64,000 nt of DNA, taken from contig NZ_LT629736.1 of the NCBI RefSeq assembly GCF_900104945.1, positions 1,302,001 through 1,366,000 of the forward strand, given 5' to 3'. The position numbers and the translations under genes were made by a program. The DNA comes from Halopseudomonas xinjiangensis. Lineage in GTDB: Bacteria > Pseudomonadota > Gammaproteobacteria > Pseudomonadales > Pseudomonadaceae. The notes beneath the pieces are model-generated. The model saw only the letters and a list, made by a program, of their open reading frames with translations, ran no database searches and was not told where the DNA came from. This document shows, in pieces, positions 1 through 64,000 of the stretch (positions are counted from its first letter, which is position 1; every line of letters starts with the position of its first letter).

Positions 1-42
1 GTCATGGTGCAGATGATCGAAGCGGTCAAGTCGCTGGGCTGA
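1..42 (+). CDS. C-terminal tail of an unidentified protein (5' partial)
   Basis: Frame 1 is open from the window edge to a TGA at 40-42 and encodes the tail VMVQMIEAVKSLG. A convincing intrinsic terminator follows about 45 bp later, which supports a real gene end here. Thirteen residues are too few to assign a family. Confidence 0.4.
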   Translation, partial: VMVQMIEAVKSLG

Positions 43-87
43 GCCCAGGGAGTTTAAGCCCAAGCTGATAGCTTCAAGCTGAAAGCA

Positions 88-118
88 AAGCCCCGGCAGC
101 GATGTCGGGGCTTTTTTT
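88..118 (+). terminator. Rho-independent terminator of the upstream gene
   Basis: An 8-bp perfect stem, AAGCCCCG at 88-95 and CGGGGCTT at 106-113, is followed by an uninterrupted T run to 118. It ends transcription of the gene whose tail enters the window at position 1. Confidence 0.85.
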
Positions 119-174
119 GTTTGCGATACGCAATCGCGCGTGAGCGGCTTGCGTAGTGCCACCGACCGCGACAA

Positions 175-200
175 TAAAAAAACCCGGCTTTCGCCGGGTT
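175..200 (-). terminator. Terminator of the aldehyde dehydrogenase gene
   Basis: AACCCGGC at 181-188 pairs with GCCGGGTT at 193-200 around a TTTC loop. On the minus strand the stem is followed by a T run (A run at 175-182 on the plus strand). It lies 30 bp past the dehydrogenase stop codon. Confidence 0.85.
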
Positions 201-229
201 TCTGCTTACCGCTTGAAGCTGCGAGGCGC

Positions 230-1663
230 TCAGCCTTTCGGTACGTAACCGAAGATAGACTTCATTTCCAGGAAGTCTTCAAAGCCATGGTGACCCCACT
301 CGCGGCCGTTGCCCGATTCCTTGTAACCGCCGAACGGTGCGCGGTTGTCCAGCGGCGCACCATTGAGGTGGACCATGCCGGTACGGATGCGACGAGCGAC
401 GTTACGCGCGCGGTCGATGTCTCCGGACGATACATAGCCTGACAGACCGTATTGGGTGTCGTTGGCAATGCGTACGGCATCATCTTCGTTCTCATAACCG
501 ATGATCGACAGAACCGGCCCGAAGATCTCTTCGCGGGCGACGGTCATTTCATTGGTGACATTGGCGAACACGGTCGGCTTGACGTAGTAGCCCTTGCTGA
601 CGCCTTCCGGACGACCGGGGCCGCCGGCGATGACCTTTGCGCCTTCTTCGATACCCTGAGTGATCAGGTCCTGAATCTTGGTCCACTGCGTCTTGGATGC
701 GACAGGGCCGATAACCGTATCTTCGGCATTCGGGTCGCCTGGCTTGACCTTGGCTGCGACAGCCTGGGCAATGGCAACGACTTCATCCATCCGGCTGTTA
801 GGCACGAGCATGCGGGTCGGCGCGTTGCACGACTGGCCGCTGTTGTTCATGCAGGACATGACGCCATGAGCGACCATCTTCTCGAAGTTGACATCGTCAA
901 GCAGGATGTTCGCTGATTTGCCTCCGAGCTCGAGCGCAACGCGCTTGATGGTCCCGGCACCATTCTGCATGACGTGACGACCGGCGTTGGTCGAGCCGGT
1001 GAAAGACATCATGTCGATGCCGCGATGGCCCGACATGGCCGCCCCAACGGTAGGACCGTCGCCATTCACCAGGTTGAAGACGCCAGCGGGTACCCCGGCT
1101 TCGTCCAGGATCTCGGCCAGCAGCAGCGCGGAGAGCGGGGCAACTTCCGAAGGCTTGAGCACCATTGTGCAACCGGTGGCGATCGCCGGTGCGACCTTGC
1201 AGGTGAGCTGGTTCATCGGCCAGTTCCAAGGCGTGATCAAACCACATACGCCGATCGGCTCCTTGACCACCAATGTGTTGCCGATCTGCTCTTCGAACTG
1301 GTAATCCTTGAGCACTTCCAGAGCGACGGCGAAGTGGCCCAGCCCGGATGGTGCCTGTGCCATCTTCGACAGCTTGGCCGGCGCGCCCATCTCCTGAGAG
1401 ATCGCCTCAGCCACGTCGCCCATGCGCTTCTGGAAGACGGAGATGATCTTCTCCAGCAGCGCGATGCGTTCTTCCCGGCTGGTCTGAGAATAGCTTTCGA
1501 ACGCCTTGCGCGCCGCAGAGACGGCGAGGTCGACATCTTCATGATTGCCCAGCGCGATAGTGGCTACCGCTTCTTCGGTAGCGGGGTTGACCACATCAAC
1601 GGTTCCCTGGCCTTTGGGTTCCACCCACTGGCCGTTGATGTAAAATTGTCTGTGATGGCTCAT
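230..1663 (-). CDS. NAD(P)+-dependent aldehyde dehydrogenase
   Basis: This 477-residue protein belongs to the aldehyde dehydrogenase superfamily, which oxidises aldehydes to carboxylic acids with NAD(P)+. The expected landmarks are in order: TPWNWP with the oxyanion-hole Asn147, FTGSTNAG for the cofactor, the general base Glu245 in LELGGKS, the catalytic Cys279 in SGQSC, and EIFGPV near the C-terminus. Length is normal. I chose the ATG at 1663 because a GGAG lies 9 nt upstream and the family alignment begins at HHRQFYINGQW; an upstream in-frame ATG would add 17 unconserved residues. The gene stands alone with its own terminator. The substrate cannot be read from the sequence. Confidence 0.9.
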   Translation of the reverse strand: MSHHRQFYINGQWVEPKGQGTVDVVNPATEEAVATIALGNHEDVDLAVSAARKAFESYSQTSREERIALLEKIISVFQKRMGDVAEAISQEMGAPAKLSKMAQAPSGLGHFAVALEVLKDYQFEEQIGNTLVVKEPIGVCGLITPWNWPMNQLTCKVAPAIATGCTMVLKPSEVAPLSALLLAEILDEAGVPAGVFNLVNGDGPTVGAAMSGHRGIDMMSFTGSTNAGRHVMQNGAGTIKRVALELGGKSANILLDDVNFEKMVAHGVMSCMNNSGQSCNAPTRMLVPNSRMDEVVAIAQAVAAKVKPGDPNAEDTVIGPVASKTQWTKIQDLITQGIEEGAKVIAGGPGRPEGVSKGYYVKPTVFANVTNEMTVAREEIFGPVLSIIGYENEDDAVRIANDTQYGLSGYVSSGDIDRARNVARRIRTGMVHLNGAPLDNRAPFGGYKESGNGREWGHHGFEDFLEMKSIFGYVPKG

Positions 1664-1832
1664 AGCTACTAGGCTCCTATCGTACCGTTCGAGTAATAGG
1701 CGAAACGATAGCACTCTCTACCGTTTTGTATCATCCGTTTTGTTTTCGATCAGCTTTGGTGATTCTGCTGCATCGCGTCGGCTTCAAGCTGGCCACCAGT
1801 AGCCTTATACTGTGTGCGTCATCACCGGCGTA

Positions 1833-1865
1833 ATAGTTGACTAAATTGCTTGGATATTGCATAGT
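1833..1865 (+). promoter_or_regulatory. iscR-suf promoter with IscR type 1-like operator
   Basis: A 25-bp imperfect palindrome spans 1833-1857, with left half ATAGTTGACT and right half GCTTGGATAT. This fits the type 1 IscR site (ATASYYGACT...) bound by [2Fe-2S]-IscR. The left half contains a TTGACT -35 box (1837-1842); 17 bp later is a CATAGT -10 box (1860-1865). Repressor binding would therefore cover the promoter, consistent with feedback control of iscR and the suf genes by cluster supply. The overlap is seen directly; the regulation is inferred from the E. coli and Pseudomonas paradigm. Confidence 0.72.
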
Positions 1866-1897
1866 TTCGGCCATGTAAACCGGCTCCGGGAGCATCT

Positions 1898-2383
1898 ATG
1901 CGTCTTACCACGAAGGGTCGCTACGCCGTCACGGCCATGCTGGACCTGGCTCTTCATCAGGAGCAGGGACCGATCACTCTGGCCGACATTTCCGCTCGCC
2001 AGGGCGTGTCCATTTCCTATCTCGAGCAGCTCTTCGCCAAGCTGCGTCGCGGCAAGCTGGTCCAGAGCGTCCGAGGCCCCGGTGGCGGGTATCGCCTTGC
2101 CGGTGGTGCGGATTCGATCAGCGTCGCGCAGATCGTCGAGGCGGTGAATGACTCGATGGATGCTACCCGTTGTTTAGGTAAGGGCGATTGCCAGCACGGC
2201 GAGGTGTGTCTGACCCATCACCTGTGGTCGGACCTGAGTAATCGTTTGCGAGAGTTTCTAAATGAAATCACGCTCGCCGAGCTGGTTTCCCGCGACGATA
2301 TCCAACGGGTGCGTACGCGCCAGGATAATCGTGGCTGCTCCAGTGCGCGGCAGGCTGTAGCCGAGCTGGAACGCATCATCTAA
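1898..2383 (+). CDS. iscR: Rrf2-family regulator IscR
   Basis: This 161-residue transcription factor senses Fe-S cluster status and controls cluster biogenesis genes. It opens with the Rrf2 winged helix-turn-helix ([18 protein letters not shown]), with [13 protein letters not shown] as recognition region. It carries the three cluster-ligating cysteines Cys92, Cys98 and Cys104 plus His107, at the same residue numbers as in E. coli IscR, so it should bind [2Fe-2S]. Start ATG has GGGAG six bases upstream. It is the first gene of the iscR-suf operon and lies just behind an IscR-like operator. Unlike the usual pseudomonad arrangement it precedes suf rather than isc genes. Confidence 0.95.
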
Positions 2384-2491
2384 ACGGCCCCAGAGCCGTC
2401 CGAATCGTGCGGTGACCCAGGGAGGTCGCCGCTAGCCTGAGACACATCGCGGGATGTCGGGAATGACATGACCGCAGAAAGAGGTGATACC

Positions 2492-3928
<1,437 letters not shown>

Positions 3929-3980
3929 GTAAGCCCCCCTTTTGGCGATCCATTTGAATACACAGTATCAGGCGTAAATT

Positions 3981-4730
3981 ATGTTATCTATCAAAGGTTT
4001 GTGCGCGAAAGTTGAAGAGAAGGATATCCTCAAGGGGCTGAGCCTGGAGATCAAGCCGGGCGAGGTGCATGCCATCATGGGGCCGAACGGCTCGGGCAAG
4101 AGCACCCTCGGCAACATCCTCTCGGGTCGCCCCGGATACGAGGCCACCGCCGGTAGCGTAACGTTCAACGAGCATGACCTGCTTGAGATGGATACCGAAG
4201 AGCGCGCCCGCGAGGGTCTTTTCCTGGCGTTCCAGTATCCGGTGGAGATCCCCGGTGTCAGCAACATGGAATTTCTCAAGGCGTCGGTAGACGCAAAGCG
4301 CAAGCATAAGGGCCTGCCGGAGCTGTCGTCGGTCGACTTCATGAAGCTTGCGCGTGAAACCAGCAAACGCGTGAATCTCGATGCGAGCTTCCTCAAGCGT
4401 GGCGTCAACGAAGGTTTCTCCGGCGGCGAGAAGAAGCGCAATGAGATCATGCAGATGATGCTGCTCGAGCCGCAGCTGTGCATTCTCGACGAGACCGATT
4501 CGGGCCTCGATATCGACGCGCTGCAAGTCGTCGCGGACGGTGTCAATGCGATGCGTGACGGCCAGCGTAGCTTCATCGTCGTGACACACTATCAGCGCCT
4601 GCTGGACTACATCATTCCAGATTACGTCCATGTGCTGGCGGGCGGTCGAATCGTCAAGTCCGGGGACAAGAGCCTGGCTCTGGAACTCGAAGCCAAGGGC
4701 TATGGCTGGATCGAAAACGAGGTAGCCTGA
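3981..4730 (+). CDS. sufC: SufC, ABC-type ATPase of the SUF complex
   Basis: SufC hydrolyses ATP to drive conformational change in SufBC2D during cluster assembly; it is a soluble ABC ATPase, not a transporter subunit. Within 249 residues there is a Walker A motif GPNGSGKST (Lys40), an ABC signature SGGEKKRNEIMQ and Walker B LCILDETDSGLD, followed by the H-loop VVTHYQRLL. Length is typical (about 248). The ribosome site is weak, so translation may depend on ribosomes finishing sufB. sufD begins three bases after the stop. Confidence 0.96.
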   Translation: MLSIKGLCAKVEEKDILKGLSLEIKPGEVHAIMGPNGSGKSTLGNILSGRPGYEATAGSVTFNEHDLLEMDTEERAREGLFLAFQYPVEIPGVSNMEFLKASVDAKRKHKGLPELSSVDFMKLARETSKRVNLDASFLKRGVNEGFSGGEKKRNEIMQMMLLEPQLCILDETDSGLDIDALQVVADGVNAMRDGQRSFIVVTHYQRLLDYIIPDYVHVLAGGRIVKSGDKSLALELEAKGYGWIENEVA

Positions 4731-4733
4731 CGC

Positions 4734-6041
4734 ATGAGTGACTTCAAACAGAGTGCCTTGCAGCTGGCTGCTCAACAGACCAGCCCCGACTGGCTCGCCG
4801 AGGTGCGCCAGTTGGGTGCTTCGCGCTGGTCGGCCGCCAAATGGCCGGGTCGCAAGACCGAGGCGTGGAAGTACACCTCGCTCGCCCCGCTGCAGAATGA
4901 CAATCCGGTTCGCTGGGCCGCTGCCATCGACTCGGCTTGGCAAAGTGAAATCGAGACCCTGCACCTCGATTGCACTCGGCTGGTCTTCGTCAACGGACAG
5001 TTTTCGCCTGCCGACTCCAGCCCGTTGCCCGCCGAGGTCGTGCGCTTCGCTGATGCCGATGCGGCCCAGCAGGACCTGATCCGTCAGCACCTCGGCTCCG
5101 TCGTCGATACCGAGCGCCACCTGTTTGCCGCGCTGAGCAATGCCTGGGCGGCAGACGGCGTGCTGGTACATATACCGCGCAATGCCAGACTGACCAAGCC
5201 GGTATACGTGCTGAATGTCTCGATACCTGAGGAGCAGCCTGCTGCCAGCAACCAGCGTCTGCTGGTCGTGGCGGAAGAGGGTGCGCAGGCCGAGGTGATC
5301 GAGCATTACGTATCGAGCAGTCGTCAGCAGAACGGTTTCGTGAACAGCCTGACCGAGGTCGTTGTCGGCGCCAATGCGCAGGTACAGCACTATCGCTTGA
5401 ACCTTGAGCAGGAAGATCTCCTGCACGTGGGTGGAGTGCATGTGGTATTGCAGCGCGACGCACGCTTTCATGGCTTTACCATTGCTCAAGGCAGCCGGTT
5501 GAAGCGCATCGACTATCACGTTTATCACCGCGGGCAAGGTGCGCATCTCGACCTGAATGGTATCTACCTGCCGCGTAACCGCCAGCTGATCGACTATCAC
5601 ACGACCGTCGAGCACTGTGTGCCCTGTTGTACGACGAACGAAGTGTTCCGCGGCATCGTCGGTGATTCCTCCCGCGCGGTGTTCAACGGCCGGATCCACA
5701 TCCATCCCCAGGCGCAGAAGACGTTGGCCGAGCTGAGTAACCGGAACCTGCTCACCTCTCGCACCGCCGAGATCGATACCAAGCCCGAGCTGGAAATTTA
5801 CGCCGACGACGTACGCTGCGCGCACGGGGCGACGATCAGCCAGCTCGACGAAACGTCACTGTTCTATCTGATGAGTCGCGGCGTAACGCGCGCCGACGCG
5901 GTGACCATGCTCAGCTTCGGTTTCATCAATGAGGTGATCAATCAGGCGCCCGAGGCGGCGGTCCGCGATTATCTTCGCCCGCGTCTGACGGCGCTGTTCG
6001 GCGAAGGCAACGAGCAGGTGGGGCATCTTGCCTATGAGTGA
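4734..6041 (+). CDS. sufD: SufD, scaffold subunit of the SufBC2D complex
   Basis: SufD is the SufB paralogue that pairs with it and is needed for iron entry into the complex. The 435-residue protein shows the SufB/SufD C-terminal core. The histidine in RCAHGATISQ matches E. coli His360, implicated at the SufB-SufD assembly site, and LSFGFINEVI closes the domain. Start ATG is three bases after the sufC stop, with GAGGT of the sufC end serving as ribosome site. The 3' end overlaps sufS by 8 bp, indicating translational coupling. Confidence 0.95.
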   Translation: MSDFKQSALQLAAQQTSPDWLAEVRQLGASRWSAAKWPGRKTEAWKYTSLAPLQNDNPVRWAAAIDSAWQSEIETLHLDCTRLVFVNGQFSPADSSPLPAEVVRFADADAAQQDLIRQHLGSVVDTERHLFAALSNAWAADGVLVHIPRNARLTKPVYVLNVSIPEEQPAASNQRLLVVAEEGAQAEVIEHYVSSSRQQNGFVNSLTEVVVGANAQVQHYRLNLEQEDLLHVGGVHVVLQRDARFHGFTIAQGSRLKRIDYHVYHRGQGAHLDLNGIYLPRNRQLIDYHTTVEHCVPCCTTNEVFRGIVGDSSRAVFNGRIHIHPQAQKTLAELSNRNLLTSRTAEIDTKPELEIYADDVRCAHGATISQLDETSLFYLMSRGVTRADAVTMLSFGFINEVINQAPEAAVRDYLRPRLTALFGEGNEQVGHLAYE

Positions 6042-7278
6042 GGCAATGAACCGGCCCGTGTCGTTCGACGCCGATCAGGTGCGGCGTGACTTTCCGATCC
6101 TGCATCAGGACGTCAACGGTCATCCTCTGGTCTACCTGGATAACGCAGCGACGACCCAGAAGCCGGAGGCGGTGATTCAGGCCATCGTTGATTATTACCG
6201 CAACGACAACAGTAACGTGCACCGCGGTGCGCATACCTTGGCGGACCGCGCGACGGAAAAGTTTGAGTCGGCCCGTGCCAAGGTGGCGACGCTGATCAAC
6301 GCTGCGGAGCCGCGACAGGTCATCTGGACGCGAGGAACCTCCGAGTCGATCAATCTGGTGGCGTCGAGCTGGGGTCGCAGTCAGCTGAAAGCGGGTGACC
6401 GCATCCTGGTGTCGGCTATGGAGCATCACTCGAACATCGTTCCCTGGCAGATGGTGGCAGCGGAGAAGGGCGCGACAGTCGAAGCGATTCCGGTCGACGA
6501 CTCCGGCACACTGGATCTGGACGCGTTATGCTCGATGCTCGATGATCGTGTGCGCATGGTCGCCTGCGGTCATGTGTCGAACGCTCTGGGTACGATCAAT
6601 CCGGTCGAGGACATCGTTCGGCTAGCACATTCGGTTGGCGCGCTGTGCCTGATCGACGGTGCCCAGGCGATCAGCCACTGGGCGGTGGATGTACAGGCGC
6701 TGGATTGCGACTTTTATGTTTTCTCTGCGCACAAGATGTTCGGTCCTACCGGGCTCGGAGTGCTCTACGGCAAGGTCGAAATCCTCGATGCGATGCCACC
6801 TTATCAGGGCGGTGGCGAGATGATCGAAACGGTAAGTTTCGAAGGGACCACGTACAACCAACTGCCGTATAAGTTCGAGGCGGGGACCCCGGATATCGCT
6901 GGCGTAATCGGTTTCGGTGCGGCCGTTGATTATCTGCAGGCCATCGATCGCGACGCAGCGGCGCGGCACGAGCAGGATCTGCTCGAGTATGCTGAACAGC
7001 GTGCGCGCGAAACGCCCGGCATCAAACTGATCGGCACCGCGGCGCGAAAGACCAGTGTCATGAGCTTTTTGCTTGAGGGCACGCATCCGCACGATGTGGG
7101 GATGCTGCTTGATCAGCAGGGCGTGGCCGTACGCACCGGGAATCACTGTGCCCAGCCGATCATGGACCAGTTCTGCATCCCGGGTACCGTGCGGGCGAGC
7201 TTCAGTTTTTACAACACCCGGGCTGACGTCGATCGCCTCTTCGAAGCGCTCGACAAGGCCCGGCAGTTTCTCCTATAG
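6034..7278 (+). CDS. sufS: SufS, group II cysteine desulfurase
   Basis: SufS is a PLP enzyme that takes sulfur from cysteine and passes the persulfide to SufE. The 414-residue protein has the PLP-binding lysine in FSAHKMFGPTG (Lys234), the upstream His-Ser pair of MEHHSN, and the active-site cysteine in the short-loop context RTGNHC (Cys372), which identifies a SufS-type rather than IscS-type desulfurase. The start ATG at 6034 overlaps the sufD stop (ATGAGTGA) and has GGTGGGG about 10 bases upstream. ATG 6046 (four residues shorter) and TTG 6028 are alternatives. SufE lies four genes away in the same operon. Confidence 0.95.
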   Translation: MSEAMNRPVSFDADQVRRDFPILHQDVNGHPLVYLDNAATTQKPEAVIQAIVDYYRNDNSNVHRGAHTLADRATEKFESARAKVATLINAAEPRQVIWTRGTSESINLVASSWGRSQLKAGDRILVSAMEHHSNIVPWQMVAAEKGATVEAIPVDDSGTLDLDALCSMLDDRVRMVACGHVSNALGTINPVEDIVRLAHSVGALCLIDGAQAISHWAVDVQALDCDFYVFSAHKMFGPTGLGVLYGKVEILDAMPPYQGGGEMIETVSFEGTTYNQLPYKFEAGTPDIAGVIGFGAAVDYLQAIDRDAAARHEQDLLEYAEQRARETPGIKLIGTAARKTSVMSFLLEGTHPHDVGMLLDQQGVAVRTGNHCAQPIMDQFCIPGTVRASFSFYNTRADVDRLFEALDKARQFLL

Positions 7279-7288
7279 GAGTCGAAGC

Positions 7289-7660
7289 ATGAGCGTAGAA
7301 TCGTTTGATCCGCACGCGGCAGCCGTAGGCAGCCCGGCGGTGACCGTCACGCCAGCGGCTTTGGCGCACTTTCGCCGCCAACTGGCCAGCCATAGCGGTC
7401 AATCCGTCCGTTTGAGCATCAAGAAAAGCGGTTGCACAGGATTCATGTACGTCATCGACCTGGTTGAGCAAGGCGCGGCGGACGACGTGCAGTACCAGCT
7501 GGATGACGTTGTCGAGCTGCGGGTGGCGCGCGATGCGCTGCCCGTCGTCAGCGGTACGGAGATTGATCTGGTCAAGGAAGGTATCAATCGGCAGATCAAA
7601 TTTCACAATCCGAACGTCAAGGATGAATGCGGCTGCGGCGAAAGCTTCAGTGTCAGCTAA
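7289..7660 (+). CDS. sufA: SufA-like A-type Fe-S carrier
   Basis: A-type carriers accept clusters from the SUF scaffold and deliver them to apo-proteins. This 123-residue protein has the three signature cysteines: Cys49 in KSGCTGF and Cys114/Cys116 in the C-terminal ECGCGESF. It starts 10 bases after sufS with a good ribosome site (TAGGAG). By operon position it is SufA; by sequence alone it could equally be an IscA/ErpA relative. Confidence 0.92.
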   Translation: MSVESFDPHAAAVGSPAVTVTPAALAHFRRQLASHSGQSVRLSIKKSGCTGFMYVIDLVEQGAADDVQYQLDDVVELRVARDALPVVSGTEIDLVKEGINRQIKFHNPNVKDECGCGESFSVS

Positions 7661-7735
7661 CGCCGAAGTCATCTTCCATACAGCTATCCGGACAGACTGC
7701 TCGGGTCTGCCGGCGAAAAGGAGCTAGGTCCCGAG

Positions 7736-8269
7736 ATGGAAAGACGCATGGTAGTGGCGCAGGCAGATTGTCCTGCGCGCCGCGTTCCGGATGGTACGCC
7801 CCTGACTATTCCCAAGGACACTTTCGTCACCATCACACAGGCGCTCGGTGGCAACTACACCGTGACCTATCATGGCCAGATGGTTCGAGTGGACGGGACG
7901 GACGCTGCAAGCCTGGGCCTTGAGCCGGAGCTGTTGAGTTTTCCGCCAGCCGAAGACAATCAGATCCGCGAAGAGCAGGTCTGGGAGGCATTGGGCACCG
8001 TCTACGATCCCGAAATCCCGGTCGATCTGGTCAATCTGGGTTTGATCTACAACGTGACAATCGACCAACAGGCCAAGCGGGTAGACATCAAAATGACCCT
8101 GACAGCGCCAGCCTGCGGGATGGGTCCGGTTCTGGTAGGCGACGTCGAGTATCGAGTCAAACGTGTTCCGAACGTCGAGAAGGTGGACGTCGACCTCGTC
8201 TTCGATCCGCCCTGGAGCCGTGAGATGATGAGCGAAGAGGCTCAGCTCGAAACCGGAATGTTTTTCTGA
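7736..8269 (+). CDS. sufT: SufT, MIP18/DUF59-type Fe-S assembly factor
   Basis: SufT is an auxiliary maturation factor of SUF operons. This 177-residue protein has the characteristic N-terminal SufT extension (TITQALGGNYTVTYHGQM) followed by a MIP18/DUF59 domain from about residue 80: VYDPEIPVDLVNLGLIYNV, the cysteine-containing TLTAPACGMGP, and FDPPWSREMMSEEA at the end. The ATG at 7736 has GGAG about 13 bases upstream; ATG 7748 is an alternative, four residues shorter. The 75-bp gap after sufA is the largest in the second half of the operon; I see no terminator in it. Confidence 0.9.
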   Translation: MERRMVVAQADCPARRVPDGTPLTIPKDTFVTITQALGGNYTVTYHGQMVRVDGTDAASLGLEPELLSFPPAEDNQIREEQVWEALGTVYDPEIPVDLVNLGLIYNVTIDQQAKRVDIKMTLTAPACGMGPVLVGDVEYRVKRVPNVEKVDVDLVFDPPWSREMMSEEAQLETGMFF

Positions 8270-8278
8270 GAGGTTTGC

Positions 8279-8701
8279 ATGAGCCAGTTCGGCACTGACA
8301 TCACCAGCGAAGACATCATCGACTCGCTGTCTTTTTTCGATACCTGGGAAGATCGTTACAAATACATTATCGATCTCGGCCGGGAGCTGCCTCCGCTGGA
8401 CGACAGTCAGCGCACCGACGTGAATATCGTTCGCGGCTGCCAGAGCCAGGTGTGGCTGGTCAGCAGGCGAGAGGGCGATCGGCTGTACTTCGATGCGGAT
8501 AGCGACGCGTTTATTGTCAAAGGTCTGCTCGCAGTCGTGCTGGCTGCGTACAATGGCAAAACGCCCGAACAGATTTTGAGTTTCGACATCGATGCATACT
8601 TCGAGCAGCTCAATCTGATGAAGCATCTCAGCGTGACCCGAGGGAATGGGCTGCGGGCGATGGTCAAACGGATTCAGGATACGGCGGCCGCCGCATCCTG
8701 A
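8279..8701 (+). CDS. sufE: SufE, sulfur acceptor for SufS
   Basis: SufE takes the persulfide from SufS, activates it and relays sulfur to SufB. The 140-residue protein contains the conserved acceptor cysteine in VRGCQSQVW (Cys54) and the usual helical N-terminus FFDTWEDRYKYIIDLG. It starts nine bases after sufT with GAGG upstream and is the last gene of the operon. No clear intrinsic terminator follows before the next gene. Confidence 0.94.
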   Translation: MSQFGTDITSEDIIDSLSFFDTWEDRYKYIIDLGRELPPLDDSQRTDVNIVRGCQSQVWLVSRREGDRLYFDADSDAFIVKGLLAVVLAAYNGKTPEQILSFDIDAYFEQLNLMKHLSVTRGNGLRAMVKRIQDTAAAAS

Positions 8702-8811
8702 GGCGGGACAAAAACCTTTTCTGTCATGTCGATCGTTTCTGTCTCGTATTGAGCCTCTCTCTGATGGCAATAAGATATTGCCTGTAGCTTGAATTGCCGC
8801 TAAAGTCGCTT

Positions 8812-8857
8812 GGGGTCGCCCTGTCGGGTCCCCATTCACAACAATAGTGGCGACCCC
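8812..8857 (+). repeat. Perfect 9-bp inverted repeat abutting a start codon
   Basis: GGGGTCGCC at 8812-8820 and GGCGACCCC at 8849-8857 are exact reverse complements separated by 28 bp. The right arm ends immediately before the ATG of the diguanylate cyclase at 8858 and occupies the position of its ribosome-binding site, where no clear Shine-Dalgarno is visible. If folded in mRNA it would occlude initiation; as DNA it could be an operator. Confidence 0.5.
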
Positions 8858-9916
8858 ATGCACAACGCCTGGAAGCGGCTGAATAACGATTTCCAGCTGT
8901 CAATCATCACCATGGTAGGCATCTGCTCGGTTGGCGGAATAACGCCGTACGCGGTCTACCGCCTGTTTGAAAGCAACTGGCTGGTCAGCCTGATCGACGC
9001 CTTCCTGGTACTGAATACCGTTATTGCAGTGCTTTACGCCTGGCGCACCGGCGATACCAGACGTCCGGGCCAGTACCTCGCGCTGGTTTACTCCATCGGC
9101 ACCATCGTTATCGTCACCAAGCTCGGTATCAACGGCCTGTTCTGGGTCTATGTGCTCATCCTCTTCAACTTCTTCGTCGTGCCGCCGCTCCAAAGCGTGA
9201 TCGCCACCCTGTCCATGCTGACGGTGCTGTGTCTTTACGGCTTGCTGAACCCGGGCACCTTGTTCGCTGATGACTTCCAGATGACCTCGTTCATGGTGAC
9301 CAGCCTGCTCGCCAGTCTGTTCGCCTTTGTATTTGCCTATCGCGGCCGGGAGCAGCGTCAGAAACTTAGCGAATTGGCCACGATCGATCCGCTCACTGGA
9401 GTTGGGAATCGACGCACAATGGATACGGAGCTGGAAATAGCCTTCAACGAGCACACGCGCTACCAGGTCGGTTTTGGCCTGCTGATTCTCGATCTGGACC
9501 ATTTCAAACTGGTCAATGACCGTTACGGGCATCGTGCCGGCGATGAGGTGCTTGTCGACTTCGTGGACATCGTGCGGTCTGCCTGCAGGCAATCTGACAG
9601 GTTGTTCAGATTGGGCGGCGAAGAGTTCGTTTTGCTGGTACCGCAGATCGACGAGCGGGGTATGGTGCGGCTTGCCAACAACATCCTCGCAGATATCCGC
9701 CGATTGCTAAGCGGCCCCGGCGGGCCTGTCACAGTATCGATTGGCGGAGCCTTGTTGGCCGATCATTCGGGTATCGAAACCTGGCTGCACGAAGCGGACG
9801 AACGCCTTTACCAGGCCAAGAAGAACGGCCGTGATCAGGCCATCATTCGTTCAGAGGGATCAAACTCGTCCGGGCTGGTGTCGAATTCAGCATCGGATGT
9901 CGCCATTCAAGGCTAA
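8858..9916 (+). CDS. Membrane-bound diguanylate cyclase (GGDEF)
   Basis: The protein makes cyclic di-GMP from two GTP. Its 352 residues comprise about five or six hydrophobic segments over residues 10-162 and a C-terminal GGDEF domain starting at DPLTGVGNRR (about 177). The active-site signature is GGEEF (253-257), a functional variant. An RxxD inhibitory site (Arg244-Asp247) lies the standard five residues upstream, so product feedback is expected. Start at 8858 is chosen because the hydrophobic N-terminus begins there. It is monocistronic or loosely linked to the next gene (41 bp). The membrane part is not a sensor domain I recognise with certainty. Confidence 0.9.
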   Translation: MHNAWKRLNNDFQLSIITMVGICSVGGITPYAVYRLFESNWLVSLIDAFLVLNTVIAVLYAWRTGDTRRPGQYLALVYSIGTIVIVTKLGINGLFWVYVLILFNFFVVPPLQSVIATLSMLTVLCLYGLLNPGTLFADDFQMTSFMVTSLLASLFAFVFAYRGREQRQKLSELATIDPLTGVGNRRTMDTELEIAFNEHTRYQVGFGLLILDLDHFKLVNDRYGHRAGDEVLVDFVDIVRSACRQSDRLFRLGGEEFVLLVPQIDERGMVRLANNILADIRRLLSGPGGPVTVSIGGALLADHSGIETWLHEADERLYQAKKNGRDQAIIRSEGSNSSGLVSNSASDVAIQG

Positions 9917-9957
9917 CTCTGGCCTCTGGCCCGTCGCGCTTCCCGGAGGGAATACCC

Positions 9958-10314
9958 ATGCTGAACAAGCCGTTTTCTGATAGACAGTTCTGGGACAAGC
10001 TCAATGGCTACGCTCGCAAGGCAGGGCGCGAGGGTGTCGATCGAGCGCTTCGCCTTTACTATGCGGCACGGCGCCCGGAAACGCCGACCTGGGCCAAGAC
10101 GTCGATTTTCGGCGCATTGGCGTATTTCATCTCGCCGATCGACGCCGTGCCGGATCTGCTTCCATTTATTGGAGTCAGTGATGATCTGACAGTCATGGCC
10201 GCCGCCTTGGCCATGGTCTCGATGTACATCAACGATGATGTAAAGCGCAGGGCGCGCCAAACCACCGAAAAGTGGTTTGGGCCGGAAGTCATCGAGGCAG
10301 AGCGATTCCGCTAG
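9958..10314 (+). CDS. YkvA/DUF1232 small membrane-associated protein
   Basis: This 118-residue protein carries the DUF1232 (YkvA) core: ALAYFISPIDAVPDLLPFIGVSDDLTVMAAALAMV, a hydrophobic hairpin with the conserved SPIDxxPD motif at about residues 60-70. The function of the family is unknown. The ribosome site GGAGG is strong. Its stop codon (TAG in CTAG) is shared with the oppositely oriented DUF411 gene, leaving no intergenic space. Confidence 0.85.
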   Translation: MLNKPFSDRQFWDKLNGYARKAGREGVDRALRLYYAARRPETPTWAKTSIFGALAYFISPIDAVPDLLPFIGVSDDLTVMAAALAMVSMYINDDVKRRARQTTEKWFGPEVIEAERFR

Positions 10315-10760
10315 GGTGTCGCATGGTTCGCTTGAGGGTAGCGAGCCAGTTCGGCCCGCTTGCCATCGCTGCCCACGGCCACGACGGTGTACGGATCCTG
10401 TCGGGACCCCATTTCCATGCCGGGCGAGCCGATCGGCATGCCCGGAACGGCAATTCCCGCTACGTCAGGCAGGCCCGCCAGGCGGCGAACGTCGCTGGCC
10501 GGAACGTGCCCTTCGACGAAGCGACCCATGACGACCCCGGTATGACAGGACGCGAGATCCGTCGGCACCCTCAGCTTCTGCTTGAGTTCGATCATATCGC
10601 TGGTGACATGATCGGTCACAATGAAGCCGCTATCGGTCAGGTGGGCGATCCACGCCTTGCAGCATCCGCAATTGGGATCGCGATAGACATCGATATGCAT
10701 CGATTCTGCGGCGTGCGCTGTGCTCGCCAGTAATAGCAGTGACGCCAGAAGTTTCTTCAT
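10311..10760 (-). CDS. Secreted DUF411 metal-binding protein
   Basis: This is a 149-residue exported protein of the DUF411 family, small periplasmic proteins often linked to copper or other metal resistance. Residues 1-18 form a signal peptide (MKKLLASLLLLASTAHA, cleavage before AES). The hallmark CGCC (31-34) is followed by a conserved CHTGVV and a Gly/Met-rich GMPIGSPGMEMGS segment that could bind metal. The start at 10760 is set by the signal peptide. The gene overlaps the convergent DUF1232 gene by 4 bp. Metal specificity cannot be stated from the sequence; no copper efflux genes are adjacent. Confidence 0.85.
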   Translation of the reverse strand: MKKLLASLLLLASTAHAAESMHIDVYRDPNCGCCKAWIAHLTDSGFIVTDHVTSDMIELKQKLRVPTDLASCHTGVVMGRFVEGHVPASDVRRLAGLPDVAGIAVPGMPIGSPGMEMGSRQDPYTVVAVGSDGKRAELARYPQANHATP

Positions 10761-10871
10761 GCAGCCCCCTTGGTTTGCCCAGAGATTAAGCTGGGCAAAC
10801 GCACTCCGCAACGACTGCGTAACGCCTGGTTACAGTCAGGAAGGATTAGCGCTGCGAGTAGGCGCGGCTGG

Positions 10872-11030
10872 TCAACGCTTGAGAATGATGTATACGGCGT
10901 GAATGATGCCCGGAACATAGCCGAGCAGCGTCAGCAGGATGTTCAGCCAGAACGCGCCGCTGAGACCGACCTGCATGAAAACCCCGACGGGGGGCAGGAT
11001 GATGGCGAAGATAAGGCGGACGATGTCCAT
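10872..11030 (-). CDS. YqaE/Pmp3 family membrane proteolipid (52 aa)
   Basis: A short minus-strand gene encodes a 52-residue double-spanning proteolipid of the YqaE/Pmp3 (UPF0057) family, associated with membrane potential and stress in other organisms. The family signature is clear: a first helix with IILPPVGVFMQVG, then FWLNILLTLLGYVPGIIHAVYIILKR. The start ATG at 11030 has a good GAGGAGC ribosome site. It is a monocistronic-looking gene between the DUF411 and benE genes. Confidence 0.9.
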   Translation of the reverse strand: MDIVRLIFAIILPPVGVFMQVGLSGAFWLNILLTLLGYVPGIIHAVYIILKR

Positions 11031-11114
11031 TGTAAGCTCCTCTAGCGATGCAGATGATCTGCTTGTTGCAAGCAGGGTTACAGCTGTGACCGTCCAGAGC
11101 AGGACGTGTTCCGA

Positions 11115-12305
11115 TCAGCTTCCTGGCCGCGAATTCAAAGCCAGAACGAGCAGCCCGGCGACGAGCCCCCAGAATGCCGAACCGATCGACCATAAGGTCA
11201 TGCCGGACGCGGTGACCATGAACGTGATCAGCGCTGCTTCGCGCCGCCTTGCGTCGGCCATAGCCTGGGTGAGACCGTTGCCGATGGATCCCAGCAACGC
11301 CAGTCCCGCCACTGACATCACCAATGCCGTGGGGAGGGTCATGAACGCTGCGGTAAGCGGGCCGGCGAAGCATCCGACGATTATGGCGGCCAGGCCGAAG
11401 GTCAGGGCAGCAGGGTAACGTCGACCGGGATCTGGGTGTGCGCCTGGCCCGGTACACAGGGCCGCGCTGATGGCGGCCAGATTGACGCCATGCGAGCCGA
11501 GTGCTGCGAAGAGCATCGAAGCCAGGCCGGTCGTGGCAATCAGCGGCTGGGGTTCGACGCTGTAGCCATCAGCGCGAAGGACGGCAAGGCCCGGCAGATT
11601 CTGAGATGCCATCGCCACGACGTACAGCGGTAGGCCTATGCTGATGATCGCGCTTGCGGAGAACGCGGGAACCGTCCAGCTTGGCTGCGTCGGGACCCAG
11701 TCGATGTCGGGCATCGTCGAACCGTCAGTGAGCCAGACCAGCACGCAGCCTGTCCCGAGCGCGGCAAGAATCGCCATGGTTTGGGAGCGACGTTTGGCGA
11801 GAAAGAACGCCGCGAGCATCGACAGCACCAGAAGCGCGTCTTGCTCTGCAGCGGTGAACACGTCGCTGGCGATACGGAACAGGATCCCCGCCAACAGGGC
11901 AGCGGCAAGCGCCGAGGGTAATTGGCGTGTCAGGTGCGCCAGGTGACTGCTGAGACCAGTCAGGGTAAGCAAGAGGCCACAAGCGATGAAGGCGCCGATC
12001 GCTTCTGCGTAAGGGACCCCGGGGAGGGCGGTGATCAGGAGTGCCGCACCGGGCGTGGACCAGGCGACCACTATCGGCAGCCGGTAGCGCAAGGTCAGCG
12101 CCAAGGTGCATAGTCCCATGGCGATCGAAATGGCCCAGATCCACGACCCGACCTGGTGCTCGTCAAGTCCCGCGGCAGTGCCCGCCTGCACCATCAGGGC
12201 CAGCGAGCTGGTATAGCCTGTCATGACTGCAACCAGACCGGCGACGAAAGCCGAAACGCTGAAGTCGGCGAGGCGAACACGGGCAGGCGGGAGGGTGTTA
12301 CTCAT
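11115..12305 (-). CDS. benE: BenE-family transporter
   Basis: This 396-residue integral membrane protein belongs to the BenE (benzoate/proton symporter) family of the xanthine/nucleobase permease fold. It has about eleven hydrophobic segments and family-typical runs such as GLVAVMTGYTSS near residue 20, ASQNLPGLAVLRADGY at about residue 235 and GSHGVNLAAISAALCTG at about 275. Length fits the family (390-400). No benzoate catabolic genes are present, so the natural substrate is unresolved. It lies 104 bp downstream of ppsR on the same strand and may be weakly coupled to it. Confidence 0.85.
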   Translation of the reverse strand: MSNTLPPARVRLADFSVSAFVAGLVAVMTGYTSSLALMVQAGTAAGLDEHQVGSWIWAISIAMGLCTLALTLRYRLPIVVAWSTPGAALLITALPGVPYAEAIGAFIACGLLLTLTGLSSHLAHLTRQLPSALAAALLAGILFRIASDVFTAAEQDALLVLSMLAAFFLAKRRSQTMAILAALGTGCVLVWLTDGSTMPDIDWVPTQPSWTVPAFSASAIISIGLPLYVVAMASQNLPGLAVLRADGYSVEPQPLIATTGLASMLFAALGSHGVNLAAISAALCTGPGAHPDPGRRYPAALTFGLAAIIVGCFAGPLTAAFMTLPTALVMSVAGLALLGSIGNGLTQAMADARRREAALITFMVTASGMTLWSIGSAFWGLVAGLLVLALNSRPGS

Positions 12306-12408
12306 CGGTGAGACCTGTCAATCCGAGAAACCGACAGGATATGCGAACCTCGATGCGTTGCAGCGATACAGTGGCAGTAGCGCTGCAGCGCAACAGTTCG
12401 ACGTCAGT

Positions 12409-13227
12409 TTATTTCAGCCGCCGTTCGATGCCCTTGTGAACGAGGATCTTCGCTGAAATTTCTTCGACCGAGAAATGCGTCGAGTTGATGTTCGAAATGT
12501 TCTCGCGGCGAAACAGATTCTCCACCTCTCGCACTTCGAACTCGCATTGGGCGAAGCTGGCGTAACGGCTGTTTGGCCGACGCTCGTGGCGGATACTGGC
12601 GAGTCGTTCGGCATCGATAGTCAGGCCGAACAGTTTTTCCTTGTGTTCGCGCAGCGCCGGCGGCAGCTGCAAACGTTCCATGTCTTCTTCGGTCAGCGGA
12701 TAGTTGGCCGCGCGTATACCGTATTTGAGCGCCATGTACAGGCACGTTGGCGTCTTGCCGCAGCGCGACACACCGACCAGGATTACATCCGCTTCGCTGT
12801 AGTGGAGGGTACGCGCACCGTCGTCGTTATCCATGGCGAAATGTACCGCGTCGATGCGGTCTTTATAGTGCGCATTGTGCTGAATCGAGTGCGATTTACC
12901 GACGGAATAGGAAGAACCATCACCTAATTCCATTTCAAGCGGAGCAAGAAAGGTAGAAAAGATGTCTACGATGTACCCGTTGCTCGTGGCCAACACTTTT
13001 CGGATATCCGAGTTGACAACGGTGTCGAAGATGATCGGGCGAACCCCGTCCTGCTCGGCAGCCGTGTTGATTTGTTGTACCATGTCGTGCGCTTTTTCGA
13101 TGGTGTCCACATAGGGACGCAGCCGCTTTGTGAACTCGATGTTCTCAAACTGGGACAACAGGCTCTGGCCGAGAGATTCGGCGGTGATGCCAGTGCCATC
13201 GGATATGAAGAAAGCGGTGCGTTTCAT
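12409..13227 (-). CDS. ppsR: PpsR, bifunctional PEP synthase kinase/phosphorylase
   Basis: PpsR (DUF299) inactivates phosphoenolpyruvate synthase by ADP-dependent phosphorylation and reactivates it by phosphorolysis. The 272-residue protein has the N-terminal [22 protein letters not shown] motif and a P-loop-like [10 protein letters not shown] at residues 152-161, followed by the conserved [16 protein letters not shown]. The ATG at 13227 is chosen because [13 protein letters not shown] is the family N-terminus. It is divergent from its target gene ppsA with 155 bp between starts, the common arrangement in gammaproteobacteria. Confidence 0.95.
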
Positions 13228-13382
13228 GCGCGTAGCCTTGAGATATGTCGTGATTGGCTGAGTGCAGCGGTATCGGGAACCCTGTCGGGCTTCACTTTCG
13301 GCATTGTGGCGCATTTGTGACATGCAGGCCAGATGGTCAGCCGGATGCGCTACTCAATTCATTGATTTACGGAGAGATCACC

Positions 13383-15752
13383 TTGTTAGAGTACGTAGTG
13401 TCCTTCGAACAGCTAGGTGCTGGAGACGTTGAGCGTGTAGGCGGGAAGAATGCCTCACTGGGAGAAATGATCAGCAATCTGGCCAACGCCGGGGTGTCGG
13501 TCCCGGGTGGTTTCGCCACTACAGCAGATGCCTTCCGTGAATTCCTCGAACAAAGCGGTCTGAACGACCGCATCCACACCGCTCTCGATGCACTGGACGT
13601 TGATGACGTGGCGGCTCTCGCCCGCACTGGCACCCAGATTCGTCAATGGGTCATGGAGACCGAATTTCCGGCACCGCTGGATCAGGCGATCCGCGACTCT
13701 TTCGCCAAACTCTCCGATGGTAACGATAACCTCGCTGTCGCCGTCCGTTCTTCCGCTACCGCCGAAGATCTTCCCGATGCCTCTTTCGCCGGCCAGCAGG
13801 AAACCTTCCTTAATATCCGCGGCGTCGACAACGTTATCCGCGCGGTCAAGGAGGTCTTCGCATCGCTCTTCAATGATCGCGCCATTTCCTATCGCGTGCA
13901 TCAGGGCTTCGACCACAGGCTGGTAGCGCTGTCCGCGGGTATCCAGCGCATGGTGCGGTCGGAAACAGGCACTGCCGGCGTAATGTTCACGCTGGACACC
14001 GAGTCCGGATTCCGCGACGTGGTATTCATCACCGGCGCCTACGGACTTGGTGAAACCGTCGTGCAGGGCGCAGTGAATCCTGACGAGTTCTACGTCCACA
14101 AGCCCACGCTGGAAGCCGGTCGCCCGTCGATCCTGCGGCGCAATCTGGGTAGCAAGGCGATCAAGATGGTGTATGGCGAAGTGGCTTCCGCTGGCCTCTC
14201 GGTCAAGACCGTCGACGTCGATCGCGCCGATCGCGCACGCTTCTGCCTGAGCGACGAGGAAGTGGTCAACCTGGCGAAGCAGGCGCTGATCATCGAAAAG
14301 CATTACCAGCGTCCGATGGATATCGAATGGGCCAAGGACGGTGATGATGGCAAGCTATACATCGTTCAGGCTCGACCCGAGACGGTCAAAAGCCGCACCA
14401 CGGGCAATGTCATGGAGCGTTACCTGCTCAAGGAAAAGGGTCAGATTCTGGTCGAAGGCCGCGCCATCGGCCAGCGTATCGGTTCGGGCAAGGTAAAGAT
14501 CGTCAACGACGTTGCCGAGATGGACAAGGTGATGCCAGGCGACGTACTCGTCTCCGACATGACCGATCCGGATTGGGAACCGGTCATGAAGCGCGCCAGC
14601 GCCATCGTGACCAATCGCGGCGGCCGTACATGTCACGCGGCGATCATCGCTCGCGAGCTGGGCATCCCTGCTGTGGTCGGCTGCGGCAACGCTACCAGCG
14701 AACTCAAGGATGGCCAGGAAGTGACCGTGTCCTGCGCCGAAGGCGATACCGGTTTGATCTATGCCGGTCAGCTGTCTTTCGACGTGCGCAAGAACAGCGT
14801 CGACGCCATGCCGGAGTTGCCGTTCAAGATCATGATGAACGTGGGCAACCCTGATCGTGCTTTCGATTTCGCCAACCTGCCCAACGAAGGCGTCGGCCTG
14901 GCACGTCTGGAATTCATCATCAACCGGATGATCGGCGTGCATCCGAAAGCGCTGCTGAACTTCGAAAGCCTGCCTGACGATGTGAAGGACAGCGTGCAGA
15001 AGCGTATCGCCGGGTACGCCAGCCCGGTTGATTTCTACGTCGACAAACTGGTCGAAGGTGTCAGCACGTTGGCTGCGGCTTTCTGGCCAAAGAAGGTCAT
15101 CGTGCGCCTGTCGGACTTCAAGTCCAACGAGTACGCCAACCTGATCGGCGGCCGGCTGTACGAGCCCGAGGAAGAGAACCCCATGCTGGGTTTCCGTGGT
15201 GCTTCGCGCTACATCAGCGAATCCTTCCGCGACTGCTTCGAACTCGAATGCCGTGCGATGAAGCGGGTGCGCGACGAGATGGGACTGACCAATGTCGAAA
15301 TCATGGTGCCTTTCGTACGCACCGTGGGCGAGGCGGCTCAGGTTGTCGAGTTGCTGGGCGAGAACGGTCTGAAGCGCGGTGACAACGGCCTGCGGTTGAT
15401 CATGATGTGCGAGTTGCCAGCGAACGCGCTACTCGCCGACGAGTTCCTTGAGCACTTCGATGGCTTTTCCATCGGCTCGAACGACCTGACCCAGCTGACG
15501 CTTGGGCTGGACCGCGATTCTGGGATCATCGCGCACCTGTTCGACGAGCGTAATGCCGCAGTCAAGAAGCTGTTGTCAAACGCGATCAGTGCCTGCCGGA
15601 AGGCCGACAAGTACATCGGCATTTGCGGTCAGGGTCCTTCCGATCATCCGGACCTGGCGAAATGGCTGATGGAGCAGGGCATCGAAAGCGTATCGCTCAA
15701 TCCTGATTCGGTGATGGATACCTGGTTCTTCCTCGCGGAAAACAACGTCTGA
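13383..15752 (+). CDS. ppsA: Phosphoenolpyruvate synthase
   Basis: PpsA converts pyruvate, ATP and water to phosphoenolpyruvate, AMP and phosphate, the entry step of gluconeogenesis from pyruvate. The 789-residue length matches E. coli (792). The nucleotide-binding domain begins [11 protein letters not shown]; the phosphohistidine lies in GGRTCHAA (His418); the C-terminal PEP/pyruvate domain includes [15 protein letters not shown] and [12 protein letters not shown]. The start is TTG at 13383 ([11 protein letters not shown] is the family N-terminus) with GGAG eight bases upstream; no ATG fits. It is regulated by the divergent PpsR, and rraA follows after 20 bp. Confidence 0.96.
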
Positions 15753-15772
15753 ACTGACTCAAGGAGAAAGCC

Positions 15773-16258
15773 ATGCATTACGTCACGCCCGATCTGTGCG
15801 ACGCCTATCCCGACGTTCTGGTCGTCGAGCCGATGTTCAGCAATTTCGGCGGCCACGACTCGTTCGGCGGGCAGATTGTTACCGTCAAATGCTTCGAAGA
15901 TAATTCCGTGGTCAAGGAGCAGGTCGACGAGGACGGTACCGGAAAGGTTATGGTCGTCGACGGTGGTGGCTCGCTGCGCCGCGCGCTTCTAGGCGACATG
16001 CTTGCCGAGAAAGCCGCCAGAAACGGCTGGGAAGGCATCATAGTTTACGGTTGTGTGCGTGACGTGGATGTCCTTGTGCAGACTCCGCTAGGGATTCAGG
16101 CGCTGGCCAGCCATCCGATGAAGACCGACAAGCGCGGAATCGGTGATTTGAACATGCCGGTGACGTTCGCCGGCGTGACCTTCCGCCCCGGTGAATTCGT
16201 GTATGCCGATAACAACGGCATTATCGTGTCACCAACCGCGCTCTCCATGCCGGAGTAA
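15773..16258 (+). CDS. rraA: RraA, regulator of ribonuclease E activity
   Basis: RraA binds RNase E and dampens degradosome activity in E. coli. This 161-residue protein has the family glycine-rich core [21 protein letters not shown] and the [10 protein letters not shown] segment, and normal length. It begins 20 bp after ppsA with AGGAG upstream, so the two are probably co-transcribed. Some proteins with this fold are aldolases (4-hydroxy-4-methyl-2-oxoglutarate aldolase family), and that activity is a possible alternative or addition. Confidence 0.92.
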
Positions 16259-16287
16259 TCCCCGGACCAGATCTCCAATCGCAGGAA

Positions 16288-16325
16288 ACCGAAACCGGAC
16301 GATGGTGACATCGCCCGGTTTCGGT
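16288..16325. repeat. 11-bp inverted repeat downstream of rraA
   Basis: ACCGAAACCGG at 16288-16298 is the exact reverse complement of CCGGTTTCGGT at 16315-16325, with a 16-bp loop that contains the smaller self-complementary GATGGTGACATC. No T run follows. It could be a Rho-independent-like attenuator without a tract, an mRNA-stabilising hairpin at the rraA 3' end, or an operator for cfrX. Confidence 0.5.
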
Positions 16326-16363
16326 GCGTCTGTCAGTAGTATCCATTAGAGGAGGCGGCAAAC

Positions 16364-16615
16364 GTGAGCGATCCATTGGAAGATCGGTTGCGCAGTTTGA
16401 TGCGCGCGGACCAGCAGAATGTTGGGCAAGACGATCAGCGTCTCGAGCGGGTGCTACACAAGGCCCACGTACGCGGCGGTGTGCTCGATCTATTGACGCT
16501 ATTTTCCCGCTGGGGTGTGGTGCTTTCCGAAGCGGGAACGCATCACTCGCGGAATTCGCTCGGCAGAAACGCGAGCGAAGACGAAACAGCAACGACTACA
16601 GAGAGGAAGGACTGA
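16364..16615 (+). CDS. cfrX: CfrX-like small protein
   Basis: This 83-residue protein occupies the position of cfrX (also written crfX), the small conserved gene preceding cmpX-sigX-oprF in pseudomonads. It is hydrophilic, with LEDRLRSLMRADQQ at the start and a short hydrophobic stretch VLDLLTLFSRWG in the middle; its biochemical role is not established. The GTG at 16364 is supported by a strong GGAGG nine bases upstream. It is two bases from cmpX and surely in one operon. The assignment rests on context and size as well as sequence. Confidence 0.8.
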   Translation: MSDPLEDRLRSLMRADQQNVGQDDQRLERVLHKAHVRGGVLDLLTLFSRWGVVLSEAGTHHSRNSLGRNASEDETATTTERKD

Positions 16616-16617
16616 TC

Positions 16618-17439
16618 ATGGAACTGGATACCTGGAGTCAAAGTTTCGTCGCAGCCATGACTACCATGTGGACCAAAGTCGCTTCGTTCATACCAGACTT
16701 GGTCGCGGCTATCGTCATTGTCATTCTTGGCTTTTTGGTGGCGAAGCTGATTGATGCGGTGTTGAGCAAGGGCCTGGCCAAACTGGGCATGGACAGGTTG
16801 CTGGCCGGGGTAGGGGTGAGCAAGCTTCTGGCGCGTAGCGGTATAACCAGCTCGCCCTCGGCATTGATAGGCAAGGTGGTTTACTGGTTCATCGTTCTGA
16901 CTTTCCTGATTTCGGCTGCGGAATCGCTGGGGCTGGCCCGTGTGTCGTCCACGCTCGATGCCTTCGTACTCTATCTGCCCAAGGTGTTTGGTGCGGCGCT
17001 GATCCTCGTGGCGGGCCTGTTGCTCTCGCACTTCGCCAATGGCGTAGTGCGTGGTGCCGGCGAAAGCATTGGTATTGATTATGCTGCTGGGCTGGGTCGC
17101 CTGGCGCAGGGCCTGCTGGTCATCATCACGGCTTCGTTGGTTATCGGTCAATTACAGATCGAAACGGAGCTGCTCAACACGGTAGTGGCAATTGTGCTCA
17201 TCTCGTTCGGAGCCGCAGCAGCGCTCGCCCTCGGACTCGGTAGCAGATCGGTCGTTACGCAGATTCTCGCCGGCATTTACGTACGCGAGCTGTACGAGGT
17301 CGGCGATCGCATTCACGTTGGCGATGCCGAAGGTGTAATCGATGAAATCGGGACGGTCAAAACCTCGCTAGTGGATGATGAAGGGCGCGTCGTGTCGATT
17401 CCCAATACGAGCTTGCTCGACCAGCGCGTTTCGCGTTGA
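16618..17439 (+). CDS. cmpX: CmpX, MscS-family membrane protein
   Basis: This 273-residue inner-membrane protein has the architecture of small MscS-like channels: several N-terminal transmembrane helices (residues about 20-45, 80-105, 120-140, 155-175, 190-215) and a C-terminal MscS beta domain with VGDRIHVGDAEGVIDEIGTVKTSLVDDEGRVVSIPNTSLL. In pseudomonads CmpX is encoded next to SigX and has been linked to membrane stress and SigX activity. ATG 16618 follows the cfrX stop by two bases with GAAGG upstream. sigX begins 29 bp downstream. Confidence 0.9.
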   Translation: MELDTWSQSFVAAMTTMWTKVASFIPDLVAAIVIVILGFLVAKLIDAVLSKGLAKLGMDRLLAGVGVSKLLARSGITSSPSALIGKVVYWFIVLTFLISAAESLGLARVSSTLDAFVLYLPKVFGAALILVAGLLLSHFANGVVRGAGESIGIDYAAGLGRLAQGLLVIITASLVIGQLQIETELLNTVVAIVLISFGAAAALALGLGSRSVVTQILAGIYVRELYEVGDRIHVGDAEGVIDEIGTVKTSLVDDEGRVVSIPNTSLLDQRVSR

Positions 17440-17468
17440 TTCGTTAACCCTGATGTCGGCGATCCGTT

Positions 17469-18050
17469 TTGACTAGCCATAGCGTCCCCCGGACACGGTA
17501 TACCCCGGCAGATTTGTCGGATGAAGAACTCGCCACGCGGGCAGCGGGAGAGCTGTTTCACACCACTGTCGCCTACGAGGAGCTTATGCGGCGGTACCAG
17601 CGCACACTTTTCAATGTTTGCGCCCGTTACCTAGGGAACGAAAGAGACGCTGACGATGTCTGTCAGGAAGTAATGCTCAAGGTTTTACATGGCCTTAAGC
17701 AGTTCGAAGGCAAGGCAAAGTTCAAAACATGGTTGTATAGCATCACCTATAATGAGTGCATCACTCAGTACAGGAAGGAGAAGCGCAAAAAACGGCTTTT
17801 CGATGCACTTAGTCTGGAATCGCAGGAAGAGGCTCAAGAACCGGAAGAGCCACTCACCTCCCGCGGTGGGCTAGATCGGTGGCTGGTCCATGTAAATCCG
17901 GTGGATCGCGAGATACTCGTGTTGCGCTTCGTCGCGGAGCTCGAGTTCCAAGAGATCGCCGATATCATGCGCATGGGACTGAGTGCGACCAAGATGCGTT
18001 ACAAGCGGGCGTTGGAAAAGTTGCGAAAGCATATAGACGCGCCTCTTTAG
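17469..18050 (+). CDS. sigX: ECF sigma factor SigX
   Basis: SigX is an extracytoplasmic function sigma factor that in pseudomonads drives oprF and membrane-lipid genes. The 193-residue protein is very close to what I recall of P. aeruginosa SigX: region 2 holds YEELMRRYQRTLFNVCARYLGNERDADDVCQEVMLKVL, and region 4 holds LELEFQEIADIMRMGLSATKMRYKRAL-like sequence. The start must be TTG at 17469, since the frame is closed by TGA at 17451 and no ATG or GTG lies between. No anti-sigma gene is adjacent; cmpX upstream may play that sensing role. Confidence 0.94.
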   Translation: MTSHSVPRTRYTPADLSDEELATRAAGELFHTTVAYEELMRRYQRTLFNVCARYLGNERDADDVCQEVMLKVLHGLKQFEGKAKFKTWLYSITYNECITQYRKEKRKKRLFDALSLESQEEAQEPEEPLTSRGGLDRWLVHVNPVDREILVLRFVAELEFQEIADIMRMGLSATKMRYKRALEKLRKHIDAPL

Positions 18051-18062
18051 AAGCGTTCGGTA

Positions 18063-18089
18063 TTGAGATTGTTATATTTCTGTTATACT
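18063..18089 (+). promoter_or_regulatory. Candidate oprF promoter
   Basis: TTGAGA (18063-18068) and TATACT (18084-18089) are spaced by 15 bp, 54 bp before the oprF start. The region is locally AT-rich. P. aeruginosa oprF has both sigma-70 and SigX promoters; I could not pick out a confident SigX element by eye. Confidence 0.4.
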
Positions 18090-18142
18090 CGCTTCGTGTT
18101 TTGCGCAAACCTAAACATCCTAATGGATTAAACGGGGATTGA

Positions 18143-19138
18143 ATGATGAATTTGAAGAATACTGTTGGTCTCGTTGTTGGCGCAGTCATTTCGGCTTCTG
18201 CCCTGCCCGCGATGGCGCAATACGGCATGGGTGGCGGCGAAGTGAGCCGTGCAGGTTCCGTGGAAGCGGAAGCCTTTGCACAGCGCTACTTCACCGACGA
18301 CAGCGTTCATGATCTGAGCCACGGCACGCTGGTCGGCGGTGGTTTGGGCTATTTTCTCTCGGATGATGTTTCGTTGAACCTGGGTTTGGGCACATACCGC
18401 AACCTGGATAGCGACGTCACTGGCGAAGACATCGATGGCCGCCTGGCTACGTTGAAAGCCGTTTATCATTTTGGCGAAGGCGCTGTACGCCCCTATCTGT
18501 CTGGTGGTGTAGGCCATCAGGAACTCGATCAGTGGGATCGTGACGGTCGTGACAAGACCACCATGCTCACCGCCGGTGCGGGTGTCAAAAACTACCTGAA
18601 CGAAAACTTCTTCGTTCGCGCCGGCGTTGACGTGCTCTACGGTCTCGACCACTCCAATACCGAGTGGATGGCAGGCGTAGGTCTCGGCCTGAATTTCGGC
18701 AGCAGCACTGCTCAGGTTGCCCAAGCCGCGCCGACACCGGCTCCGGCCCCTGCGCCTGCACCGGCTCCTGAGCCGGAAATGCAGAACGTTCGCGTTGAGC
18801 TTGACGTGAAGTTCGATTTCGACAAGGCAACGATCCGTCCTGAGTTCCGCGACGATATCCGTAGCCTCGCCGAGTTCATGAAGAGCTACCCGTCTGTATC
18901 GACTACCGTTGAAGGTCACACTGACTCCGTTGGTAGCGAACAGTACAACCAGCGTCTGTCCAAAGAGCGTGCTCAGTCGGTCCGCCAGGCTCTGATCGAC
19001 GAAGGCGTTGATGGTTCGCGTCTGGAAGCAGTTGGTCATGGCGAATCCCGCCCGATCGCTGACAACAGCACCGAGGAAGGCCGTCAGATGAACCGCCGCG
19101 TTGAAGCTGATGTTGAAACGCAGGTAGAGGTTCGCTAA
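18143..19138 (+). CDS. oprF: OprF/OmpA-family major outer membrane protein
   Basis: OprF is the general porin and peptidoglycan-anchoring protein of pseudomonads. The 331-residue protein has a signal peptide (about 1-26, cleaved after AMA), an eight-strand OprF-type barrel (about 27-195), and an OmpA-like peptidoglycan-binding domain (from about 215) with TVEGHTDSVGSEQYNQRLS and NRRVEADV. The linker is a plain Pro-Ala run (APAPAPAPAPAPEPE) instead of the cysteine- and Asp-rich TSP3 segment of P. aeruginosa OprF. Two adjacent ATGs (18143, 18146) are possible starts. A strong bidirectional terminator follows. Confidence 0.93.
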   Translation: MMNLKNTVGLVVGAVISASALPAMAQYGMGGGEVSRAGSVEAEAFAQRYFTDDSVHDLSHGTLVGGGLGYFLSDDVSLNLGLGTYRNLDSDVTGEDIDGRLATLKAVYHFGEGAVRPYLSGGVGHQELDQWDRDGRDKTTMLTAGAGVKNYLNENFFVRAGVDVLYGLDHSNTEWMAGVGLGLNFGSSTAQVAQAAPTPAPAPAPAPAPEPEMQNVRVELDVKFDFDKATIRPEFRDDIRSLAEFMKSYPSVSTTVEGHTDSVGSEQYNQRLSKERAQSVRQALIDEGVDGSRLEAVGHGESRPIADNSTEEGRQMNRRVEADVETQVEVR

Positions 19139-19154
19139 TAGCGCACCTACCCTG

Positions 19155-19185
19155 AAAAAAACCCGGTCATTGACCGGGTTTTTTT
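19155..19185. terminator. Bidirectional terminator between oprF and the thioesterase gene
   Basis: ACCCGGTCA at 19161-19169 pairs with TGACCGGGT at 19171-19179 and is flanked by an A run on the left and a T run on the right. It can therefore end both oprF (plus) and the convergent thioesterase gene (minus). Confidence 0.9.
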
Positions 19186-19196
19186 ATGCCTGGGTG

Positions 19197-19649
19197 TTAA
19201 CCGACACTGGCTACGTAGTTGACCCCCGGGAAGCGCAATCGGAAATCCTCCGGCATGGGAGCGACACGAGACGTAGTAAAGTCGTAGAACACGAAGCCTG
19301 ATTTTGCCAAGGCAACCAGCTCGCCGCCTACTGCCTTGGTGATCCGGAAGATGATGTCTCCGCCATACTTGTTCAAATCCATAAGACCAACTTCAAAGAT
19401 CAGTGGATCGCGCGCGAAGGCCTCACGTTTGTAAGTGGTCGCCAGGTCTGTAACGATGATGCCAGTGTCGTTCTCGCTGACTTCTTCGATTCCGAACTGG
19501 TAGAGAAACCGAGCGCGTGCTTCCGAGATCATCGAGATCATGGAATCGTTGGCCAGATGCTTGCCGGCATTGATGTCGGTAATCCGGACAGTCAGTTGCG
19601 TAGTGAAGTAGAACTGGTCTTCGGGAAATTCGAGGTGGAGGCGGGCCAT
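19197..19649 (-). CDS. Hotdog-fold acyl-CoA thioesterase
   Basis: This 150-residue protein looks like a 4-hydroxybenzoyl-CoA thioesterase-type hotdog enzyme: an N-terminal strand FTTQLTVRITDINAGKHLANDSMISMISEARARFL, in which the Asp-Ile-Asn-Ala segment and long central helix are characteristic, then the strands YKREAFARDPLIFEVGLMDL and ALAKSGFVFYDF. Such enzymes hydrolyse acyl-CoA thioesters; the substrate is unknown. It is monocistronic and convergent with oprF. Confidence 0.78.
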   Translation of the reverse strand: MARLHLEFPEDQFYFTTQLTVRITDINAGKHLANDSMISMISEARARFLYQFGIEEVSENDTGIIVTDLATTYKREAFARDPLIFEVGLMDLNKYGGDIIFRITKAVGGELVALAKSGFVFYDFTTSRVAPMPEDFRLRFPGVNYVASVG

Positions 19650-19755
19650 ACTTCTAACCTGATTTGAATACGAAAGCGAAGCTCGCCGCAGCGAGGAGAT
19701 AAATTCGAGCGCGCATTCTACGCGACCTGACGCCGCTGTGCAGCCAAAGCGGCAA

Positions 19756-19783
19756 TAAAAAAGGCCACCCGAAGGTGGCCTTT
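19756..19783 (-). terminator. Terminator of aceA
   Basis: AAAGGCCACC at 19760-19769 and GGTGGCCTTT at 19774-19783 form a 10-bp stem around CGAA. On the minus strand it is followed by a T run. It lies 31 bp past the aceA stop. Confidence 0.9.
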
Positions 19784-19814
19784 CAGCTCCGGGATTACTC
19801 CCGGGAACCAGTCC

Positions 19815-21410
19815 TTAGAACTGGTTCATGGTGTTGTCAGCACCGCCTGCTTTCAGCGCGGCTTCACCAGCAAAGTATTCCTTGTGGTTGTCGCCGATGT
19901 CGGAACCAGCCATGTTCTGGTGCTTGACGCACGCGATACCCTGGCGGATTTCCTGACGCTGAACGCCCTTGACGTAGGCCAGCATACCTTCTTCTGCGAA
20001 GTAACCTTTTGCCAGGTTGTCGGTAGACAGCGCAGCAGTGTGGTACGTGGGCAGAGTGATCAGGTGGTGGAAGATACCCGCTTCGCGAGCAGCGTCCTTC
20101 TGGAAGGTACGGATCTTCTCGTCAGCCAGCTGGGCCAGTTCGGTTTCGTCGTACTCGACGCTCATCAGCTTGGCGCGATCGTACTGGGAAACGTCCTTGC
20201 CTTCCTGCTGCATGGCATCGAATACCTGCTGGCGGAAGTTCAGAGTCCAGTTGAACGACGGGCTGTTGTTGTAAACCAGCTTGGCGTCCGGCACGACTTC
20301 GCGGATCTTGTTGACCATCTCTGCGATCTGACCAACATGCGGCTTCTCGGTTTCGATCCACAGCAGGTCGGCACCGTTTTGCAGGGAAGTGATGCAGTCC
20401 AGAACCACGCGCTCTACACCAGTGTCCTTGCGGAACTGGAACAGGCCGGAGGCCAGGCGCTTGGGCTTGAGCAGCTTGCCGTTTGCCTTGATGACCACGT
20501 CGCCGTTGTCGATGTCAGAAGCATTCTCGATGTAGTCGCCATCGAGGAAGCTGTTGTACTGGTCGCCCAGGTCGCCCGGCTCGTTGGTAACAGCGATAGC
20601 CTTGGTCAGGCCGGCGCCCAGGGAGTCGGTACGGGCAACGATGACGCCGTCGTCAACACCCAGCTCGAGGAACGCGTAACGCACAGCGTTGATCTTGGCC
20701 AGGAAGTCGGAGTGCGGAACGGTTACCTTGCCATCCTGGTGACCGCACTGCTTCTCGTCGGAAACCTGGTTTTCGATCTGAATACAGGCGGCGCCTGCTT
20801 CAATCATCTTCTTGGCCAGCAGGTAGGTTGCTTCCGGGTTACCGAAGCCAGCGTCGATGTCGGCGATGATCGGCACAACGTGAGTTTCGTAGTTGTCGAT
20901 CTTGGCCTGAATTTCAGCTTCCTTCGACTTGTCGCCAGCTTTGCGGGCGGCGTCCAGGTCGAGGAACAGCAGGTCCAGTTCACGAGCGTCAGCCTGACGC
21001 AGGAAGGTGTACAGCTCTTCGATCAGGTCGGCAACGGAAGTCTTCTCGTGCATGGACTGGTCAGGCAGCGGACCGAATTCGGAACGCAGCGCAGCAACCA
21101 TCCAGCCGGACAGATACAGGTAACGCTTGTTGGTAGTCTTCAGGTGCTTCTTGATGGAGATCAGCTTCTGCTGACCGATGAAGCCGTGCCAGCAACCCAG
21201 CGACTGGGTGTAAGCGCTGGTGTCGGCGTCGTATTCGGCCATGTCCTTGCGCATGATGGCGGCGGTGTACTTCGCGATGTCCAGACCGGTCTTGAAGCGG
21301 TTCTGGATACGCATGCGAGCAGCGTATTCCGGGTTGATTGCGCTCCAGGTGCTACCAGCGGCTTCTTTCAGCGCGGCAACAGCCTTGATCTCATTTTCGT
21401 AAGCTGACAT
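19815..21410 (-). CDS. aceA: Isocitrate lyase
   Basis: Isocitrate lyase splits isocitrate into glyoxylate and succinate, the first glyoxylate-shunt step and the competitor of isocitrate dehydrogenase. The 531-residue protein is of the long pseudomonad type. The catalytic loop reads KQCGHQDGK (Cys222), with the metal-binding IADIDAGFGNPEATY upstream. Start ATG at 21410 has AAGGA upstream; a TTG two codons earlier is unlikely. The gene stands alone with its own terminator and a 435-bp upstream region. Its rival icd lies about 8 kb away in this window. Confidence 0.96.
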   Translation of the reverse strand: MSAYENEIKAVAALKEAAGSTWSAINPEYAARMRIQNRFKTGLDIAKYTAAIMRKDMAEYDADTSAYTQSLGCWHGFIGQQKLISIKKHLKTTNKRYLYLSGWMVAALRSEFGPLPDQSMHEKTSVADLIEELYTFLRQADARELDLLFLDLDAARKAGDKSKEAEIQAKIDNYETHVVPIIADIDAGFGNPEATYLLAKKMIEAGAACIQIENQVSDEKQCGHQDGKVTVPHSDFLAKINAVRYAFLELGVDDGVIVARTDSLGAGLTKAIAVTNEPGDLGDQYNSFLDGDYIENASDIDNGDVVIKANGKLLKPKRLASGLFQFRKDTGVERVVLDCITSLQNGADLLWIETEKPHVGQIAEMVNKIREVVPDAKLVYNNSPSFNWTLNFRQQVFDAMQQEGKDVSQYDRAKLMSVEYDETELAQLADEKIRTFQKDAAREAGIFHHLITLPTYHTAALSTDNLAKGYFAEEGMLAYVKGVQRQEIRQGIACVKHQNMAGSDIGDNHKEYFAGEAALKAGGADNTMNQF

Positions 21411-21845
21411 GGTCAATCCTTCAAGTTTGCGATTGGTTCTGCACGATTGCGACCTTGAACCCGCCGGTGCGCCGTGTGAGACAGCGAAAGGCTAAAAAGG
21501 TTGCGCGGATGAAGGTGACACGGAGGAGGGGGGATAAAAAGACGAACAGAGTGGATGACGTGTGTCTGCAGTGAAGCCGCGCGAGCAGGTTCGACAGCAA
21601 ATACTGATCCGTCACTCAGGCTGATACGTTTGAATCGCTTCCCCGTCCCTCAGGACAACTTCGTTCCAGTCGCAACCTCGTCAATCTGCCTTGTGGGCTG
21701 TCAGGACACGAATCGTTCCGGTGGTTGGGGAGACGATTCGAAGCACCTCTTTCGAGGGCTCTGGCTAGCGGGAGCGACGCAATAATGGGACCAAAGCGAG
21801 GAGAAGTCAATCTGCATGTAGTGTTTTTCTCGTCGCACTACACGC
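21411..21845. other. 435-bp intergenic region upstream of aceA
   Basis: No convincing gene is present; the short open frames have no ribosome sites and no recognisable sequence. It must contain the aceA promoter, which I could not fix by eye. The far end holds an inverted repeat (21817-21842) described separately. Confidence 0.5.
21817..21842. repeat. Inverted repeat TGTAGTG-N12-CACTACA
   Basis: TGTAGTG (21817-21823) and CACTACA (21836-21842) are exact reverse complements, three bases past the stop of the NolW-like gene. No T run follows on the minus strand, so it is a poor terminator. The half-site resembles those upstream of icd, though the spacing differs and it is about 400 bp from aceA. 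Confidence 0.4.
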
Positions 21846-22658
21846 CTAATCGAGGCGTTCGACCTTGAGCCGAAGGCTGCTCTGGTTAGTGCCGCGCGTC
21901 GAGATTCGCTTGCCGATGCCGGTGTCGTTAATGGATTCGGAGTCGTCGATGCCCGCGACCGTCACCCATTCCCCAAGCGGGGCAGTGACAACCGTGTCGG
22001 CGCGCTGGATGTCGATAATTCGATTATCGCTTCGATTGACACGGTCATTGTTGGCGTTCAGATAGATCGTGGCCAGGTTGCCGTTGATTCGAACCGTAGC
22101 GTAAAAACCCTCTGCCACGTCACGATATTCGGTCTGTTGCAAGACTTGCCCGTAGGCGTTCGAGGTGGTCGTGGTGACAGGTACGCTACTGCCGCGCTGG
22201 ATCATCACCGGGTACCCTTCGTTGGCGGTTATCTGCCGCACCCCGTCGGTAGCACCCCGCGTCTCTCGACGGATGATCCGTGTCTGGTTGCCGTTGCGGC
22301 TGTCGCCTGTGGTGACCTCGACACCCCCGCCTGCGATGCGGCCATTCACCTGATAGCCGCGTTGTGTCTGGTCAATCGCTTCGGTATTCGCCACGCTGAT
22401 TCGTAGACGACTCGGTTGCTGATCAAGCGTCGAGATGGCTTCACGGATGGTGGTAATCCGGTTCGGCTCCGCACGCAGGATCAGCTGGTTGCCGTAAGCG
22501 GATATTCGCTCATCCTCGCTCAGTATCGGCTCAATCGCGGGGAGGAGCGACTCGGCCAGGGTATGGTTCAGTGAAATCACTTCGGTAGTCGGGGCGGCCT
22601 GGAGACCTGAAGCAAATAGCCAGGCAGCCAATACGCATCCAGCGGTTGGTGTTTTCAT
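21846..22658 (-). CDS. Exported secretin N-domain (NolW-like) protein
   Basis: This 270-residue exported protein has a signal peptide (about 1-22) followed by one NolW-like secretin N-subdomain: EVISLNHTLAESLLPAIEPILSEDERISAYGNQLILRAEPNRITTIREAISTLDQQPSRLRISV (about 26-90). The rest contains QVNGRIAGGGVEVTTGDSR and QITANEGYPVMIQRGSSVPV, resembling the start of a secretin core, but the full beta-barrel part is missing. It is therefore not a pore by itself. The ATG overlaps the GNAT stop in ATGA, with AAGGAG upstream, so it is translated with the RoxA-GNAT operon. Function unknown. Confidence 0.75.
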   Translation of the reverse strand: MKTPTAGCVLAAWLFASGLQAAPTTEVISLNHTLAESLLPAIEPILSEDERISAYGNQLILRAEPNRITTIREAISTLDQQPSRLRISVANTEAIDQTQRGYQVNGRIAGGGVEVTTGDSRNGNQTRIIRRETRGATDGVRQITANEGYPVMIQRGSSVPVTTTTSNAYGQVLQQTEYRDVAEGFYATVRINGNLATIYLNANNDRVNRSDNRIIDIQRADTVVTAPLGEWVTVAGIDDSESINDTGIGKRISTRGTNQSSLRLKVERLD

Positions 22659-23665
22659 AACAGGAATCTCCTTAAGGCCGGATCGCTTTGGCTGCTCGCC
22701 CAAAGCTCTTCGAAACTTCCTTTCCAGCGGCGAACCTGGTCCGGGCTCTGGTAGCGAACGAAGCCTTTGCGCGTTTGGCGCTGGGGCAACATCAGAATTC
22801 CTTGGTTATCTGCCAGGAGATAAACCTGCGGCTCGCGCGGCAGGTGTGGATGAATGCGTCGGATCTCGCACATGCTGGGGAAGCGTTGAGCGAACTTGGC
22901 GAGACTATGGCCAAGGGCAAAATCTTTCGGTACGTCCTGCAGCAATACCCGGATCCGGGACTTCGGCTGTGCAAGCACCATCTGTTCGCAGCTGTCGATG
23001 AAGTAGCGTTGGCTGAATAACCAACCCGCCTGGTCAGCAGCGTGTACCGCCAAGTTGCGGCGGGTCTGCTGTGTCATGTGGCAGGCATGAACGCGCAGGT
23101 CGTATTCGTCGCATTCGATGATGCTTCGGCCTTCGCCTAGACGATGGGACAGGTCGGCGACGAACCGTTGGCGCGGCGGCTCTTCGGGATTGTGTATGGC
23201 GAAGCGGCCTGGCGAAGCGAAGTCGATTGGAGGTAGGGTTGCGTCGTCAACCTCCCAGACCATGGCGCAGTGTGGTATGCCCGCCTCAAGGTATTCTTCG
23301 CCTTTCGCCTGGTAGCCCAGTCGACGATAGAAATCCAGAGCGTAGGTCTGCGCCGACAGCAGCAGGCGCCTGTGCCCCAGCGTGCGCGCATGACTCATCA
23401 CTTCGCGCATGAGCAGTTCGCCCAGTCCGAGTCCCCGATACTGGCGGAGGATGGCGACTCGGCCGATGTGCCCGTCAGGTAGAAGCCTGGCGGTGCCGGC
23501 AGCCTCGCCGGTGCGCACCAGCAGAAAATGCACCGCCCGTGCGTCGTCGGCGTCCCATTCCAGTTCTGGAGCAATGTTTTGTTCATCGATGAACACCGTG
23601 TGACGAATGCTGCGTAGTGCCTCGCAGGTTGCCCAGGCGACCACCTGAACCAGTGTTTCAGCCAT
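22655..23665 (-). CDS. GNAT acetyltransferase with C-terminal extra domain
   Basis: The N-terminal half (about 1-150) of this 336-residue protein is a GNAT acyltransferase, with the acetyl-CoA motif IGRVAILRQYRGLGLGELLMREVMSHA (Q/RxxGxG/A) and a late ALDFYRRLGY. The C-terminal half (about 175-335), with RSIIECDEYDL, FSQRYFIDSCEQMVLAQPKSRIRVLLQDV and GILMLPQRQTRKGFVRY, resembles the PLD-like DUF7931 domain found fused to GNATs; this is a tentative reading. Start ATG 23665 (or 23668) overlaps the RoxA stop, and its own stop overlaps the next start, so all three are coupled. Confidence 0.82.
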   Translation of the reverse strand: MAETLVQVVAWATCEALRSIRHTVFIDEQNIAPELEWDADDARAVHFLLVRTGEAAGTARLLPDGHIGRVAILRQYRGLGLGELLMREVMSHARTLGHRRLLLSAQTYALDFYRRLGYQAKGEEYLEAGIPHCAMVWEVDDATLPPIDFASPGRFAIHNPEEPPRQRFVADLSHRLGEGRSIIECDEYDLRVHACHMTQQTRRNLAVHAADQAGWLFSQRYFIDSCEQMVLAQPKSRIRVLLQDVPKDFALGHSLAKFAQRFPSMCEIRRIHPHLPREPQVYLLADNQGILMLPQRQTRKGFVRYQSPDQVRRWKGSFEELWASSQSDPALRRFLL

Positions 23666-24830
23666 CATCGTCTTCCAGTAACAGGTCTCCCTTGGCAAAC
23701 AGCTGTTCGATCAATGTCCAGCCGTCCTCGTTGTCATGCCATGCCAGCAGCGCTTCAGGATCGAGATAATCTTCATTGCAGATTAGTTGAGCGAGAGGCA
23801 ACAGGGAAGCCGACAACAGGCAGTGTTCCCCGCTAGCAAACAGAATCAGGTCGTCACCCGCTTCGAGCCGGTATGCCAGCCGCGCGCTGGGGTTGCGCAC
23901 CAGCGCGTGGCCATCCTGAACCGCTTCCAGCAACTCGTCGGACTCGACCGGCTGGGCCTGGACCATTTCAGGATACTTGGGCTCGGTCATGAAGCGGCCA
24001 AACCACACGGCGAGCGCCGCGCGATCATCGACCAGTTCCAGAACGGTGTCACGCAACCGGTCGACAGTAGCGTCGTCGATCGCAGCAGCATCGGTAGGGG
24101 CATCCATCCCCGCGTCGCTATAGCGTTCCTGGTCGCTCATGTACTGACCGAGGAAGTCGGTGAAATGCGCAAGAATGTCCTGGTGACTGGGGGCGCGAAA
24201 GCCGATCGAGTACGTCATGCATTCGTCTTCGGCAACACCGTAGTGCGCGAGGCCAGGCGGCAGATAGAGCATGTCTCCCGGCTCCAGAACCCATTCGTCT
24301 CGCTGATCGAAGTTGGCCAGGATGCGCAGGTCCGGGTGATCCAGCATGGCGGTGTCTGCCGAGCAGTATTGTCCCACCTTCCAGCGTCGACGCCCGTGCC
24401 CCTGGAGCAGGAACACATCATAGTTATCGTAGTGCGGACCCACGCTGCCGCCAGGGGAGGCGTAGCTGATCATGACGTCATCCAGCCGCCAGCGGGGTAA
24501 AAATCCGAACGCCTTGAGCAGCTCGCCGACCTCAGGTACGAATTGGTCTACGGCCTGCACCAGCAATGTCCAGTCTCGTTCAGGCAGAGTTTTGAAGTCA
24601 TCCTCGCTGAACGGGCCACGGCGTAGTTCCCACGGCTGCTGGCCGTGCTCCAGGACGATCCGTGACTCGACTTCGTCCTCCAGCGAGAGGCCTGCGAGCT
24701 CGTCGGGCGATAACGGATTTTCGAACTCAGGGAATGCCTGCCTGATCAGCAACGGCTTTTTCTGCCAGTACTCACGGAGGAACTGGTCGGCCGATAGGCC
24801 CCCAAGCGCGGATGGAGTAGAAGTGGTCAT
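23658..24830 (-). CDS. roxA: RoxA/YcfD-type ribosomal oxygenase (JmjC cupin)
   Basis: This Fe(II)/2-oxoglutarate oxygenase hydroxylates an arginine of ribosomal protein L16 in E. coli (YcfD). The 390-residue protein begins with the conserved FLREYWQKKPLLIRQAFP and has the metal triad in GPHYDNYDVF (His133, Asp135) and PPGLAHYG (His196). The C-terminal winged-helix part follows (about 270-390). The ATG at 24830 has GAGGT upstream. It heads a tightly overlapping three-gene operon with GNAT and NolW-like genes and follows purB by 91 bp on the same strand. Confidence 0.92.
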   Translation of the reverse strand: MTTSTPSALGGLSADQFLREYWQKKPLLIRQAFPEFENPLSPDELAGLSLEDEVESRIVLEHGQQPWELRRGPFSEDDFKTLPERDWTLLVQAVDQFVPEVGELLKAFGFLPRWRLDDVMISYASPGGSVGPHYDNYDVFLLQGHGRRRWKVGQYCSADTAMLDHPDLRILANFDQRDEWVLEPGDMLYLPPGLAHYGVAEDECMTYSIGFRAPSHQDILAHFTDFLGQYMSDQERYSDAGMDAPTDAAAIDDATVDRLRDTVLELVDDRAALAVWFGRFMTEPKYPEMVQAQPVESDELLEAVQDGHALVRNPSARLAYRLEAGDDLILFASGEHCLLSASLLPLAQLICNEDYLDPEALLAWHDNEDGWTLIEQLFAKGDLLLEDDDG

Positions 24831-24921
24831 GGCATACCTCGATGGGAGTTCGGTTGGCTTCAACAAAAACGGCGACGTCCTGCAACGTCGCCGTATGGCC
24901 TCGCGTAGATTCGCAGGGCTA

Positions 24922-26304
<1,383 letters not shown>

Positions 26305-26331
26305 TCAATGTGCTGGCAGAAAGGGGCCAAA

Positions 26332-27214
26332 TCATACATCAGTTCGTGCTTTTTTTGGCCGGCTCGCTGGCATGGTCATGCTGATTAGTGTCGAGGCGAA
26401 GATCAAACCAGCGCCCATCCAGGAGGATAAACCGGGCATCTCATTCCAAAGCAGCCAGGCGAACAGTCCCGAGAAAACGATCGCCAGATAGCTTAGCGGC
26501 CCGATCTTGCCAGGTGGCGCCAGCGCATAGGCCTTGGACATGACCAGCTGGCTGGTGGTGGCGACCAGGCCGACTGCGAGCAGCAACCCGAGCTCGCGCA
26601 CACTCAACGGCTGCCAGGCCCAGAGGAGCGGGATTGACGAGAGCAGCGCGGAAAAGGTCGAAAAATAGAAGACGATGCGACTAGCCGGTTCACTATTGCT
26701 CATTGCCCGAATAGACACGAAAGCACAGGCAGCCAGCAGACTGGCGCCGACGCCCGCCAGCGCCTTGGCCTCGAACAATGCGCCCGTGGGCTTGGCTACC
26801 AGCAGAACGCCGACGAAGCCAAGCAGCACCATGGACATCATCCGGGTGGTCAACGACTCTTTCAGCCACCACCAGGCGAGAACCGGAGTGAAGACCGGTG
26901 CTGCGTAGGTGAACACCATAGCGTCGGCCAGGGGTAGATGGGCGATAGCGTAAAAGAAACAATACATCGCCCCAAGACCGTAGAACGTTCGCAGGAAATG
27001 GTTGGTCAGGCGCTTGGTGCGGAAAGGACCGAATCCGCGGTAGGCGATCATCGGCAGGAAGAAGAACACCCCGACCAGATTGCGGAAGAACACCACGGTT
27101 TCGTTATTGACGGTCTCGGACACCTCGCGGATCAGCACGCCCATTATCGCGAACAGCAGAGCCGAGGTGGCGAGCAGCGCAGCGCCGCGTCGCGGTTGGT
27201 CCAGCCGTACCGCC

Positions 27215-27222
<8 letters not shown>
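26332..27222 (-). CDS. EamA/DMT-superfamily transporter
   Basis: This 296-residue inner-membrane protein has about ten hydrophobic helices in two EamA repeats: the first from [21 protein letters not shown], the second from [22 protein letters not shown]. Conserved features include [35 protein letters not shown] sequence at the end of repeat one. Members export metabolites such as amino acids or purines; the substrate is not evident. The ATG at 27222 overlaps the hflD stop by 8 bp, making it the last gene of the nudJ-mnmA-hflD group. Confidence 0.85.
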
Positions 27223-29398
<2,176 letters not shown>

Positions 29399-29531
29399 TG
29401 AGAGTGGCTCCCCATCAAGTGGCATAGAGTAGCGCAAAACCTGCCTGCGGGTGAACCGGACAGGCGTAGCGCCGGCAGGCTGGATTTGATCGAAAAACGC
29501 GCTAGGATGCTCGTATTACCGTATGTAGTGG

Positions 29532-29554
29532 ATTATGTAGTGAGACTACATAAT
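29532..29554. promoter_or_regulatory. Operator-like palindrome 1 upstream of icd
   Basis: ATTATGTAGT (29532-29541) and ACTACATAAT (29545-29554) are perfect 10-bp arms separated by GAG. The core is TGTAGTGAGACTACA (29536-29550). A further direct copy of TATGTAGTG lies at 29522-29530. The symmetry and recurrence suggest a dimeric repressor site about 200 bp upstream of the icd start. Confidence 0.6.
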
Positions 29555-29649
29555 TCATAGCCTTGGGCTTGTCTGTCGCAATCAAGACAATTAAAGCAAA
29601 GGCTTGAAAAAACATGCCTCGGTCCTGAGCGCAAAAACACGTGACAACG

Positions 29650-29664
29650 TGTAGGAAAACTACA
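29650..29664. promoter_or_regulatory. Operator-like palindrome 2 upstream of icd
   Basis: TGTAGGAAAACTACA repeats the TGTAG-N5-CTACA pattern of the first palindrome exactly in arms and spacing, 114 bp closer to icd. It lies about 87 bp before the icd ATG, a natural position for promoter control. Confidence 0.6.
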
Positions 29665-29750
29665 ACAATACGGCCACCAACACATCCGTATTCGCGGGCT
29701 TCGGTTACCCCCGAGGCCAGTACGACAACGACAACACAACGGAGTCAAAC

Positions 29751-31010
29751 ATGGGATACCAAAAGATCCAGGTGCCGGCTAGCGGCGACAAAATTACCGT
29801 AAATGCCGACCTGACCCTGAACGTGCCGGAAAACCCGGTCATCCCGTACATCGAAGGTGACGGGATCGGCGTGGACATTTCTCCGGTCATGATCGATGTG
29901 GTCGATGCGGCTGTGGAAAAAGCCTACGGCGGCAAGCGCAAGATCTCCTGGATGGAAGTATTCGCGGGCGAAAAGGCAACTCAGGTGTATGACCAGGACA
30001 CCTGGCTGCCTGAAGAAACGCTGCACGCTGTGAAGGATTACGTCGTATCGATCAAAGGGCCTCTGACTACTCCAGTAGGTGGCGGCATTCGTTCGTTGAA
30101 CGTTGCGCTGCGTCAACAGCTCGATCTGTACGTCTGCCAGCGTCCGGTTCGCTGGTTTGAAGGTGTTCCGAGCCCGGTCAAGAAGCCTGGCGACGTGGAC
30201 ATGGTCATCTTCCGTGAGAACTCTGAAGACATTTACGCTGGTGTCGAATGGAAAGCCGGCACAGCTGAGGCGGAAAAGGTCATCAAATTCCTCACCGAGG
30301 AAATGGGTGTTACCAAGATCCGCTTTACCGATATGTGCGGCATCGGCATCAAGCCGGTTTCCGAAGCTGGTACCAAGCGCCTGGTTCGCAAAGCTCTGCA
30401 GTACGCAGTGGATAACGATCGTGATTCGGTGACCCTGGTACACAAGGGCAACATCATGAAATTTACCGAAGGTGCGTTCAAGGACTGGGGCTATGAGATC
30501 GCCCGTGACGAGTTCGGCGCCGAGCTGCTCGACGGTGGTCCGTGGATGCAGTTCAAGAACCCGACAACCGGCAAGAACATTGTGGTGAAAGACGTCATCG
30601 CCGACGCCATGCTGCAGCAGATCCTGCTGCGTCCCGCCGAGTACGATGTGATCGCCACGCTGAACCTCAACGGCGATTATCTTTCGGACGCGCTGGCGGC
30701 AGAAGTAGGCGGCATCGGTATTGCTCCCGGTGCCAACCTGTCCGATTCGGTCGCCATGTTCGAGGCAACCCACGGCACCGCCCCGAAGTATGCAGGTCAA
30801 GACAAGGTCAACCCGGGCTCGCTGATCCTGTCCGCTGAAATGATGCTGCGCCATATGGGTTGGGTCGAGGCGGCAGATCTCATCATCAACGGCGTGAACG
30901 GCGCGATTGCCAACAAGACCGTGACCTATGACTTCGAGCGCCTGATGGATGGCGCTAAGCTGCGCAAGTGCTCGGAGTTCGGCCAGGACATCATCGCCAG
31001 CATGAGCTGA
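29751..31010 (+). CDS. icd: NADP+-dependent isocitrate dehydrogenase
   Basis: Icd oxidatively decarboxylates isocitrate to 2-oxoglutarate, producing NADPH. The 419-residue protein is of the E. coli type. The substrate and phosphorylation loop is [13 protein letters not shown], with Ser115 the residue expected to be phosphorylated by Ace[16 protein letters not shown] carries the Lys-Tyr pair that selects NADP+. It is monocistronic with a terminator downstream. Tandem TGTAG-N5-CTACA palindromes upstream suggest transcriptional control. Its competitor aceA is also in this window. Confidence 0.97.
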
Positions 31011-31029
31011 GCAGCGATGTCAGGGTACG

Positions 31030-31065
31030 AAATGAAGCCGGCATAAGCCGGCTTCATTTGTTTTG
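31030..31065 (+). terminator. Terminator of icd
   Basis: AAATGAAGCCGGC (31030-31042) and GCCGGCTTCATTT (31047-31059) make a perfect 13-bp stem with an ATAA loop, followed by GTTTT. It lies 19 bp past the icd stop; it could also serve the convergent cspD gene. Confidence 0.88.
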
Positions 31066-31099
31066 GTGGGGCAGCAGTCGAAGCAAGAGATGTCCGCGG

Positions 31100-31351
31100 T
31101 TACTGAGCGGTCATCGCCTCCTCGCGGCTTGGGGACACGACGCTGGACTCGGCAGCCTGAATATTCACGGCATGCAGACCCTTCGGCCCCTGGATGATGT
31201 CGAACTGCACGGGCTGGCCAGCCTTGAGCGTTCGGTAACCATCCATCTGGATTGCCGAGTAGTGGGCAAAAAGGTCTTCACTGCGTCCATCTGCTACGAT
31301 GAAACCGTAGCCTTTGGCGTTATTGAACCATTTGACCTTACCATTCTCCAT
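31100..31351 (-). CDS. cspD: Cold-shock-domain protein CspD
   Basis: This 83-residue single-stranded nucleic acid binding protein has one cold-shock domain with RNP1 KGYGFI and RNP2 DLFAHY. Position next to clpSA and length longer than CspA-type proteins (about 70) fit CspD, a stationary-phase replication inhibitor in E. coli; that role is inferred by homology. Its C-terminal tail (AAESSVVSPSREEAMTAQ) is extra. It is divergent from clpS, with about 200 bp between starts. Confidence 0.9.
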   Translation of the reverse strand: MENGKVKWFNNAKGYGFIVADGRSEDLFAHYSAIQMDGYRTLKAGQPVQFDIIQGPKGLHAVNIQAAESSVVSPSREEAMTAQ

Positions 31352-31557
31352 TACAACATCCTCTGCTTATCCATGAAGGGTTTACCGAAAGTGGCTGCAT
31401 GTCCGGACGTAAAACAGCATAGCCGACCTGTCATGCATCATTTACACTTTTTAACATTGAATCACCGTAAGTCAAGTTGACCTCTGGCAAGCTGTGTACC
31501 AGTACGCAGTTTCCTGACAGGATGACTCCACATACCCTGCGACAAGCGAAGCTTGAA

Positions 31558-31920
31558 ATGTTTCCAAAGATGAGAATTCTACTAACCTCGAATCAGGGGC
31601 CAGATGAGCCCGGACGCGAAGAAGAGGACGGTCTGGCGCTGGAAACCAGCAAGCCGGAACTTAAGCCGCCTGCTCGTTATCAGGTTGTTATGCTGAACGA
31701 CGATTTCACTCCCATGGACTTCGTGGTAGAGGTGCTTGAAAGCTTCTTCCTCTTGAATCGCGAAGCAGCGACCCAAGTAATGTTGAAGGTCCACACGGAA
31801 GGTAGGGCGGTTTGTGGTGTCTATACTCGGGATGTAGCTGAAACCAAGGCCGCGCAGGTAAATGAGTACGCGAGGGAATGCCAGCACCCGTTGATGTGTC
31901 AGATACAACGGGAAGCGTAA
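31558..31920 (+). CDS. clpS: ClpS, N-end-rule adaptor for ClpAP
   Basis: ClpS delivers N-degron proteins to ClpA. This protein of about 120 residues has the adaptor core [24 protein letters not shown] and the substrate-binding region [26 protein letters not shown]. The start is uncertain: ATG 31558 and ATG 31570 both give family-like lengths and neither has a strong ribosome site; an ATG at 31522 is less likely. clpA follows 34 bp downstream. Confidence 0.93.
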
Positions 31921-31954
31921 CGAAGCGACTCTTGTCGCACTATGAGGTGGCAAA

Positions 31955-34222
31955 ATGCTCAATAGAGATCTCGAGATCACCCTGAACCTGGCGTTCAAAG
32001 ATGCGCGCAACAAGCGCCACGAATTCATGACCGTCGAGCACTTGCTGCTTGCTTTGCTGGACAACCAGGCAGCTGTCTCCGTCATGCGCGCCTGCGGAGC
32101 CGATCTGGAGCGTTTGCGCCGCGAACTGACCGAATTTATCGATTCCACCACGCCGCTGATCCCCAAGCACGATCACGAGCGTGAGACGCAGCCGACGCTG
32201 GGTTTTCAGCGGGTGTTGCAGCGCGCCGTTTTTCACGTGCAAAGCTCCGGGAAGGGCGAAGTAAGCGGAGCCAACGTGCTCGTTGCGATCTTCAGCGAAC
32301 AGGAAAGCCAGGCTGTCTTTTTCCTGAAGCAGCAGCAGATCGCCCGCATCGATATCGTCAATTACATTTCCCATGGCATCTCCAAGGTGTCGGGCGAGTC
32401 CGAGCAGGCGCAGCCTGATCAGGAGCCGATGGACGAAGAGGGTGGTGAAGCCACCGCGGCGAACAATCCGCTGGAAAGCTATGCCAGCAACCTGAATGAG
32501 CAGGCACGGCAGGGCCGTATCGATCCGCTGGTCGGACGGGCCTCGGAGGTCGAGCGTGTCGCTCAGATTCTTGTGCGTCGTCGCAAGAACAACCCCTTGC
32601 TGGTTGGCGAGGCGGGGGTGGGCAAGACGGCGATTGCCGAAGGGCTGGCCAAACGTATCGTCGATGGTGAAGTGCCGGACATTCTCGCTGAGGCCGTGGT
32701 GTATTCGCTGGATCTCGGTGCGCTGCTGGCAGGTACAAAGTACCGGGGCGATTTCGAAAAGCGCTTCAAGGCTTTGCTCAAGGCGCTGAAAAAGCGTCCG
32801 CAGGCGATCCTGTTCATCGATGAAATTCACACCATTATCGGTGCCGGGGCAGCTTCCGGCGGTGTGATGGATGCGTCCAACCTGCTCAAGCCGTTGCTGT
32901 CTTCGGGCGAGTTGCGCTGCATAGGCTCGACGACCTTCCAGGAGTTCCGCGGCATCTTCGAGAAGGACCGCGCGCTTGCGCGTCGCTTCCAGAAGGTCGA
33001 CGTAGTCGAACCTTCCATCGAAGATACGATACAGATCCTCCGAGGCCTGAAAAGCCGGTTCGAAGAGCATCACGGCATCCCTTACACCGACGAGGCGCTG
33101 AAGGTCGCCGCAGAACTGGCTGCGCGCTATATCAACGACCGACACATGCCGGACAAGGCAATCGACGTCATTGACGAAGCCGGCGCCTATCAGCGGCTCA
33201 AGCCGGTCGAGGAGCGCGCCGAGCGCATCGACGTGAGCGAGGTCGAAGCGATCGTGGCCAAGATTGCGCGAATCCCTCCGAAGCACGTTTCCTCAAGCGA
33301 CAAGGAATTGCTGCAGAATCTCGAGCGCGACTTGAAGCTGGTCGTGTTCGGTCAGGACAACGCGATCGACGCGCTCTCAACGGCGATCAAGCTGTCCCGG
33401 GCGGGTCTGAAGTCGGCCGACAAGCCGGTCGGTTCGTTCCTGTTCTCTGGGCCGACGGGCGTCGGCAAGACTGAAGTGACGCGCCAGTTGGCCAAGAGCC
33501 TGGGTGTCGAGCTGCTGCGCTTCGACATGTCCGAGTACATGGAGCGTCATACCGTGTCGCGCCTGATCGGTGCGCCTCCCGGCTATGTTGGTTTCGACCA
33601 GGGCGGACTGCTGACCGAAGCGATCAACAAGAGCCCGCACTGTGTGTTGCTGCTCGACGAAATTGAGAAAGCGCATCCAGAGGTCTTCAACCTGCTACTG
33701 CAGGTCATGGACCACGGTACGCTGACCGATAACAACGGGCGCAAGGCGGACTTCCGCAACGTGATCATCGTGTTGACCACCAATGCCGGCGCCGAATCGA
33801 TGAGCCGTGCTTCGATCGGCTTCACCAAGCAGGATCACAGCACTGACGCGATGGAGGTCATCAAGAAGACCTTCACGCCGGAGTTCCGCAACCGTCTCGA
33901 CACCATCATCCAGTTCGGTCGTCTTAGCCACGAAAGCATCAAGTTCGTGGTGGACAAGTTCCTCACCGAACTGCAGGCGCAATTGGAAGACAAACACGTG
34001 CTTCTGGATGTCGATGAGAGCGCGCGTGATTGGCTTGCCGAGCATGGCTACGATCCGCTCATGGGCGCACGTCCCATGGCTCGCCTGATCCAGGACAAGA
34101 TCAAGCGACCATTGGCCGAGCAAATTCTGTTTGGCGAGCTCGCCGAAAATGGCGGCACGGTTCATGTCAGTCTGCGTGACGACGAGCTGGTGCTGGATGT
34201 CATGGAAGAAGAGCTGGCCTGA
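31955..34222 (+). CDS. clpA: ClpA, ATPase subunit of ClpAP protease
   Basis: ClpA is the AAA+ unfoldase that feeds substrates to ClpP. The 755-residue protein has the N-domain (1-145) with two Clp repeats, D1 with Walker A GEAGVGKT and D2 with Walker [14 protein letters not shown], Walker [12 protein letters not shown], and the ClpP-docking region near the C-terminus. Start ATG has GAGGTG upstream. It is the last gene of clpSA, followed by a strong terminator. Confidence 0.97.
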
Positions 34223-34235
34223 GCAGACCGGTAAT

Positions 34236-34265
34236 AAAAAAACCCGCCGAAAGGCGGGTTTTTTA
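34236..34265. terminator. Bidirectional terminator between clpA and xthA
   Basis: AACCCGCC (34241-34248) and GGCGGGTT (34253-34260) form a stem around GAAA, with an A run to the left and a T run to the right. It serves clpA (plus) and xthA (minus). Confidence 0.92.
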
Positions 34266-34281
34266 TGCACGAGAGAAAGCT

Positions 34282-35097
34282 TTAGAGGGCGAAGCGCGCC
34301 CAGACTGGAGCATGGTCGGACGGCTTCTCCATGCCGCGGATATCGTAGTCGATACCCGCCTCAACGCAGCTGTCTATCAGCCCTTTGCTGGCCATGACCA
34401 GATCGATACGCAAGCCCCGTTTGGGCTCGGCCTCGAAGCCACGGCTACGGTAATCGAACCAGCTGAAGCGGTCCGCCACATCGGGGTATTGGCGACGAAA
34501 CGTGTCTACCAGACCCCAGTCTTTCAGTCGTTGAAGCCAGGCACGCTCCTCCGGAAGGAAGCTGCATTTTCCGGTGCGAAGCCAGCGGCGCGCATTATCA
34601 GCACCGATGCCGATATCACAATCCTCGGGCGAAATATTGATATCGCCCATGACGACCAGGCGCGCATCCGGGCTGAAACTCTGCTCCAGGTGTGACTGCA
34701 GATCCGCGTAGAAACGCGTCTTGGCAGGGAACTTGACCGGATGGTCCCGGCTCTCACCTTGTGGAAAGTATCCATTGAAGACGATGACCGGTTTGCCATC
34801 CGGGCCGGGCACCTCGGCGGAAATCAACCGGCATTGTGCTTCGGGCGTGTCAGTTGGTAATCCCTTGGCTACCCAGGCTGGCTGTGCCCGAGTGAGTAAC
34901 GCCACACCGTAGTGGCCCTTTTGTCCGTGGAAATGTACGTGATAACCCAGGGAAGCGACGTCATCGTAAGGGAATGACGTATCGTCGACCTTGGTTTCCT
35001 GGAGGCCGATCACATCAGGATCATGGCGCTCAACCAATTCGGCAAGCTGGTGAGGTCTGGCCCGCAACCCGTTGATATTGAAAGAAACGAATTTCAT
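34282..35097 (-). CDS. xthA: Exodeoxyribonuclease III
   Basis: XthA is a Mg-dependent AP endonuclease and 3'-5' exonuclease in base-excision repair. The 271-residue protein has the endonuclease/exonuclease/phosphatase fold landmarks: [22 protein letters not shown] (metal-binding Glu), [13 protein letters not shown], and the terminal [10 protein letters not shown] with the catalytic Asp-His pair. It is divergent from tamA across 159 bp. Confidence 0.95.
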
Positions 35098-35256
35098 GGT
35101 GGTCCTGTATTCTGGTCAGTATCGGTCGGGACCAGCGCAAGGGAAACACGATACACAATGCAGGAACGTCTGCAAGCGAATGTACCTGGGCCCGAGCCGT
35201 TTCGCTTGCGCATGTTAGCATTACGCCTGCCAATTTGATGCCGGAAGACAAAAAAC

Positions 35257-36963
35257 ATGGCGCGTCCGTTACTCCTGATCAGCCTGCTCGCATGGTCGGC
35301 AGTCTGCCAGGCAGAACTGGTGGTTGATGTCGAACCCGCCAACGATAAAGTACGAGACAACATCCGCGCGTTCATCGGGCCGGTCGAGGCGCCGGATCAT
35401 CGCACCATGTGGAGGCTGGCAAGACACAGCCGTGAGCAGGCGATCGATGCCGCCCGAGCTTTGGGCTATTACGATGTTACGGTCCGACCCGAGGTCACCG
35501 GCCCCGAAGATGACCCCATATTGAGTCTTTCGGTTCAGCTAGGCGAGCCGGTACGTTTACGCGAAGTCACCATAGCCATCGGAGGTGAAGGGCAGGGCAC
35601 CGACCCTTTTCGGGTCCCGGAAACAGGGCAGCTGAAACCCGGCGCCGTGCTCAATCACGGCAATTACGAGTCGCTCAAGACACTGCTCTCCAACCAGGCG
35701 TTGCGCTACGGTTACTTCTCCGGAGAATTCACGCGAAACCGACTAGTGGTCAATCCGGACGCCCAGTACGCCGATATCCAGCTTCGCTACGACACCGGAC
35801 AACGCTATCGCCTCGGCCAGGTGTCTTTTTCCGAAACCCCCTTCAATGAAGATCTCCTCGATCGCATGGTGCTATTCGAGCCTGGGGTTCCGTATAACTC
35901 GGATCTGCTCGCCGAGCTCAATCGCGATCTTCTCGCAAGTGGTTATTTCGATACGGTGCAGGTAACCGCGCCGGCCGAAGAGGCGGAGGATCTGCGGATA
36001 CCGGTACGCGTTTATCTGGAAGAGCGCGAGCCGAATTCGCTGGGCCTTGGAGCCGGCTTTTCCACAGACGTGGGGCCGCGGCTGCGTGTGGATTGGCGTC
36101 AGCATTACCTCAATGCAAAGGGGCATAGCCGCGGTGCGGAGCTTGAGCTCTCAGCGCCCCGTCAGGAACTCACCGGTTTTTATCAGATTCCGTTGACCCC
36201 TCCGCAGTCGAGCAACCTGCGGCTGTTCACCGGGCTGCTGCGCGACACTGTTGAGGATGTCGATACGGTCAACTTCACCATAGGTGGGTTGCACCAGAGG
36301 CGCCTCGAAGACGGCTGGGAGCGCGGCATCGGTCTTCGCCTGCTTCACGAGCGCTTCACTATCGGCAACGATGAAGGGAACAGCACGCTGCTGCTGCCGA
36401 GCATTTCGTTCCAGAAGACCCACAGCGACGGGAGCGTCGATCCGGCGAAGGGCTATAGCCTCAGATTCGAGCTTCAGGGCGCGAAGGAAGGGCTCGTCTC
36501 CGATATCGATCTGATCCATGCGAGCGCCGCCGCACGCGGTCTGTACACTGTAAAAGAACGGCACCGCATGCTCGTTCGTACGCAACTTGGCGGCATGGTG
36601 ACCAGCGATTTCGATAGCGTGCCACCTACGCTGCGCTTCTTCGCCGGCGGCGATCAGAGCGTACGAGGGTATGACTACAGGACACTATCACCCGTTGACG
36701 AGACCGGTGAGCACATCGGGGGTCAGTACCTGGTGGCTGGCAGTCTGGAATACCAGTACGAGTTCATCGACAACTGGCGTGGTGCGGTCTTTGTCGACCA
36801 CGGCAACGCCGTCGATTCGCTGAGTGACCCGCTCAAGACCAGTGTTGGCGTGGGTATTCGCTGGGTTTCGCCAGTGGGTCCGATCCGGATCGATGTCGCC
36901 AAGTCCGTTAGCGACCCGGAAGAAGGGTTCAGAATCCATTTCGCCATGGGGCCTGAGCTGTGA
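35257..36963 (+). CDS. tamA: TamA, Omp85-family outer membrane translocation protein
   Basis: TamA is the outer-membrane part of the translocation and assembly module, acting with TamB in protein insertion and probably lipid transfer. The 568-residue precursor has a signal peptide (1-20, cleaved at CQA/E), three N-terminal POTRA domains (about 20-260), and a 16-strand barrel with the Omp85 motif GGDQSVRGYDYR and a C-terminal strand ending in [11 protein letters not shown]. tamB starts within its stop codon (GTGA), so the two are coupled. Confidence 0.94.
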   Translation: MARPLLLISLLAWSAVCQAELVVDVEPANDKVRDNIRAFIGPVEAPDHRTMWRLARHSREQAIDAARALGYYDVTVRPEVTGPEDDPILSLSVQLGEPVRLREVTIAIGGEGQGTDPFRVPETGQLKPGAVLNHGNYESLKTLLSNQALRYGYFSGEFTRNRLVVNPDAQYADIQLRYDTGQRYRLGQVSFSETPFNEDLLDRMVLFEPGVPYNSDLLAELNRDLLASGYFDTVQVTAPAEEAEDLRIPVRVYLEEREPNSLGLGAGFSTDVGPRLRVDWRQHYLNAKGHSRGAELELSAPRQELTGFYQIPLTPPQSSNLRLFTGLLRDTVEDVDTVNFTIGGLHQRRLEDGWERGIGLRLLHERFTIGNDEGNSTLLLPSISFQKTHSDGSVDPAKGYSLRFELQGAKEGLVSDIDLIHASAAARGLYTVKERHRMLVRTQLGGMVTSDFDSVPPTLRFFAGGDQSVRGYDYRTLSPVDETGEHIGGQYLVAGSLEYQYEFIDNWRGAVFVDHGNAVDSLSDPLKTSVGVGIRWVSPVGPIRIDVAKSVSDPEEGFRIHFAMGPEL

Positions 36964-39900
36964 TCTGGTTTTTCGTCAAGGTGCTGTTGCGCGGGCTGCT
37001 GATTCTGGCGTTGATCCCAATCGTGCTAGGTCTGTTGCTCACTAGCGAAGGGGTCAACGCATGGCTGATTGAGCGCATTGAAGGCCTGGAGCCCAGGCTG
37101 CAGCTCGATCACACGGGCGGGACGCTGTGGGAGGGCTTCCAATTCGATCGCATCGTCTGGCAGGACGATGGCATTCACGTGGTGGTACGCGACGTCTCAT
37201 CCGACTGGGAAACACGTTGTCTTGCCGATCGCCGACTCTGCATCGAGCATATCGATATTGGCAGTATCGTGGTACAGACCGACCCGGAGGCAGTGGTTGA
37301 GGAAGAAGAGCCAGCGGATGAAGGGCAGCCGGTTTCGCTGCCCGATATAAACCTGCCTATAGCGATTCAGCTGGACAGATTGCGTGTCGGCAGCCTCACC
37401 TTGAACGAACAGGACCCGCTGCTCAACGAAGTCGTGCTCGTTGCTCGTATGCGCGGCGATCAGCTGACAGTCATCGAATTTGTCGGTCAAGGCCCCGATC
37501 TCAGCTGGTCGCTGGACGGCGAGCTACGCACCTCAGGGGACTGGCCGTTGATGGTTAAAGCCGACGTCGACGCTCCGCCGGTCAATGACCAGCCGCTCAG
37601 CGCCAGCTTGCGACTGGGTGGCAGCCTGGAGCGTCTCGCTATCGACCTGCGCACCCGGGGCTACGTCGACGGAAGTCTGGAGGGGATCGTCCAGCCGTTG
37701 GAGCCTGATCTTCCTGTAAATCTTGAGTGGCGAGGCGAGCCCTTCCTTGTGCTGGATACGCTTCCGGAAACGCTTACGCTTGAAGAGTGGCAGATCAACG
37801 CCGAAGGCAACCTGGATCAGGGGATCGACGTGCGCGCCACGGCAACCCTGCCAGGCCAAGGGGGGGACGTCCGCCTTGCTCTCGACGCGTTAGTACAACA
37901 GACCCGATTGCCTGAACTGACGCTACGGTTGTCCGTCGCCGACGCGCCGGAGCGACATCTTTCCCTCGATGCGGTTGCCGAGTGGGCGGAGACACCGAGT
38001 GCAGACGCGACGCTACTCATGGAGGTGTTCCCCTGGCAGTGGCTGTATCCGGTCGAGACGGGCGAACTGGACATCAACCGGCTCGAGGCTGACGCCAGCC
38101 TGCGCGGGGAGGAATTTCGAGCGGAGCTGACCACATCGCTCACTGGCGTGGCCGGGCAGCCGGCGGACATTACACTTACAGCACAGGGCACCCCCGAGCA
38201 GGTGACAGTCAGCAACCTGTACATTTCCACCCCGGCTGGAAGCGCCCGGGGACAGGCGGTGGTCGGACTGGCAGAAGAATTGAACTGGGATGCTCAGCTT
38301 CAGCTTGAAAATCTTGACCCTGGGGTGTTCGTCGCAGACTTGCCAGGCCGACTCAACGGACCGGTAAGCAGTACCGGTCGCATCACCGATGACGGCCCTC
38401 GGTTCGAAGCGGACTGGAACCTTGAAGGAACGCTACGGGAGCAGCCCCTTAAGCTCAGCGGTGAGCTGCAGAGCGAAGAGGGTACCTTCACCGTCTCTGA
38501 CCTCATACTCCGTCAAGGTCCCAACCGCATCACCGGTCAAGGCGCCTGGGGCGAGCGCATCGCTGCGGACCTGGATATCGATCTGAGCAACCTGGCGACG
38601 CTATGGCCGGGATTGACTGGCACGCTCCAGGGCACCGTCAACGCCACTGGCGACCCGTCCGAACCTACCCTGGTCCTGCAACTGGATGGCAACGAACTGG
38701 GCTATGCGGACATGGGCCTCGGCGAGCTCACAGCCAACGGCACCGTCACGCTATCTGAAACGCTACCGATGGATTTGACGCTGCAGGCCAATCGCATCCG
38801 GACTGGCGAAACCTGGCTGGGCAACCTGACGCTTGACCTGGACGGGGACAAGGCGCGGCATGCTCTCGACCTGGACCTTTCAGGCGGCCAGCTACAAGCG
38901 GACACCACCATAGTGGGCAGTCTTGATGAGGAGACATGGCAAGGTGCGCTAACCGCTGGTGAGCTTGCCTTCGAGGACATGGTCTGGCGGCTTGCAGAAG
39001 ACGCCGGGATCCGTTACCAACTCCAGCCAGGGCGCCTCACGCTTGAAGGACATTGTTGGGCGCACGAGAGCGGCCGTCTCTGCTTCGACGGGCAGCAACA
39101 GCTGCTGCCTGACCGTGACATCGACCTGGCAATGGCGAACTTTCCCCTATCTTCGCTCGAGCAATGGCTGCCGGAGGACTTTGCCTGGCTGGGCGAGCTG
39201 GACGCCGATATCGATTTCAGCCAGCGCGCCGGTGGCCAGCCGGTCGCCAATATTGTGGTCAGCAGTCGCGATGGCGTAATTACGGTCAGCAATCCCGAGC
39301 AGACACTTGATTTCAATTACTCGAACCTCGAGTTGACCAGCGAGCTCGACGCAGGGCAGGCGCGTAATCGGCTGCTGTTGTCCGGCGAGACGCTCGGTGA
39401 TCTGGACGTGCAGGCCAACGTCGACGACCCCGCTGGCGAACAGCGGCTCTCCGGGAGTTTCAGCCTGGACGGGTTCAGTCTGAACTTTCTGCAGCCTTTT
39501 CTACCCCAGGTGGCGACGCTGGAGGCTGAACTGCAAGGCCAGGGTGAGCTCGGTGGAACGCTGACCGAGCCCGCGGTGAACGGCGAGATCGTGTTGGAGG
39601 ATGGTTTGATTGCCGGGCCGGAGCTGCCGGTGAGCTTCGAAGATCTCGACCTGCGGGTTGGGATTGACGGGCAAACTGCAGACATCAACGGGAACTGGCG
39701 CAGTGGCGCAAACGGTGAGGGCAGCCTTACCGGACAGGTGACCTGGGCGCCGGAACTCAACCTGTCGCTCACGCTTGCCGGCAGTGCACTGCCGGTCATC
39801 GTTGCGCCTTATGCCGATCTGATCGTCAGTCCCGATTTGCGCGTGTCCCTGCAGGAGAACCGCTTGCGCGTCCGCGGCAAGATCGCGGTGCCGGAAGGTA

Positions 39901-40688
39901 ATATCACCATTCGCGAACTCCCCGAGCAGGCAGTACGGGTATCGCCCGACGAAGTAATAGTCGGCGAAGATGAAGAGACCGTGGAGGACGAGCTGCCGCT
40001 GGAGATCGACGCCCGGGTTCAACTGGTCATTGGCGATCAGCTGCGGTTCTCCGGTTTCGGTCTTACCGGTCGGCTGAGCGGGCGGATTCAAGTCGATGAA
40101 GAACTGACAGCCAACGGCGATCTGAATATCCTCAACGGGCGCTTCCGGCGGTTTGGTCAGCGCCTGACCCTACGCCGCGCTCAGATACTGTTCGCCGGGC
40201 CCATCAGCCAGCCCTTTCTGAACATCGAGGCAGTGCGTGAGGTGGACGACGTCACAGCAGGTCTGCGCCTGACTGGCCGTGCGGAAGCTCCACAATCCGA
40301 GGTATTTTCCGAGCCAGCCATGCCGCAGGAACAGGCGTTGTCCTACCTGATTCTCGGTCGCCCGCTGGGAAGCGATAGCGGCGACAATAACATGCTGGGT
40401 CAGGCAGCCCTCGCGCTGGGCATGGCAGGCAGCGGGCCTGTTACGCAAAACATTGCCGAATCACTGGGCATCCAGAACTTCCAGCTGGAAACCGAAGGCA
40501 GCGGCACCGAGACACAAGTGGTCGCCGCCGGTTACCTTACCGATCGCCTCAGCGTGCGCTACGGCGTTGGCGTGTTCGAACCAGCTAACCAGTTGGCTCT
40601 GCGATACGATCTTAGCAAGAGACTGTACCTCGAAGCGGTCAGCGGCTTGGCGAGTTCACTGGATTTCTTCTATCGTATCGACTTCTAG
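36960..40688 (+). CDS. tamB: TamB, periplasm-spanning translocation module subunit
   Basis: TamB is anchored in the inner membrane and spans the periplasm to TamA as a long beta-taco groove related to lipid-transfer proteins. The 1242-residue protein has one N-terminal transmembrane helix (about 5-27), many repetitive beta segments, and the C-terminal DUF490 domain with [17 protein letters not shown] and a terminal LDFFYRIDF. The start is GTG at 36960, overlapping the tamA stop by 4 bp. Length is typical (E. coli 1259). Confidence 0.95.
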
Positions 40689-40735
40689 CCCGACCAACCC
40701 ATCGGCTGCAACGCAGCCGTTCACAAGGAGCAGTT

Positions 40736-41236
40736 ATGTCTAGCGTCACTCTCAAGGGCAATCCCATCAATGTAGCCGGCTCGCTTCCCGAAGTGGGTGC
40801 TCAGGCACCAGCGTTCACGCTGGTGGCCAAGGATCTGTCGGATGTCAGCCTGGCCAGCCTGAGCGGCAAGCGCAAGATCCTCAACATCTTCCCCAGCGTC
40901 GATACGCCAACCTGCGCCATGTCTGTCCGGCAGTTCAACAGCCGGGCGAGCAAGTTGGATAACACCGCCGTGTTGTGCATCTCCGCCGACCTGCCTTTCG
41001 CCCAGTCGCGCTTCTGCGGCGCCGAAGGACTCGACAACGTCATGACGCTCTCAACCATGCGCGGCCGCGATTTCCTGCGCGACTATGGCGTCGAGATTGA
41101 AAATGGTCCGCTAGCCGGAGTGTCGGCCCGGGCAGTAGTGGTCCTCGACGAGAACGACAAGGTTGTGCATAGCGAACTCGTCTCGGAGATCGCCAACGAG
41201 CCCGACTACGAAAAAGCATTGTCGGCCCTGAGCTGA
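40736..41236 (+). CDS. tpx: Thiol peroxidase Tpx
   Basis: Tpx is an atypical two-cysteine peroxiredoxin of the periplasm or cytoplasm that reduces hydroperoxides with thioredoxin. In 166 residues it has the peroxidatic Cys60 in [11 protein letters not shown] and resolving Cys94 in SRFCGAEGL, matching E. coli Cys61/Cys95. AGGAG lies just before the ATG. It follows tamB by 47 bp and converges on the glycosyltransferase gene. Confidence 0.96.
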
Positions 41237-41247
41237 GTCAGAAATCA

Positions 41248-41268
41248 GGGGCCAGGTTCACTGGCCCC
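41248..41268. terminator. Convergent hairpin between tpx and the glycosyltransferase gene
   Basis: GGGGCCAG (41248-41255) and CTGGCCCC (41261-41268) make a perfect 8-bp stem with a GTTCA loop. It overlaps the last codons and stop of the glycosyltransferase gene and lies 11 bp past tpx. The flanking T tracts are weak, so termination efficiency is uncertain. Confidence 0.6.
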
Positions 41269-42658
41269 ACTTTCCACTGCGACGCATGGTGCCCCAGCTG
41301 TGCTTGCGCCGAGCGAACCACTGATACATTCCCCTGCATCGCCACAAGGTATTGAGCTGGCGATAGCCGAAGTTCTCCAGTACAGCCATGCCAAACAGCC
41401 TTAACACGTCGCGACGCCGGTTATAGACGCGAAACGACATCGTCTCCAGCAATAGGCCGTTCACTGACAACAAGATGCCCATACCTATCGCTACCAGCAG
41501 GAATATGGCCATGGCCGTGTGAGATATCCAGCCCATCGCCAGCCCGACTAACATGAAGAGGTAACCAGCCAGTTCGATCAACGGGCCCAACCATTCGAAC
41601 ACTGCCATGAACGGCCAGGCCAGCCAGCCGGGCGCTCCGCCGCGGGTACTGAAGCAGAGTCGGGGGTGAGCTGCCAGACTCTCGGCGAGGCCGCGCTGCC
41701 ACCGGCTGCGCTGACGGCCGAGGGTACCGATGTCTTCCGGCGCTTCGGTCCAGCATATGGGGTCGGGCAAGTAGCGAATACAGTACGGAATGCGATTGAG
41801 ACGATGATGCCGGTGTAGCCGGACCACCAGCTCCATGTCCTCGCCGACCGTGTCGCTGCGGTAGCCGCCTACCTGCATGACCCGCTCACGATCGAACAAA
41901 CCGAACGCGCCGGAGATGATCAGCACAGCATTCAAAGGAGACCAGCCGAGTCGGCCGAACAGGAAGGCACGCAGATATTCGACGATCTGGAATCGCGCGA
42001 TCCAGTTCGTGGGCAAACCGGCGCTGACCAGAAAGCCGCCACGTACGGTTGAGCCGTTGGCGATGCGGACGGTGCCTCCCGCAGCGATCGTGTGGGTGTC
42101 TTCAAGAAATGGCTGTACGACGCGCAGCAGGCTGTCTCGCTGCAGGATCGAGTCGGCGTCCACCCCGCAGAACAAGCCATGGCGTGCGGCATTGATGCCT
42201 GCGTTCAGCGCATCGGCCTTACCGCCGTTTTCCTTGTCGAGGACTTTCAGATTGGGGTAGCGTCGCGAGCGGTAGATGCCGACCACCGGCTTGTGCGGTA
42301 CCGCCTGGCGCAGAGGCTCCGGATAGGCGAGCAGGTCAAACTCCTCGCTCAGCACCGCCAGCGTGCTGTCCTTCGAGCCATCGTTGATGACGATCACTTC
42401 GAGCTCCGGGTATTGCAACTGCAACATTGAGCGTACCGAGGTACGAATGGTCGCTTCTTCGTTGAAGGCCGGCATGAGCACTGAGATAGCGGGTTCGACA
42501 CCGAGGTAGGGGGCGGCTTCGCCAATCTCGGCATGCCGGCGGATGTAGCCCAGCAGGCTGACCATCGATAACAGGTTCAATAGCAGATACGTGCCGTTGA
42601 GCAGCAGAAAATAGACAATGACCCCAACCTGCACCCACCAATGCCAGCCGGAGCTCAT
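41258..42658 (-). CDS. Processive family 2 glycosyltransferase, membrane-bound
   Basis: This 466-residue inner-membrane protein resembles PgaC-, hyaluronan- and cellulose-synthase-type enzymes that polymerise a sugar and pass the chain through the membrane. An N-terminal helix (about 8-35) precedes the GT-A domain: SVLMPAFNEEATI, VINDGSKDST, the DxD-type GVDADSI, GEDMELVVRLHR with the catalytic Asp, and GRQRSRWQRG, which is the Q-x-x-R-W motif of processive enzymes. Three or four C-terminal helices follow (about 325-410). No PilZ domain is present. It is the last gene of a five-gene overlapping operon with YaiO and a two-component system. The polymer is unknown. Confidence 0.88.
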   Translation of the reverse strand: MSSGWHWWVQVGVIVYFLLLNGTYLLLNLLSMVSLLGYIRRHAEIGEAAPYLGVEPAISVLMPAFNEEATIRTSVRSMLQLQYPELEVIVINDGSKDSTLAVLSEEFDLLAYPEPLRQAVPHKPVVGIYRSRRYPNLKVLDKENGGKADALNAGINAARHGLFCGVDADSILQRDSLLRVVQPFLEDTHTIAAGGTVRIANGSTVRGGFLVSAGLPTNWIARFQIVEYLRAFLFGRLGWSPLNAVLIISGAFGLFDRERVMQVGGYRSDTVGEDMELVVRLHRHHRLNRIPYCIRYLPDPICWTEAPEDIGTLGRQRSRWQRGLAESLAAHPRLCFSTRGGAPGWLAWPFMAVFEWLGPLIELAGYLFMLVGLAMGWISHTAMAIFLLVAIGMGILLSVNGLLLETMSFRVYNRRRDVLRLFGMAVLENFGYRQLNTLWRCRGMYQWFARRKHSWGTMRRSGKWGQ

Positions 42659-43782
42659 TCGCGTCGCTCCGCGATGACACGGCGCAGTGCATCCTGGCCG
42701 TACCGGTCGGGAAAAGTCTCGGCAAGCTCCAGCAGCTTCGCATCGCTATAACCGGGTAGCGAGGCGACGGCGTCGGCCGCAGCCTGGCGTACCCACCAAC
42801 TCAAGTCGGTGAGCATGCCAATCAGCCACTCGGCGTCGTCTGGATCCGCCTGGTACCGAAAGGTCTGTACCGCTACGAGCCGAACGTTGGCATCGGTGTG
42901 GTCAAACTGAGCCAATATTCGCGTGCGGTCCCTTGGGTCGTTGATTGCGCCAAGACAGCGCAACGCGGTCTGCAGCAGGTCGGCAGCCGCTTCGCTGTCT
43001 AGCTGTAGACGAGCCCAGGGGCCAGTCAGCCGTGGCTCCGCGAAGGTCATCAAGCTCGCCAGGCGATGCCGTTGGGGCTCGTCGGCGGCATACATCGTGG
43101 CCAGCAGGGCGGGAGTAACAGCTGCGGGTTCGGCGTACTGACAGAGAGCAGCAAGCCGGGGCAGCGCCCAATCCTGTCGCTTCAGGGCGATGGGTAGCAC
43201 CACCTCCATGGCTCGTGTCGCATCGATAGCGATGAGCGTCTGCGCCGCCGCCAACGCCAATATCGCGTTTCGGTGATCAAGCAATGCGGCAATCGCATCC
43301 CAGTGACGCAGACTGCCGAAGTAGCGCAAACAGGTGAGCGCAATCAGTCGCTTACGTACGCCTCCTCGCAAGAGTTCGAGGACGTAAGGCCCCATGCCGA
43401 GCGCATCCAGCGCGGCATTCATCCTTTCCCGTGCCGTACCACGCAAATGTTGTTGCAGGCGGTTCCATTGCAGTACCCACCACAACCGGTCTCGACGGGC
43501 CAGCTTCGGGGGGGCCGAGGGCAGCCCATCGCTGATGCTGCACAGCGCCAGAAAAGGCCGCCAGCTCTCATTGAATGTCTTGCGCCGGCGGGCTCGACGG
43601 TTTCCAAGCTCCGATAACGCGACGACCTGCAGCATGATCGCCAGTGTGATCAGGGTCAAAACGATGGCTGAATAGACCGCGATGCGCAACATGGGCTCCG
43701 TGGGAACCCAGTCTCGCCATACACTCAGAAGATCGCTCCGACACAGCCAGGCCGGACAAGCCAGGACGGTGTCAGAAAGCAT
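42655..43782 (-). CDS. Membrane-anchored HEAT-repeat protein
   Basis: This protein of about 375 residues has one membrane helix (MLRIAVYSAIVLTLITLAIMLQV region, about 31-55) and then a helical repeat domain of HEAT/PBS-lyase type, e.g. LRYFGSLRHWDAIAALLDHRNAILALAAAQTLIAID, FDHTDANVRLVAVQTFRYQADP and LSWWVRQAAADAVASLPG. Such repeats are protein-interaction scaffolds; here a link between synthase and outer-membrane parts is plausible. I use ATG 43782, which overlaps the YaiO stop by 11 bp; ATG 43692 is the alternative. Its stop overlaps the glycosyltransferase start (ATGA). Confidence 0.78.
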   Translation of the reverse strand: MLSDTVLACPAWLCRSDLLSVWRDWVPTEPMLRIAVYSAIVLTLITLAIMLQVVALSELGNRRARRRKTFNESWRPFLALCSISDGLPSAPPKLARRDRLWWVLQWNRLQQHLRGTARERMNAALDALGMGPYVLELLRGGVRKRLIALTCLRYFGSLRHWDAIAALLDHRNAILALAAAQTLIAIDATRAMEVVLPIALKRQDWALPRLAALCQYAEPAAVTPALLATMYAADEPQRHRLASLMTFAEPRLTGPWARLQLDSEAAADLLQTALRCLGAINDPRDRTRILAQFDHTDANVRLVAVQTFRYQADPDDAEWLIGMLTDLSWWVRQAAADAVASLPGYSDAKLLELAETFPDRYGQDALRRVIAERRE

Positions 43783-44899
43783 GCCGCAGCCCGATCTGCA
43801 GCCACCGACGGGTGTAATAGTCGCCTTGTTCGTGGTGCCCGAGTTCCCAGGACAGCGCCCAGTCAGGCTCGAACCAGTGGCGACCCTGCAGCCCCATAGC
43901 GCGAACACTGCTGGTAAACAGCTGCGAACCTTCGATTGCTTCCTCTTCACCGGTTGTCAGCCTGAGTCCGGCGTAACTGAGCCCTGCGTAGTAGTAGTCG
44001 AGCGAAGCGTTATGGCCGACTGGAGTTCCAGCGTTGGATACATCGCTCACGTTCAGGGTGTAGCTCCCCCGCCAGGCGTCCCAGTAACGTTCGGCCGTCA
44101 AGCCGATACGCTCTACACGGCTGGTGGCGTATTCCGTGCGACGGAGGCTTGCCGCAGCGAGAAACCCCTTTGCAAGGCTGCGCTGAAGCCGCAAGTCGGC
44201 GTACCAGTCGGGCAGGAAAAACGGAGAAAACTGATAGCCGATCTCCGGCTGCAAACTCCAGTTCTGATCCAGCGTGAACACCGCACCAGCTTCGACGCCC
44301 TCATCCCACTCACCAAAACGCTGCTCGCGTAGCAACGCACCGTACCAGGCGATTCCCTCGGCCTGGGTAGAGAAATAGTCCAGGCGTTGCCGGCGCCAGT
44401 TGTCGAACCCGCTGTCCAGCCAATCCTGACGCAGCGACACCTCGAGTTCATGACGGCGGCGAGCTGAGCGCTGGGACAGGGTGATGCGATTGCTCGGCGC
44501 GCTGAGTGCCATCCGGGCCTGACGCATAGCGTTATCGATGTCCGGGTAGTCCGGGGCGATAAACGCAGCCGCTTCCAGCGTGGCGATGGCTGCGTGAACC
44601 TGACCGTCCCACAGCTGAGCCTGGCCCAGAGCGAGAAGATAATCGGCATTGCCCGGCGTTTCGCGCGATAACTGTTCCAGCAGCGGTATCGCCGCTGCGG
44701 TTTCTCCCTGCCAGGCAAGAACGCGAGCAAGCAGGAAGCGGACACTTTGGTCATCTGGCTGAGAACGCAGCTGCTGTTCGAGCGTCGCTCGTGCGGCGGC
44801 CAGATTGTCGGCGTCCACCTGTGTCCGGGCTTGCTGTACGTCGGCACCGACGGGGCCAGCAAAAATAACGAGCAGCAGCAGGGTAGAGCGGTATATCAA
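43772..44899 (-). CDS. YaiO-family TPR and outer membrane beta-barrel protein
   Basis: This 375-residue exported protein starts with a signal peptide (about 1-19). A short TPR-like region follows (about 20-130), with LRSQPDDQSVRFLLARVLAWQGETAAAIPLLEQL. The C-terminal YaiO-type barrel (about 140-375) is rich in alternating aromatic strands and ends WLQIGLRHAF, a normal outer-membrane terminal strand. In E. coli yaiO sits beside the glycosyltransferase gene yaiP; here it is in one operon with another. The TPR-plus-barrel layout recalls PgaA/AlgK-AlgE-like polysaccharide exporters (inference). Overlaps the response regulator gene by 4 bp. Confidence 0.8.
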   Translation of the reverse strand: MIYRSTLLLLVIFAGPVGADVQQARTQVDADNLAAARATLEQQLRSQPDDQSVRFLLARVLAWQGETAAAIPLLEQLSRETPGNADYLLALGQAQLWDGQVHAAIATLEAAAFIAPDYPDIDNAMRQARMALSAPSNRITLSQRSARRRHELEVSLRQDWLDSGFDNWRRQRLDYFSTQAEGIAWYGALLREQRFGEWDEGVEAGAVFTLDQNWSLQPEIGYQFSPFFLPDWYADLRLQRSLAKGFLAAASLRRTEYATSRVERIGLTAERYWDAWRGSYTLNVSDVSNAGTPVGHNASLDYYYAGLSYAGLRLTTGEEEAIEGSQLFTSSVRAMGLQGRHWFEPDWALSWELGHHEQGDYYTRRWLQIGLRHAF

Positions 44900-45285
44900 C
44901 GGGGCCTCCGAATCAGCCGCTTGATGCGAGCGAGGAGCTCTTCGGGTTGAAACGGCTTGGTGACGTAATCATCCGCACCCAGCTCAAGCGCCTTGACGAT
45001 ATCGGCCTCGCGCGCTTTAGCAGTCAGCATGAGCACTGGCAGGTATTCCCAGCCGGGCGTACTGCGGAGCCGCTGAATGATTTCGATGCCGTCATGGTAG
45101 GGCAGCATGATATCCATCAACACCAGATCAGGCGGTGCCGACTGGGCCAGATAGTCCATGGCCTGCCTACCATCTGCGGCGTGGTCGACCGAGTATTGCT
45201 GACGCTCCAGCATGAAGCGGATGAGAAAAGCGATATCTTCCTCATCCTCGATGACCAGAATGTGCAAGTTATCCTGTTCGTTCAT
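44896..45285 (-). CDS. Single-domain response regulator
   Basis: This 129-residue protein is a lone CheY-like receiver: acidic pair in VIEDEEDIAFLIRF, phospho-acceptor Asp in LVLMDIMLPYHDG (about residue 56), Thr in MLTAKAR, and Lys in YVTKPFQPEELLARI. There is no output domain, so it must act through protein contacts or as a phosphorelay intermediate. Its start overlaps the kinase stop (ATGA) and its stop overlaps the yaiO-like start, which argues that it works with both. Confidence 0.92.
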   Translation of the reverse strand: MNEQDNLHILVIEDEEDIAFLIRFMLERQQYSVDHAADGRQAMDYLAQSAPPDLVLMDIMLPYHDGIEIIQRLRSTPGWEYLPVLMLTAKAREADIVKALELGADDYVTKPFQPEELLARIKRLIRRPR

Positions 45286-47810
45286 GGAGTGCCCTCGTTT
45301 CGGGCGGCTGCATCCACGGCCGGCCAGTGATGGAGCAGTTGCTGGATAAGCGAGGCCAGCTCGTCGCTTTCATGTCGAGACTTGACCAGTCGTTTGAGCA
45401 CCAGGCGGCTTTCAGCAACGGGTGAATCGAGCGCGGAGAATATGATGACCGGGGTGGGTGGGCTAGCCTTCGCCAGCTCGCCAATGAGCTCCGAGCCGTC
45501 GCCGTCCGGCAACATGAGATCGAGAATCGCCAGGTCGTGGTGGCTCCGCGTCAGGGCTTCACGTGCCTCTGCCAAACTGCCTACGCCCACCACGTCGACG
45601 TCCAGGGGAGCCAGCAGGTTGGCCAGCAAGGTGCGTAGATCGGTATCGTCCTCCACGTGGAGGATCGAAGGGCGGCCGCCGGCCGGCCGCAGGATAGCCT
45701 TGACTACGTCGAGTACGCGCATCGGATCGATCGGCTTGTTCAGCCAATCCATCACGCCTACCGCGCTGCCGCGCATCACGCCTTGACGATCACCCGATTC
45801 CTGGCTTGGGTCGACGCTGACAACCAATATCGGCAAGTGGCGAAACCTGGCCTGCTCTCGTAGGTTCTGCAGAAATGCGATGCAATCTTCATCGCGCAGG
45901 GTAGGGCTCAACGTCAGTGCGTGCACAGGGCCGTGCGTGAGCAGTTCACGAGCCTCGCCAGCCGAACGTGCGCGTATCACCTCGTAGCCCTGGTGCGCTA
46001 GCATGGTCAGAAGAAAATCCGCAGCGCTGTCATCCGGCTCCAGCACCAATACAGAACGAACGTTCTGCGTCGAGGGCTCTTGCTCTAATGGTTGCGGAGT
46101 CGCAACGGTCACCTGGGAGTTCGCATGAGGTAAACGCACAAAGAAACGAGCGCCCTTGTCAGGTTCCGATTCGAACCCGATGGAGCCGTGCATCTGTTCG
46201 ACCAGGGAGCGGGTAATTGCCAATCCCAGCCCGGTCCCGCCGAGACGCCGAACATTCGATGAATCTGCCTGTGCGAACCGCTCGAAAATGCGGCCACGAA
46301 ACTCTTCCGGTACGCCGGGACCACGGTCGACGACACCGATTTGGACGCTATCTTCACTTTCGTCAACGGTTACCGTCACCAGGCCTCCCCGCGGCGAATG
46401 CTTGATCGCGTTGGACAGCAGATTGGCCATCACCTGAGCGAAACGATCTGCATCGACCAGCACTGTCCCCGGGTCCGCACCTGGCGCCTCCAACTGCAGG
46501 GTGACATCGAACTCGCGCGCATAGGGAAGGTTGGTCGACAGCGAATTATTTATCAGCGGCAATAGCGGCTGAGGCGAAAGGTTGAAAGCCAGCCGCCCCG
46601 AAGCGAGCTTCTCGATGTCAAGAATGTCGTTGACCAGACGAACCAGTCGCTCACTGTTCTTGTGGGCGATGTCGAGCAGAAGCTTCTGCTGTTCATCTAC
46701 CGTACCGAGCGTACCGCTGACCAACATGCCTAGTGCGCCGCGAATGGCGGTCAAGGGCGTACGCAATTCGTGGCTGACAGTCGAAATAAATTCATTCTTC
46801 ATGCGCTCCATTTCGCGTCTCAGCGAAATGTCCACGGCCACCGTCAGCACCAGACGATGTCCGGCCGACAGCTCGAAGGCGCGCTTGCATATTTGCAGGC
46901 AGATCTGCCGGCCGCCGATGAACAGGTCGAGCTCGGCTATGCGTAACTCAGGCTTGCCTTCAAGCAGTTCGGCATCGCCTTCAAACAGCGGGGAAAGCGT
47001 GTCGAATTGGGGTAAATCTTCGACGCCTTCGCCCTGCAATGCGTCGGGCCGGCTTCGTGACAAGCCGGCAAAGGCCTCATTGCAAAGCAGAAGCCGGCGC
47101 CTGGAATCCGTAACGAAGATGTAATTGTCGTCCGCATCGACCACACTGCGCAGGAAGAGGCGTTGATCGTCGACGCGTTTCTGACTTCTGTCTACGAGCC
47201 AGATGGCCCAACAAAACAAGCATGCAGCGAACAATCCGCCAATCCAGGCGATCCAGCGTGCCTGATGCACGCGAGCATCAACAGCGCGGTTCTGTGCGGC
47301 GAGCTTCGCTCGTTCCGACGACTGCAGTTCAGCAAACAAGCGTCGCAGCTGATCCATGGCGTCTTTGCCACCTGCACCCAGCAGACGATCCGCAGCACCG
47401 GCCAGACCGCTGTCCATGCGTGCCTCGATGTTGGCATCGGAAATATCAAGTTTACGATCGACCAATCGATCCAGATCTCCGATCCAGCCCGGGCGCGGCG
47501 CCCCGGACATCGCCAGCAACTGGCCAAGCTTGCGGCGACGCTCGGCCAGCCGCGCCTGAGCTGCCAGATAAGGCTCCAGGTAGCGTTCAACACCGGTAAT
47601 CACGTAGCCGCGCTCACCGGTCTCGATGTCCTGAATCGATGAGAACATCTCTCTTGCAGCCGTGATCAGCTCGAGGCTATGTTGAACCGATTCGTTCGCA
47701 TCGAGTAGAGAGCGCTGGGTGCGGGCGCCTTGCCAGGCAAGCAGCAAGAGAACGCTAAACCCCAAAAGGAAGGCGAGGAGATGCAAACTGAGCTTGGATG
47801 AAACGCGCAA
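45282..47810 (-). CDS. Hybrid histidine kinase: CHASE3-PAS-HK-REC-REC
   Basis: This inner-membrane sensor of 842 residues has a helix (about 10-28), a periplasmic CHASE3 domain (about 35-180, with SIQDIETGERGYVITG), a second helix (about 187-206), a PAS-like domain (about 215-325), HisKA with VSHELRTPL (His347), HATPase_c with NLLSNAIKHS and GGTGLGLAI, and two receivers. The first receiver (about 586-705) has Ser635 where the phospho-acceptor Asp should be; the second (about 715-830) is intact with Asp764. I chose TTG 47810 because AAGGAG lies 7 bases upstream; ATG 47852 has no ribosome site. First gene of the polysaccharide operon. Confidence 0.88.
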   Translation of the reverse strand: MRVSSKLSLHLLAFLLGFSVLLLLAWQGARTQRSLLDANESVQHSLELITAAREMFSSIQDIETGERGYVITGVERYLEPYLAAQARLAERRRKLGQLLAMSGAPRPGWIGDLDRLVDRKLDISDANIEARMDSGLAGAADRLLGAGGKDAMDQLRRLFAELQSSERAKLAAQNRAVDARVHQARWIAWIGGLFAACLFCWAIWLVDRSQKRVDDQRLFLRSVVDADDNYIFVTDSRRRLLLCNEAFAGLSRSRPDALQGEGVEDLPQFDTLSPLFEGDAELLEGKPELRIAELDLFIGGRQICLQICKRAFELSAGHRLVLTVAVDISLRREMERMKNEFISTVSHELRTPLTAIRGALGMLVSGTLGTVDEQQKLLLDIAHKNSERLVRLVNDILDIEKLASGRLAFNLSPQPLLPLINNSLSTNLPYAREFDVTLQLEAPGADPGTVLVDADRFAQVMANLLSNAIKHSPRGGLVTVTVDESEDSVQIGVVDRGPGVPEEFRGRIFERFAQADSSNVRRLGGTGLGLAITRSLVEQMHGSIGFESEPDKGARFFVRLPHANSQVTVATPQPLEQEPSTQNVRSVLVLEPDDSAADFLLTMLAHQGYEVIRARSAGEARELLTHGPVHALTLSPTLRDEDCIAFLQNLREQARFRHLPILVVSVDPSQESGDRQGVMRGSAVGVMDWLNKPIDPMRVLDVVKAILRPAGGRPSILHVEDDTDLRTLLANLLAPLDVDVVGVGSLAEAREALTRSHHDLAILDLMLPDGDGSELIGELAKASPPTPVIIFSALDSPVAESRLVLKRLVKSRHESDELASLIQQLLHHWPAVDAAARNEGTP

Positions 47811-48313
47811 CCCGTGACTCCTTGGCCTTGGGCGGATTGAACAACCATACATGGCAGGGGGGGGCCACAGCGGATAGTGTAGATGGTTGAATGGGGTGGT
47901 GGATACCCACACAAAAGCTATGCTTTGTTAACGCATCAACGTGGCTAGCTTGAGCGAGAAGGAACGATCGCCTCTACTGCGATGGCGGCGGAATTGGAAG
48001 GGAAGGTGTAAGGCTTGGTAGAAAGCGCTGTGAACTGTATATCGCTGGCAATCGTGAGGGCATCGGCTTACATGGCGTGACGGGACACTTCTGTAAGTGA
48101 CTGCAGCTGGGTCCGAAATTCAGCTGCAGCAGGCGGTGGGAGAACGCGACCAGATGAGAAGGGAAAGGAGGGCGCCGGGACATGAGCGTCCAGGGACGCA
48201 TATGCGCGAGGCGTTGAACGCTGGCGCCGGAGGACGAAAATTCGAAGATTCCCGCTGCTGCGGTTTTTACGGACAGCCTTACAGCCATTCCGCATCCGAG
48301 TCGTCCGGGGCTC
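47811..48313. other. 503-bp region upstream of the kinase operon
   Basis: No gene could be supported here; short open frames lack ribosome sites and recognisable sequence. It should contain the promoter of the five-gene kinase operon, which I could not place. A run of eight G lies near 47860. Confidence 0.4.
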
Positions 48314-48520
48314 CTAGCTGCACGTAGTGTCGCGGTAATGAAGCGTGATGCCATGCGCTGCAAGCTGGCCCAGGTATGCAGCCGTCCGCCGATAAAAGTC
48401 GCTTGGATTGGAGTTGGCGCTTAGCCCGGCCCCGTTGACCACCGACCAGTGCCATTCTCCGGAGCGGCGCTGAAACAACGTCCAGCTGCTCTCCTCATCT
48501 CGTTCCACTTTCAGTTCCAT
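48314..48520 (-). CDS. Unrecognised 68-aa protein, paralogue A (PSDFYRRTA motif)
   Basis: This 68-residue protein is not one I recognise. It has an N-terminal strand-like part (MELKVERDEESSWTLFQR, WHWSVVNGAGL) and a conserved C-terminal half: SNPSDFYRRTAAYLGQLAAHGITLHYRD. A clearly related protein is encoded on the same strand 3 kb away (51538-51747), sharing GEW/HxWS, AGL, PSDFYRRTA, YxGxxA and G-x-x-x-HY. The paralogue is the best evidence that the gene is real. No signal peptide or membrane segment; function unknown. Confidence 0.65.
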   Translation of the reverse strand: MELKVERDEESSWTLFQRRSGEWHWSVVNGAGLSANSNPSDFYRRTAAYLGQLAAHGITLHYRDTTCS

Positions 48521-48581
48521 TTGTCTTCACTCTCTCAATCGAGGACTGCAGATAGTCTGTGTTGGTTCGAACACAACTTTG

Positions 48582-49226
48582 TTACCAATTGGATATAGTG
48601 TAAATAAAACCGAGTACAGCAATAACAAGCAAGGTCGTGCTGGACATAACAGAAATAACCTTCTGATATTTTGTCGCAATCCGATGCTGCATAAAGAAAA
48701 TGTAGGACGTTAGTATCGCGAGGTCTATCATTATCCACAGGGCGGTCAGAATCGTAACGCTTCCGCTAAAGGTGTTTGTTATGGATATGAATTGCGGGAA
48801 AAACGCCACAAAAAATATAATATCTTTTGGATTTGAAATTGCCACGGCAAACCCTTTCGCCAGGCAACTCAGCGTCGCACCTTTTCTCCTCGTAGAAGCA
48901 GTAAAGCCAACACCTGTTTTAGTGTCGGGCTCCGCCGCGAGCGTGGTTGATCTCAACGAGTCGATAGCTATATAAGCTATGAATAAACACCCCAGCAGAC
49001 TCATCGCCGATATAAGTTCTCGACTAATCGACATGGCTCCACTAAGTATTAATACCGCGGCAGCTATTAGAACGAGAGAAGCCCAATTGGTGCCAAGTGC
49101 TGTAAAAACCGCCTGCCTCGCGCCTTGCCTAACACTGGTGTTGATAACCAAAGCTACAACGGGCCCTGGCGTTGCTACCAAAAGCATTACTGACACAACG
49201 TAAGCAGCTAGTATTGAGGTTTCCAT
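48582..49226 (-). CDS. LysE/RhtB-family amino acid exporter
   Basis: This 214-residue inner-membrane protein has the LysE/RhtB fold of about six helices, with the N-terminal signature LLVATPGPVVALVINTSVRQG, the central GCLFIAYIAIDSLRS, and the conserved GFAVAISNPKDIIFFVAFFPQFI. Family members export amino acids or derivatives. The gene overlaps the upstream YqcI/YcgG-type gene by 19 bp and must be co-translated with it, implying that it exports that enzyme's product (inference). Codon and base composition are AT-richer than in flanking core genes. Confidence 0.88.
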   Translation of the reverse strand: METSILAAYVVSVMLLVATPGPVVALVINTSVRQGARQAVFTALGTNWASLVLIAAAVLILSGAMSISRELISAMSLLGCLFIAYIAIDSLRSTTLAAEPDTKTGVGFTASTRRKGATLSCLAKGFAVAISNPKDIIFFVAFFPQFISITNTFSGSVTILTALWIMIDLAILTSYIFFMQHRIATKYQKVISVMSSTTLLVIAVLGFIYTISNW

Positions 49227-50002
49227 AATGCGACCTGTTTATCGATCCAATTGGAGCGGATTTTAAGTGGGCAAACTGAAGCATATAGTCCGCCTGGTTC
49301 CTCTAGCTGATATTGCCGCCATTCCAGGCTATCATCATCCCCATAGAAACCCAGGGTGGGTGGAGAGAGGCCATCGTTGAATTGCTTAACCCGACCTCGT
49401 ATTTTTTCCCGTATTTTTATGCCGCTTATGGTGTCTGCGCCCGCCACATGATCAAAATTCTCTCTGGGGTTTATAACAAAGGTAACCTGCTTTCCGAGGT
49501 TTCTACTTTGCATCTTTAAATGGCTAGGGCAGCTTATATTTATGAATAGCTGAACGCCGTGGAAGCAGAACGTGAACTGAGGGGAGTCGGGCGACTGTGC
49601 GACGCCTTCGGGCCAGGCGTACGCATCGTTATCATGCAGGTATTGAATTGCCTGCCAAGAAAACTCGTGCTCAGCCTTCAAGTTTTCTTTAAAGCTGTTC
49701 TGGAAAAAAATAACCAAGGGTGAGTACAGTCTGTGCTTAAGCTCAGTGCTTTTAACGAAATTCAGATACTGCGTCACACCTTCGATCAAGTCTCGCTGAA
49801 TGCAGTTTTCCCGCACAAAAAGAAACTTTATCGAATTTTGCTTATGCGCCTTTTTACCAAACAAGCAAGGAAAGTCTGCTTCATCCAAGGTCGATTCGAA
49901 GCCTTCTACTGCATCCAGCATCCAATTGTCGTGCCGGCTTCCTGCTCTCGCGGGACATCCATTGCCTCGGTACAGAACCACCTGTCCAGCATCAGTGAGC
50001 AT
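49208..50002 (-). CDS. YqcI/YcgG-family protein, probable heme-dependent N-hydroxylase
   Basis: Members of this family include the guanitoxin enzyme GntA, a heme-dependent N-hydroxylase. In this 264-residue protein the family hallmark is DFPCLFGKKAHKQNSIKFLFV (Phe-Pro-Cys at 44-46), followed by SPLVIFFQN, SWQAIQYLHDND and FTFCFHGVQLFINISCPSH with candidate histidine ligands. The frame stays open to ATG 50113, but that would run into divergent promoters, so I prefer ATG 50002 (GGAA upstream); GTG 50041 is another option. It overlaps the LysE gene and is divergent from a LysR gene. The family is a tentative call from motif recognition; substrate unknown. Confidence 0.72.
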   Translation of the reverse strand: MLTDAGQVVLYRGNGCPARAGSRHDNWMLDAVEGFESTLDEADFPCLFGKKAHKQNSIKFLFVRENCIQRDLIEGVTQYLNFVKSTELKHRLYSPLVIFFQNSFKENLKAEHEFSWQAIQYLHDNDAYAWPEGVAQSPDSPQFTFCFHGVQLFINISCPSHLKMQSRNLGKQVTFVINPRENFDHVAGADTISGIKIREKIRGRVKQFNDGLSPPTLGFYGDDDSLEWRQYQLEEPGGLYASVCPLKIRSNWIDKQVALWKPQY

Positions 50003-50066
50003 GACTTTGTTCCATGGTTTGAATAGCTTCTTGCCTGCCACGCCATGTTCGCCGAGGCCGACGGGA

Positions 50067-50104
50067 TTGAAAAACGGATAAAGCGGAGGGATACTGTGAG
50101 TCAA
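50067..50104. promoter_or_regulatory. Overlapping divergent promoters of the LysR and YqcI-like genes
   Basis: On the plus strand TTGAAA (50067-50072) and GATACT (50090-50095) are spaced by 17 bp and drive lysR. On the minus strand TTGACT (50104-50099) and TTATCC (50081-50076), also 17 bp apart, point to the YqcI-like gene. The two promoters interlock, the classic layout for LysR autorepression with target activation. Confidence 0.55.
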
Positions 50105-50125
50105 AGTCATCATCAGGAGTTTTCG

Positions 50126-51052
50126 ATGTCCGGAAGCTTGCCTCCACTCTACGCACTAAGGGCGTTCGAGGTCGCTGCACGAACAAACTCGTTCACGCGA
50201 GCAGCGGAAGACTTATCTCTCACTCAAGGAGCTGTCAGCCGGCACATCAAGAATCTCGAGGCAGTATTAGGCTGTCAGCTATTTGAGAGAAAAGGGCCAA
50301 AGGTTCAACTGACTGAACAGGGGAGAATACTTTCGCAAGAGCTAAGCGAGGGTTTCAGGACCATAGAGAATGCCTGCTACCTGTTTAAAGACAGCCGTAC
50401 AAGAGTACGCCTGAAAGCTCCCACATCGTTGACCGTAAGATGGCTTCTCAACAGTCTGAGAAATTACAAGAGGGACAACCCATCCGAAGAGGTGCACTTG
50501 AACAGCGTCTGGATGGATGTCGATACAGTGGATTTCTACTCTGAGCCTTACGATTGTGCAATATTGCTTGGTAATGGCCATTTCGGAAGAAATCTAGGAA
50601 TGATCAAGCTAATCGACGAGTGGTTGATACCTATTTGTTCGCCTGACTTGAGCAGGTATATAAAGGCAGAACAAGACCTGATTAACGCTACGATCATCCA
50701 TCCATCTCCAGATAGACGAGACTGGAAAAGATGGCTATCACGACTCAATATTACAGGCGGGATCAATACGCACGGAGGCCTGGTGTTCGACACACTGGAA
50801 CAAGGTGTGTTGGCGGCGATACAAGGGCATGGGGTCTCGATAGGAGATTTAAGCATGGTGGCCTCTGAAGTGCAGAGCGGCGTCTTGGAGCTGCCTTGCA
50901 AGAAGGCAGTCAGTACTGGGGATGGTTATTACCTTGTCTGGCCTAAAGGAAGCCCTAAAGAAGCTTATATAAACCGGCTGGGTGATTTTCTGAAAGATAA
51001 TGTGCCAGATATCGAGATACCCGGCGTTGCCTTTCTAAGCATGACTCCTTAG
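50126..51052 (+). CDS. LysR-family regulator (GcvA-like)
   Basis: This 308-residue regulator has an N-terminal helix-turn-helix (about 8-65: LRAFEVAARTNSFTRAAEDLSLTQGAVSRHIKNLEAVLGCQLFERKG) and a LysR substrate-binding domain (about 95-300). The GcvA-like style shows in LPPLYALRAFEVAAR. The ATG at 50126 has AGGAG 7 bases upstream. It is divergent from the YqcI-like/LysE pair, which it most likely controls. Composition is AT-richer than in core genes, as for its partners. Confidence 0.92.
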   Translation: MSGSLPPLYALRAFEVAARTNSFTRAAEDLSLTQGAVSRHIKNLEAVLGCQLFERKGPKVQLTEQGRILSQELSEGFRTIENACYLFKDSRTRVRLKAPTSLTVRWLLNSLRNYKRDNPSEEVHLNSVWMDVDTVDFYSEPYDCAILLGNGHFGRNLGMIKLIDEWLIPICSPDLSRYIKAEQDLINATIIHPSPDRRDWKRWLSRLNITGGINTHGGLVFDTLEQGVLAAIQGHGVSIGDLSMVASEVQSGVLELPCKKAVSTGDGYYLVWPKGSPKEAYINRLGDFLKDNVPDIEIPGVAFLSMTP

Positions 51053-51537
51053 GTTCGTCGAGCTGTCACTCGACATGAATGTCTAATCAAGACACAGGAC
51101 CGATCGGGGTGACGACAGCAGAGGGCGAACGCCTGGACTGGAAAGCGCGCTGGCAAGCACGAGCGAGTAGTTGGTAAATAGTCGAAGGATCTGGCGTTTG
51201 GGAAACAGCCCGCATGTCGTGCCTCGTGACTTGGGGAGCCACCAATCAGGGTGGCGTCAATTGGTGCAGATGCAGCTTTATCAGAGCAAAGCGGATACCT
51301 TGATAGTTCAGCGCTTGCTAACTGCGGTAATGAAGCGACTGCCAGATGATTTCAGCGTTCTTGCGCGCATCAAGCAGGATCATAGTGGCTCGAACCAGAA
51401 CGTCCAAGGGTTCGCATAATCTATATTATGTTAAATAGGGTATTACGACGACGGGATCGTTGGGTGGATTGGTATCTGGGGTTCTTTCGGGGTTCCCTCC
51501 CCATTGGCTTCAGCGCGAGCTTACCGAAGCACGCAAT
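51053..51537. other. 485-bp region downstream of the LysR gene
   Basis: I see no supported gene. An 82-codon plus-strand frame at 51171-51419 lacks a ribosome site and recognisable sequence. An AT-rich stretch near 51415-51440 could mark a promoter or an old junction of the accessory patch. No terminator hairpin stands out. Confidence 0.4.
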
Positions 51538-51747
51538 CTATCGTACCGCGTCGCTGTAGTGAACCTTAACGCCTTTGGAGGCGATGTTGCCTATGTAGCC
51601 TGCTGTGCGCCGGTAAAAATCGCTCGGATCCGGGTTGGACATGAGTCCTGCTTCAGCTACCTCGCTCCAATCGTGTTCTCCGGCTCGACGGAGCAACAAA
51701 GTTCGTCGTCCGGCATTGTTTACATCTACGCGTAATTCGACTGGCAT
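51538..51747 (-). CDS. Unrecognised 69-aa protein, paralogue B (PSDFYRRTA motif)
   Basis: This 69-residue protein is a paralogue of that at 48314-48520: both contain AGL-x-SN-x-x-PSDFYRRTA-x-Y-x-G-x-x-A and a terminal HY-x-D. The N-terminus (VELRVDVNNAGRRTLLLRRAGEHDWSEV) is strand-like. The ATG has a good GGGAG nine bases upstream. Base-level identity with the other copy is limited, so the duplication is old. Function unknown; no signal peptide or membrane helix. Confidence 0.7.
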   Translation of the reverse strand: MPVELRVDVNNAGRRTLLLRRAGEHDWSEVAEAGLMSNPDPSDFYRRTAGYIGNIASKGVKVHYSDAVR

Positions 51748-51872
51748 GGGTCGGGCTCCCTTGTTGTTGTGCCCGAGAGTTAACCAAGCCCAGCCGCGCG
51801 TTACAACCTTTGCAAGCGTCTATCTTGCGCCTCTGCAATGAACTCGACAGATTCCTGCGCTTAGTCGGCACG

Positions 51873-52745
51873 TCACACGCGTGATATCTGCGTTACCAGG
51901 GTGTGACTCTCGCCAGGCGCCAGAACCCGATGGTCAGGTCCTGCATTTGCCGCCTCGATGCAGACCATCGTCTTGTAACCGTCCGCTGGGAATTGTCCAA
52001 GCCGCTGGCTTTTATCGGTCCATGGATTCCAGATCACGACCGACTCACTGCCTTCCCGCGTGACGACGAGATAATGCTGGCTGCTGTCATCCAGTTGAAT
52101 GGCAGACGCATGGCCGTGGTAAATGCGATCCACCTCGCCGGAAAACGTGACCGGACCCTGCTGGCGGTGGTGATCCACACCGGTCAGCTGATCAAAGAAT
52201 TCGGCACCTTCGAGCCCCCATAGCCGAGTCTCATGGATGTCGCGCACAGGTAGATAACTATGCAGTGCCTGGCTAAGAACTTGAGCTCGCCCACCGCTAT
52301 TCGTCGTCCGCAAGGCGATACTCAAGCTGCTGCCCAGTTCGAACTCCACCTGCAGCTGCCAGTCATCATCCGGCAGATGGTGTTTGATAATCCCTCTTGG
52401 CAACTCGAGCGAGAGCCGAATCATGTCACCGGTATCCACAGCGCCAGTGAGCCTCCAGTCGCTGGTTCGCGCGATGCCATGGCTTGGTCCTGGACGTTCG
52501 TTGCCGAAATATGGCCAGCAGATGGGTATACCGCCACGTATTGGCCTATCGGGGCGCGCATCATTTTCGGGGCTCATCCAGAGTAGATCCCCCTGCCCCG
52601 TCGGTACGCAAGATGTGATATGTGCGCCTTGCAAGGCTATCCGAGCCTTGACGCGAGGATGTGAAATGTCGAGGAATGCCCGACCATGCTCATTGCGAAC
52701 TAGCTGAATGTTTTCAGGGAGCGAAGCCGCTTCATCCATGAGCAT
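51873..52745 (-). CDS. D-hexose-6-phosphate mutarotase
   Basis: YeaD-type enzymes interconvert alpha and beta anomers of glucose-6-phosphate. The 290-residue protein has the galactose-mutarotase fold landmarks: GGIPICWPYFG and GPSHGIARTSDWRL with the conserved His, ALHSYLPVRDI with the second catalytic His, and VIWNPWTDKSQRLGQFPADGYKTMVCIEAAN containing the catalytic Glu. Start ATG 52745 has AAGGAG upstream. It is monocistronic. Confidence 0.92.
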   Translation of the reverse strand: MLMDEAASLPENIQLVRNEHGRAFLDISHPRVKARIALQGAHITSCVPTGQGDLLWMSPENDARPDRPIRGGIPICWPYFGNERPGPSHGIARTSDWRLTGAVDTGDMIRLSLELPRGIIKHHLPDDDWQLQVEFELGSSLSIALRTTNSGGRAQVLSQALHSYLPVRDIHETRLWGLEGAEFFDQLTGVDHHRQQGPVTFSGEVDRIYHGHASAIQLDDSSQHYLVVTREGSESVVIWNPWTDKSQRLGQFPADGYKTMVCIEAANAGPDHRVLAPGESHTLVTQISRV

Positions 52746-52806
52746 TCGGTACTCCTTCGAGTGCGATTGAAACGAGGCGCCCGACTGCGAGCACCCCGCT
52801 CTGGTA

Positions 52807-53229
52807 TCAGTGATAATGGCGGCAACAGTCGACGATCTGCTTGGCCATGTCAGCGTCTTTGCAATTATCTGCCATGTCGCTAAGGGACACCACGCCGACG
52901 AAGTCTTTGGAGTCCTGATTGTTCAGCACGATCATGCGCTGGACCTGCTCCTGTTCCATGTTCTGCAAGACGTTGATGACATCATCATCTTCAAAGCAAT
53001 AGCGCACATCGCTGGTCATTACCGAACCGACCGTGTCGTCCGGTGACTTGCCGTTAGCCAGCGCCCGGACTGCCAGATCGCGATCGGTGATCACGCCCAC
53101 CAGTTTTTCGCCCTCGGCTACCGGCGCGAAGCCGAGGTCATCGCGCTGCATGCGCATGGCCACTTCACGGATTGTCGTGTCAGTCGGAATGAATTCGGGG
53201 CGGGAAGTCATGAGATCTTTCACTTGCAT
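52807..53229 (-). CDS. Tandem CBS-domain protein
   Basis: This 140-residue protein consists of two CBS domains: residues 1-60 (VKDLMTSRPEFIPTDTTIREVAMRMQ, VGVITDRDLAVRAL) and 68-130 (VGSVMTSDVRYCFEDDDVINVLQNMEQEQVQRMIVLN, VGVVSLSDMAD). Stand-alone pairs bind adenine nucleotides and act as energy sensors. It ends in a Cys-Cys-Arg-His-Tyr-His tail that might bind metal. Strong ribosome site GAGGAG. The dodecin gene lies 153 bp upstream on the same strand. Confidence 0.9.
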   Translation of the reverse strand: MQVKDLMTSRPEFIPTDTTIREVAMRMQRDDLGFAPVAEGEKLVGVITDRDLAVRALANGKSPDDTVGSVMTSDVRYCFEDDDVINVLQNMEQEQVQRMIVLNNQDSKDFVGVVSLSDMADNCKDADMAKQIVDCCRHYH

Positions 53230-53382
53230 GATGAGGCTCCTCTGGGTGTGAAATAGCGAAGTTGCACTTCAGAACCTAGTCTCTGCCAAACAACATGCAA
53301 GCGAAGCGGACTCTCTGGAACGGGGCTTTCAGAGGTATGGAGGTCGCAGACGGCATACGGGAGCCGCCTGCGACCTGCCGGA

Positions 53383-53598
53383 TCAAGCGTCGGAGCCGAT
53401 ACGGAACCCTACCTTCAGAACCACCTGAAAGTGCGCCACCTGACCATCGGTCACATGGCCACGGGTCTCTGCCACTTCGAACCACTCGACATTTTTCACG
53501 GTCTGGCTGCATTTGGCGATGGCCGTTCGGATCGCATCGTCGATGCTGGTCGTGGACGAGCCGACGATTTCGATTTTCTTGTACACATGGTCTGACAT
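53383..53598 (-). CDS. Dodecin flavoprotein
   Basis: Dodecin is a small dodecameric flavin-binding (or CoA-binding) storage protein. The 71-residue sequence matches the family end to end: VYKKIEIVGSSTTSIDDAIRTAIAKCSQTVKNVEWFEVAETRGHVTDGQVAHFQVVLKVGFR, including the Trp that stacks on the flavin. GGAGAG precedes the ATG. It is monocistronic or weakly linked to the CBS gene. Confidence 0.94.
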   Translation of the reverse strand: MSDHVYKKIEIVGSSTTSIDDAIRTAIAKCSQTVKNVEWFEVAETRGHVTDGQVAHFQVVLKVGFRIGSDA

Positions 53599-53669
53599 AA
53601 CACTCTCCGTTTGCGTCGTTTGCCTGCAACTAAGGCAGACGTCGCAACAGATAGTTCAAGCCGGTAAGC

Positions 53670-53828
53670 TTAGCTCGCTGTCCCTTGCTGCCTTGTCGGC
53701 TTCGAGTGGGTCGCCTGCTCGTTCCGGCACGAAGCTCTGGTATCCAGGCTGCCGGGGGCACGCAGTACCTGCCAGGTTCGGCAAATCGCCTCGCTGGAGC
53801 CTGCCATCTGGGTTACTGGTCGACGCAT
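53670..53828 (-). CDS. Possible 52-aa hypothetical protein
   Basis: A 52-codon frame starts at an ATG with a good ribosome site (AGAGGTG, six bases upstream) and encodes MRRPVTQMAGSSEAICRTW..., basic and without hydrophobic segments. I do not recognise it, and a second overlapping open frame exists on the same strand. It is listed only because of the ribosome site. Confidence 0.25.
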   Translation of the reverse strand: MRRPVTQMAGSSEAICRTWQVLRAPGSLDTRASCRNEQATHSKPTRQQGTAS

Positions 53829-53925
53829 GACGCACCTCTTCTTTGAGTGATGCAACGAGTATTGCCGCCCGGTCCGGTATTTGCAAACGCGAACGCTTCG
53901 TATTCAGATGAATCGCTCTCGCTTA

Positions 53926-53977
53926 TTGCAAAACGTTACAGCAGACCTATAATCCATCGAGAATAAATATCATTACC
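53926..53977 (+). promoter_or_regulatory. Imelysin operon promoter with Fur-like box
   Basis: TTGCAA (53926-53931) and a perfect TATAAT (53948-53953) are 16 bp apart. Immediately downstream, 53959-53977 (GAGAATAAATATCATTACC) matches the 19-bp Fur consensus GATAATGATAATCATTATC at 14 positions. Fur-Fe(II) would sit on the start of transcription, predicting iron repression of the operon. Confidence 0.75.
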
Positions 53978-53996
53978 AAAAAAAGGATGGCTCGAC

Positions 53997-55355
53997 ATGG
54001 TTGTTCGTTTCCCATTGAAATCGCTTGCTGTCGTGGTATCTGCCAGCTGGTTGCTAGTTGCTTGTGATCGCCCTGAAGACACCCCGCCCGAGCCGCAGGT
54101 CAGTCAGGTCGAGGCGGACGCTACCGTATCGGCAGATCCTGCTACGTCCGCTGAGTCTGGCGTGAACCGCGAAGCAGTCGTCGAAACGTACGCCGACATC
54201 GCCTACGCCACCTATCAGGACGCGTTGACCACAGCACAACGTCTCGACAAGGCGGTAGACGAGCTGATCGCCAATCCGAATCAGGAGACCCTGCAGGCAG
54301 CACGCGAGGCTTGGAAGCAGGCACGGGTGCCTTACCAGCAATCCGAAGTGTTTCGCTTCGGTAATCCAGTGGTCGACGAATGGGAAGGTCAATTGAATGC
54401 CTGGCCGCTCGATGAAGGCCTCATCGACTATGTCGCCAACGACGGTTACGAGCACGAGATGGGGAATGACGGCGCCAATGCCAACATCATCGCCAGCCAG
54501 GAAATCAATATCGGTGGTACCACCCACGACGTAAGCGAGTTAACACCTGAACTGCTCGCCGAACTCAACGAGGTCGGTGGCTCGGAGGCGAACGTGGCGA
54601 CCGGTTACCACGCGATCGAATTCCTGCTCTGGGGCCAGGACCGCAACGGTTTCGAGCGTGGGAATGGTGATAGACCGGCTACCGACTACGCCAAGGGCGA
54701 CGAATGCACCAACGGTAACTGTGATCGCCGGGCGGAATACATCGATGCGGCGACAGACTTGTTGGTGCAAGACCTGGAATGGATGGTGCAGCAATGGGCA
54801 CCTGGGAAGAACGAGAACTACCGTGCCGAACTGCTTGAACTGAAGCCGGAAGAAGCTCATCAGCGAATGCTGTTTGGCATGGGTTCGCTTTCATTGGGTG
54901 AGCTTGCCGGGGAACGCATGAAGGTCGCGCTGGAGGCCAACTCGTATGAGGACGAGCACGACTGTTTCAGCGATAACACCCATAACTCGCATTATTACAA
55001 CGGGCTGGGTATTCAGAACGTATACCTCGGACGTTATGAGCGGGTCGATGGCGAGGTCGTCGAAGGCGCCTCTCTGTCCGATCTGGTCGCCCAGACTGAT
55101 ACCGAACTGGACCATAAGCTGCGCTTAGAGTTGGAACAGTCGATGCAGGCGCTTGGCGAAATGAAGAAAGCGGCGGAAGCAGAATCAGAACCGATGCCGT
55201 TCGACATGATGATCGCTCCGGAGAATGAGCGCGGTCACGAGCTGATAAACAACGCCATCAACGCTCTGGTCGAGCAGACTGGTTCGATCGAAGCAGTGGC
55301 TGCGAAGGTTGGCGTGGAGTCGCTCGAACCTGACGACGCAGGTCACTCCTTCTAA
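53997..55355 (+). CDS. icmP: Imelysin-family iron-regulated lipoprotein (IcmP/IrpA-like)
   Basis: This 452-residue lipoprotein has a signal peptide with lipobox LVAC (Cys23), then the imelysin (peptidase M75/EfeO-like) fold, with the family motif GYHAIEFLLWGQD (GxHxxE) in the middle. P. aeruginosa IcmP, its likely counterpart, was described as an insulin-cleaving metalloproteinase; the wider family is now viewed as periplasmic iron-binding or uptake proteins. AGGATGG precedes the ATG. It heads a four-gene operon with a di-heme protein, a second imelysin and a DUF1513 protein, behind a Fur-like box. Confidence 0.9.
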   Translation: MVVRFPLKSLAVVVSASWLLVACDRPEDTPPEPQVSQVEADATVSADPATSAESGVNREAVVETYADIAYATYQDALTTAQRLDKAVDELIANPNQETLQAAREAWKQARVPYQQSEVFRFGNPVVDEWEGQLNAWPLDEGLIDYVANDGYEHEMGNDGANANIIASQEINIGGTTHDVSELTPELLAELNEVGGSEANVATGYHAIEFLLWGQDRNGFERGNGDRPATDYAKGDECTNGNCDRRAEYIDAATDLLVQDLEWMVQQWAPGKNENYRAELLELKPEEAHQRMLFGMGSLSLGELAGERMKVALEANSYEDEHDCFSDNTHNSHYYNGLGIQNVYLGRYERVDGEVVEGASLSDLVAQTDTELDHKLRLELEQSMQALGEMKKAAEAESEPMPFDMMIAPENERGHELINNAINALVEQTGSIEAVAAKVGVESLEPDDAGHSF

Positions 55356-55368
55356 GTACTGAAGATAA

Positions 55369-55404
55369 CACCGTCATGACCTGGGCCGCCCGGGCATGAC
55401 GGTG
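55369..55404. repeat. Intergenic hairpin within the imelysin operon
   Basis: CACCGTCATG (55369-55378) and CATGACGGTG (55395-55404) form a perfect 10-bp stem; the loop itself contains a GGGC/GCCC hairpin. There is no T run. It lies 14 bp past the icmP stop and may set differential mRNA stability between icmP and the downstream genes. Confidence 0.55.
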
Positions 55405-55486
55405 CTGCTTCAGATTGCCGCAGATCAATGTCGCACTCGGTAAACCGCGTACCATCTGACGGCCAACCTCGTAAATCGGTACGTCA

Positions 55487-56884
55487 ATGAAGAAACTTCA
55501 CCTGCTGTTCGGAGTGGCGGCGCTGAGTCTGGCCTGTGAGGCGATGTCCAGCCCGCCGACGCAGCAGTCGCCTAAATCCGGTGGCGATGGGAGCATAGGG
55601 CTGGCTAATCAGAACGCCTATTCCCTCCCCCAGGCTAATCTGCCGATGACCAAGCGGCTGGATTTCAGCGTGGGCAACAGTTTTTTCCGCAATCCCTGGG
55701 TCGTCGCACCGGCCAGCACCGATGCACGGGACGGACTGGGCCCATTGTTCAACACCAATTCATGCCAGGGCTGCCACATCAAGGATGGCCGTGGAAATCC
55801 GCCTGGCGAAACTCTGAGTTCGGTCTCTCTGTTCCTGCGCTTGGCTATACCGCCGCGTGGTGAAAAAGATCGGGAATTGCTCGAACGCCATGGTTTCGTA
55901 CCGGAACCCGTATACGGCAGTCAGCTACAAACCGCCGCCATTCCCGGTTCGAAAGCTGAAGCCGAGTTGGTCGTGGAATGGGAGCGCTTCGAGGAAGAAC
56001 TGGCCGACGGTTCTCTCGTTGCCATGCGCAGGCCGATATACCGGATCGAGAACCCCAACTATGGCCCGTTGGCCAATGATGTACAGATTTCGCCCAGGGT
56101 GGCTCCGCCGATGATCGGGCTTGGTCTGCTTGCAGCTATACCCGAGCAGGACCTGCTGACCAATGCGGATCCCGACGATAGCGATGGCAATGGGATTTCC
56201 GGACGGACCAATAAAGTATGGGACCGCGCCTCGGAACAAACCGTCCTGGGACGCTTCGGCTGGAAGGCAGGCGAACCGAATATCATGCAGCAAAGTATGG
56301 GCGCCTTCGCCGGAGACATGGGCATCACCTCTGCGCTTGCGCCTTTCACCGACTGTACCCAGAGCCAGGGATGCGAACGCTTCCCCCATGGTGGCGAGTT
56401 CGAGGTCAGCGATGAAGTGGCAAACTTCGTCGCGTTCTATGCCAGTAGTCTTGCGGTGCCGATACGCCGCGACATGGACAAATCAGAAGTGAAAGCGGGC
56501 GCCGCCGCCTTCAACGAGGCCGGTTGCGCCGCCTGCCACACGCCCCGTCACGTCACCGGTGTAGTCGCCGACCGACCCGACCTGTCCCTGCAGGAAATCT
56601 GGCCATACACCGACTTGTTGCTTCATGACATGGGGCCAGGATTGGCTGATGGTCGTGGCGAGTTTCTGGCCGATGGAAACGAATGGCGTACTCCGCCGCT
56701 CTGGGGCCTTGGACTCGCCACGACGGTGAATCCTGCCGCCGGATACCTTCATGACGGACGCGCCGAAACGCTTGAGCAAGCCATCCTCTGGCACGACGGA
56801 GAAGCGCGTCCGGCAGCCGATGCTTACCGCGAGCTTGATGCAACCAAGCGCAACGCGATGTTGCAGTTTCTCAACTCTCTGTAA
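55487..56884 (+). CDS. Di-heme oxidoreductase-like (DUF1111) lipoprotein
   Basis: This 465-residue exported protein has two c-type heme motifs, CQGCH (93-97) and CAACH (near residue 350), in the DUF1111 'thiol oxidoreductase' layout related to MauG/di-heme peroxidases. Residues 1-17 form a signal with possible lipobox LSLAC. It sits between two imelysin genes. In such operons it may change iron redox state during transfer (inference). The next gene starts 10 bp after its stop. Confidence 0.88.
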   Translation: MKKLHLLFGVAALSLACEAMSSPPTQQSPKSGGDGSIGLANQNAYSLPQANLPMTKRLDFSVGNSFFRNPWVVAPASTDARDGLGPLFNTNSCQGCHIKDGRGNPPGETLSSVSLFLRLAIPPRGEKDRELLERHGFVPEPVYGSQLQTAAIPGSKAEAELVVEWERFEEELADGSLVAMRRPIYRIENPNYGPLANDVQISPRVAPPMIGLGLLAAIPEQDLLTNADPDDSDGNGISGRTNKVWDRASEQTVLGRFGWKAGEPNIMQQSMGAFAGDMGITSALAPFTDCTQSQGCERFPHGGEFEVSDEVANFVAFYASSLAVPIRRDMDKSEVKAGAAAFNEAGCAACHTPRHVTGVVADRPDLSLQEIWPYTDLLLHDMGPGLADGRGEFLADGNEWRTPPLWGLGLATTVNPAAGYLHDGRAETLEQAILWHDGEARPAADAYRELDATKRNAMLQFLNSL

Positions 56885-56894
56885 GGAGCTTGCC

Positions 56895-57944
56895 GTGTTC
56901 TCCGGTTCGAAAATCCCCCGCCTCGGCTTGTTGTGCCTCGGGCTGATCGGCTGCTGCGTCAGCCCCTTTGCCTTCGCAGACGCAGGCGCCCTTGAACGCT
57001 GGCACGACGAGATCGGCAGCGGTTATGCAGACCTGAGCGCATCCAGTGCTTCGTTGGCCCAGGCTGCTCATAGCTACTGCGAGCAAGACACTTCCACTGC
57101 CCTCACTCGGGATTCACTGGAGCAAGCCTGGCGAGACGCCTTCCTGGCCTGGCAGCGTGTTCGCTTCGTCGAGTTCGGTCCCATTCAGCAGGACAGCTTG
57201 ACCTGGCAGTTTCAGTTCTGGCCGGATCCGAAGAATCTGGTGGGCAAAAAGGCCCGCGGTTGGCTTGCGAGCGAGAGAGAGATCACCGGCGAATCGATAG
57301 GCTCGGACAGCGTAGCAGTGAAGGGCTTTCCGGCTATCGAATACTTGCTCTTCGATGAGCAACAACAGCAGCGCGAAGATGCGCTTCCCACCGATCGAGC
57401 CTGCAGCTTGTTGACGACTGTCACGCAGCGGATCGAGGCCAACGCGCGACGCCTGACTTCCGACTGGCAACAGTTTCGTCCCCATTATGTCGAGCAACCA
57501 GCCTATGCCGACGACACCGTGCTGGCGGCCATGCATGCACTGGAACAGATGAAGGACCGGCGCCTGGGTGCGCCGATTGGTGCCGGAGGCAAGGGTCGCA
57601 AGAATCCGTATCTTGCCGATGCCTGGCGAAGTGGGCAGTCCCTGGCCGCCGTACGCGCCTCGCTCACCGGCTTGCGCGATCTTTTCCTGCCTGGCCTGGC
57701 GCTGCGCCTGCAGGGAGAAGAGCGTCAGGCGCTGTACAAGCGCTTTTCACAACAGCTCGATGGCACGTTGGAGCGACTCGATCGGCTCCCGCCCGACATG
57801 CGCTCGCTCCTGGAAGACGACGCAGGCTATCGTCAGCTTCAACTGTTGTTTCTCGACGTTGAGCGACTGACCACTCAGCTGTCTACCTCGATCGCGCCTG
57901 AGTTGGGCGTGGTGAAAGGCTTCAATTCCAGCGATGGTGATTGA
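56895..57944 (+). CDS. Second imelysin-family protein
   Basis: This 349-residue exported imelysin-type protein has a signal peptide (about 1-27, cleaved near AFA). The conserved start of the fold is LEQAWRDAFLAWQRVRFVEFGPI, and the GxHxxE-equivalent motif reads KGFPAIEYLLFDEQ, in which Pro replaces the usual His. The start is GTG at 56895, with AAGGAG six bases upstream; no ATG fits. It is shorter and more diverged than the first imelysin. The DUF1513 gene begins at its stop. Confidence 0.88.
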   Translation: MFSGSKIPRLGLLCLGLIGCCVSPFAFADAGALERWHDEIGSGYADLSASSASLAQAAHSYCEQDTSTALTRDSLEQAWRDAFLAWQRVRFVEFGPIQQDSLTWQFQFWPDPKNLVGKKARGWLASEREITGESIGSDSVAVKGFPAIEYLLFDEQQQQREDALPTDRACSLLTTVTQRIEANARRLTSDWQQFRPHYVEQPAYADDTVLAAMHALEQMKDRRLGAPIGAGGKGRKNPYLADAWRSGQSLAAVRASLTGLRDLFLPGLALRLQGEERQALYKRFSQQLDGTLERLDRLPPDMRSLLEDDAGYRQLQLLFLDVERLTTQLSTSIAPELGVVKGFNSSDGD

Positions 57945-57945
57945 G

Positions 57946-59055
57946 ATGACGACGCGACGAGACGTCCTCTGCGCCCTGCTAAGCGGTATCGCTTTGAGTG
58001 CCCTCCCCTGGTCCATTCGTCAGGCCCGTGCCGCTACCCCGGTCGGCCGCATTCTTAGTGCCGTGGACGATACATCAGGACGGCATTTTATTCACTTGGG
58101 CCACGGTGCCGACGCAACCGGGGTCGATTTTCCCGTCACTCAGCGCTGTCATGGTGGCTGTCAGCGGCCCGGGTCTGGCGAGGCGGTCATTTTCGACCGT
58201 CGGCCGGGTCGATTTTTTCATGTGCTCGATATAGCGAACGGCCAAGTGCGCGCACATATCGAGGCCGCGACCGACTATCATTTCTTCGGCCATGGGGCAT
58301 TCAGCCCGGATGGCGGGCTACTTTACGCGACGGCGAATCACATCCCCAGCGGAGAAGGCCAGATATGCGTGTATGACGCACGGTCCGGCTACGGTCTGAT
58401 CGATGTCTACCCGGTCGGCGGAATCGATCCGCATGAGATCCGACTGATGCCGGACGGCTCCAGCCTGGTCATCGCCATGGGCGGTATCCTCACGCACCCG
58501 GACTACGAACGCATCAAGCTCAATCTTGATACGATGCAGCCGGCGGTAGTCTTGATGGACCGGCTGAGCGGCAAGATCCTGCAGCGCCACACACCTTCGA
58601 ATCATCAGCTCAGCGCGCACCACCTGGACGTCGATTCGCGCGGTATGGTGGTGGTCGGCTATCAGTACGAAGGACCCGAGTGGGATACACCTCCTCTGAT
58701 CGGGGTGCTCGACAGCAAGCAACAGACTTACCGGGAAATTACCTTTGAAGACGGGGTCCAGCGGCAGCTGCGTAACTACGTCGCCAGTGTGGCCCTGGAT
58801 TCTTCCAGTGGTCTCGCTGCAATCACCGCTCCGCGCGGCAACCTTGTAGCCGTATTCGACTACAGCAGCGGAACCTTGCAGAGACTGGTCGCGGTACCGG
58901 ATGTGGCCGGTGTGCTCGTCGACGGCGAGACATTCGTCGTTTCGTCGGGACGTGGGGGGCTGTACCGGGTAGATCCGCAGCGGGACGAGGCGGTACTCCT
59001 CGGTTCACAGGATCAGCGCTGGGACAATCACCTGACGCGCATAGGGCTCGCTTGA
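57946..59055 (+). CDS. DUF1513 protein with Tat signal
   Basis: This 369-residue protein starts with a twin-arginine signal (MTTRRDVLCALLSGIALSAL), so it is exported folded, perhaps with a cofactor. The rest is repetitive and beta-rich (e.g. AFSPDGGLLYATANH, GIDPHEIRLMPDGSSLVIAMGG), which suggests a propeller. DUF1513 has no established function; it is consistently placed with imelysin genes. The start at 57946 gives the cleanest Tat signal; ATG 57934 overlaps the upstream gene and adds four residues. Confidence 0.85.
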   Translation: MTTRRDVLCALLSGIALSALPWSIRQARAATPVGRILSAVDDTSGRHFIHLGHGADATGVDFPVTQRCHGGCQRPGSGEAVIFDRRPGRFFHVLDIANGQVRAHIEAATDYHFFGHGAFSPDGGLLYATANHIPSGEGQICVYDARSGYGLIDVYPVGGIDPHEIRLMPDGSSLVIAMGGILTHPDYERIKLNLDTMQPAVVLMDRLSGKILQRHTPSNHQLSAHHLDVDSRGMVVVGYQYEGPEWDTPPLIGVLDSKQQTYREITFEDGVQRQLRNYVASVALDSSSGLAAITAPRGNLVAVFDYSSGTLQRLVAVPDVAGVLVDGETFVVSSGRGGLYRVDPQRDEAVLLGSQDQRWDNHLTRIGLA

Positions 59056-59073
59056 GCCCCTCGCCGACCAGAT

Positions 59074-59406
59074 CTAGCGGCTGGCGACCATCTTTTCGAT
59101 GCAGCCGCGGGAGTCGTCCGGCACGCGAGTAAACTGCAGGCCTGTCCAGAACTGTCCGCCGCCGATGCTTTCGCGGTTCCACAAACTTTCCGCATCCAGG
59201 CAGAATTCGGTTATGCCATTCAGGGTCATCGGAAGATTGATCTGCAAAGCGTATGACTTGAACATCTCGATCGGCTTGTCGCTTAACAACATCAACCCTT
59301 CAATGTGCAGATCGACTACTCGGCCCAGTAATGTACCGGTGTCGAGGTCGTATACTTCGAGGCTGCTGCTCACGCTGTGACGCTCCAGTTTTCGTCTTTC
59401 GTTCAT
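59074..59406 (-). CDS. PilZ-domain protein
   Basis: This 110-residue single PilZ domain probably binds cyclic di-GMP. It has the N-terminal RxxxR-type motif in ERRKLERHSV and the D/N-x-S/x-x-x-G-like DLHIEGLML. The second motif has His-Ile where Ser is usual, which may weaken binding. No partner is adjacent. It is monocistronic and convergent with the DUF1513 gene. Confidence 0.82.
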   Translation of the reverse strand: MNERRKLERHSVSSSLEVYDLDTGTLLGRVVDLHIEGLMLLSDKPIEMFKSYALQINLPMTLNGITEFCLDAESLWNRESIGGGQFWTGLQFTRVPDDSRGCIEKMVASR

Positions 59407-59717
59407 GTCTCACTCGCCGACTTGGGATGCGTCCCTGACTCAACAACCTGCCATTCCCTCGCGCTACAGTGTGCGGTATTTGAATGCTGGCGAACAGCCA
59501 TGACGCAGCAGTTTTGAGTTAACCGCCTCACACTTCTCCAACCCACGTGCCAATCCCAGCGCGATTTCGTGTCGACTGCGTACACAGACCTATCACAAGC
59601 GATTTGATTCGACGTGAATAGAGGGTTTATTTCAAAATCAAGACGTGGTTCAAACATTGCTGTTGCTGTCCGATAGCGCAGGGTAAGCTTCGTTCATCGC
59701 CATCAACGGAGTTTCCG
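59407..59717. other. 311-bp intergenic region
   Basis: No gene or clear signal is visible. It should carry promoters for the divergent PilZ and PCu(A)C genes. No copper-responsive box was identified by eye. Confidence 0.4.
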
Positions 59718-60179
59718 ATGACCCGCCTGACACTAGTTCTTGCCCTCCTCCTCTCCAGTACCGGTAGCGTGATGGCAGGGCAAAGCCAGCTTGACGACCT
59801 GCACATATCCCGCGCCTGGTCCCGTGCGCTCCCACCGGTTGCGCCAACCGGTGCGGCATATATGAGCATTGAAAACCGCGGAGGCCAGGCCGCCCGGCTT
59901 GTCGGCGTGAGCACGCCGATCGCCGAACGTGCGGAGGTACATCAACACACACACACCGAAGGTGTCATGCGCATGCAGCGTGTCGATGACGTAGTCATCG
60001 AACCCGGTCAGCAAGTGGATTTCGCACCGGGCGGTTACCACATCATGCTGTTCAATCTGAACGAGCCGCTGGCCGCTGGCGCGAGTTACCCCCTTACGCT
60101 GCGCTTCGAGCAGGCCGGAGACGTAGAGGTGCAGATCGACGTTCAGGACGATGCGCCGCAAGCCGGGCACCATCACTGA
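59718..60179 (+). CDS. PCu(A)C periplasmic copper chaperone
   Basis: PCu(A)C proteins carry Cu(I) in the periplasm, chiefly to cytochrome oxidase. The 153-residue precursor has a signal peptide (about 1-20, AMA-like site at VMAG) and the copper motif H-M-x10-M-x21-H-x-M, seen in EVHQHTHTEGVMRM and GGYHIMLFNL. The C-terminus ends in a His-rich tail (GHHH). GGAG precedes the ATG. It converges on the TRIC-like gene with abutting stop codons (TGATCA). Confidence 0.9.
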   Translation: MTRLTLVLALLLSSTGSVMAGQSQLDDLHISRAWSRALPPVAPTGAAYMSIENRGGQAARLVGVSTPIAERAEVHQHTHTEGVMRMQRVDDVVIEPGQQVDFAPGGYHIMLFNLNEPLAAGASYPLTLRFEQAGDVEVQIDVQDDAPQAGHHH

Positions 60180-60809
60180 TCAGTCGTGGCGGTCCCGGTC
60201 AAGCAAGTGGAAGCGCGGCAGTTGCAAATGCCAGCGAATGGCCGCCAGACGGATTCCGAGCACTGCCAGCATGGAGATAGTCACATCCACGCCTGGGGGA
60301 GTCGGGAGTGCATGCAATACGATATACACCAGCGACCCCGCGATGCACGCAGTGGCGTAGATTTCCTTGTGGAAGATGAGCGGGATCTCGTTGCAGATGA
60401 TGTCGCGCATGACCCCGCCGGCAACGCCCGTCATAAGACCCATGATCACAGCGGCGCTAACCGGGACGTCCTGCTGCATGGCCACCTGGGTGCCAATAAC
60501 GGTAAAGACCGCCAGCCCGAAGGCATCGGCCACCAGTAAACCCAACTCGGGTATTGGGCGGGTGAAACGTACCCAGGCGATCGTGCCCAGCGCAGCCAGC
60601 ACCGCAACGACGATGTACCATTCATTGCGGATCCAGCTCACAGGGTGATTGTCCAGTATGGCGTCACGTAGCGTGCCGCCACCTAGTGCAGTGACCAGGG
60701 CAATCACCAGCACCCCGAACAGGTCCATGGATTTACGCCCGGCCATCAGGGCTCCGGTGATGGCAAAAACCGCCACACCGAACAAATCGAACGCGTAAAA
60801 CCAGGTCAT
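60180..60809 (-). CDS. TRIC/YadS-type (UPF0126) membrane channel protein
   Basis: This 209-residue protein has seven hydrophobic helices in two inverted repeats, each with the glycine-rich motif seen in bacterial TRIC homologues: ALGGGTLRDAILDNHP in the first and GVAGGVMRDIICNEIPLIF in the second. Bacterial TRICs form trimeric cation channels; physiological role is unclear. The ATG encoding MTWFYAFDLFG is preferred over an upstream TTG. The glutathione reductase gene lies upstream on the same strand (37 bp). Confidence 0.88.
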   Translation of the reverse strand: MTWFYAFDLFGVAVFAITGALMAGRKSMDLFGVLVIALVTALGGGTLRDAILDNHPVSWIRNEWYIVVAVLAALGTIAWVRFTRPIPELGLLVADAFGLAVFTVIGTQVAMQQDVPVSAAVIMGLMTGVAGGVMRDIICNEIPLIFHKEIYATACIAGSLVYIVLHALPTPPGVDVTISMLAVLGIRLAAIRWHLQLPRFHLLDRDRHD

Positions 60810-60846
60810 CCTTATACTCCGCCGCAAACAGGGCCGGCGCGGAGGC

Positions 60847-62211
60847 TCAGTCGACCCTCACCGGGGTGCGCATGGTAACGAATTCTTCCGCAGCGGTGGG
60901 ATGAATACCCAGCGTAGCGTCGAATATCGCCTTGGTTGCCCCCGCCTTTACCGCGACGGCCAGCCCCTGAATAATTTCCCCGGCTTCGGGCCCGACCATA
61001 TGCACACCCAGTATGCGGTCGGTGTCCTTGTCGACCAGCAACTTCATGAAGCTTTGCTCGGGTCGACCGGCCAACGTGTTGCGCATGGCGCGGAAGCGAC
61101 TCTCGAATACCTTGAGTTTGTGGCCGCGGCTGCGTGCTTCGTCTTCGGTCATGCCCAGCGTGCCGATGTTGGGGATACAGAACACCGCGGTGGCTATGTC
61201 GTTGTAGTCGACCGGATGGTACTCCTCCGGCTTGTATAGCCTTCGTGCCAGGGCCATGCCCTCGGCCAATGCCACCGGCGTAAGCTGTACAGTGTGGGTC
61301 ACGTCGCCAATGGCGAAGATAGCCGGATCATCGGTCTGGTACTGATCGTCGACCTTGACGAAGCCTTTCTCGTCCAGCGTGGCGTGTGTGTTATTCAGGC
61401 CCAAACCGGCCAGGTTCGGGCGGCGCCCGGTTGCATAGAGCACCAGATCGGTTTGAATGGAACCGCCGTCTTTCAACGTGACGTCGAAGGTGCCGTCCGG
61501 CTGTTTGTCGACCCGTTCCACATCGGTCTCGAAACGAAGGTCAAGACCCTTGGCTCGCAGCGTCAAGGCGACGTGCTCACGAACTCCGCGATCGAACCCC
61601 CGCAAAAAGAGATCGCCCCGGTAGAACTGGGTCACTTCGCAGCCAAGCCCATGGAAGATGCTGGCGAACTCCGTTGCGATGTAGCCACCGCCGACTACCA
61701 GGGTTCGTCTCGGCAAATGCTTGAGATAGAACACGTCGTTCGAGCTGATGACATGCTCATTACCGGGAAAATCGGGGATATGCGGCCAGCCGCCGGTTGC
61801 GATGAGCACGCGCTCGGCGGTGTAGGTCTGGTCGGCGACGGCCACAGTGTGCGAGTCAACGAAACGAGCGCGGCCGTTGATTACCTGCACGCCTGCCGAC
61901 GTCAGCAGATTGTGATAGATACCGTTGAGGCGGGTGATTTCAGCGTTCTTGTTGTCGACCAGGCGCTGCCAGTCGAACCCTGCGTCCTGCAGATTCCAGC
62001 CATACCCACGAGCGTCTTCAAAGTCCTCGGAGAAATGCGCGGCATAAGCGAAGAGTTTTTTCGGGACGCAACCGACATTGACGCAGGTGCCGCCCAGGTA
62101 CAGGTCTTCTGCGACCGCCACCCGCGCACCGAAGGTTGCGGCCATTCGGCTCGCACGCACGCCACCCGATCCCGCGCCAATCACGAAGAGATCGAAATCA
62201 TATTCTGCCAT
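60847..62211 (-). CDS. gor: Glutathione reductase
   Basis: Gor reduces glutathione disulfide with NADPH through FAD and a redox disulfide. The 454-residue protein has FAD motif [13 protein letters not shown], redox-active CVNVGC (Cys43/Cys48), NADPH motif [17 protein letters not shown] followed by the arginines of FYRGDLFLR, and the dimer-interface [13 protein letters not shown] with catalytic His. Length matches Pseudomonas Gor (about 451). Start at 62211 is chosen at [12 protein letters not shown]. Confidence 0.95.
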
Positions 62212-62289
62212 GCTCGTTCTCGCTGCTATCCGAAAGGCGTCAGCATACCCGATCACGCGACGCTTTTGGCTCGCGAGTAGCAGCCAGGC

Positions 62290-63165
62290 TTAAGTCACCG
62301 CTTCCTTTTGCCCCGGATTCTTGCCATCGGCCGAAGCATGTTCGATCACCGCATTCATCTCGACTCCGAGCAATAATACTGCCGAGGAGATATAGAAATA
62401 GAACAGCAAAATGATAATCGCGCCGATGCTGCCGTAGGTCGCGTCGTAGTTGCCGAAATTCCTCACGTACAGGCCGAAGGCGATGGAGGCGACGATCCAC
62501 ACGATGACAGCGACTGCCGAACCCGGCGTAATGAAGCGAAACTGCTGTTTGACGTCGGGCATCAGATAATTGACCACCGCAACGACCAGCATCAATAGGA
62601 GTACGATCGCCGGCCAGCGTACCCAGGTCCAGATCGTCACGAACAGGCTACCGATTCCGACACGGTCGGCCAGCCACTGTACGGCCTGTGGCCCGAGAAT
62701 CATCAGGCCGGCGACGGCCAGCAACATGATCGCAATGCCGATTGTGTAAAGAATCGAGAGAATGAACAGCTTCCAGATCGGCCTGCCCTCATCCACGCCA
62801 TAGGCCTTGTTCATGGCGTTGATCAGCGAGCGTACGCCAACCGATGCAGTCCAGATCGCAATCAGCACACCGATGGACATGACCCCGGTGTTCTGGCTCT
62901 GCAACTGGTCTATGACCGGATTGACCTGCTCCAGCGCCTGGGAAGGCAAAGCCATCGCCGCCTGCTGACGGAGCCAGTCGAAAAATTGCGGTACATGCAA
63001 AAAGCCCAGCAGCGCTATCAGGAACAGCAGAAAGGGAAACAGGGCGAACAATGCTCGATACGCGAGCGCTGCCGCATAGGTCGACATATCGTCGTCGCCG
63101 AACGCCTTGAACGTGCGTTTGCATAGCTCGACGAAGCCTACCCCGCGTGTATCGAAGATCCCCAT
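62290..63165 (-). CDS. YihY/BrkB-family inner membrane protein
   Basis: This 291-residue membrane protein has about six helices and the YihY/BrkB signature: TFKAFGDDDMSTYAAALAYRALFALFPFLLF at the N-terminus and PGSAVAVIVWIVASIAFGLYVRNFGNYDATYGSIGAIIILLFYFYISS near the C-terminus. The family was once called ribonuclease BN; its real function is unresolved. GGAGG precedes the ATG. Confidence 0.9.
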   Translation of the reverse strand: MGIFDTRGVGFVELCKRTFKAFGDDDMSTYAAALAYRALFALFPFLLFLIALLGFLHVPQFFDWLRQQAAMALPSQALEQVNPVIDQLQSQNTGVMSIGVLIAIWTASVGVRSLINAMNKAYGVDEGRPIWKLFILSILYTIGIAIMLLAVAGLMILGPQAVQWLADRVGIGSLFVTIWTWVRWPAIVLLLMLVVAVVNYLMPDVKQQFRFITPGSAVAVIVWIVASIAFGLYVRNFGNYDATYGSIGAIIILLFYFYISSAVLLLGVEMNAVIEHASADGKNPGQKEAVT

Positions 63166-63237
63166 GGCTGCCTCCTGAAACGTATGGTCTGCAACCTGTG
63201 ACGGTAGTTGTACAAAAGAGTTCGGGTTTGTACGTCG

Positions 63238-64000
63238 CTAAGGCAGGTCTCTCATAAGCACCATCCCTACCCCGGCCGCATAAATCAGGATCAGGCTGAC
63301 GCTTTCGAAACCGATCTCGCCGAGCCCGCGCTTCTCCCGCCGGATCAGTCCCATCAGCAGCACACCGGTCATGACAATCGACAGCGCTACCCAGAGCAGG
63401 ACCGAATCCGAGACCGCGTGATAGATCGACCCTTCGCGATAGGCTACGTCCGAGGCGGCCGCGAACAGCGTGTCGAATGCGTTCCCGCCGATGATCCCGC
63501 CGACCGCCAGCGTGAGCGCGCCGCGCCTGGCAGCGGCGACCGCGGTGACCAATTCGGGCAACGACGTGACGATGGAGGTAAGCAGGATGCCGACCGCCGC
63601 TTCGCCGATTGCCGTCTGGCTGGCGATGGCCGTTGCTGCGTGATGCAGGATCCAGCCGGAGATGCCGAGCAACGATGCCAGACCCAGGAACCAGCACCAC
63701 AGGCTCGCAAGGGAGTGGCTGGCCGAATCCTCTGCAGGCCGGTCCTCCCGCGTCTCGGCCGTTTGCGTCGGCTGCCACATGTCCGCAGCCTGGCCGGAGC
63801 GAATAACGTGCAAGCCATACAGATAGCCGCCGAACAGGACGATGGTTGCCGGATGCACCGACCATATCGTGTATTCCGGCGCAAACGCGCCCACCATGAT
63901 GATCGCGAGCAGACACAGCAGCAGCGTTCCCTGCAGCATGTTCCCGAGCGAGGCCGCTGCGTGCTCCAGATTGACGCGGCGCAGAGTCATGTCCGCTACT
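63238..64000 (-). CDS. Na+/Ca2+ exchanger family protein (5' partial)
   Basis: The frame runs from a TAG at 63238 through the window end, so the N-terminal part is missing; an internal ATG at 63990 is not taken as the start. The visible part has about seven helices and the second alpha-repeat of CaCA exchangers, GILLTSIVTSLPELVTAVAAARRGALTLAVGGIIGGNAFDTLFA, with the ion-binding Glu and Asn. Substrate ion cannot be stated. A sodium/calcium exchange role is inferred from the family. Confidence 0.82.
   Translation of the reverse strand, partial: VADMTLRRVNLEHAAASLGNMLQGTLLLCLLAIIMVGAFAPEYTIWSVHPATIVLFGGYLYGLHVIRSGQAADMWQPTQTAETREDRPAEDSASHSLASLWCWFLGLASLLGISGWILHHAATAIASQTAIGEAAVGILLTSIVTSLPELVTAVAAARRGALTLAVGGIIGGNAFDTLFAAASDVAYREGSIYHAVSDSVLLWVALSIVMTGVLLMGLIRREKRGLGEIGFESVSLILIYAAGVGMVLMRDLP

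Follow-up and report, generated by a model that had tools for sequence, protein, structure and literature searches.

Gene arrangement and overlapping junctions

The minus strand of a 64,000-nt stretch of Halopseudomonas xinjiangensis DNA (NZ_LT629736.1, 1,302,001-1,366,000; hereafter the window, to which all positions refer) carries five consecutive genes, in the order hybrid kinase, lone receiver, TPR-YaiO barrel protein, membrane-anchored HEAT protein and GT2 glycosyltransferase. The hybrid sensor kinase (45282..47810, minus strand, 842 aa) has the Pfam domain order CHASE3-PAS-HisKA-HATPase-receiver-receiver. Its first receiver (45702..46055, minus strand) is a pseudo-receiver, in which the phospho-accepting Asp is replaced by Ser or Asn in all nine aligned kinases (eight distinct, L023 and L065 stemming from a single assembly); the second (45336..45668, minus strand), detected by Pfam, retains this Asp throughout the same alignment. 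The lone receiver (44896..45285, minus strand, 129 aa) matches PF00072 only and, having no output domain, is a single-domain response regulator; among its phosphorylation residues, D14, D58 and K110 are each retained in 96-98% of 48 aligned rows, and T88 is retained in 92%. It is followed by the TPR-YaiO outer-membrane beta-barrel protein (43772..44899, minus strand, 375 aa), which belongs to the YaiO family by PF19413 (87.1 bits, cut-off 23.9) and TIGR04390 (142.8 bits, cut-off 32), matches TPR families and begins with a hydrophobic, signal-like segment (residues 1-19). The HEAT protein (42655..43782, minus strand, 375 aa) matches PF13646 (HEAT_2), and the last gene encodes a predicted membrane GT2 synthase (41258..42658, minus strand, 466 aa; PF00535/PF13641/PF13632) with the motif series D-DxD-ED-QxxRW. 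A pattern scan places a terminator-like hairpin (41248..41268, minus strand) where the GT2 gene ends; it is weakly supported, the region holding 8 such hairpins against 6.5 (sd 2.3) in shuffles.

The sequence-only reading had described these genes as a five-gene operon with four overlapping junctions, and all five ORFs are indeed found in place on the minus strand. The overlaps measure 4, 4, 11 and 4 bp, given starts at 45285, 44899 (a TTG), 43782 and 42658, and from them we infer that the five genes may be translated jointly. The kinase start is a TTG at 47810 with AAGGAG upstream, and a GTG at 47912 is likewise open. The 11-bp overlap of the YaiO and HEAT genes hinges on the HEAT start: if translation began at the ATG at 43692, which has a GGAG of its own, a gap would separate the two genes. 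The latter start is less likely, because the 30-residue extension from 43782, which contains a CPxWLC-type motif, is common to most aligned Pseudomonadaceae homologues; yet 8 of 62 database homologues, the record of H. xinjiangensis itself included, are 344-345 aa long, so that a short start is used in those. Among the relatives L002-L043 (42 of each junction), a script could read 29 receiver/YaiO, 40 YaiO/HEAT and 41 HEAT/GT2 junctions, the others dropping out chiefly because no short receiver ORF was available. A start giving the same overlap is available in 23 of the 29 (4 bp), 35 of the 40 (11 bp) and 33 of the 41 (4 bp), respectively.

Co-occurrence and distribution

A scan with the HEAT family collected 43 named loci, which belong to Pseudomonadaceae (mainly Stutzerimonas), Halomonadaceae and Lysobacteraceae; the five genes lie on one strand and in the same order in 42 of them, the 43rd being cut by a contig end, and the co-occurrence in other genomes on which the earlier proposal depended is thereby established; the grouping is not due to chance. 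Taking the best match per locus, identity to the H. xinjiangensis proteins is 73-85% for GT2, 66-76% for the lone receiver, 48-58% for the kinase, 41-68% for YaiO and 40-55% for HEAT.

An independent draw of 369 genomes of the class yielded GT2 (E <= 1e-60) in 17, a strong HEAT match (E <= 1e-50) in 17 and both in 16; in the seventeenth GT2 genome (G101) the HEAT gene lies in pieces adjoining GT2 (4.9e-22), and in the seventeenth HEAT genome (G227) the gene runs off the contig end. When 28 genomes were read out, HEAT adjoined GT2 in 27, YaiO was near in 26 and a lone receiver in 19. The HEAT gene is in pieces in L078, and L100 has just a 26-bit HEAT match. A kinase lies within the fetched stretch in 10 of the 19 receiver-bearing genomes and in none of the other 9, and the 9 of 28 genomes with no lone receiver beside the genes hold HEAT-GT2, mostly with YaiO. 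The deeper core is YaiO-HEAT-GT2, and the five-gene order is that of the near clade. In outline the core also occurs in other classes of the same phylum, and within the genus GT2 is present in only 3 of 37 genomes (E <= 1e-80). Among the four core proteins, the distance matrices are correlated with r values of 0.91-0.98, which still contain shared ancestry.

The GT2 protein as a candidate processive synthase

The GT2 of H. xinjiangensis carries the full set of D, DxD, ED and QxxRW motifs, the last reading Q-R-S-R-W, together with membrane helices in the arrangement of synthases, and thus has the features of a processive GT2. Its structural model (pLDDT 89.5) matches processive synthases over its length, membrane helices included. 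The best eight PDB matches are all to Chlorella virus hyaluronan synthase (7sp8/8snc; TM 0.55-0.68 by query length, 14-16% identity), followed at lower ranks by Xenopus hyaluronan, cellulose and chitin synthases, and by an archaeal mannosyltransferase at ranks 9 and 14. At 16% identity, the best fold match does not imply the substrate, and the Chlorella virus enzyme is not known to have HEAT or barrel partners.

By sequence, GT2 also resembles many non-polymerising GT2 enzymes at low score, and 4 of 37 aligned relatives have altered motifs: nearly all of them in L102, the glutamate of ED plus the arginine of QxxRW in L077 and L079, and the same glutamate in L080. Both observations would suit an enzyme that transfers individual sugars onto a lipid or a surface glycan, with HEAT and YaiO serving that modification. 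We consider this most improbable, as the motif set is complete in the other 33 of 37, the model follows processive synthases throughout, and a reading by eye of the listed neighbour starts showed neither a flippase nor a Wzy-type polymerase.

Concerning the substrate, a reading by eye of the neighbouring ORFs revealed no gene for a sugar-nucleotide enzyme, a lyase or a deacetylase directly beside the H. xinjiangensis operon. Some distant relatives lie near UDP-GlcNAc dehydrogenase-like, epimerase-like, GlmS or deacetylase genes, which point to amino sugars as the substrate there.

The HEAT and YaiO proteins

The HEAT protein is predicted to consist of one N-terminal membrane helix and a cytosolic solenoid. 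A single N-terminal hydrophobic helix is present in all 68 homologues scored, and in 67 of these 68 the segment that follows the helix bears a more positive net charge than the one in front of it; in the model (pLDDT 94.5), residues 30-83 form one helix. A PDB sequence search with HEAT returned mainly designed HEAT repeats, the fold search of the model returned designed repeats and generic HEAT/ARM folds, and the NCBIfam scan gave no match. Searching proteins more deeply, with the HEAT alignment as query, yielded 66 matches, nearly all in the near clade, and did not widen the range; no match was found on plasmids. The idea that HEAT is only a dock for the receiver was rejected, since HEAT stays beside GT2 even in genomes that have no lone receiver.

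The barrel domain of the YaiO protein comprises approximately 225 residues and is smaller than known polysaccharide export barrels, which makes the passage of a polymer through it less certain. A PDB sequence search with this protein gave TPR matches only.

Comparison with known polysaccharide systems

The Pga/Hms, Bcs and alginate systems are synthase-dependent systems that combine a membrane GT2, an inner-membrane partner, a TPR plus outer-membrane barrel component and control at the protein level, the place of the synthase partner being held by PgaD, BcsB and Alg44, respectively. The H. xinjiangensis operon likewise encodes a membrane GT2 with QxxRW, a candidate inner-membrane partner and a TPR plus outer-membrane barrel protein, and protein-level control would be a further likeness. 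Unlike these systems, it has a HEAT protein in place of PgaD, BcsB or Alg44, a YaiO barrel, and phosphorelay proteins within the operon. A deacetylase or glycosidase is absent from the five genes by Pfam, and no PgaD or deacetylase match was obtained from them with Pfam and NCBIfam. The absence of a PilZ domain, which had been asserted from the sequence, holds for all five genes by Pfam, GT2 included, and this applies also to PilZ as found in the Alg44 partner of the alginate Alg8/Alg44 system.

Membership in both Pga and Bcs was rejected on scores and missing parts, in agreement with the unlikeness claimed earlier. GT2 reaches 138.8 bits against PgaC (TIGR03937, cut-off 422.3) and 42.3 bits against CelA (cut-off 699.1), and the YaiO protein reaches 21.9 bits against PgaA (TIGR03939, cut-off 366.65) with its TPR part only. 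PgaC is nevertheless the best NCBIfam match of GT2, and a polysaccharide deacetylase-type gene adjoins GT2 in the relative L101, so that the claimed lack of a deacetylase is correct for the five genes and does not extend to all relatives. On these two grounds the locus could be read as a divergent Pga-type (poly-GlcNAc) locus, with HEAT in place of PgaD and YaiO in place of PgaA. We regard this as very improbable, given the low scores and a HEAT protein with no NCBIfam match. Moreover, L066 carries the system described here and, separately, a tail-to-tail GT2 close to PgaC (401.6 bits) with weak PgaD-like (22 bits, cut-off 31.45) and PgaA-like (82.8 bits) proteins, and L067 has a like pair (PgaA-like protein, 82.9 bits); the YaiO-HEAT-GT2 and Pga-like kinds thus coexist in these two.

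The yaiO-yaiX-yaiP-yaiS region of Escherichia coli (NC_000913), which had been cited as a precedent for a YaiO/GT2 pairing, also has a YaiO barrel gene near a GT2 gene, annotated as a putative glucosyltransferase. In contrast to the present operon, it has no annotated HEAT or receiver gene, and it includes an acyltransferase gene (broken by IS2) and a deacetylase gene. The two GT2 proteins are 26% identical over part of their length, and the two YaiO proteins give no significant BLASTP match; E. coli yaiO-yaiP was therefore rejected as the same system and survives as a loose parallel. The view that no system of this composition has been characterised is supported to the extent that open-licence papers yielded no described locus of this make-up.

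A precedent for direct control comes from Myxococcus xanthus, where EpsW~P activates EpsZ, the phosphoglycosyl transferase that initiates a Wzx/Wzy pathway (PMC12802240). Activation of a polysaccharide enzyme by a single-domain receiver is thus already known, in a Wzx/Wzy pathway, as described in that source. There, as proposed here, a receiver with no output domain serves polysaccharide synthesis and the control is direct and post-translational (PMC12802240). Unlike EpsZ, the candidate target here is a processive synthase and/or a HEAT scaffold.

Possible coupling of the phosphorelay to the synthase

It is conceivable, though unlikely, that YaiO-HEAT-GT2 form a synthase-type secretion system while the kinase and lone receiver ride along and control genes or c-di-GMP elsewhere, either as a sensory pair or as part of a longer relay with an Hpt-REC-GGDEF protein as in Stutzerimonas. 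Additional kinase and receiver genes lie upstream of most Stutzerimonas loci, and in L005, the one such locus checked by Pfam, these encode a PAS kinase, a receiver and an Hpt-REC-GGDEF protein, which would place a c-di-GMP route at hand. The 9 of 28 genomes that have HEAT-GT2 and no lone receiver also fit such an account, as does the lack of a receiver-specific conserved patch on HEAT in a comparison, of low power, between 16 receiver-bearing and 8 receiver-less sequences.

Against it stand the 4-bp receiver/YaiO overlap in 23 of 29 junctions, the 66-76% identity of the receiver across three families, its presence on either side of the midpoint root of the GT2 tree and the 9 of 19 receiver-bearing genomes whose fetched stretch lacks a kinase, which together indicate that the receiver gene is linked more tightly to the synthase genes than to that of the kinase. 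The H. xinjiangensis GT2, moreover, has no PilZ match. On the GT2 tree (30 rows), the distribution of receiver-less loci needs 4 changes, at least 2 of them forced by well-supported branches, so that a single origin of these loci was rejected and the lone receiver was probably lost several times. The two Halomonadaceae kinases examined lack an internal receiver and yet adjoin a lone receiver, which makes direct transfer from kinase to receiver the shortest route.

Proposed mechanism and implications

We consider it rather probable that the operon encodes an undescribed synthase-type exopolysaccharide machine, composed of GT2, a HEAT scaffold and the TPR-YaiO barrel protein, which is switched on by the phosphorylated receiver fed by the kinase. 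The CHASE3 kinase would sense an envelope signal and its HisKA domain would phosphorylate the lone receiver, which may then bind the HEAT solenoid or GT2 at the inner-membrane face. GT2, for which the fold match is observed, would polymerise a nucleotide sugar and extrude the chain via the membrane channel that it forms itself; the TPR part would guide the chain and the YaiO barrel would let it out. As HEAT and GT2 co-occur, HEAT may be the obligatory partner of GT2, in place of PgaD, Alg44 or BcsB. Control would run, likely via this scaffold, from the phospho-receiver, which would do what c-di-GMP does elsewhere. The broader proposition, that YaiO-HEAT-GT2 is the core of a separate, widespread class in which receiver aspartyl phosphate, acting via the HEAT solenoid, gates the synthase and replaces the c-di-GMP/PilZ of Bcs, Alg and Pga, appears to us evenly balanced.

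In weighing the favoured explanation, we counted against it the receiver missing in 9 of 28 genomes, the lack of a kinase within the stretch read in 9 of the 19 receiver-bearing ones, the changed GT2 motifs in 4 of 37 relatives and the small YaiO barrel. The lack of a receiver-specific HEAT patch, the lack, on reading by eye, of an adjoining sugar-nucleotide, lyase or deacetylase gene and the presence of GT2 in only 3 of 37 genus genomes were counted likewise.

Protein-level gating of synthase-type polysaccharide systems frequently takes the route of c-di-GMP (PMC12802240). If the proposed mechanism is true, a phospho-receiver with a HEAT scaffold would be a second way of gating polysaccharide synthases, used in Stutzerimonas, Halomonadaceae and Lysobacteraceae and, in outline, in other classes of the same phylum. 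The compact set of receiver, HEAT, GT2 and YaiO would offer few parts for testing signalling from receiver to synthase, and annotations as 'HEAT repeat domain-containing protein' adjoining GT2 would gain a function. The passages on HEAT repeats in PMC12419801 and PMC3826837 concern other contexts, and 'YaiO' in the relevant part of a Methylobacterium paper is a strain name.

Gene Order and Junctions

The five open reading frames of the operon (41258-47810) lie end to end on the minus strand and encode, in order, a hybrid kinase, a lone receiver, a TPR-YaiO barrel protein, a HEAT protein and a glycosyltransferase of family GT2. They are flanked by a convergent peroxiredoxin-like gene (40736-41236) and, across a gap, by an unrelated LysE-like gene (48582-49226), both named by eye. 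With starts at 45285, 44899, 43782 and 42658, the junctions overlap by 4, 4, 11 and 4 bp, the same values that a previous sequence-only reading had claimed. The doubtful member of this set is the HEAT start: the majority of database homologues comprise about 358-377 residues, and 8 of 62 have 344-345. As most of the Pseudomonadaceae sequences aligned share a CPxWLC-type motif within the longer N-terminus, 43782 appears to be the better candidate, with which the 11-bp overlap holds.

Conservation as a Unit

A scan with the HEAT alignment, covering one genome per species, yielded 43 named loci, 42 of which contain kinase, receiver, YaiO, HEAT and GT2 genes on the same strand and in the same order; the remaining one (L044) is cut by a contig end. 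The neighborhood check proposed in the sequence-only reading, namely co-occurrence elsewhere, thus came out in its favor, and the operon is a real, conserved set. Best matches per locus share 73-85% identity with the window for GT2, 66-76% for the receiver, 48-58% for the kinase, 41-68% for YaiO and 40-55% for HEAT. Some copies (L009, L020, L021 and L043) have frames in pieces; in L043 (5537-9069, Halomonas olivaria) the kinase, YaiO and HEAT frames are each fragmented, which reflects either a decaying copy or a sequencing error.

Since these loci were found via HEAT, they are uninformative on HEAT-less cases, and the independent test was a draw of 369 genomes of the class, searched with GT2 and with the HEAT alignment (both searches are taken as one draw because the listed handles agree). 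GT2 was found in 17/369 genomes (E <= 1e-60) and HEAT in 17/369 (E <= 1e-50), with 16 genomes common to both sets vs. about 0.8 expected if the two were independent (17 x 17 / 369). In the GT2-only genome (G101), a fragmented HEAT gene (4.9e-22) adjoins GT2 where the contig has ambiguous letters, and in the HEAT-only genome (G227) the gene continues past the contig end. At E <= 1e-8, HEAT matches extend to 97 genomes, of which the remaining 79 score at most 73.5 bits, mostly covering a portion of a longer reading frame, which is what other HEAT proteins should give.

Distribution and Probable Loss of the Receiver

The loci of 28 GT2-positive genomes, the majority more distant, were examined across 7.5-18 kb. 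HEAT adjoins GT2 in 27 of them, being fragmented in L078, whereas the 28th, L100, gave a 26-bit match only; GT2 orientation is reversed in L072. YaiO lies near GT2 in 26, is absent from L070 and L102 and stands two genes off in L075; these calls rely on a home-made model which might also pick up TPR, and all ten divergent YaiO proteins rechecked exceeded the TIGR04390 cut-off of 32 (35.3-158.4 bits). The lone receiver is present in 19 of the 28, with a kinase inside the fetched stretch in 10 of these 19. The receiver seems to be ancient and to have disappeared several times, because the GT2 tree (30 rows) has receiver-less loci at several positions and receiver-bearing ones in both of its halves; this tree is midpoint-rooted, leaves 10 of 27 inner branches open and has long branches for L102 and L076.

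In a draw of 398 genomes of the phylum, GT2 was found in 14, nine of them labeled as other classes. The distribution is patchy; within the genus, GT2 occurs in only 3/37 genomes, each time adjoining the peroxiredoxin gene, and the remaining 27 of the 30 peroxiredoxin loci read (35 found) have other genes at that site.

The Predicted Synthase

The GT2 of the window carries QxxRW, and a domain search of it gave no match to PilZ. The top eight PDB matches of its structure model (pLDDT 89.5) are all Chlorella virus hyaluronan synthase, 14-16% identical and with TM scores of 0.55-0.68 relative to query length. Xenopus hyaluronan, cellulose and chitin synthases come below them, and an archaeal mannosyltransferase ranks 9th and 14th. 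Of 37 aligned sequences, 33 retain the full motif set D, DxD, ED and QxxRW; nearly all of it is lost in L102, two residues in each of L077 and L079, and one in L080, all four being receiver-less loci. The L102 relative (7209-8570, minus strand), which adjoins a HEAT gene and has lost the DxD, ED and QxxRW residues, is possibly a dead or non-catalytic synthase copy. In the receiver-less clade of L077 (7289-8662, minus), L079 (7205-8587, minus) and L080 (9660-11018, plus), the E of ED is replaced by Q or Y, and in the first two the R of QxxRW by H or F, changes which perhaps indicate another substrate or another mode.

The HEAT and YaiO Proteins

HEAT repeats were identified by domain search, and the structure model (pLDDT 94.5) shows one helix, residues 30-83, followed by a solenoid. 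A single N-terminal hydrophobic helix is found in 68/68 homologues scored (loci above 170 bits, below which L078 and L100 fell). As charge is more positive after this helix than before it in 67/68, the solenoid is predicted to be cytosolic. The CPxWLC-type cysteine pair (residues 9-14; gene at 42655-43782, minus strand) is predicted to lie on the periplasmic side of the membrane helix, and is missing from the Halomonadaceae and Lysobacteraceae-like homologues aligned. The third gene product combines TPR with a YaiO barrel (TIGR04390, 142.8 bits against a cut-off of 32); among relatives, the YaiO protein of L027 has no TPR match and that of L037 has one.

The Kinase and the Lone Receiver

Pfam assigns CHASE3, PAS, HisKA, HATPase and two receiver domains to the kinase. 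The phospho-Asp is missing from the first receiver in 9/9 aligned kinases (8 distinct, as L023 and L065 are one assembly) and is retained in the second. In the same alignment (window 45336-46055, minus strand), the pseudo-receiver has LTLSP/LTINL-like sequence where the phospho-Asp would stand, and the second receiver is shortened, with LVKSRH. Neither of the two Halomonadaceae kinases checked (L027 and L040) has a receiver domain. PF00072 is the sole domain match of the lone receiver. Across 48 sequences its residues D14, D58 and K110 are 96-98% conserved, and T88 is 92% conserved. Most Stutzerimonas loci have additional kinase and receiver genes upstream of the operon, those of L005 being a PAS kinase, a receiver and an Hpt-REC-GGDEF protein. 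In L071, protein kinase-like and PP2C-like genes (4528-6138, by eye) lie upstream of receiver-YaiO-HEAT-GT2, and the sequence fetched there contains no histidine kinase.

Proposed Mechanism and Known Systems

Parts, gene order, co-occurrence and predicted fold are established, and a mechanism can be proposed beside them. GT2 would carry out processive synthesis and extrusion, HEAT would be its partner at the inner-membrane face, as suggested by a constancy equal to that of GT2 itself, and YaiO with its TPR would provide the outer route. The kinase would phosphorylate the receiver, which would act as a switch. We favor a target inside the synthase machine, either HEAT or GT2, because the receiver has no output domain, because its gene overlaps those of the synthase and because it remains with them where a nearby kinase is absent. 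A conservation comparison found no receiver-specific patch on HEAT, so that either of the two may be the target.

No description of this gene set was found in the open-licence papers searched. Unlike the operon, the E. coli yaiO-yaiP stretch is annotated with no HEAT gene and no receiver gene. According to PMC12802240, protein-level control of synthase-dependent pathways often involves c-di-GMP; in the Myxococcus pair EpsW-EpsZ, described there, a single-domain receiver, once phosphorylated, switches on the phosphoglycosyl transferase that initiates a Wzx/Wzy pathway. Among the papers searched, this pair is the nearest precedent, differing in that the system here is predicted to be synthase-dependent; if receiver control holds, the operon would be its synthase-side counterpart. 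We read the operon as a new form of synthase-dependent secretion in which the HEAT partner is the new defining part, the putative receiver control being the bold part of that reading.

Neighboring Genes

The receiver-less L077, L079 and L080 lie near TviB-resembling nucleotide-sugar dehydrogenases and SDR epimerases, joined in L079 by GlmS; a polysaccharide deacetylase-type gene adjoins GT2 in L101, and in L075 (2869-6112, minus strand) YaiO and HEAT are separated by one gene for a sulfatase-fold protein and one for a 478-aa protein that has no Pfam match. These neighbors suggest amino sugars or uronic acids in those relatives, which does not name the sugar of the window. In L066 (3951-8145) and L067 (9535-12478), a further GT2, which in L066 is close to PgaC, lies tail to tail with the HEAT-type system, accompanied in both by a PgaA-like TPR protein of 565-571 aa and in L066 by a short, weakly PgaD-like protein. 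Elsewhere in the window (53997-59055, plus strand), two imelysin-like genes, one dihaem oxidase-like and one DUF1513-like gene make up what by eye resembles an imelysin-type iron cluster.
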